Translations under genes and position numbers: made by a program | Assembly (NCBI GenBank): GCA_030016635.1 | Contig: JASEJQ010000025.1 | Location: forward strand, 1-33,714 | Direction of reading: 5' to 3' | Length of the DNA: 33,714 nt | Source of the DNA: Thermoanaerobacteraceae bacterium | GTDB lineage: Bacteria > Bacillota > Thermoanaerobacteria > Thermoanaerobacterales > UBA4877 | Shown: positions 1 through 33,714 of the stretch, piece after piece | How positions within the stretch are numbered: position 1 is the first letter of the stretch | Layout of the letters: each line of letters opens with the position of its first letter | Notes under the pieces: generated by a model | What the model was told of the DNA's origin: nothing | The model's input: only the letters and a program-made list of their open reading frames with translations | Database searches by the model: none

Positions 1-56
1 TTGCTACGCTTTGTATAGGCGGCGGCCAGGCCTGCGCAGTTGTTGTAGAAAGATAG
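1..56 (+). CDS. Thiolase (acetyl-CoA acetyltransferase), C-terminal fragment
   Basis: Only the last 17 codons and the stop (TAG at 54-56) are in the window; the gene enters from the left edge. The visible peptide ends CIGGGQACAVVVER, which matches the C-terminal thiolase signature in which the CxGG cysteine is the proton-transferring catalytic residue. Thiolases of this type condense two acetyl-CoA to acetoacetyl-CoA, the first step of clostridial butyrate formation. The downstream acyl-CoA dehydrogenase and Etf genes, which perform the last reductive step of that route, support the reading. The identification rests on a short segment, so degradative versus biosynthetic role cannot be decided. 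Confidence 0.8.
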   Translation, partial: ATLCIGGGQACAVVVER

Positions 57-69
57 TTTAATATTGACA

Positions 70-119
70 AATACCTGTAGGGCAGGCGATCCTTATGACG
101 GCTGACCACTGCAGGTATT
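70..119 (+). repeat. 50-nt structured intergenic element, copy 1
   Basis: This copy lies between the thiolase stop and the acyl-CoA dehydrogenase promoter. Its ends, AATACCTGT (70-78) and GCAGGTATT (111-119), pair as a 9-bp stem closed by one U-G wobble. It matches the copy at 3212-3261 at 44 of 50 positions by hand alignment. The 5' CCTGT can instead pair with the nearby GCAGG at 82-86 over a 3-nt loop, so two exclusive folds exist. This copy lacks a downstream T-run. Function unknown; it could be an RNA element, a processing site or a very small mobile repeat. Confidence 0.75.
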
Positions 120-138
120 CACATGCAGCCAATTTTAA

Positions 139-185
139 ATTTATATTAATAAGGTTGTATTTATTACAGCCTTATTAATATAAAT
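139..185 (+). promoter_or_regulatory. 21-bp near-perfect inverted repeat upstream of acd
   Basis: Arms 139-159 and 165-185 pair over 21 bp with a single G-U wobble and a 5-nt loop TTTAT at 160-164. The stem is mostly A/T with a GG/CC step near the loop. There is no T-run after it, so it is not a standard terminator. It sits in the 5' region of the acd-etfBA operon and overlaps possible promoter elements: TTGTAT at 155-160 with TATAAA at 179-184 (18-bp spacing), and TATAAT at 185-190. It could be an RNase III processing stem between thiolase and acd transcripts, a cruciform, or a regulator site. Confidence 0.6.
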
Positions 186-189
186 ATAA

Positions 190-207
190 TTGTTAATTAA
201 ATAACTA
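190..207 (+). promoter_or_regulatory. Candidate Rex operator upstream of acd
   Basis: The segment starts with a complete TTGTTAA half-site, followed after 4 nt by ATAACTA, which agrees with the Rex half-site TTAACAA at 5 of 7 positions. A second TAACAA lies at 206-211. Rex, an NADH/NAD+ sensor, is known to control bcd-etf and thl operons in clostridia. The site falls at or just after the predicted start of transcription, a position suited to repression. This is a pattern match only. Confidence 0.35.
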
Positions 208-226
208 ACAACAAGGAGGCATTAAA

Positions 227-1363
227 ATGGATTTCTCTTTTACCAAGCAACAGGAAATGGTGAGAAAGGTAGTAAGTGACTTTGCCAAAAATGAGGTAGC
301 TCCTGGATCTGCCGACAGGGATATCACTGAAGAGTTTCCGTGGGATATTGTTAAGAAAATGGCGGAGATGGACCTTATGGGGATACCGTATCCCAAGGAA
401 TACGGTGGTGCGGGAGGAGACTATATCAGCTATATAATTGCCGTAGAAGAAATATCTAAGGCCTGTGCATCAACAGGGGTTATTCTCTCTGCACATACAT
501 CTCTTGCATGTTACCCCCTATATCAATGGGGTACAGAGGAACAAAAAAAGAAATATCTCATGCCTCTTGCACAAGGGAGAAAATTGGGTGCTTTTGCGCT
601 TACCGAGCCCAATGCCGGCACGGATGCTGCTTCACAACAGACAATAGCCACTTTAGAAGATGACCATTATTTATTAAACGGCTCAAAGGTTTTTATAACC
701 AATGGAGGAAAAGCAGATGTGTATATTGTCTTTGCTATGACGGATAGGACAAAGGGGACTAAAGGAATAAGTGCTTTTATAGTTGAGAAAGATTTTGAGG
801 GTTTTTCTATTGGTAAAATAGAGAAGAAGATGGGTATACACGCTTCAAGCACAGCAGAGCTGGTATTTGAGGACTGCATAGTGCCAAAAGAAAATCTATT
901 GGGTAAAGAAGGCAGAGGTTTTTCAATAGCTATGGAGACACTGGATGGTGGAAGGATAGGGATTGCCGCTCAGGCACTGGGTATAGCTGAAGCCGCCCTT
1001 GATGAGGCTATTAAATACGCTAAAGAAAGGCAGCAGTTTGGCCGCCCTATCAGTAAATTCCAGGGCATTCAATGGTATATAGCCGATATGGCCACGAGAA
1101 TTCAGGCAGCAAAAATGCTTGTCTATAATGCTGCCTGGAAAAAACAGATAAATAAGCTCACCTCTTCTGATGCTGCAATGGCCAAACTCTTTGCATCGGA
1201 GACGGCGATGTATGTAACCACTAAGGCGGTACAGATATTTGGTGGATATGGATACATTAATGACTATCCAGTAGAAAGACTCATGAGGGATGCAAAAATC
1301 ACGGAAATATATGAAGGCACATCAGAGGTACAAAAAATGGTTATTTCTGGAAGTTTATTATAA
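227..1363 (+). CDS. bcd: Acyl-CoA dehydrogenase (butyryl-CoA dehydrogenase-like)
   Basis: The 378-residue protein is full length for short-chain acyl-CoA dehydrogenases, FAD enzymes that reduce crotonyl-CoA or oxidise butyryl-CoA. Visible signatures are [11 protein letters not shown] near residue 126, which contacts FAD and substrate, and the C-terminal [10 protein letters not shown], whose glutamate (about E363) is the usual catalytic base. The region [21 protein letters not shown] is the second family signature. The start is ATG 227 with AAGGAGG at 214-220. The gene is followed after about 20 nt by etfB and then etfA, the arrangement of clostridial Bcd-Etf complexes that couple crotonyl-CoA reduction to ferredoxin reduction by electron bifurcation. 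Substrate chain length is inferred from this context and the upstream thiolase; crt and hbd are not in the window. Confidence 0.9.
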
Positions 1364-1383
1364 GCTAAAGGGGGACGGTATAT

Positions 1384-2169
1384 ATGAACATTATTGTTTT
1401 AATAAAACAGGTTCCAGATACTAATGAGGTCAGGATTGACCCTGAAACTAAAACATTGATAAGACAAGGGGTACCGAGCATCGTTAATCCTGAGGATAAA
1501 AATGCTATAGAAGAGGCGTTAAGACTAAAGGAAACCGTAGGTGGAAAGGTGACAGTCGTTACAATGGGTCCTCCTCAGGCTGACGTTGCCCTCAGAGAAG
1601 CCATGGCCATGGGGGTAGATGAGTCCTATCTCCTCACTGATAGATTCTTTGCCGGTGCGGATACCTATGCCACAGCAAAGACCTTATCTACAGCTATAAG
1701 ACATCTATTTCCTGATTTTGATATAGTACTTTGTGGGAGGCAGGCTATAGACGGGGATACTGCACAGGTTGGACCTCAGACGGCTGAGCAACTTGGCATC
1801 CCACAGGTAACCTATGTGAGTAGGATAGAGGTTAATGATACAAGGTTGCTGGTTTCAAGGGTAATTGAGGACGGTTATGAAGTAATAGAGGTAGGCATGC
1901 CTGCACTGCTTACCATAGTAAAGGAAGCAAACAAGCCAAGATATCCATCCATAAAAAGAATATTTGAAGCATATAATGCCGAAGTGAGGAGCGTAGGTAT
2001 TAATGACCTGGGGCTCGATGGGAATGAAGTGGGACTTAAGGGTTCACCAACAAAGGTTGTTTCAACAGAGACACCGGATACACATAGGAGCGGAGAGGTA
2101 TTCTCTGGAAATCCTAAGGAGTGTGCGGATCTGTTGATTCAGAGATTAAAAATAAGGCATCTTATTTAG
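1384..2169 (+). CDS. etfB: Electron transfer flavoprotein beta subunit
   Basis: This 261-residue protein starts IIVLIKQVPDTNEVRID and carries the ETF-beta pattern MGPPQADVALREAMAMGVDE near residues 60-80. ETF-beta pairs with ETF-alpha and passes electrons to or from the acyl-CoA dehydrogenase. In clostridial bifurcating Etf complexes the beta subunit holds the bifurcating FAD and binds NADH. The start is ATG 1384 with GGGGGA just upstream. It sits 20 nt after acd and 12 nt before etfA in one operon. Whether this Etf bifurcates cannot be proved from sequence reading alone, but the position with Bcd favours it. Confidence 0.92.
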   Translation: MNIIVLIKQVPDTNEVRIDPETKTLIRQGVPSIVNPEDKNAIEEALRLKETVGGKVTVVTMGPPQADVALREAMAMGVDESYLLTDRFFAGADTYATAKTLSTAIRHLFPDFDIVLCGRQAIDGDTAQVGPQTAEQLGIPQVTYVSRIEVNDTRLLVSRVIEDGYEVIEVGMPALLTIVKEANKPRYPSIKRIFEAYNAEVRSVGINDLGLDGNEVGLKGSPTKVVSTETPDTHRSGEVFSGNPKECADLLIQRLKIRHLI

Positions 2170-2181
2170 GAGGAGTATAAC

Positions 2182-3189
2182 ATGGACAATAAAAATGTAT
2201 GGATATTTGCCGAGCAAAGAAATGACAAAATAATGAACGTGGCTTATGAAATACTTGGTGCAGCAAGAAGGTTAGCTGATAAAAGAAATTGTGAGGTATA
2301 TGCTGCACTCCTTGGTGACCATGTTGAGCATCTTGCGGAGGGTTTGATACAGCATGGCGCAGATAAGGTATGTGTAGTTGAAGATCCACTACTCAGGGTT
2401 TTTACCACCGATGCTTATACGGACGCTGTAGAAGCTATTATAAAGAACTTTAAACCAGAGATATTTTTATATGGTGCGACAACCATAGGCAGAGACTTGG
2501 CACCCAGGGTAGCATCCAGGGTTCACACTGGTCTTACAGCAGACTGCACAGGTCTGGATATAGATGAGGATGGCTTGCTTTTACAGATAAGACCGGCCTT
2601 TGGAGGTAACCTTATGGCTACCATAAAATGTCCAGAAAAGAGGCCTCAAATGGCTACAGTTAGACCCGGTGTTATGGAAAAGTTGCCTGAAGATGCAAGT
2701 CGGAGTGGAGATGTAATCAGGTTTAATGTGGAGCTTGATGAAAATAATATCAGGACTAAAATTCTTCAGATTGTAAAAGAGGCAAAACGTACCGTGAACC
2801 TGGAAGAGGCAAAAATAATTGTTTCAGGTGGACGTGGACTAAAAACGCCGGAAGGTTTTAAACTAATAAAAGAATTAGCTGATGCCCTTGGAGGGGTTGT
2901 AGGTGCTTCCCGTGCTGCTGTGGACTCGGGTTGGATAAGCAGCGACCATCAGGTAGGTCAGACTGGCAAGACAGTAAAGCCGGAACTCTATATAGCATGC
3001 GGTATAAGCGGCGCCATACAGCACCTGGCAGGGATGAGCGGCTCTCGGACAATTGTGGCTATAAATATGGACCCTAATGCACCCATATTTAAGGTGGCTG
3101 ACTACGGCATTGTAGGTGACCTCTACAAGGTAATACCAATGATAATTGATGAAATAAAAAATGCAAAGGATGCATCATCAGTATTATAG
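2182..3189 (+). CDS. etfA: Electron transfer flavoprotein alpha subunit
   Basis: The 335-residue protein has the two-part ETF-alpha plan: an N-terminal nucleotide-fold domain beginning NVWIFAEQRNDKI and a C-terminal FAD domain. The FAD signature is clear in the last third: GQTGKTVKPELYIACGISG followed by GAIQH and INMDPNAPIFKVADYGIVGD. The protein carries one FAD that shuttles electrons between EtfB and the dehydrogenase. The start is ATG 2182 with AGGAGG at 2168-2173. It ends the acd-etfBA operon and is followed by a hairpin and T-run at 3210-3272. No sign of truncation. Confidence 0.93.
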   Translation: MDNKNVWIFAEQRNDKIMNVAYEILGAARRLADKRNCEVYAALLGDHVEHLAEGLIQHGADKVCVVEDPLLRVFTTDAYTDAVEAIIKNFKPEIFLYGATTIGRDLAPRVASRVHTGLTADCTGLDIDEDGLLLQIRPAFGGNLMATIKCPEKRPQMATVRPGVMEKLPEDASRSGDVIRFNVELDENNIRTKILQIVKEAKRTVNLEEAKIIVSGGRGLKTPEGFKLIKELADALGGVVGASRAAVDSGWISSDHQVGQTGKTVKPELYIACGISGAIQHLAGMSGSRTIVAINMDPNAPIFKVADYGIVGDLYKVIPMIIDEIKNAKDASSVL

Positions 3190-3209
3190 ATTTAAAAATT
3201 TTAATTTGC

Positions 3210-3272
3210 AAAATACCTGCAAAGCAGGCGATCTTTATGACGGCTGACTTCTGCAGGTATTTTTTATTTTTA
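3210..3272 (+). terminator. Intrinsic terminator of the acd-etfBA operon, built from the 50-nt element
   Basis: The outer stem extends to 11 bp (3210-3220 with 3253-3263) and is followed by a T-rich tract, TTTTATTTTT. The long internal loop is unusual for a simple terminator, and the alternative pairing of CCTGC with the proximal GCAGG would dismantle the stem. Confidence 0.6.
3212..3261 (+). repeat. 50-nt structured intergenic element, copy 2
   Basis: This is the second copy of the element at 70-119, 44 of 50 identical. The closing stem here is AATACCTGC against GCAGGTATT with a full C-G pair where copy 1 has U-G, so pairing is kept despite substitution. The 5' CCTGC can alternatively pair with GCAGG at 3224-3228 over the loop AAA. 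The conserved interior includes GCAGGCGATC and TATGACGGCTGAC. The element follows etfA. Confidence 0.75.
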
Positions 3273-3323
3273 CCTGTAGTGATATACTATTATACGTTAG
3301 TGCTTAAGATATGAGGTGAAGTC

Positions 3324-3462
3324 ATGAGTGAAAATACATACAGCAATAGATGGCACATAAGCTTTCATATATGCCATCAGGATGGCATATGTTAAAGGTT
3401 CCTTGCTTGGTATAGTAGTAGTCTGTGCGATTGTATCCTCATTTAAGGAGAAAAATACCTGA
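3324..3462 (+). pseudogene. Possible broken small membrane-protein gene
   Basis: Two short reading frames overlap here. The first starts at ATG 3324 after GAGGTG (3313-3318) and stops at 3395 after 23 codons. The second, in the next frame, starts at ATG 3382 and runs 26 codons to TGA 3460-3462; it contains a hydrophobic stretch, SLLGIVVVCAIVSSF, followed by a charged end. One inserted or deleted base would join them into a single peptide with a well-placed ribosome site and a membrane segment, loosely like YtxH-type small proteins. The family is not recognised and both pieces could be chance frames. Confidence 0.2.
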
Positions 3463-3471
3463 TTTATGTGG

Positions 3472-3501
3472 TTGTATGATTGAATATAAATTATATATAA
3501 T
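3472..3501 (+). promoter_or_regulatory. Promoter of the lemA operon
   Basis: TTGTAT at 3472-3477 and TATAAT at 3496-3501 are separated by 18 bp, and AGGAGGT (3511-3517) follows. The rest of the 3190-3523 gap holds the structured element, its T-run and the doubtful small frames. Confidence 0.55.
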
Positions 3502-3523
3502 AGAAGTGAGAGGAGGTATAAGG

Positions 3524-4102
3524 GTGAAAAAATCACTAATTGTCCTTATTGTTGTGGTTGTAATAGTTGTAGGACTTGTAGGATATGTCTTTGGCATGTA
3601 TAACAGCCTTGTAACGGCAGAGGAGAATGTAAACAGCATGTGGAGCCAGGTAGATAACCAGCTGCAGAGGCGTGCTGATTTAATACCAAACCTGGTGGAG
3701 ACAGTGAAGGGCTATGCAGCCCATGAACAGGCTGTGTTTGACAGTGTAAACCAGGCCAGAGAAAAGCTTCTTTCTGCAGGCAGTGTGGCTGATGCTGCGC
3801 AGGCCAACCAGGAATTGACCGGAGCATTGGGAAGGCTCCTTGCTATATCTGAGGCTTATCCTGAATTAAAAGCAGACGCTAACTTCAGGGCACTGCAGGA
3901 TGAGCTTGCCGGTACTGAAAACAGGATAGCTGTGGCCAGGATGGACTATAACAATGCAGTTAAGGCATATAATACGAGGATAAGGCGTTTCCCAACCTCA
4001 ATCATAGCCGGTATGTTTGGGTTTGAACAGAAGCAATACTTCCAGGCAGAAGAAGGTGCAAGAGAGGTACCACAGGTTGACTTTTCCGGGAGTGGTAAAT
4101 GA
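3524..4102 (+). CDS. lemA: LemA family protein
   Basis: The GTG at 3524, preceded by GGAGGT at 3512-3517, gives a 192-residue protein. An upstream extension is open but has no ribosome site. Residues 1 to about 27 form one hydrophobic membrane anchor (KKSLIVLIVVVVIVV). The LemA core follows: WSQVDNQLQRRADLIPNLVE, then VKGYAAHEQAVFDSV and a helical tail ending in NTRIRRFPTSIIAG and FGFEQKQYFQ, all typical of the family. LemA proteins are membrane-anchored helical-bundle proteins of unclear role. The stop overlaps the next gene, a TPM-domain protein, and lemA plus TPM is a common bacterial pair, so the two probably act together at the cell surface. Confidence 0.93.
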   Translation: MKKSLIVLIVVVVIVVGLVGYVFGMYNSLVTAEENVNSMWSQVDNQLQRRADLIPNLVETVKGYAAHEQAVFDSVNQAREKLLSAGSVADAAQANQELTGALGRLLAISEAYPELKADANFRALQDELAGTENRIAVARMDYNNAVKAYNTRIRRFPTSIIAGMFGFEQKQYFQAEEGAREVPQVDFSGSGK

Positions 4103-4884
4103 TGAAAAATAAACTGCCCCCATTAATATTAACGTGTTTTTTGCTGTTTCCTGTATTTGTCTTTGCCGCGCCACCAATACCCCAAAAGCCTGACACCATA
4201 AGCTATGTATATGATTATGCAAATATCATCGGTGACGCAGATGAGGCCGAAATGCGCTCATTGGGTAAGAATATCGACGATGAGAGTGGTGCCCAGATAG
4301 TGGTAGTAACAGTAGATGATATGGGAGGCTATCCCATAGAAGACTATGCCTTAGAACTTTTCAGAGAATGGGGTATAGGAGATAAAGAAAAGAATAACGG
4401 TGTTTTACTGATTGTAAATAAGAAGAACCTTATGGAGAATACCAGCGGCAGGGTCAGGATAGAGGTTGGCTATGGCTTGGAAGGGGCTATACCTGACTCT
4501 GTGGCAGGAAGGATACTGGATGAGTATGTACTGCCGCCATGGGAAAATGGCGATTATTCAGAAGGTATATTGAATGGTTATATGGCAATAGCCAAAAGGG
4601 TTGCTGATGAATACGGACTGGATATAGAAGCACTTCGCTCCGTGCCCAGTGTTACGGTTTCTGAAGAGGAAAATGACAGCGATATTGGTGAAATAATATT
4701 GATACTGGTATTGATTTTCTTTATCTTCCCGTTTATAGGCGGAAGAGGCCGCAGAGCCATAAGAAGGAGCATCTGGTGGGGCGGATTCGGACCAGGCCCT
4801 GGTGGCTTTGGTGGTGGCGGCTTCGGTGGTGGTGGAGGAGGCTTCGGTGGAGGTTCATCCGGCGGCGGTGGAGCCAGCAGATAA
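4099..4884 (+). CDS. TPM-domain (YgcG-like) exported membrane protein
   Basis: The start at ATG 4099 overlaps the lemA stop by 4 nt, which implies translational coupling. Residues 1 to about 24 look like a signal peptide ending VFVFA-APP. A TPM domain follows, with YVYDYANIIGDADEAEM and GAQIVVVTVDDMGGYPIEDYA, then RIEVGYGLEGAIPDS. A hydrophobic segment (EIILILVLIFFIFPFIGG) and a glycine-rich tail with GGFGGGG repeats close the 261-residue protein. TPM domains occur in thylakoid TLP18.3 (acid phosphatase, photosystem repair) and in bacterial YgcG proteins of unknown role. The tail is low-complexity. Function beyond the envelope location is unknown. Confidence 0.9.
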   Translation: MMKNKLPPLILTCFLLFPVFVFAAPPIPQKPDTISYVYDYANIIGDADEAEMRSLGKNIDDESGAQIVVVTVDDMGGYPIEDYALELFREWGIGDKEKNNGVLLIVNKKNLMENTSGRVRIEVGYGLEGAIPDSVAGRILDEYVLPPWENGDYSEGILNGYMAIAKRVADEYGLDIEALRSVPSVTVSEEENDSDIGEIILILVLIFFIFPFIGGRGRRAIRRSIWWGGFGPGPGGFGGGGFGGGGGGFGGGSSGGGGASR

Positions 4885-4888
4885 AAAG

Positions 4889-4913
4889 AGCGGTCCGATT
4901 TGGACCGCTTTTT
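4889..4913. terminator. Bidirectional terminator between the TPM gene and sdpI
   Basis: AGCGGTCC (4889-4896) and GGACCGCT (4902-4909) form a perfect 8-bp stem with loop GATTT, followed by TTTT. On the minus strand the A-tract before the stem becomes a T-run, so it can also stop the convergent sdpI transcript, whose stop codon abuts it. Confidence 0.88.
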
Positions 4914-5569
4914 CATCGAGCTATCTTATTTTTATATAGAATATATGAATATATTGCGGTTATAAGTGAAACAAGAAGGATACCTGCCACTTCAAAGAGC
5001 GCAGCAAATCTACTATCTACTAAAATAATGGGGAATCCCAGGACACCTACAATCACAAAGAGCCATCCACCGAGCCTGTGGGTCTTTCTCCATACCTCAT
5101 CATCTGATATAGTCCATGGATTCTTTATTCCAACAAAGAAATTAGGTTTTATCTTGGTAAGCACATTGCCAAGAATTATAAATAATAGGGATAAACCTAT
5201 GCTCATAAAGACAGTTATATTGACATTGTAGCCCATGGCGGCCAGCAGGATGATTACATGTAAGGAGGTCATAAAGGCAAATATGGCTACAATGATGGTC
5301 TCATAAGCCCCTTCGAACTTCTTGTAGTTTTCTTTATGGGGGTCTATATGGGGTAGATATATAAACATAGGGTAAAATACTAAAAGCATAATGGGTATCA
5401 TAAATCCACCTTGAAGCTTGCTTGAGTAGCTGTCTATCTCACCCTGGAAATTCCAGTGTGTGGGTATTTTATCCGGTAGATTGGGATAAAGTACTATGGT
5501 AAGTATAAAGCATATGGCAACTAATCCCAGCAATATCCAGTTATTCTTTTTTGTCTTCAATTTTACCAT
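4913..5569 (-). CDS. sdpI: SdpI-family / DUF1648 membrane protein (immunity-like)
   Basis: The 218-residue protein is almost entirely hydrophobic, with about six membrane segments. The N-terminal part matches DUF1648: a first helix, then the outside motif LPDKIPTHWNFQGEIDSYSS. The C-terminal part has the SdpI-family pattern GIKNPWTISDDEVWRKTHR followed by two helices. In Bacillus subtilis SdpI protects against the SdpC cannibalism toxin and controls its repressor SdpR at the membrane. Here the gene is preceded by an ArsR-type repressor with a 29-nt overlap, the sdpRI arrangement, but no sdpABC toxin genes are visible. It may be an orphan immunity pair or have an unrelated envelope-sensing role. 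ATG 5569 (minus) is preceded by AGGAAAGG. Confidence 0.85.
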   Translation of the reverse strand: MVKLKTKKNNWILLGLVAICFILTIVLYPNLPDKIPTHWNFQGEIDSYSSKLQGGFMIPIMLLVFYPMFIYLPHIDPHKENYKKFEGAYETIIVAIFAFMTSLHVIILLAAMGYNVNITVFMSIGLSLLFIILGNVLTKIKPNFFVGIKNPWTISDDEVWRKTHRLGGWLFVIVGVLGFPIILVDSRFAALFEVAGILLVSLITAIYSYILYKNKIAR

Positions 5570-5837
5570 CCTTTCCTGATTGAAAAAAATTTAACATAAT
5601 GGAAATTATTTCCTCCAGTACTGTAGTATTCAATGAGTAATAGATATTCTGTCCTCTCCTCTCATCCAGTATAAGGTCTGCCTGTTTTAAGATGTTCAGG
5701 TGATGAGAGATACTGGGCTTTGTGATATCAAACATCTCTGCTATTTCTCCCGCAGTCATATCCTTATACCGTAACATATCCAGTATTTTTCTCCTGGTGG
5801 GATCAGACAAGGCCTTAAAGATTTCATTTACCTTCAT
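5541..5837 (-). CDS. ArsR-family repressor (SdpR-like)
   Basis: The 98-residue protein is the size of an ArsR/SmtB winged-helix regulator. It begins NEIFKALSDPTRRKILDML, and the recognition helix region reads TAGEIAEMFDITKPSISHHL; the wing contains DERRGQNIYYSLN. No metal-binding CxC motif is present, in keeping with SdpR-type members that are not metal sensors. The gene starts at ATG 5837 (minus) after GAGGTGG, and its end overlaps sdpI by 29 nt. An inverted repeat covers its predicted transcription start, so autorepression is likely. By analogy with B. subtilis, SdpI would sequester this repressor when a signal arrives. Confidence 0.87.
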   Translation of the reverse strand: MKVNEIFKALSDPTRRKILDMLRYKDMTAGEIAEMFDITKPSISHHLNILKQADLILDERRGQNIYYSLNTTVLEEIISIMLNFFQSGKDGKIEDKKE

Positions 5838-5852
5838 TTGACCACCTCTTAG

Positions 5853-5905
5853 ATATTTAGAAAAACATCTAAATATATTATGTGAAACTATATTAAAAAA
5901 GTAAA
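5853..5905 (-). promoter_or_regulatory. sdpR-like promoter and palindromic operator
   Basis: On the minus strand, TTTACT (5905-5900) and CATAAT (5882-5877) are 17 bp apart. Directly downstream, a perfect inverted repeat ATATTTAGA / TCTAAATAT (arms 5853-5861 and 5868-5876, 6-nt gap) covers the expected transcription start, a position suited to repression by the ArsR protein encoded next. Confidence 0.65.
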
Positions 5906-5946
5906 TAGGTAATTGTTTGTAAACGTTTTTTAATTATATATAATAC

Positions 5947-5975
5947 TTGATAATTTATTCATAAAGTTTTATGAT
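5947..5975 (+). promoter_or_regulatory. Promoter of the aminotransferase-serA operon
   Basis: TTGATA at 5947-5952 and TATGAT at 5970-5975 have ideal 17-bp spacing. A second TATAAT lies at 5980-5985 without a good -35 partner. Confidence 0.55.
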
Positions 5976-6002
5976 AATGTATAATAGCAGGGAGGTATGA
6001 AG

Positions 6003-7142
6003 ATGGGGGAGAAGATACTTTTGACACCCGGTCCTACGATGTTGCCGGATAGAGTAAGGAGGGCTATGGAAAGCCAGCCTGCGTTTCACCGTTCAGATGA
6101 GTTTTATAAGATATTTTCAGGATTTAATGAGAATTTAAAGAGGATATTTAAAACCAACCAGCCTGTTATGACCCTTACATCATCGGGTACAGGAGGATTG
6201 GAAGCTCTGGTTTCCAATGTATTTTCACGAGGGGATAAGGCCCTTGGGATCACAGTTGGAGAATTTGGAGATAGGTTTATTGAGATAGCTAAGTCATACG
6301 GGGTAGAAGTGGATGAATTGAGGTATGAATGGGGGACGGCGGCCAGGCCTGATGATATTGAGGGAAAGTTGAGAAGTAATAGTTATAAGGCCATACTGAT
6401 TACACATAATGAGACCTCAACGGGTGTGGTGAATGATATTAAAACCATTGCAGAGATATGCCATAGATATAATGCGCTTATACTAGTCGATGCTGTAAGC
6501 TCACTGGGTGGGCTGGAACTGGATATGGATGGCTGGGGGCTGGATGGGGTAGTAACCTGTTCGCAGAAATGCCTTATGGGCCCACCCGGCCTGGCCTTTG
6601 TAGCTCTATCTGATAGGGCATGGGAAGCAACAAAAAAGTCTGACCTGCCACACTTTTATTTTGACCTGAATAAGGCCAAAAAAGGAGTTGAAAAAATAAA
6701 TCCTGATACACCATACACACCCGCTGTAAGCACTATCATGGCTGTTTCCGAAGGATTGAATATGCTGGATGAAAGGTTGGATGTGGTATATAACAGGCAA
6801 ATGATAATAGGAAATGCAGTAAGAAAGGCCGTTGACACCCTTGGCCTAAGGATTTTTGCCCGGGAAAATTATTCTGACTGCATTACAGGTATTTACCTTC
6901 CTGATGGCATCTCATCTAAAGATATAATTGGCTATATGTACAAAGAAGGGGTTGTGATAGCCTCAGGTCAGGGCAGATATAAAGAAAATGTAATAAGGCT
7001 GGGTCATATGGGCTACTGTACAAAAAGGATGCTTATCAAATGTTTTGATGCTTTAGAGGATGCTCTTACTGCCTTGGGATTCAAACTGGAGGCTGGTTTA
7101 TCTATAGAAACTCTGGATAAGGAATTGGGGGAGTTAAATTGA
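6003..7142 (+). CDS. Class V PLP-dependent aminotransferase (serine/alanine-glyoxylate type)
   Basis: I place the start at ATG 6003 because GGGAGG (5990-5995) is 7 nt upstream; ATG 5997 is too close. The 379-residue protein is full length for the family. The N-terminus LLTPGPTMLPDRV is characteristic. Aspartate 163 in LVDAVSS would bind the PLP ring nitrogen, and lysine 189 in CSQKCLMGPPG would form the Schiff base. The C-terminus has RLGHMGYC. Family members use serine, alanine, pyruvate or glyoxylate. serA follows with a 4-nt overlap, as in Thermotoga, so a role with 3-phosphohydroxypyruvate or hydroxypyruvate in serine metabolism is likely; the substrate is inferred. Confidence 0.87.
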   Translation: MGEKILLTPGPTMLPDRVRRAMESQPAFHRSDEFYKIFSGFNENLKRIFKTNQPVMTLTSSGTGGLEALVSNVFSRGDKALGITVGEFGDRFIEIAKSYGVEVDELRYEWGTAARPDDIEGKLRSNSYKAILITHNETSTGVVNDIKTIAEICHRYNALILVDAVSSLGGLELDMDGWGLDGVVTCSQKCLMGPPGLAFVALSDRAWEATKKSDLPHFYFDLNKAKKGVEKINPDTPYTPAVSTIMAVSEGLNMLDERLDVVYNRQMIIGNAVRKAVDTLGLRIFARENYSDCITGIYLPDGISSKDIIGYMYKEGVVIASGQGRYKENVIRLGHMGYCTKRMLIKCFDALEDALTALGFKLEAGLSIETLDKELGELN

Positions 7143-8740
7143 AGGTACTCATTGCAGAAAGAATATCAGATGCGGGATTGGATGAACTGAAAAAAGAAAC
7201 CGATGTGGAGGTAAGCTTGGGCCTCAAGAGAGAAGAGCTTCTAAAAATAATAAAGGATTTTGATGCACTCATAGTGAGGAGTGAGATTAAGGTAGACAGC
7301 GAGCTGATGGAGGCAGCTCCTTGTCTGAAGGTTGTAGGAAGAGCAGGCAATGGCATAGACAACATAGACCTTAAAGAGGCTACCAGGAGAGGTATAATTG
7401 TAGTAAACACACCGGACAGCAATGCTATATCTGCGGCAGAACATACCATAGGTCTTATGATAGCCATAGCAAGGAATATTCCTCAGGCAGCCCATGCAGT
7501 AAAGTCGCAGGATTTTCATAGAAGCAAATATAAAGGGGTAGAGCTTTACGGGAAGACCCTGGGTATAATAGGACTGGGAAGGATTGGCTCTCTTGTTGCT
7601 AAAAGGATGAAGGCCTTTGAGATGGATGTTATTGCCTATGACCCGTATATTTCCTCGGAAATATTTGATGAGATTGGTGTTAAAAAAGCAGAAACCCTGG
7701 AAGACCTTTTAAGGAACTCTGATATTATAACCATCCACACCCCAAAAACCCGGGAAACAACCGACATGATAGGAGAAAGAGAGCTTGCCATTACCAAAAA
7801 GGGTGTAAGAATAGTAAACTGTGCAAGGGGCGGACTTATAAATGAAAAGGCATTATGTGAATATCTGAAGTCGGGTCATGTGGCAGCAGCTGCCATAGAT
7901 GTCCTTGAAAAGGAGCCATCCTATGAGGGGGATAATACAGGATTTTACAACCCGCTTATAGAATTGCCCAATGTCATCGTAACACCTCATCTGGGGGCGT
8001 CAACCGTAGAGGCACAGAATAATGTAGGTATAACAGTGGCGAGGGAGGTCCTTTCTGCACTAAAGGGGCAGTTTACGCCCAACGCCTGCAACATTCCATC
8101 TATTGATAGGGATATGTTGAATCTTATAAGACCATATATGAAGCTGGCTGAGATAATTGGCAATTTTTATTACCAGATAGAGAGTACACCGGTAAAGACA
8201 ATAGAGGTACTCTTCAGCAAGGGGCTTTTAAATACAGAAATATTAACCAATGCCATTCTCATGGGTTTGCTTTACCCTATTATAGAGGAGAGGGTAAACT
8301 TTGTAAACTCCAGATATCTATGCGAGGAGAGGGGTATTGAGATCATAGAAGGCATATTAAACGACGGTGACGATTACAGTAATCTGATAGATCTGAAGAT
8401 AGTGAATGAAAAAGGGCAGGAGATGAAATTTAAAGGGACAGTTTATGGAAGAGATGAAATGAGGGTAGTGGAATATCTGGGATATGAGGTCAACTTTGAA
8501 CCTGCCCAATATATGCTGTTTATAAGAAATGAGGATAAGCCGGGGGTTATAGGACACATAGGGAATATACTGGGTGAGTATGGGATAAACATTGCTACCA
8601 TGCATGTCACCAGGAGAAAAGAAGAGGGCCTGGCCTTGATGATACTCAGTGTGGATTCGCCAATACCTGATGAGGCTATCTACCGGCTTTTGAATGTGGA
8701 CGGCATAATAACGGCTAAGGCTATAACCTTGAATGTATAA
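7139..8740 (+). CDS. serA: D-3-phosphoglycerate dehydrogenase
   Basis: The TTG start at 7139 overlaps the aminotransferase stop as TTGA, with GGGGGAG just upstream, indicating coupled translation. At 533 residues it is the long SerA form. The Rossmann motif LGIIGLGRIGSLVAKRM lies near residues 141-157 (GLGRIG 145-150). Catalytic residues are visible as R230 (NCARGG), E259 (EKEP) and H284 (PHLGAST). A substrate-binding-like insert precedes a C-terminal ACT domain (from about 455, LFIRNEDKPGVIGHIG), which in other SerA proteins binds serine for feedback control. It oxidises 3-phosphoglycerate to 3-phosphohydroxypyruvate in serine synthesis. Confidence 0.95.
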   Translation: MKVLIAERISDAGLDELKKETDVEVSLGLKREELLKIIKDFDALIVRSEIKVDSELMEAAPCLKVVGRAGNGIDNIDLKEATRRGIIVVNTPDSNAISAAEHTIGLMIAIARNIPQAAHAVKSQDFHRSKYKGVELYGKTLGIIGLGRIGSLVAKRMKAFEMDVIAYDPYISSEIFDEIGVKKAETLEDLLRNSDIITIHTPKTRETTDMIGERELAITKKGVRIVNCARGGLINEKALCEYLKSGHVAAAAIDVLEKEPSYEGDNTGFYNPLIELPNVIVTPHLGASTVEAQNNVGITVAREVLSALKGQFTPNACNIPSIDRDMLNLIRPYMKLAEIIGNFYYQIESTPVKTIEVLFSKGLLNTEILTNAILMGLLYPIIEERVNFVNSRYLCEERGIEIIEGILNDGDDYSNLIDLKIVNEKGQEMKFKGTVYGRDEMRVVEYLGYEVNFEPAQYMLFIRNEDKPGVIGHIGNILGEYGINIATMHVTRRKEEGLALMILSVDSPIPDEAIYRLLNVDGIITAKAITLNV

Positions 8741-8891
8741 ATAAATTTTATTGCATCCATTCGGCATCCTGCCTCAGCGTCGGCTCATCTGGCGCCCATG
8801 CCAGATGCCCTTGCTACATTTGCCTCTCATTAAGAGTATTATGGACTCACTTTAAGGTTGCATGTCATGCTCCATTAGTTCTTACATAGAA
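8741..8891. other. Convergent intergenic region with a GC-rich hairpin
   Basis: Between the serA and PHP stops lies a stretch (about 8756-8822) visibly richer in G and C than its surroundings. It contains a perfect inverted repeat CATCTGGC / GCCAGATG (8786-8793 and 8800-8807, loop GCCCAT). An upstream GGCATC (8763-8768) could compete for the distal arm. No T-run follows, so it is not a canonical terminator. No gene is apparent. Confidence 0.5.
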
Positions 8892-9647
8892 TCAACACTC
8901 TTTAATGCAGCTTTCAGCTTCATCAAACATATATCCTACGAATTGAGGATCATGGGCATCAGAACTCAATACCAGATTTACCCCCTCCCCTTTCAGTATC
9001 TTTAATATTTCAGGTGACGGGTATATCTCCTTAACAGGCTTTCGGAGTCCAGCGGTACTGACCTCTACGGATATACCTGCCCTTTTTATTTCCTTTGCCA
9101 GACTGGTATAGATATCAGCGAGATCAGTCTTGGGTCTAAAGCCAAAAATCTTAACCAGATCGATGTGGCCTATTACATCAGCAATCCCGCTTTTTATAAG
9201 CTTGAACATTGTACTATAATATTCATCATACACATCATCTATATTTTTTTTATCCCAGTATTTTGCATCTAAGTCTATGCCGAAGTCGCCCAGCCAGTGG
9301 ATAGAACCTATTACATAGTCAAAGTGGTAATCGGTTAAGAAATCTTTGATTTCTTTTTCCCTTTCAGGTATGTAGTCCATTTCAGTACCAAGTTTTACGG
9401 GCAGTCCCAACCTTTTTGCCTCTTCAATGAGATCAATGTATTCATCTATATCCTCGATCTGCCTCTGGACTATCCATTCACCTCTGAAACCATCAGTAAA
9501 AATTAAATCTCTGGTTTGCTTAAAACGATAGGCATGCTCTGTAATGCCTATACCGTCAAGCCTCCTATTCTTTGCGACCTCGATGAACTCATTTAGCCAT
9601 TCTATTGTGTATGGGCCGTTTTCGATGTGAACATGGTTGTCCCACAT
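8892..9647 (-). CDS. PHP-family phosphatase (histidinol-phosphatase HisJ-like)
   Basis: The 251-residue protein has the PHP metal-binding motifs in order: DNHVH (H5, H7), GITEH (H38), GTEMDYIP, GSIHWLG, GHIDLVK and SSDAHDP. These hold a multi-metal centre that hydrolyses phosphate monoesters. The length and motif spacing fit the HisJ/HisK histidinol-phosphatase family, which removes phosphate from L-histidinol phosphate. No his genes are near; the nearest metabolic gene, serA, converges on it, so another phosphomonoester substrate is possible. The start at ATG 9647 (minus) has GAGGTG upstream, and the gene diverges from the DUF362 gene across 77 nt. Confidence 0.85.
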   Translation of the reverse strand: MWDNHVHIENGPYTIEWLNEFIEVAKNRRLDGIGITEHAYRFKQTRDLIFTDGFRGEWIVQRQIEDIDEYIDLIEEAKRLGLPVKLGTEMDYIPEREKEIKDFLTDYHFDYVIGSIHWLGDFGIDLDAKYWDKKNIDDVYDEYYSTMFKLIKSGIADVIGHIDLVKIFGFRPKTDLADIYTSLAKEIKRAGISVEVSTAGLRKPVKEIYPSPEILKILKGEGVNLVLSSDAHDPQFVGYMFDEAESCIKEC

Positions 9648-9724
9648 TATAAATCACCTCATTTTCTTTTATCGGTAGTTTATGTTATTATCTATTATGA
9701 TACCATAAGAAAGGACGGGAGAGA

Positions 9725-10834
9725 ATGAAGTCGAAGGTATATTTTGCTAACTTAAGGTCTACATCCAGGGCCACCAGCCTGGTAAATAAAGTGGGTATGC
9801 TCTTTGAGGTGGCTGGTTTTAAAAATATAATAACCCCCAATGAACCAGTGGCTATAAAGATGCATTTTGGTGAAAAAGGGAATACCGCATTTTTAAATCC
9901 TATATATGTCAGGGAGGTTGTAAACAGGATAAAGAAGTACAAAGGCAAGCCTTTCCTTACTGATGCCAATACCCTGTATAAGGGCAGCAGGAGCAACAGC
10001 GTAGACCATATCAATACAGCCATAGAAAATGGATTTGCCTATGCTGTGGTAAATGCCCCTATAATCATATCCGATGGGATATTCAGCCAGAACTTCGTAG
10101 AGGTGGAGATTAATAAAAAACACTTTAATAAGGTAAAGATAGCCTCAGATATTTTTCATTCTCAGTCAATGATGGTCTTAGCACATTTTAAAGGACATGA
10201 TACAGCAGGTTTTGGTGGCGCACTAAAGAGCCTCGGCATGGGGTGTGCATCTGCTGCGGGAAAACAGCAGCAGCACTCCACAGCCAAACCGCACTCAGTA
10301 AGTGAATGTAGGACCTGCCGTGTCTGTGCTCAGTGGTGTCCCACCGAGGCAATAACAGTATTAGAGGATAGGGTATCCATTGACCAGGAAAAGTGTAACG
10401 GATGCGGTGAGTGCATACCGCTGTGTCCGGACAGGGCTATAGAGCCGGAGTGGGGTACCAAAATGGATGAGTTTGTAGAGAGAATGGTGGAATACGCCTG
10501 TGGTGCAGTAAAGGGAAAGGAAGGCAAGCTTGGATTTATTAACTTTGTAATGGATGTATCACCACTCTGTGACTGTACCCCATGGAGCGATGCACCCATA
10601 GTGCCGGATATAGGTATTTTAGCTTCGACTGACCCTGTAGCCATAGATCAGGCCAGCTTAGACCTGGTAAATAAGGCCCAGGCTATGGCTGGCTCTGTTC
10701 TGGATGGCCACTACCATGAAGGACAGGATAAGTTTGAAGCAGCCAACCCTGATACTAAGGGATACCTGCAGTTATCCTATGCAGAGGAGTTAGGTATTGG
10801 TACAAGAGATTATGAACTTGTAGAGGTAATATAA
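9725..10834 (+). CDS. DUF362 protein with two 4Fe-4S clusters
   Basis: This 369-residue protein has a DUF362 body interrupted by a bacterial-ferredoxin module. The cysteines are C195, C198, C201 and C205 (CRTCRVCAQWCP) and C224, C227, C230 and C234 (CNGCGECIPLCP), enough for two [4Fe-4S] clusters. Before them is HFKGHDTAGFGGALKSLGMG, and after them DPVAIDQASLDLVNKA, both DUF362 signatures. No signal peptide is seen, so it is probably cytoplasmic. DUF362 proteins are common in anaerobes, and their redox role is not established. ATG 9725 has GGGAGAG close upstream. A terminator follows the stop. Confidence 0.9.
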   Translation: MKSKVYFANLRSTSRATSLVNKVGMLFEVAGFKNIITPNEPVAIKMHFGEKGNTAFLNPIYVREVVNRIKKYKGKPFLTDANTLYKGSRSNSVDHINTAIENGFAYAVVNAPIIISDGIFSQNFVEVEINKKHFNKVKIASDIFHSQSMMVLAHFKGHDTAGFGGALKSLGMGCASAAGKQQQHSTAKPHSVSECRTCRVCAQWCPTEAITVLEDRVSIDQEKCNGCGECIPLCPDRAIEPEWGTKMDEFVERMVEYACGAVKGKEGKLGFINFVMDVSPLCDCTPWSDAPIVPDIGILASTDPVAIDQASLDLVNKAQAMAGSVLDGHYHEGQDKFEAANPDTKGYLQLSYAEELGIGTRDYELVEVI

Positions 10835-10853
10835 AAGGGGCGAAAGCCCCTTT
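10834..10853. terminator. Bidirectional terminator between DUF362 and the P-type ATPase
   Basis: AAAGGGGC (10834-10841) and GCCCCTTT (10846-10853) form a perfect 8-bp stem closed by a stable GAAA tetraloop. The T-run is short on the plus strand (TTT) and TTTT on the minus strand. It lies between two convergent stops. Confidence 0.75.
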
Positions 10854-13533
10854 ACCATTTCCTGAATACATTGTTTAAGGCAAATTCTAAAGTTGAAAAT
10901 ACTGCCACTATTGCCCAGCCATCAAAGTTTAAAGGCACAGTCTTGAATATAGAGCCTAAGGGTGGTATATATAGTACCAGAAGAAGCAATACAAATGACG
11001 ATAGACATGCCAATATAAGGTACATGTTTTTAAAAATGCCTACCTCAAAAATAGTATGTATCTCGGATCTGCATTCTAAGGCATTCAAAAGCTCAGCGAG
11101 GATAAGCGTGGCAAAAGAGACGGTCCTTGAGAGCTCCACATTGCCATTAGACAGATACTGAGTTAGGGAAAATGCAGTAAGGCTGCTTGCTCCGATAATG
11201 AGACCGGAGAACAGTATATGAGGACCAAGTCCCCTGGAGAAAATACCCTCATTTGTGGATCTTGGAGGTCTTTCCATTATATCAGGATCAGGTGGATCCA
11301 CACCCAGCGCCAGGGCGGGCAGGCCATCAGTGACTAAGTTTACCCATAGAATCTGCAGAGGTATAAGAGGCAAGGTCATGTTTATGGCCGTCGCTATGAA
11401 CATCATGAGCATTTCACCTAAGTTGCAGGAGAGAAGGTATCTTATGAACTTTCTTATGTTATCATAGATAATCCTTCCCTCTCTTACAGCTTTGACTATC
11501 GAACTAAAATTATCATCTAAGAGGATCATACTTGCAGCCTCTTTGGCAACCTCAGTCCCTGATTTACCCATGGCTATACCTATATCGGCCTCTTTTAGGG
11601 CTGGGGCGTCGTTTACTCCATCACCAGTCATGGCTACAACATATCCGTTTTTTTTCATTGCCCTTACTATCCTTAGTTTGTGGCCAGGGTTTACCCTGGC
11701 AAAGACCCTGATATTTTTAACCCTTTTCTCTAGTTCTGTATCGCTCATGTTATCAAGTTCTTCTCCTGTGATAGCTTCATCCTTGCTGGTGCATATCCCT
11801 ATCTCTTTGGCTATGGCAATGGCCGTTACCTTATGGTCACCTGTTATCATCATAGGTATTATACCGGCACGCTTGCAGGTGAGGACTGATTCCATGACAC
11901 CTGTTCGTGGTGGGTCTATCATGGCCATGAGACCTAAGAAGGTGAGGCCGGTCTCGATTTCTTGGGGTTTCAATTCCTTGGGGATGAAGCTGACTTTTTT
12001 ATAGGCCAGGCCAAGCACCCTCATGGCGTTTTCTGCCAGATCGTTGTTTACGCCGGTGATTATTCTCTTATTGGCCAGGCTGAGTGGGACTATCCTATCT
12101 TCCGCCTGATAACTGGAGCACAGATTGATTAGCCTATCCGGAGCACCTTTTACAAACACAAAAAACTCATCATTGTTTGACTTGAAGATGGTACTCATCA
12201 GTTTCCTGTCAGAATCAAAGGGAATCTCTCCGACAGGCTTAAAATGTGCGAGCAGATTTTCACGGGTATACCCAGCTTTGTGGGCAGCTACCAGCAACGC
12301 CGTTTCAGTAGGATCTCCCAGAGCCTCTATATCATTTCTTTTTGTCATACGCAGCTCGGACTTATTGCACAGGACAGCGGTCTTTAATAGCAAATCCATG
12401 GTTGGTAGGCTTTGAACTTTTATCTTCTTATTGCTTATTGAAAAGTTACCTCCCAGATCAAGGCCTATACCAGACACATCAACAGTTTTATTATCTACAA
12501 AAACTTTTTTAACCGTCATCATGTTTTCTGTGAGTGTACCTGTCTTATCGGAGCATATGACATTGGTACAGCCCAATGTCTCTACGGCAGGCAGCCTTCT
12601 GACCAATGCGTTCCTCTTCAACATGTTCTGTACACCTATGGCTAAGGATACCGTAACCACAGCTGGAAGCCCTTCGGGAATGGCTGCCACGGCTAAGCTT
12701 ATGCCGGCAAAGAACATGTTGTAGACTGACTGCCCATATAATATACCCATTATCACCATAAGGAGGCATATGCCAAGGCTTATACCGACCAGCTCTTTAC
12801 CTATCCGGCCCAACCTCTTCTGAAGTGGAGTAGGATCGTCCTTTATATCCTGCAGCATATAGGCTATTTTCCCCATCTCTGTGCTCATACCTGTGGCAAC
12901 CACATATGCCCTTCCGTTTCCATTTACAACCGGACAACCCATATATACCATATTTTCTTTTTTTAAATTGATAAATTTTCCACCTGACATCTCGGCCCTG
13001 TGCTTTTGCACCGGCAGCGATTCGCCGGTAAGCAGCGACTCATTTACCATTACATTATTTGCATCTATTAATGCAGCATCGGCAGGTACAACATCCCCTG
13101 CCTCTAAGTATATGATATCCTGCGGTACCACCATATTTGCCGGGATCTCAGTTAAAGCGCCGTCCCTCAGTACGCAGGCCATGGGAGCGGACATTTCCTT
13201 TAGAGCTTCTAAGGACCTTTCTGTTCTATACTCCTGCATAAACCCCAATATGGCGTTTAATATTACTATGATTAATATAGCAGAGGCATCAACGACCTCG
13301 CCTAAGAAAAATGAAATTACAGTGGCCACTATGAGCACCAGCACTATAAAATCGGTAAACTGACTCAATAAAATTGTCAGTGCGGTCACTTTCTTTTTCT
13401 TTACAAGCTCATTCATGCCAAACTGCTTTATCCTTGCCTCCGCCTCCATCCCAGTAAGGCCATCAGTATTTATCTTTCCATGAAAGAGGAATATATTATC
13501 CTTTTCTATATCCCTTTTATTTGTTTTCAGCAT
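10852..13533 (-). CDS. Cation-transporting P-type ATPase (Ca2+ type, P2)
   Basis: At 893 residues it is a full-length SERCA-like pump. The N-terminal cation-ATPase domain is followed by TGES (169-172) in the actuator domain and PEGLP (286-290) in the ion-binding helix. The phosphorylated aspartate is D329 in CSDKTGTLTENMM. The hinge motif GDGVNDAPALKEADIGIAMG is present, then a C-terminal membrane bundle with LQILWVNLVTDGLPALALG. The PEGLP motif and C-terminal NLVTDG region are typical of bacterial Ca2+ pumps such as YloB, so calcium export is the best guess; Mn2+ or other ions remain possible. The gene reads toward DUF362 and away from the cas operon. ATG 13533 (minus) follows AGAGGGGG. Confidence 0.93.
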   Translation of the reverse strand: MLKTNKRDIEKDNIFLFHGKINTDGLTGMEAEARIKQFGMNELVKKKKVTALTILLSQFTDFIVLVLIVATVISFFLGEVVDASAILIIVILNAILGFMQEYRTERSLEALKEMSAPMACVLRDGALTEIPANMVVPQDIIYLEAGDVVPADAALIDANNVMVNESLLTGESLPVQKHRAEMSGGKFINLKKENMVYMGCPVVNGNGRAYVVATGMSTEMGKIAYMLQDIKDDPTPLQKRLGRIGKELVGISLGICLLMVIMGILYGQSVYNMFFAGISLAVAAIPEGLPAVVTVSLAIGVQNMLKRNALVRRLPAVETLGCTNVICSDKTGTLTENMMTVKKVFVDNKTVDVSGIGLDLGGNFSISNKKIKVQSLPTMDLLLKTAVLCNKSELRMTKRNDIEALGDPTETALLVAAHKAGYTRENLLAHFKPVGEIPFDSDRKLMSTIFKSNNDEFFVFVKGAPDRLINLCSSYQAEDRIVPLSLANKRIITGVNNDLAENAMRVLGLAYKKVSFIPKELKPQEIETGLTFLGLMAMIDPPRTGVMESVLTCKRAGIIPMMITGDHKVTAIAIAKEIGICTSKDEAITGEELDNMSDTELEKRVKNIRVFARVNPGHKLRIVRAMKKNGYVVAMTGDGVNDAPALKEADIGIAMGKSGTEVAKEAASMILLDDNFSSIVKAVREGRIIYDNIRKFIRYLLSCNLGEMLMMFIATAINMTLPLIPLQILWVNLVTDGLPALALGVDPPDPDIMERPPRSTNEGIFSRGLGPHILFSGLIIGASSLTAFSLTQYLSNGNVELSRTVSFATLILAELLNALECRSEIHTIFEVGIFKNMYLILACLSSFVLLLLVLYIPPLGSIFKTVPLNFDGWAIVAVFSTLEFALNNVFRKW

Positions 13534-13710
13534 AGCAGTCCCCCTCTCACAATATGTATATTAGACCCTCTGGGAGTAAATACTATATATTTTTTGTATT
13601 TATTAGCAGGATTTAGCAGAAATAAGTCGAATAAAAAATTAGTTAAAAATATTTATTATATGGACATGCCATGACATGGTCTGGTGCTATAATGAAAATA
13701 GCGAAAGGGG
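13534..13710 (+). promoter_or_regulatory. Divergent region with the cas operon promoter
   Basis: The cas promoter has TATAAT at 13688-13693 preceded by TG with one base between (TGCTATAAT), an extended -10. No good -35 exists at 16-18 bp. In its place are two direct copies of GACATG (13663-13668 and 13673-13678), exactly 10 bp apart, and the second sits in the palindrome CCATGACATGG (13669-13679). The predicted start of transcription, about 13700, leaves only about 10 nt before the cas6 ATG. The remainder is AT-rich and carries the upstream side of the ATPase gene. Confidence 0.65.
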
Positions 13711-14475
13711 ATGAGTAAGATAAGGGTAGAAATAAACCTTACCAGTGATAATGAGTTGGTGTTGCCTTTAAACTACAATCATATTCTGCAGGCCTTTATA
13801 TACAATAATATAACTGACAAGGCATATGCGAAATTTCTACACGATAGGGGCTATGAAGCCGATAGAAAGTTTTTTAAGCTCTTTACCTTTGGGAGATTGG
13901 AAGGGAGGTTTAAGCTTTTCCCGGGTAAAATAATGATAGCCCCACCGCTCAAGCTTATTGTGTCCTCTGCTGTGGATGACTTCATCAATGATTTCTGTGA
14001 GACACTCCTTAAAAGGGATGAGCAAAGACTTTTAGATCAGAGGGTGAGTGTCGAATCCATTAACGTTTTCAACAAAAGGATTGCCGATAATGAGCTTACG
14101 ATAAAAATGCTCTCTCCTCTTGTAATGTACAGCACTATTGATTTTAATAATAGAAAAATTACATACTATTATTCACCATGGGATAAGGAGATATCCGTCT
14201 TACTAAGAGAAAATCTTGCAAAAAAATATATTGCCATAAATGGATCTCCACCAAAGGATAAGGAGTTTGGCATCAGCACAATTGGACCCAAGGACAGCAA
14301 GTATCAAAAGATAATAAATTATGAAGGGACGGTGGTAAAGGGCTGGATGGGAATTTATAAAATAAAAGGGGACCCAGAGCTGCTTAAAGTGGCATACGAC
14401 TGCGGTCTTGGCAGTAAAAGTTCTATGGGTTTTGGATGCTATGAAATATTGGAGGGTGGTGAGAAGGGTGCTTGA
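13711..14475 (+). CDS. cas6: CRISPR endoribonuclease Cas6
   Basis: The 254-residue protein has the Cas6 layout: a first strand (KIRVEINL), the motif YNHILQAFIYNNI with a candidate catalytic histidine at H24, and a C-terminal glycine-rich loop GLGSKSSMGFGCYEIL that binds the repeat RNA. Cas6 cuts within each repeat, leaving an 8-nt 5' handle on the crRNA, here expected to be AUUGAAAC. It is the first gene of the operon. GGGG directly touches the ATG, an unusually short ribosome-site spacing, but no better start exists. Its end overlaps cas8b by 8 nt. Confidence 0.92.
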   Translation: MSKIRVEINLTSDNELVLPLNYNHILQAFIYNNITDKAYAKFLHDRGYEADRKFFKLFTFGRLEGRFKLFPGKIMIAPPLKLIVSSAVDDFINDFCETLLKRDEQRLLDQRVSVESINVFNKRIADNELTIKMLSPLVMYSTIDFNNRKITYYYSPWDKEISVLLRENLAKKYIAINGSPPKDKEFGISTIGPKDSKYQKIINYEGTVVKGWMGIYKIKGDPELLKVAYDCGLGSKSSMGFGCYEILEGGEKGA

Positions 14476-16435
14476 GGCGATAAAGAATTTGGGCGGCCTG
14501 GCTATGGAAGAAAACCCCGATGACTTTTTAAGTTCTCTGACCTTAGATATACCAAAAGAGAGAGGTGGTAAAAAGCAGCATCTTGTAATGATATATTTTG
14601 ATACCAAAAAAGAGTCTGTTTCAGTAGATCTAAAAGAAATAGATGACAGGACAGCATCTGATTATCTCTGGATAGGCAATGCAGACGGTGCTATGAGTCC
14701 GCAGTGGTATTTTACAACCACCAATGTTGATTATCTGTTGTCCCAGACTATACCCAACTATATTGACCTTCTTGAAGACGGTAACAGCAAAGAGAGGTTT
14801 GCTGACATCTTAAGTAAATTTTACATGGATCTGGGAGAACAAAAGGGCAGTCAAAAAAGATACAGGTACGTATTCAATGTGGAGAAGTTCGGCTTAGTCG
14901 GGGATGGTTGGATTGAAGCTACATACCAGTCTCTTGACAATGATGCCAAAAAGATGGTACAGGAAGTAAAAAAGGTGTTTTTAGAATGGGTGAAAAAACA
15001 AATTCATCTTACAGATAAGGAGATATCCCTGTATACACTCATAGTTGATGGTAATCCGTTGGTCTCTGTTCCTGTATATAAAAACCTGGTGGCTAAGAAA
15101 AAGGTTGACGAAATATTTGAGGAAGCCGACGAGGGTATATGCTCCATATGCGGTGAGGAAAGGCCAGTAACAGATGATACAACGAAATTTACACTCAAAT
15201 ATTATATGACAGACAAAATTGGTTTTTCCTCAGGTATTTCCGGCGATTTTATTAGAAACTTCCCCATATGCAAAGACTGTTATACAAAAATGCTGGTTGG
15301 AGAAGCTTACATGAAGAACAACATGGGCTCACGCATTGGCGGATTAAACCTGTATATTGTCCCGGATATCCTTTTTAAACCCGACACGGGACTTTTCAAT
15401 ATGGACAGATGGGCCGGTTATATAAAAAACAGCTTTAATTCAGTTGTATCTAAAGAAGGACTGGAGAAGTTCGAAAATGAGCTCAAGGAATATATGGACT
15501 TTGAGAATTCAAAAAATAACTATATCTTAAACCTGCTCTTTTATGAGAAAAACCAGGCTGAGTTTAAAATATTAAAGCTCATCAAGGACGTGCCTCCATC
15601 GAGGCTTGATATTATTAAAAATAGTTTTAGAGAAGCTAAGGCCGGTATGGATGGCATACTGGGAGAAAGCCCAGCATGGAATATAGACCTGGGCAAGATA
15701 TATTACCTCATCCCATTAAAGAGTACACAAAAGTCAATAGAGTACAAGAAACTGCTGGATTTCTACGACGAGATATTCTCTGGTAAAAGGGTATCCTACA
15801 ACTTTATGATAGATCAGGCCGTGGAATTATGCCAGGTCTACTATTTCAATGAATTTGGCCAGTATAATGTAAAGATTGGCAGTAACACAGAATGGGACAT
15901 GGCACTTTCATATGTAATGCTCCAGGAAAATATACTGATGAAAGCCCTTAAAATACTGGGGATACTGGATAAAGGAGGTAAAGAAATGGACTATGCTTCA
16001 TTAAGCGTAGAAAAAGATTACACGGAATATTTAAAGGAAATGAGGTATGATGAATCTAAAGCAGCTCTCTTCCTATTCGGCAGCCTGATAGCAGATATTG
16101 CCACAGCACAATGGAAGGATGGCAAGGATAATAAACCTATTCTAAACAAACTGAACTATCAGGGCATGAGCTGGAGTAAAATACAGAGGCTCACAGGTGA
16201 GGTAGTAGAGAAGCTCAGACAGTATAAAGTACTCAACAAGTATAATGAGTTAAAGCTTTCAGAATGCATGAGGCTTTTTGACTTGAGCCGAGCCATGAAC
16301 AATGGCAGGTGGCCGTTAAATGATAGGGAAAATATATATTATATACTCTCCGGCTACGGTTTTACAACGGCCAGAATGGTGAAATATGGAAGAAAAGATG
16401 AAAATAGTAAAAAGGAGGAAGATGAAAATGAATAA
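14468..16435 (+). CDS. cas8b: Type I-B Cascade large subunit Cas8b (TM1802/Csh1-like)
   Basis: I choose GTG 14468, which gives MLEAIKNLG, like other family N-termini, with GGAGGG at 14451-14456; longer open extensions lack support. The protein is then 655 residues. Two CxxC pairs, C225/C228 (CSICGEE) and C268/C271 (CKDC), form the expected zinc finger of the CXXC-CXXC Cas8b subgroup. The rest is poorly conserved, as usual for large subunits. Cas8b recognises the PAM and recruits Cas3. Position after cas6 and before cas7, with 8-nt overlaps on both sides, supports the call. Confidence 0.87.
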   Translation: MLEAIKNLGGLAMEENPDDFLSSLTLDIPKERGGKKQHLVMIYFDTKKESVSVDLKEIDDRTASDYLWIGNADGAMSPQWYFTTTNVDYLLSQTIPNYIDLLEDGNSKERFADILSKFYMDLGEQKGSQKRYRYVFNVEKFGLVGDGWIEATYQSLDNDAKKMVQEVKKVFLEWVKKQIHLTDKEISLYTLIVDGNPLVSVPVYKNLVAKKKVDEIFEEADEGICSICGEERPVTDDTTKFTLKYYMTDKIGFSSGISGDFIRNFPICKDCYTKMLVGEAYMKNNMGSRIGGLNLYIVPDILFKPDTGLFNMDRWAGYIKNSFNSVVSKEGLEKFENELKEYMDFENSKNNYILNLLFYEKNQAEFKILKLIKDVPPSRLDIIKNSFREAKAGMDGILGESPAWNIDLGKIYYLIPLKSTQKSIEYKKLLDFYDEIFSGKRVSYNFMIDQAVELCQVYYFNEFGQYNVKIGSNTEWDMALSYVMLQENILMKALKILGILDKGGKEMDYASLSVEKDYTEYLKEMRYDESKAALFLFGSLIADIATAQWKDGKDNKPILNKLNYQGMSWSKIQRLTGEVVEKLRQYKVLNKYNELKLSECMRLFDLSRAMNNGRWPLNDRENIYYILSGYGFTTARMVKYGRKDENSKKEEDENE

Positions 16436-17348
16436 CAGTGAACTATTATTTATCTATGACGCAAAGATGTGCAATCCCAATGGTGACCCCGATGAGGAAA
16501 ACAGGCCAAGAATGGACTATGACAGGCAGAGGAACTTGGTTAGCGATGTGAGGCTAAAAAGGTATATAAGGGACTACCTTATGGAAAATGGCTATGATAT
16601 ATACGTGGCACGGGTGGACGACAGGGCTGTTACTGCTGGGGATAGGCTAAAGGAGTTACTTGGGCATGAGGCTACCAGCGATGATATAGGTGAAATACTA
16701 TCACGGCTGATTGATATAAGGCTCTTTGGGGCAACTATGCCAATAAAAGGTGAAAAGAGGGGAGCAGGTACATCCTTGTCACTTACCGGGCCAGTGCAGT
16801 TTAACTGGGGTCATTCTCTAAACAAGGTTGATCTTGTAGAGAGTAACGGAATAACCTCTCACTTTGGGTCTGCTGCTGAAAACAAGCAAGGGGCAATGGG
16901 CAAGGACTATAGGGTTTACTACTCTCTCATAGCATTTCATGGCATCATCAGCGGTAAAAGGGCATCAGAGACAAATCTTTCTGAGGAGGATGTAGAGATT
17001 CTGGATAAGGCGCTTATAAAATCCATACCGTTGCAGGCCACCAGAAGCAAGATTGGACAGTATCCAAGGCTGTATATGAGATTGGAGTATGCATCGGATG
17101 AAGACTTTATAGGGGATTTGAGAAGCTATGTGAGTCTTGATAGGGCTGAGGCGCTGAGAGAACCCACTGACTTTGCTGTGGATTTAAGCAGGCTCAATGA
17201 GGTTTTGACAAGCAGCAACAGCAAGATTTCCAGGATACACCTGTGGTATGACCCGGAGATGAGGTTTATGGCAGATGGCAAGCAAGCACCTGTAGAGGAT
17301 CTATTAGGGGAGGAACTGAAGAGTAAGATAGATATCCTGAAATATTAA
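16428..17348 (+). CDS. cas7: Cascade backbone Cas7 (Csh2/Cst2-type, I-B)
   Basis: ATG 16428 is favoured over upstream starts because AGGAGG (16413-16418) is 9 nt away; it overlaps the cas8b stop by 8 nt. The 306-residue protein opens with ELLFIYDAKMCNPNGDPD and RPRMDYDRQRNLVSDVRLKRY, the strongly conserved Cas7 N-terminus. A central segment (RLFGATMPIKG, SLTGPVQFNWGHS) corresponds to the finger region. Multiple copies polymerise along the crRNA in Cascade. It was formerly thought to be a repressor (DevR) in related systems. No defects are seen. Confidence 0.94.
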   Translation: MNNSELLFIYDAKMCNPNGDPDEENRPRMDYDRQRNLVSDVRLKRYIRDYLMENGYDIYVARVDDRAVTAGDRLKELLGHEATSDDIGEILSRLIDIRLFGATMPIKGEKRGAGTSLSLTGPVQFNWGHSLNKVDLVESNGITSHFGSAAENKQGAMGKDYRVYYSLIAFHGIISGKRASETNLSEEDVEILDKALIKSIPLQATRSKIGQYPRLYMRLEYASDEDFIGDLRSYVSLDRAEALREPTDFAVDLSRLNEVLTSSNSKISRIHLWYDPEMRFMADGKQAPVEDLLGEELKSKIDILKY

Positions 17349-17361
17349 AGAGGGATTAAAT

Positions 17362-18135
17362 ATGGAGATAAATAAACTTTTAATTTTTGACATATATGGG
17401 AAGATGGCACACTTTAGAAAATATTATACAAATTCCTCCTCCCTCTCTTACATGTTTCCACCGAGGACGGTTATTACCGGGTTAATAGCTGCTGTACTTG
17501 GCATAGAAAGGGATACCTACTATGAGGAGTTTTCTGCTGATAAATGCCATGTAGCAGTATCTGTAAGGACCCCCTTAAGGAAGATAATGCAGACTGTAAA
17601 CTACCTGCAGACTAAAGACATGAATGGGCTTAATGGCAGTAAGGGTCATACCCAGATACCTCTTGAGATAATACTTCCCGAAGAGGATATGATAGTGTAT
17701 CGGGTATACTTTGCCCATGAGGACGAAGCCATCATGGAGGAGTTGAGCAGGCACCTTAAAAGCGGCAGGGTATATTACCCTATATACCTTGGTATATCAG
17801 AATTCTTGGCTGCATCCAAATATATACAGCAAATAGACAAAAACGAAATAGACATGCTTCGATCTGGTCAGCAATATCAGGTAAGCACAGTGTGCAACTG
17901 CAGCATAATAAAGGACAGAGGGCTTATCTTTTCTGACAGCCATGGTATGACCCTGCAGTATATAAAGGAGAAGATGCCGCTGGAGTTCGACAAAGACAGG
18001 AGGATAAAATCCACTGCCAGCTTTATCTATGAGAAGAACTCAAAGTCAATCACCGGCATATTTGATGTACCTGCATACAGGATAAATTATGATGGCCTTG
18101 AGGAGAACATCGTATTTATGGAGGGAGACCAATGA
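17362..18135 (+). CDS. cas5: Cascade subunit Cas5 (Cas5b/Cas5h)
   Basis: The 257-residue protein begins LLIFDIYGKMAHFRKYYTN and continues SYMFPPRTVITGLIAAVLG, the classical Cas5 N-terminal signature, a RAMP fold. Cas5 caps the crRNA 5' handle and contacts Cas8b. It lies 13 nt after cas7 with its own ribosome site (AGAGGGA) and ends in an ATGA overlap with cas3. In type I-B Cas6 does the processing, so Cas5 is structural. Confidence 0.93.
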   Translation: MEINKLLIFDIYGKMAHFRKYYTNSSSLSYMFPPRTVITGLIAAVLGIERDTYYEEFSADKCHVAVSVRTPLRKIMQTVNYLQTKDMNGLNGSKGHTQIPLEIILPEEDMIVYRVYFAHEDEAIMEELSRHLKSGRVYYPIYLGISEFLAASKYIQQIDKNEIDMLRSGQQYQVSTVCNCSIIKDRGLIFSDSHGMTLQYIKEKMPLEFDKDRRIKSTASFIYEKNSKSITGIFDVPAYRINYDGLEENIVFMEGDQ

Positions 18136-20585
18136 ATTTTTTCTCACATGTGGAAAGAGGTGAACATGGGGACATAATAAGCAAAAGAGAACTAAAGGAA
18201 CATCTGACTGATGTTGCCAACTCAATGTGTGAAAAAATACTTAATTCACCTGTAAAAGAGAAAGAAAAGCTATCACATATAGGCCATATGGTAGGATTAT
18301 GCCATGACTTTGGCAAGTTCACCACCTATTTTCAGGATTACCTTTTAAATAATGCAAAATCAGGGCAGAAAAAGAACCATGGGTTCATCTCTGCCCTTTT
18401 TTCCTCATATCAGGTGAAGCGGCTTTTTAAAGGAGATGAATACCTCCCTCTCTTTGTGTACTTTATGGTGCTGCATCATCATGGAGACCTCAAAAACCTG
18501 GATATGGATTTGCCCCGTGCTGATGACGCAAAAGACAGGATAGATATTGTTAAGATGCAGATAGAGGATATATCTAAGCATTTAGATGATATAAAGTCCA
18601 TATACAGTGAAATGGATAAATCCATAGAAATAGATTGTTTTATAAAAGATTGGGAGGAATTCTATAAAGGTTTAAACAGGATAAAATTTAAATATTTAAA
18701 CAGCAGAGATATAAAGGATGAAATACGTGTAAGAAATTCCATAAACATGCTCTTTGTCTACTCCACATTGATTGACTCGGACAAGAAGGACGCAGGGAGG
18801 GTTAAGCCCGTCTCAAGGATGTCTATACCCGGCTCAATTGTGGATGGCTACAGGCAGGTCAAATTTTCAGATAAGAGTAATGACCCCATGACTGCAATGA
18901 GAAATGAGATATATAACTCTGTCATCAACAATATTAAAGACCTGGATTTGAGCAAACACATTTTAACCATAACCGCCCCCACAGGATCTGGTAAGACTAT
19001 AGCAGGGTTTTCTGCAGCTGTTAAACTAAGGGAAAGGTTATCAAGGGACGGATATCTGTCCAGGATTATCTATGCCCTGCCTTTTACCAGTATCATTGAT
19101 CAGAACTATAAAATAATACATGAGATCTTAAAAAGCGGTATAGCTGATTATGAGGACAATGAGAGTCTTTATCTGGTCAAGCATCACCACCTTGCAGATG
19201 TGAAATATATGGAAGATAAAGACGAAAGACCTGTGGATGAGGCACTTGCCCTGATCGAGGCATGGGAATCAGAGGTGGTGGTGACAACCTTCATACAATT
19301 TTTTTACACCCTTATAGGGTATAGAAATAGAATGCTAAAAAAGTACCACAACATTGCAGGTTCCATTGTCATCCTGGACGAGGTTCAAAACATACCTATG
19401 GAATACTGGGATGATATAGGGAAAATTTTAAAGTATGCTTCCGAATTGCTGGATATATATATTATACTTATGACAGCCACCAGACCTTTATTATTTGTTG
19501 GAGGAGAATATGAGGAACTGGTTGATGAGCCTGATAAATACTTTAAGGATGAGAGTTTAAATAGGGTATGCCTATATCCGCGGATTGAAGAAATGGATCT
19601 CGATTTATTTACAGATGATGTGGTTAAAAATTATGACCCGGATAAGTCATATTTGATTGTGATGAATACTGTAGGGAGCTCTCTTGAGGTATTTGAAAAG
19701 CTTAAGGAAAAGATTGCACTTGAGAAAGGTGAAAATCTGCCGAAGTTTATATATCTATCAGCCAACATAGTACCATATCAGCGGAGAAAGAGGATTGAAG
19801 AAATAAAAGACAAACTCAAGACTGGCAAGAGGTTATTTATCGTCTCCACACAGGTGGTAGAGGCTGGAGTTGATATTGACCTGGATGTGGTTATAAGGGA
19901 TATAGGACCCTTTGACTCCATCATGCAGGTCGCAGGACGATGCAACCGTGAAAATAAAGGCAGTAAGGGCGAGGTATACGTTTATAATTTGATAAGAGAG
20001 AGCGGCAGGCATTATTATGAAAGGGTATATAAAAAAGTACACTGCCTGACAAGTAAAGAGATATTGGAAAATAAAGACAGCATTGATGAAAAGCACTTTA
20101 TTGACATTATAAATGACTACTTTGTAAAGGCTACGGAGAGGAGTGCCAGCACCAATGATGCACTAGTAAAGGCAATGGGAGAAATGAAGTTTGATGATCG
20201 AGAAAGGGGAAGTGATGACATCGAATATATTTCAGATTTTAAGCTAATAGATGAGCTTCCGAATTATGCAGATGTCTTCATTGAGACCAATGACGATGTG
20301 GAAATAACCATTGATGGCATGACAAAAACCGTGAAACCCTCAGATATCTGGGAATATTATAAAAGAAATGTTGTCAATATGAAAGATATAAAGATGAAAA
20401 GGGAGAACAATTTAAAGATAAAGAAGTACTTCAGGGAATTTGTCATATCCATTAATGCCGGATTTTTACCCGAAGGATTTGAAGAGTGGCCAGGCCTTTA
20501 TAGAATACCGAATCACGCACTGGATGAATATTACGATGAAATTGTAGGTTTTAAGAGGGTAAGGGACGAAAGCATCTTTGCCTGA
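18132..20585 (+). CDS. cas3: CRISPR nuclease-helicase Cas3 (HD fused to DExD helicase)
   Basis: The 817-residue protein carries both halves. The HD nuclease includes H6, the HD pair H58-D59 (LCHDFGK) and HHH at 115-117. The helicase has Walker A TAPTGSGKT (281-289), the DExD motif ILDEVQ (D416, E417), motif III TATRP, and motif VI QVAGRCNR (599-606). Cas3 is recruited by Cascade after R-loop formation and degrades target DNA from the displaced strand. It overlaps cas5 by 4 nt. Every catalytic motif I looked for is present, so the system should be able to interfere. Confidence 0.95.
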   Translation: MNFFSHVERGEHGDIISKRELKEHLTDVANSMCEKILNSPVKEKEKLSHIGHMVGLCHDFGKFTTYFQDYLLNNAKSGQKKNHGFISALFSSYQVKRLFKGDEYLPLFVYFMVLHHHGDLKNLDMDLPRADDAKDRIDIVKMQIEDISKHLDDIKSIYSEMDKSIEIDCFIKDWEEFYKGLNRIKFKYLNSRDIKDEIRVRNSINMLFVYSTLIDSDKKDAGRVKPVSRMSIPGSIVDGYRQVKFSDKSNDPMTAMRNEIYNSVINNIKDLDLSKHILTITAPTGSGKTIAGFSAAVKLRERLSRDGYLSRIIYALPFTSIIDQNYKIIHEILKSGIADYEDNESLYLVKHHHLADVKYMEDKDERPVDEALALIEAWESEVVVTTFIQFFYTLIGYRNRMLKKYHNIAGSIVILDEVQNIPMEYWDDIGKILKYASELLDIYIILMTATRPLLFVGGEYEELVDEPDKYFKDESLNRVCLYPRIEEMDLDLFTDDVVKNYDPDKSYLIVMNTVGSSLEVFEKLKEKIALEKGENLPKFIYLSANIVPYQRRKRIEEIKDKLKTGKRLFIVSTQVVEAGVDIDLDVVIRDIGPFDSIMQVAGRCNRENKGSKGEVYVYNLIRESGRHYYERVYKKVHCLTSKEILENKDSIDEKHFIDIINDYFVKATERSASTNDALVKAMGEMKFDDRERGSDDIEYISDFKLIDELPNYADVFIETNDDVEITIDGMTKTVKPSDIWEYYKRNVVNMKDIKMKRENNLKIKKYFREFVISINAGFLPEGFEEWPGLYRIPNHALDEYYDEIVGFKRVRDESIFA

Positions 20586-20598
20586 AGGAGGTATACCT

Positions 20599-21102
20599 AT
20601 GGATGAGGAAGCCAGGGTAAATGGAACCCTCATATGGTATTACAATGTATGCAAAAGAGAGGCTTGGCTTATGAGCCATAGTATAACACCTGACGAGAGC
20701 GACAGCAATGTGGAAATTGGGCGGTTTATCCATGAGAAAAGTTATAAGAGGGAAATGAAAGAAGTCTCTACAGGCAATATGAAAATTGATATATTCCGCA
20801 AGGAGCACGGACAAATTGTAATTGGAGAACTAAAGAAAAGTTCGAAATTTAAGAATATAGCTATATGGCAACTAAAGTATTACATGTATGAACTGGAAAA
20901 AGAAGGTGTGAAGGCTACGGGTGAACTTTTATTTCCAGAAGAAAAAAGAAAGGAATCGGTATCTCTCACTGATGAGGACAGAATAAACCTAAACAACCAG
21001 ATTAGAGAAATAATAAAGCTCATATATCAAAGCGAACCACCAGAGCCTATTAAAATTGCTTTCTGCAAAAACTGTGCCTATGCAGAATTCTGTTGGGCTT
21101 GA
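20599..21102 (+). CDS. cas4: CRISPR adaptation exonuclease Cas4
   Basis: ATG 20599 with AAGGAGGT at 20585-20592 is chosen over an upstream TTG. The 167-residue protein has the four cluster cysteines C18, C156, C159 and C165 (CKNCAYAEFC at the end), expected to hold a [4Fe-4S] cluster. The RecB-like nuclease core shows H near IGRFIHEKSY, then GELKKSS and the QxxxY motif QLKYYMY. Cas4 trims prespacers and helps choose PAM-flanked ones. It lies 13 nt after cas3 and 14 nt before cas1. Confidence 0.94.
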   Translation: MDEEARVNGTLIWYYNVCKREAWLMSHSITPDESDSNVEIGRFIHEKSYKREMKEVSTGNMKIDIFRKEHGQIVIGELKKSSKFKNIAIWQLKYYMYELEKEGVKATGELLFPEEKRKESVSLTDEDRINLNNQIREIIKLIYQSEPPEPIKIAFCKNCAYAEFCWA

Positions 21103-21116
21103 AAGAGGTGCTGCGA

Positions 21117-22112
21117 TTGAAACGAAGTTTTTATATAATGAGTGATGGGGAAATAAAAAGAAAGGACAACACGTTTGTTTTTGAAAACGATTCAGGGAAA
21201 AAGTATATACCTATAGAAGAACTCAATGATATCTATGCATTTGGCGAACTGACACTTAACAAGAGATTTTTGGAATATGCCAGCCAAAAAGAAGTACCTA
21301 TTCATTTCTTTAATTACTATGGTTATTATATAGGCAGTTTTTATCCTAGGGAACACTTGAATTCAGGGTATATGATTTTAAAACAGGCCGAACATTATTT
21401 AGATAGTACTAAGAGGTTGTTTTTGGCCAGGCAGTTTGTAGTAGGCTCTACCCAGAATATACTGCATGTATTGAAATATTATATAAATCGTGACAAGGAG
21501 ATGCTCAATGATACTTATTATGCCATTAATGAATTGATAGGAAGACTTGAAGAATGCGCTGATGTAAGTCAGCTCATGGCCATAGAGGGAAATATACGCG
21601 ACCTTTATTATAAAGCATTCGACTTAATATTGGAAAACCCTGATTTTTTATTTGAAAAGAGGACAAGGAGACCCCCGCAAAACTATATCAATACCATGAT
21701 TAGTTTTGGCAATTCCATTATTTACACCATTATATTAAGCGAAATATATAAAACACACCTTGACCCTCGTATTGGTTATCTTCACTCTACAAACTTCAGG
21801 CGATTTACCTTAAATCTTGATGTATCTGAAATTTTCAAACCCATAATTGTAGACAGGATGATACTCACGCTCATAGGTAAAAAAATGATTACAAAAAGTG
21901 ATTTTGATAAAGACGCAAATGGGATTATAATGAAAGACAAGGGGAAACAATTAATACTTCAAGAAATTGACAAAAGAATGGGTGTGACTATAAGGCACAG
22001 AGAACTTGGAAGAGAAGTATCCTACCGGACAATAGTCAGGATGGAACTATATAAGCTGGAAAAACACCTTATGGGAGAAAAAGAATTTAAACCGTTTCAA
22101 GCAAAATGGTAA
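21117..22112 (+). CDS. cas1: CRISPR integrase Cas1
   Basis: I choose TTG 21117, which gives MKRSFYIMSDGEIKRKDN, the usual I-B Cas1 beginning, with GAGGTG at 21105-21110; an upstream in-frame TTG at 21093 would overlap cas4 and has no clear site. The 331-residue protein keeps the metal-binding trio: E157 in IEGNIRDLYY, H223 in YLHSTNFRR and acidic D235/E238 in LDVSEIFKPIIVDR. With Cas2 it integrates new spacers at the leader-repeat junction. No frameshift seen. Confidence 0.95.
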   Translation: MKRSFYIMSDGEIKRKDNTFVFENDSGKKYIPIEELNDIYAFGELTLNKRFLEYASQKEVPIHFFNYYGYYIGSFYPREHLNSGYMILKQAEHYLDSTKRLFLARQFVVGSTQNILHVLKYYINRDKEMLNDTYYAINELIGRLEECADVSQLMAIEGNIRDLYYKAFDLILENPDFLFEKRTRRPPQNYINTMISFGNSIIYTIILSEIYKTHLDPRIGYLHSTNFRRFTLNLDVSEIFKPIIVDRMILTLIGKKMITKSDFDKDANGIIMKDKGKQLILQEIDKRMGVTIRHRELGREVSYRTIVRMELYKLEKHLMGEKEFKPFQAKW

Positions 22113-22196
22113 TTCAAGATAGGTTAAAACCAGGTTCTGGATTATAATATTTGTCTAAATCCATTATTTCAAAATGGTGATTTTAGGAGCACAACG

Positions 22197-22460
22197 ATGT
22201 TTGTGATTTTAGTCTATGATGTCAATGAAAAAAGAGTTGCCAAAGCCTTAAAGACATGCAGAAAATATCTTTATTGGGTCCAGAACTCGGTTTTTGAAGG
22301 GGAACTATCTGAGGCAAACTACAAAAAACTCAAATTCGAATTGGAAAAGATAATCAATAAAGAGGAAGACTCTGTAATATTTTATACATTCAGGAGCATG
22401 AGATATTCTGAAAGAGAATCAATGGGTCTTAAAAAGGGTGGGGATGTTAATTTCTTATAA
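22197..22460 (+). CDS. cas2: CRISPR adaptation protein Cas2
   Basis: The 87-residue protein begins MFVILVYDVNEKRV, with the conserved aspartate D8, and contains RKYLYWVQNSVFEGELSEA, typical of Cas2, a ferredoxin-fold dimer that bridges two Cas1 dimers. TTAGGAG lies upstream of ATG 22197. It is separated from cas1 by 84 nt, the largest gap in the operon, which contains TATAAT at 22143-22148 without a convincing -35, so an internal promoter is possible but unproven. The array leader follows directly. Confidence 0.95.
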   Translation: MFVILVYDVNEKRVAKALKTCRKYLYWVQNSVFEGELSEANYKKLKFELEKIINKEEDSVIFYTFRSMRYSERESMGLKKGGDVNFL

Positions 22461-22629
22461 AAGTCGTCGATGTGCAGTGCTGTAAAAATACCTGGACATC
22501 GACGACCCTACGCTATAGTCTCTTTTCTTTCTATTTCAACTATTCATGGCATTAAATAATATAACGACATGTGCTTTAAAGTAAAATGTGCTATAATAAA
22601 AATATCAAGTTTTATGCGTATTTTGATTG
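22461..22629 (+). promoter_or_regulatory. CRISPR leader with promoter and 11-bp stem-loop
   Basis: The leader lies between cas2 and the first repeat. At its start, arms GTCGTCGATGT (22463-22473) and ACATCGACGAC (22496-22506) form a perfect 11-bp stem around a 22-nt loop. A pyrimidine-rich and then AT-rich stretch follows. The likely array promoter is the extended -10 TGCTATAAT with TATAAT at 22592-22597, giving a start near 22604, about 26 nt before repeat 1. GACATG lies at 22566-22571. The repeat orientation (ending ATTGAAAC) makes this the leader end. Confidence 0.8.
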
Positions 22630-23940
22630 GTTTTTAGCCTACCTCCAAGGAATTGAAACGAGGAGGTTTGAAAATGGCAACAAGTGGAGTTGATTTGTTT
22701 TTAGCCTACCTCCAAGGAATTGAAACACTTCCAAGTTGAGTACCTACTATGGGCAACCTGCGTTTTTAGCCTACCTCCAAGGAATTGAAACTGTTTAAAT
22801 CGGCAAGAGCAGAGCTAACAGTGGCAGCGTTTTTAGCCTACCTCCAAGGAATTGAAACTCTGTTGGAGATGAAACTGCTGGTGGGTATTTGGTAGTTTTT
22901 AGCCTACCTCCAAGGAATTGAAACCCTTTATAAGGGATGACGGCACAAGTAATAAACCTAGTTTTTAGCCTACCTCCAAGGAATTGAAACACACGACAAG
23001 CAAAGATTCAGAAGGTTGGGAAGAGAAGTTTTTAGCCTACCTCCAAGGAATTGAAACCCGGCATCTTCAAGTGAGAGGCGGCTATCTTCCCAGTTTTTAG
23101 CCTACCTCCAAGGAATTGAAACGCATCACCTGTAACTAAAACCTCCACAAATACTATGAGTTTTTAGCCTACCTCCAAGGAATTGAAACTTCAGAGTATC
23201 GTAAATATGGATATAAAAAAATACAGTTTTTAGCCTACCTCCAAGGAATTGAAACTCGATACATCCGTGCCGGCAATCCGGGAGAGGTCCAGTTTTTAGC
23301 CTACCTCCAAGGAATTGAAACACTGCATAACTCTCTGGAGGTTGGCCTGCTCCACGCGTTTTTAGCCTACCTCCAAGGAATTGAAACTTCCTTGGAATAG
23401 GTCGCTGGTGAGTGCCCCAATTGGTTTTTAGCCTACCTCCAAGGAATTGAAACCATCCTGAATAAGTGCGGCCCAGTCATCTTTTTCTTGGTTTTTAGCC
23501 TACCTCCAAGGAATTGAAACCTACTATGGCTGGGGCTATGGCAGGGGGCGCAACCGTTTTTAGCCTACCTCCAAGGAATTGAAACCCGCCAACCAACCAC
23601 GCTTCGAGCCTGGCAAGTTCGTTTTTAGCCTACCTCCAAGGAATTGAAACGCGAAGGGGTTTCAAAAGAAACAGAAGAAGTTGTAGGTTTTTAGCCTACC
23701 TCCAAGGAATTGAAACCAGAAAACCGGTCAAAAAATGAGCAGCGCCGGCCAAGTTTTTAGCCTACCTCCAAGGAATTGAAACTCGGGCACCTGGTTCACC
23801 TCCCTCGAACCGCTTTTTCGTTTTTAGCCTACCTCCAAGGAATTGAAACTAAGCAGACTTCCACCCATCCGCCACACCATTCGTCCGTTTTTAGCCTACC
23901 TCCAAGGAATTGAAACTTTCCCAAGCTTCTTTTGGCAAAA

Positions 23941-23959
23941 GGCCCAAGGGGCCGTTTTT
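23941..23959 (+). terminator. Third terminator-like spacer-repeat junction
   Basis: GGCCC (23941-23945) and GGGCC (23949-23953) pair around AAG, preceded by AAAA and followed by the repeat's GTTTTT. The stem is short but entirely G-C. Confidence 0.3.
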
Positions 23960-26183
23960 AGCCTACCTCCAAGGAATTGAAACTGTGATTGGACTTGTCC
24001 ACTGTCCTGTAGCGATTAAGTTTTTAGCCTACCTCCAAGGAATTGAAACCAATCGTAGAGTATTTGCTCAAGGACGGGAAAATCTGTTTTTAGCCTACCT
24101 CCAAGGAATTGAAACACATCCACAAAGGTAGAAATAACTGCGCCTGCTGAATGTTTTTAGCCTACCTCCAAGGAATTGAAACCTCTACCGGTGGCTGTTC
24201 TTGTTCTTGTGCCTGCGTTTGTTTTTAGCCTACCTCCAAGGAATTGAAACAGTGGCCAGGCCGTCTATCTCTGCAGTGGTCCTAAGTTTTTAGCCTACCT
24301 CCAAGGAATTGAAACCTGATGAAATAAATTCGGGAAAAATTCGTACTGCGCTGTTTTTAGCCTACCTCCAAGGAATTGAAACCTGGTATTTGCGGATTCC
24401 ACCAAAACTCCACCGTCCGTTTTTAGCCTACCTCCAAGGAATTGAAACAAAGCCTGGGTTAATGCTTCACTGATTTTATTCGGTTTTTAGCCTACCTCCA
24501 AGGAATTGAAACCCTACAAATCCGACGGCACGCAGGTTGCCGCCAACCAGTTTTTAGCCTACCTCCAAGGAATTGAAACCTGCCTCTGTATACCAAATGA
24601 ATTTAAAAAGGCCGCTGTTTTTAGCCTACCTCCAAGGAATTGAAACGCTACCGCATCAGCTCCGGGGTTGGTGTTTGCGGTCCGTTTTTAGCCTACCTCC
24701 AAGGAATTGAAACTTTGGCATTGTACCGGTCCTTTTAAGCCCGCCTTGAGTTTTTAGCCTACCTCCAAGGAATTGAAACTTGGCTGTATATAAATGACCA
24801 ACACTACCAGCTGTAGTTTTTAGCCTACCTCCAAGGAATTGAAACGCATGCTGCCCTTGAACAGGTCCATGCCGACCGTTCCGTTTTTAGCCTACCTCCA
24901 AGGAATTGAAACGAGAATGACACGGACAAATATCGTTATCAATCAGCGGTTTTTAGCCTACCTCCAAGGAATTGAAACTCTAATATCCTGCTTATCTGCG
25001 CAACCCTTATGCTTAAGTTTTTAGCCTACCTCCAAGGAATTGAAACCGAGATTGTTAACCGGCACAATGAGAAACTCATTAATGTTTTTAGCCTACCTCC
25101 AAGGAATTGAAACTTTGAATTGTTCCATAGATTGTAACGTTATAGGTGTGTTTTTAGCCTACCTCCAAGGAATTGAAACCCGCTAAAAATTCCTCAGGCC
25201 ATACAGGACATACGCGTTTTTAGCCTACCTCCAAGGAATTGAAACTGAACCAAGAACAATACATTTCTTCATATAGGTGTAAGTTTTTAGCCTACCTCCA
25301 AGGAATTGAAACGAATTAGTGGCAATTGATAGTAATATTCCAGCTTTTGTTTTTAGCCTACCTCCAAGGAATTGAAACCTAATTCTTTCGCTATGCTTTG
25401 CAATTTGTACTTCCGTTTTTAGCCTACCTCCAAGGAATTGAAACCACAATAAAACCAATCCTAGCAAAAAACGGGTTAGGTTTTTAGCCTACCTCCAAGG
25501 AATTGAAACAATGAAGAACCCACATTAAGAATGCCTGATTTATAGTTTTTAGCCTACCTCCAAGGAATTGAAACAACACACAGAATACTGCTAACGCTGA
25601 GCAGAATACGTTTTTAGCCTACCTCCAAGGAATTGAAACCAGGCAACTTGTCAAATATAACTGCTATGCCAAAAGTTTTTAGCCTACCTCCAAGGAATTG
25701 AAACCCATGATAACGGCAAGGTATTCCTAAAAAACACATAGGTTTTTAGCCTACCTCCAAGGAATTGAAACTAGGCAGAACATTTATGAATTTAGGCTCG
25801 ACATTATCGTTTTTAGCCTACCTCCAAGGAATTGAAACCACAATTTATAGTGAATTTTAAAAGTGAAGTTAACTCGTTTTTAGCCTACCTCCAAGGAATT
25901 GAAACGAAGATACTTTGAACATTGCCAATTCTCCTTTCTTTATGTTTTTAGCCTACCTCCAAGGAATTGAAACGCGATACGGTATATGTAAGAGATACGG
26001 ACCTAAATCTGGTTTTTAGCCTACCTCCAAGGAATTGAAACCTGCTTTCCCCGACGAAAAAAGCCGTCGGTGGCTTCTGTTTTTAGCCTACCTCCAAGGA
26101 ATTGAAACTAAACAACTATAGTGCCCTCATCGACGACCTCCGCAGTTTTTAGCCTACCTCCAAGGAATTGAAACTAAAAAAGT

Positions 26184-26216
26184 AAGGTCAAGGGCGTTGC
26201 CTTGACCTTTGTTTTT
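26184..26216 (+). terminator. Terminator-like spacer hairpin running into a repeat
   Basis: Within the spacer 26175-26210, arms AAGGTCAAGG (26184-26193) and CCTTGACCTT (26200-26209) form a perfect 10-bp stem with a 6-nt loop. The next bases are T, then the repeat's GTTTTT. An A-tract before the stem would give the reverse strand a T-run too. The spacer was probably taken from a phage terminator; in the array it may stop the pre-crRNA transcript. Confidence 0.5.
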
Positions 26217-26593
26217 AGCCTACCTCCAAGGAATTGAAACCCGCTCCGCTTGCCGCCGCCGGAGCCGGTCTCGTCGCGTTTTTAGCCTACCTCCAAGGAA
26301 TTGAAACTAAGGCTTCTAGGCCATCAAAAGAGTACAATACTAAAGTTTTTAGCCTACCTCCAAGGAATTGAAACTTTTACCATCCTCGATATAAGCATTC
26401 CTGAAGCGCGTTTTTAGCCTACCTCCAAGGAATTGAAACCGACAGCAGCAAAGCAGGAAGACAAAAAACAGATGCTGTTTTTAGCCTACCTCCAAGGAAT
26501 TGAAACTGAAGATGCTTGGCTGGATGATTGGCAACCGGGTTGTTTTTAGCCTACCTCCAAGGAATTGAAACTAAACCTCGACGCCTTTCCTTC

Positions 26594-26615
26594 CCTGAAG
26601 GTCCTTCAGGTTTTT
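26594..26615 (+). terminator. Second terminator-like spacer-repeat junction
   Basis: CCTGAA (26594-26599) pairs with TTCAGG (26605-26610), where the last G is the first base of the repeat, and TTTTT of the repeat follows at once. The stem is 6 bp with a 5-nt loop, or 7 bp with a 3-nt loop. Confidence 0.35.
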
Positions 26616-29600
26616 AGCCTACCTCCAAGGAATTGAAACGATTTTCTATTGCAATTCTTTCTACAGGCAAATTCAGTTTTTAGCCTACCTCCAAGGAATT
26701 GAAACTCATCTTCACTAGAAATACCGAGGATTGCAGCCAGTGAGTTTTTAGCCTACCTCCAAGGAATTGAAACAGCGGCACGGATGGGGTATAGACAGGC
26801 TATGGAGACGTTTTTAGCCTACCTCCAAGGAATTGAAACTTCATTTCCCGATAAGCGGCCGGGAGATCATCCGGGAGGTTTTTAGCCTACCTCCAAGGAA
26901 TTGAAACTGTGAGCAAGTCATCAATGGCACTCGATACTTGCTTAGTTTTTAGCCTACCTCCAAGGAATTGAAACTCATTTTATACCTCCTTTTTTGCTGC
27001 GGTATTTTCGGTTTTTAGCCTACCTCCAAGGAATTGAAACTCAGGGCGGAAGCAAGAAAACAGGTGCAATGACTAAGGTTTTTAGCCTACCTCCAAGGAA
27101 TTGAAACTAGTGCCTTATGCTTGGTTCAACAGTACAACACATGTTTTTAGCCTACCTCCAAGGAATTGAAACTGATAATAGAAAAAATCATTTCTTCAAC
27201 TTCTTCTGGGTTTTTAGCCTACCTCCAAGGAATTGAAACAGACATAGAATCACTTTTCAAAGACTAGTTGAGACTAGTTTTTAGCCTACCTCCAAGGAAT
27301 TGAAACATGTAGAGCAGGTCCTTTCTGGCCTGAATAAAGCTGTGGGTTTTTAGCCTACCTCCAAGGAATTGAAACTTATTCGTCCCATTCATCATCGTCG
27401 CCTTCTTCCTCGGTTTTTAGCCTACCTCCAAGGAATTGAAACAATTTTAAGTCTTTAGTATCCTTGCAAGATTTTACCGTTTTTAGCCTACCTCCAAGGA
27501 ATTGAAACTAGCTTATATACTTCCGACAGATGCAGCAGACTACGTTTTTAGCCTACCTCCAAGGAATTGAAACCTGCTACCTTCATCCTTCCTCATCCTC
27601 GCTTTCCTTGTTTTTAGCCTACCTCCAAGGAATTGAAACCGTATAAATTCCTCTTGGAAACTCAAACCCGGCACTGTTTTTAGCCTACCTCCAAGGAATT
27701 GAAACGATAGTAATACACAGCAATGGATTGAACAAACTATAGGTTTTTAGCCTACCTCCAAGGAATTGAAACCGCAGCAAGTAGTGTATACAATCGAACA
27801 AACTATGATGTTTTTAGCCTACCTCCAAGGAATTGAAACATTCGTTCTTTGATTGATTCCACTAATATCTTTTTGTTTTTAGCCTACCTCCAAGGAATTG
27901 AAACCAAACGAGGCTGATGCCTGCCCTTATACAGATGCCGGTTTTTAGCCTACCTCCAAGGAATTGAAACTTTATGGCTTCCTGCACTTCCTGGGAGAGC
28001 TGCTCCGTTTTTAGCCTACCTCCAAGGAATTGAAACAAAGATAGCGGAAGCCCTTGATTGCTCTATAGAAAGTTTTTAGCCTACCTCCAAGGAATTGAAA
28101 CATATTAGAAATGAATATGACAGCGACAGAACAATAGTTTTTAGCCTACCTCCAAGGAATTGAAACACTCCAGGGGTAAAGGGTCGCCCAGGAAAGAATA
28201 TATGTTTTTAGCCTACCTCCAAGGAATTGAAACCCTGCGGTATTTCCAGAACTTACTAAGAATGACATCGTTTTTAGCCTACCTCCAAGGAATTGAAACC
28301 AATTCCTGCTCCGCAGTAAGGTTGGCGAGGTCCCAGTTTTTAGCCTACCTCCAAGGAATTGAAACTCCTCTATATCTGCGTGCTTCCATCGTGCGTTCTC
28401 CGTTTTTAGCCTACCTCCAAGGAATTGAAACTGGAGCCCCAAAAGGGAGGAATATACAAAACCACAAAGTTTTTAGCCTACCTCCAAGGAATTGAAACCC
28501 AAAATAAGGCAATTATTATTGATAATATTATGGCAGTTTTTAGCCTACCTCCAAGGAATTGAAACGCAGTTTCGACGCCAGCTATGTGGAGGGCGACGGT
28601 CGGTTTTTAGCCTACCTCCAAGGAATTGAAACAGGCGTATCGGCTACGCCTCTATTCCGCTATATGACGTTTTTAGCCTACCTCCAAGGAATTGAAACTT
28701 CTAATCATTTTTTTCCTCCTTTTCGCTGTGGTATTTGTTTTTAGCCTACCTCCAAGGAATTGAAACACAAAGCAGCAGAAGATACAGAAGATTCCCCAGA
28801 AAAGTTTTTAGCCTACCTCCAAGGAATTGAAACTGCAACAAAATACAGCGATGCAAAGGTCGTAGCCGAGGTTTTTAGCCTACCTCCAAGGAATTGAAAC
28901 GTATATGATAAAGAGGTATCCTGTTCTAATATAGCTTGGTTTTTAGCCTACCTCCAAGGAATTGAAACACGGCCCGGACATACAAAGGGCAGCAAAAGTG
29001 CTGGGTTTTTAGCCTACCTCCAAGGAATTGAAACCAGCTAATACTCCTCGCTATGAAACAGGCAAATTCGGTTTTTAGCCTACCTCCAAGGAATTGAAAC
29101 ATTTTGCCATCTATATATTCTACAGACATACCCAAAGTTTTTAGCCTACCTCCAAGGAATTGAAACCTATCTGAGGTTTTCAGGTGGCAGTGAGGCTGTA
29201 GCAGTTTTTAGCCTACCTCCAAGGAATTGAAACTATCATTAATGAGATAGTTATCTATGACAATCCCGAGTTTTTAGCCTACCTCCAAGGAATTGAAACG
29301 TGCTACTTCTTGGACACAGGTCTCCATAACAGGTGGTTTTTAGCCTACCTCCAAGGAATTGAAACTGAAGGTGATGACTTACACGGAAAGCGGAGATTTT
29401 GGGTTTTTAGCCTACCTCCAAGGAATTGAAACTGAAGAGGCGTAGCCGATACGCCTCATTTTAGTCTAGTTTTTAGCCTACCTCCAAGGAATTGAAACTA
29501 TCACATCGGTTTCCTGTAGGTCTTCAAGACTTTCGTTTTTAGCCTACCTCCAAGGAATTGAAACCCATTTCTTTCATTTTTTATCCTCCTTTATTTATTT

Positions 29601-32600
29601 ATGTTTTTAGCCTACCTCCAAGGAATTGAAACGCCATCGTACTTACCTTCCTCCTCTTGTGCAACGTTGTTTTTAGCCTACCTCCAAGGAATTGAAACTG
29701 TTAAGCGGGGGAACAGGCGAGAACGGTACGTTCGGTTTTTAGCCTACCTCCAAGGAATTGAAACCCTTCCTGCATGGTCGCAGTGGCCTTTGCGGCATGG
29801 GTTTTTAGCCTACCTCCAAGGAATTGAAACAACGGATATACATTTCCAAATTCCTCACTTTCCTCTTGGTTTTTAGCCTACCTCCAAGGAATTGAAACTG
29901 AGGTAGAAAAGGAAACAGAGAAGGCTATACTGGTTCGTTTTTAGCCTACCTCCAAGGAATTGAAACCACTGTTATAAATTACTTCTATATCATCATAAGC
30001 TACGTTTTTAGCCTACCTCCAAGGAATTGAAACAAGAAACGGGGCGGAAATATGCTTCAGGAACTACTATGTTTTTAGCCTACCTCCAAGGAATTGAAAC
30101 CCTTGTCTGTTGTGAGTTCTCGCTTTTCGTATAAGTCGTTTTTAGCCTACCTCCAAGGAATTGAAACAATTCACTATAGATTTGATAAAACTAATTAATT
30201 CGGTTTTTAGCCTACCTCCAAGGAATTGAAACTTCAATGAAATTTTTATTCTCTTTTTGTCCCCATGTTTTTAGCCTACCTCCAAGGAATTGAAACCTTT
30301 TCATGAGGCACTTGCAGATGCGATATTGCATGGTTTTTAGCCTACCTCCAAGGAATTGAAACACGGGTTTTCTAAGGCAATATATATGACTAAAGAAGAG
30401 TTTTTAGCCTACCTCCAAGGAATTGAAACACGAATACAGCAGTAAAACGGGATGAAAATGACAATATGTTTTTAGCCTACCTCCAAGGAATTGAAACTCT
30501 TTCCTAACCATAAACGCAAAACTCATTTTGTCTAGTTTTTAGCCTACCTCCAAGGAATTGAAACAAGAATGGCAATCAAAACAAAACGGCAGCCTGCAAA
30601 GGTTTTTAGCCTACCTCCAAGGAATTGAAACAATAATGTAAGTGCTGATGCAGATAAATCGGAAGGCGTTTTTAGCCTACCTCCAAGGAATTGAAACCCT
30701 TGTAATGTCTGTTTCTCATCTTCGTCAAGTCTTGTTTTTAGCCTACCTCCAAGGAATTGAAACAATTTTTTTTGAATATAATACATACCTTCTTCATTAA
30801 GTTTTTAGCCTACCTCCAAGGAATTGAAACATAGAAGATGCAGAACACTTTGAGCAACGTTGGAATGTTTTTAGCCTACCTCCAAGGAATTGAAACTGTT
30901 TCTAATTTGCCGTCCAATTTCTAAATACCTCCGTTTTTAGCCTACCTCCAAGGAATTGAAACATAAAAAATGAGGAGGAATGAAAAATGAGTGCGCAGTT
31001 TTTAGCCTACCTCCAAGGAATTGAAACCTTCTTCATCACCTAGTAATTTACGCAAAGCAGCTAGTTTTTAGCCTACCTCCAAGGAATTGAAACGTACTAT
31101 CCTGCCGTTAGAATCATATGTTAAATCAAAGTTTTTAGCCTACCTCCAAGGAATTGAAACCGAACATATATCCTATACCGCCCGAATTGTAAGCAAAGTT
31201 TTTAGCCTACCTCCAAGGAATTGAAACTGCAGGATGAGGATGTAGATGGATATTCAGAAAGCAGTTTTTAGCCTACCTCCAAGGAATTGAAACCTCCAGT
31301 AGAAGATACTGTATTTGTAAAGTAATGTAAGTTTTTAGCCTACCTCCAAGGAATTGAAACCAGATAAGGACTTAATAATGTCGCCATCGGTAATTGGTTT
31401 TTAGCCTACCTCCAAGGAATTTAAACATATTTCATCTTCTGTTTTTGGTTTTACTTCGGCCTGCGTTTTTAGCCTACCTCCAAGGAATTGAAACACCATA
31501 TTTTCTGGTGTATAAGCCCTATAACCAGCACGTTTTTAGCCTACCTCCAAGGAATTTAAACGCACCCAGCGGCATAGATTTGATTTGTGTTCCCGCCGTT
31601 TTTAGCCTACCTCCAAGGAATTGAAACAGAATCATGCGTGAAAAGTATGACTGGAATGTAGACGTTTTTAGCCTACCTCCAAGGAATTGAAACTACTTCA
31701 TTTTTCCTCCTTTTTGGCTGTGGTATTTGCGTTTTTAGCCTACCTCCAAGGAATTGAAACATGCCAAATCTGCAATAGTGAGCCTGATACATGTTCTGTT
31801 TTTAGCCTACCTCCAAGGAATTGAAACTAGTGATGGTGAATACGGCCACGCCCTGAGAATTTGTGTTTTTAGCCTACCTCCAAGGAATTGAAACCTCTCT
31901 CTCTTGTTCTATGGCTTCTTTCCGATGCTTTGTTTTTAGCCTACCTCCAAGGAATTGAAACTATTTCCGGATTCTGTGGTAAATACATAACCGCTCTCTG
32001 CTTTTAGCCTACCTCCAAGGAATTGAAACGTAGAGAAAAACGATTAAAAAAGTGCCTGCAAAAGGCGTTTTTAGCCTACCTCCAAGGAATTGAAACGAAG
32101 CCTTTTCCCAATCAGAAGCCGAATAACTCTGTCCGTTTTTAGCCTACCTCCAAGGAATTGAAACAAAGTAAAGATTCTCAAAAGTATTTCTGGTATTAGA
32201 TAGTTTTTAGCCTACCTCCAAGGAATTGAAACAGGAGTTAAAACGCAGGGGGGACACAAATATAATTAGTTTTTAGCCTACCTCCAAGGAATTGAAACCA
32301 AATTTCTCATGCGAATTTTAGTTCGCATAAACGGAGGTTTTTAGCCTACCTCCAAGGAATTGAAACGCCAGGCTCAGAATCCGATATAGAGCGGGCATAA
32401 AAGTTTTTAGCCTACCTCCAAGGAATTGAAACAAGCTCGAGAGACGGGTTCAACTCCCGTGTGCGTCGGTTTTTAGCCTACCTCCAAGGAATTGAAACCC
32501 GAAAGTGCAAGCAAAAATCAAGTTGAGAGAGGCAGGTTTTTAGCCTACCTCCAAGGAATTGAAACAATCTCGGCTCGCCAGCACTTTTGGGCTTCCATTG

Positions 32601-33714
32601 TACGTTTTTAGCCTACCTCCAAGGAATTGAAACATCGCTGTCTGCTATCATTTTCCATGTACAATCCACGTTTTTAGCCTACCTCCAAGGAATTGAAACA
32701 TAATTTCTTGCGGTGTCATCGTGTTCAACCTCGCTGTTTTTAGCCTACCTCCAAGGAATTGAAACTTGAAATTGGTGAACATTTTGTTTTTGTCAGAACG
32801 TTTTTAGCCTACCTCCAAGGAATTGAAACCAAATAAACTGATACTTTCAAATCCTGCTGATGCTGGTTTTTAGCCTACCTCCAAGGAATTGAAACAAAGC
32901 AACATTAGCAGGAAACTACATAGAAGTTAGAGGTTTTTAGCCTACCTCCAAGGAATTGAAACAAGAGAAGTGGACCAAGAAGAGAGGTAGTGCTCAGGGT
33001 TTTTAGCCTACCTCCAAGGAATTGAAACTGAATGGCATAAAGTATTTGCCGTACCAGCCAAGGTTTTTAGCCTACCTCCAAGGAATTGAAACGATTCTAA
33101 TTTTGCACTCCTCATGGAAATGGGTACGTTTTTAGCCTACCTCCAAGGAATTGAAACTCTTTTTTTTGATTTCTTTAGCCCGGCAAGGGGGAAAGTTTTT
33201 AGCCTACCTCCAAGGAATTGAAACATCCCTACAGATACAAGCTATGCAAAAGACCTAAAAGTTTTTAGCCTACCTCCAAGGAATTGAAACGCAGTTTCGA
33301 CGCCAGCTATGTGGAGGGCGACGGCCGTTTTTAGCCTACCTCCAAGGAATTGAAACCCGCACTTTGGACAGACTGTCTTAAGCATTTTGCTCAGTTTTTA
33401 GCCTACCTCCAAGGAATTGAAACCGCAGAAATAATATCAGACGAAGAAGCATTGCAACAGGTTTTTAGCCTACCTCCAAGGAATTGAAACTAAGCCTTCT
33501 CGCTATTTTTAATAATTTTTTCAACTGTTTTTAGCCTACCTCCAAGGAATTGAAACAAATCGAATAAACTCAACAGGCCCGGGGCTAAAATCCGTTTTTA
33601 GCCTACCTCCAAGGAATTGAAACCCGAGACAGCGACTGGCAGAAAGAGATAGTGCAGAGAGTTTTTAGCCTACCTCCAAGGAATTGAAACGCAGTTTCGA
33701 CGCCAGCTATGTGG

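Follow-up and report, generated by a model that had tools for sequence, protein, structure and literature searches.

The window analysed here is one complete contig (C32), 33,714 nt long; the draft genome to which it belongs totals 2.35 Mb in 114 contigs. It carries a type I-B CRISPR-Cas locus, whose features are collected in Table 1. The contig end interrupts the array, which holds at least 166 complete spacers, most of them 35-38 nt long, and the adaptation genes cas1, cas2 and cas4 are all present in the system beside it. The array repeat matches the Rfam family CRISPR-DR2 and terminates at its 3′ side in ATTGAAAC, which forms the 5′ handle of the crRNA (PMC8482600). Three variant repeats (31397, 31532 and 32000) are found at the leader-distal side. 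We take the plus strand as the crRNA strand, with the leader first, because of the likely leader position, the ATTGAAAC repeat end and the placement of these variant repeats. With its Cas6-8b-7-5-3-4-1-2 operon, its 30-nt repeat ending in ATTGAAAC and its spacers of 34-39 nt, the system does not differ in kind from known type I-B CRISPR-Cas; what sets it apart is a spacer whose target would be a tRNA gene instead of a protein gene. Genome-wide, 214 copies of the repeat occur at ≤3 mismatches, 167 in the window and 47 on other contigs, and the true spacer store is therefore larger than 166.

Table 1. Features of the type I-B locus and of the tRNA-like spacer (positions in the window)
Feature	Position	Strand	Remarks
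Type I-B cas operon	13711-22460	+	complete cas6-8b-7-5-3-4-1-2 set, upstream of the array on the same strand
cas6	13711-14475	+	
cas8b	14408-16435	+	
cas7	16386-17348	+	
cas5	17362-18135	+	
cas3	18132-20585	+	
cas4	20578-21102	+	
cas1	21093-22112	+	
cas2	22197-22460	+	
Leader (inferred)	22461-22629	+	between cas2 and the first repeat; from sequence and position
CRISPR array	22630-33690	+	167 repeats GTTTTTAGCCTACCTCCAAGGAATTGAAAC; spacers 34-39 nt; runs off the contig end
Spacer AAGCTCGAGAGACGGGTTCAACTCCCGTGTGCGTCG, 36 nt	32433-32468	+	148th from the leader; matches a tRNA gene in its 3′ half
Probable A37 A38, anticodon-stem 3′ strand GCTCG (39-43) and 4-nt variable loop AGAG	32433-32443	+	assigned by aligning the spacer to the Kikimora (tRNA-Asp) and Francesca (tRNA-Cys) genes
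T-arm, tRNA positions 49-65	32444-32460	+	only perfect T-arm among 166 spacers
3′ acceptor strand GTGCGTC (66-72; 32461-32467) and discriminator G73 (32468)	32461-32468	+	from sequence

The spacer at 32433-32468 is enclosed exactly by two perfect 30-nt repeats, in an array that adjoins cas8b, cas7, cas5, cas6 and cas3. A first-pass annotation had read the elements ACGGG, TTCAACT, CCCGT and GTGCGTC and a discriminator base in this spacer, and all of them are in place. Specifically, the stem strands ACGGG (32444-32448) and CCCGT (32456-32460) flank the loop TTCAACT (32449-32455), so that a TTCRANY loop sits on a 5-bp stem whose closing pair is G53-C61. The register of the acceptor strand was set by the ungapped 29/36 alignment with the tRNA-Asp of phage Kikimora, a tRNA retrieved for its match to the spacer. 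In this register the last base of the spacer is discriminator position 73, the exact end of the tRNA body, and the predicted 5′ partner of the acceptor strand, in the half of the gene that falls outside the spacer, is GACGCAC. For the first 11 nt, a possible alternative register with a 5-nt variable loop would shift the assignment by one position. The base preceding the T-stem is G, where a pyrimidine is usual; G occupies this place in 16 of 132 tRNAs, and these 16 include the Kikimora and Francesca tRNAs, the nearest phage relatives of the spacer. The T-arm hairpin is predicted to fold in the crRNA, with -9.3 kcal/mol when the spacer is folded by itself. Since other spacers give more stable folds, crRNA folding is no special feature of this one.

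Several statistics were used to compare the spacer with true tRNAs and with unrelated sequence. Shuffling of the 166 spacers gives an expectation of 0.01 perfect 5-bp stems enclosing TTCRANY across the array, and one is observed. The spacer was also scored with a profile that covers tRNA positions 44-73 and was derived from 107 tRNAs of the host and of phages. It obtains 17.9 bits; true tRNAs have a median of 23.1 bits, and the spacer stands at their 20th percentile. The maximum is 11.9 bits among 400,000 random 30-mers, 9.6 bits among the other 165 spacers and 9.7 bits in the window's coding part. Aligned in register with 132 tRNA 3′ ends, this spacer has a mean identity of 16.4/36, and the others have one of 8.7 ± 1.4. 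Rfam did not report the fragment as tRNA (RF00005) at E ≤ 10, the query being a 36-nt half that lacks the D-arm and the anticodon arm; this is unsurprising, because half a molecule with a single arm makes a weak query. The reading of the spacer as a tRNA-gene 3′ half is, as far as sequence comparison can tell, well supported.

When the 36-mer is compared with INPHARED, tRNA genes of large phages make up most of the best matches, among them Kikimora and Gurke tRNA-Asp, Francesca tRNA-Cys and BM15 tRNA-Asp. The best of all is the tRNA-Asp of Brevundimonas phage Kikimora, which aligns ungapped and in tRNA register (29/36) and has the same T-arm and discriminator; the tRNA-Cys of Rhodococcus phage Francesca reaches 25/36, the figures for both being selected ones, as these tRNAs were retrieved for matching the spacer. 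Bacillus phage BM15 tRNA-Asp likewise reaches 25/36. These three tRNAs have a T-arm identical to that of the spacer, ACGGGTTCAACTCCCGT, and those of Kikimora and Francesca also share its 4-nt variable loop ending in G. All three differ from the spacer in the acceptor strand and in parts of the anticodon stem, however, and none is the protospacer. The acceptor pair GACGCAC/GTGCGTC is found exactly in a tRNA-Cys on an IMG/VR phage contig fragment, L060. The same fragment carries 37 tRNA genes in approximately 6 kb (279-6505).

The first-pass annotation had made its reading depend on a tRNA with this 3′ half in the host or in phages. Formally the outcome is negative, in that the exact source gene was found neither in IMG/VR (exact and degenerate core patterns) nor in INPHARED, PLSDB or the GTDB genomes. 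The power of this search is low, and the absence of a protospacer says little: another 103 spacers of the array, compared with INPHARED in batches of 31, 41 and 31, likewise match no phage. The phages recorded in this array seem to be unsampled. Phrase searches of the literature returned no paper on natural spacers derived from tRNA genes.

The tRNA-like sequence, its statistics, the type I-B context and the absence of a match from the host were all observed directly. On these observations we favour, with a probability of roughly three in four, the reading that the spacer is an ordinary type I-B immune memory of a tRNA gene carried by a phage or a similar mobile element; a phage origin, acquisition, a PAM and interference are the inferred parts of this reading. 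Cas1-Cas2-Cas4 would have captured 36 bp of such an invader's tRNA gene, within its 3′ half, and the piece would then have been stored as a routine spacer. Given its leader-distal place and polarised acquisition, spacer 148 is probably an old acquisition. Cascade loaded with the tRNA-sense crRNA would pair with the DNA template strand and recruit Cas3, which would degrade invaders bearing the matched tRNA gene. Because the crRNA has tRNA sense, the tRNA transcript could not pair with it and the target would be DNA only. Host tRNAs would be safe, since at least 15 of 36 positions differ from the spacer.

The other readings were weighed against the same evidence. The main rival, which we consider unlikely, is that the protospacer was protein-coding or other phage DNA, in which case the T-arm would be an inverted repeat arisen by chance. 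The spacer is open in frame 2 (SSRDGFNSRVR), with a slight likeness to MIDRFNSLVRPSD encoded by a phage gene in L057, which from its motifs we take to be metallophosphoesterase-like. Identity to that gene is 27/36, but the pattern used to pick out the match had 17 positions fixed beforehand. The lack of a tRNA protospacer and of an Rfam call would also agree with a coding origin. Against it stand the profile score, which lies above those of all 400,000 random 30-mers, and the in-register tRNA identity, 5 SD over that of other spacers. The least probable reading, which can be given hardly any weight, is that the spacer guides the homing of a CRISPR-associated transposon to a tRNA gene. The likeness is that type V-K guides, whose crRNA sequence comes from tRNA genes, mostly target such genes and that I-B2 transposons use tRNA sites (PMC11406308), the latter via TnsD. 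The system described here differs in having cas3, cas1 and cas2, whereas I-B transposons of this kind lack cas1 and cas2 (PMC11406308). Furthermore, the spacer lies within a long array and has no host tRNA match, and a TniQ search of the genome was empty, although the control search was silent too.

Comparison with cellular tRNAs bears on two further readings; self-targeting and an att core had been raised in the first-pass annotation. One is that the spacer targets a tRNA of its own host and is tolerated thanks to the PAM or to mismatches. General tRNA resemblance is all that speaks for it, and we regard it as very improbable. In the host genome, the only match of the 27-nt core at ≤3 mismatches is the spacer itself, and the highest identity to any host tRNA or tmRNA is 21/36, a level that several unrelated spacers reach too. 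Judged from these comparisons, the spacer is not self-targeting, as no tRNA or tmRNA of the host corresponds to it. The host tRNA list, drawn from a draft, lacks tRNA-His and tRNA-Tyr and is possibly incomplete, yet the spacer core has no match at ≤3 mismatches in 198 related genomes either. A tmRNA reading was likewise rejected, the 3′ end of the host tmRNA agreeing at only 21/36 positions. The other reading holds that the protospacer was the attP core of an element that integrates, in a different host, at the 3′ end of a tRNA gene; or else it was a tRNA gene from a foreign chromosome that entered by mating or transformation. Mobile elements commonly integrate at tRNA genes (PMC11406308), and the spacer spans just such a 3′ part. 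An attP core should, however, equal the 3′ end of a cellular tRNA, and host tRNAs do not exceed 21/36. Beyond the 198 relatives, the 23-nt 3′ part is without a match at ≤2 mismatches in a sample of genomes of the phylum, and the exact core is missing from approximately 85,000 species genomes (GTDB). The combined pattern of T-arm, acceptor strand and G73 has 11 matches in those species genomes, none of them in a tRNA. We consider this origin improbable, a little more so than a coding one. Thus, where the first-pass annotation had offered a phage tRNA gene or an att core as the target, the closest in-register matches favour the former, and the lack of a cellular tRNA match tells against the latter.

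If the spacer is indeed a memory of a foreign tRNA gene, the position of its PAM is of some interest. Read in tRNA sense, the first spacer base falls at position 37 (or 38), and the PAM of a type I-B system directly adjoins the protospacer on the 5′ side; for this reason the PAM may coincide with the anticodon (positions 34-36, or 35-37), a proposal to which we give slightly less than even odds. A phage that escaped by changing such a PAM would alter decoding, which would make the tRNA gene an unusually constrained target. The Kikimora and Francesca alignment places the first spacer bases at 37-38 (A A), and with a five-base variable loop the PAM would fall at 35-37. An anticodon such as CCA (Trp) might fit G73 and A37 A38, but C72 is unusual in bacterial tRNA-Trp. 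The PAMs on record for type I-B systems include CCA, CCN, TCN and TTN (PMC8482600). Attempts to read the PAM from overlapping spacers of the array gave no usable flank, the overlaps being few and their targets diverged.

Were the favoured reading true, phages or other elements of this bacterium would carry tRNA genes unlike those of the host. A type I-B system could then store a tRNA-gene spacer without autoimmunity, such tRNAs being diverged from the host's own. The overlap of anticodon and PAM is a small, testable idea on the limits to phage escape; apart from it and the foreign tRNA genes, the case would be routine CRISPR biology.

Other spacers of the array also show internal relationships. 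A near-identical spacer, GCAGTTTCGACGCCAGCTATGTGGAGGGCGACGG..., occurs at 28566-28602 and at 33291-33326 in copies that differ at the 3′ end; the start of a third lies at 33691-33714, where the contig ends. These copies suggest repeated acquisition of one protospacer, or duplication, and also a likely reason for the assembly break at that point. The recurring motif GCAGTTTCGACGCCAGCTATGTGGAGGGCGACGG has no match in IMG/VR. The spacers at 26975-27010, 28699-28736 and 31694-31730 carry, on the reverse strand, AAAGGAGG followed by ATG, with shifts of a few bases, and the latter two align with each other. They seem to cover the ribosome-binding site and the start of one gene in diverged phages. 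Finally, the spacers at 28633-28668 and 29433-29468 have in common the palindromic sequence GAGGCGTATCGGCTACGCCTC, which is possibly a phage terminator hairpin.
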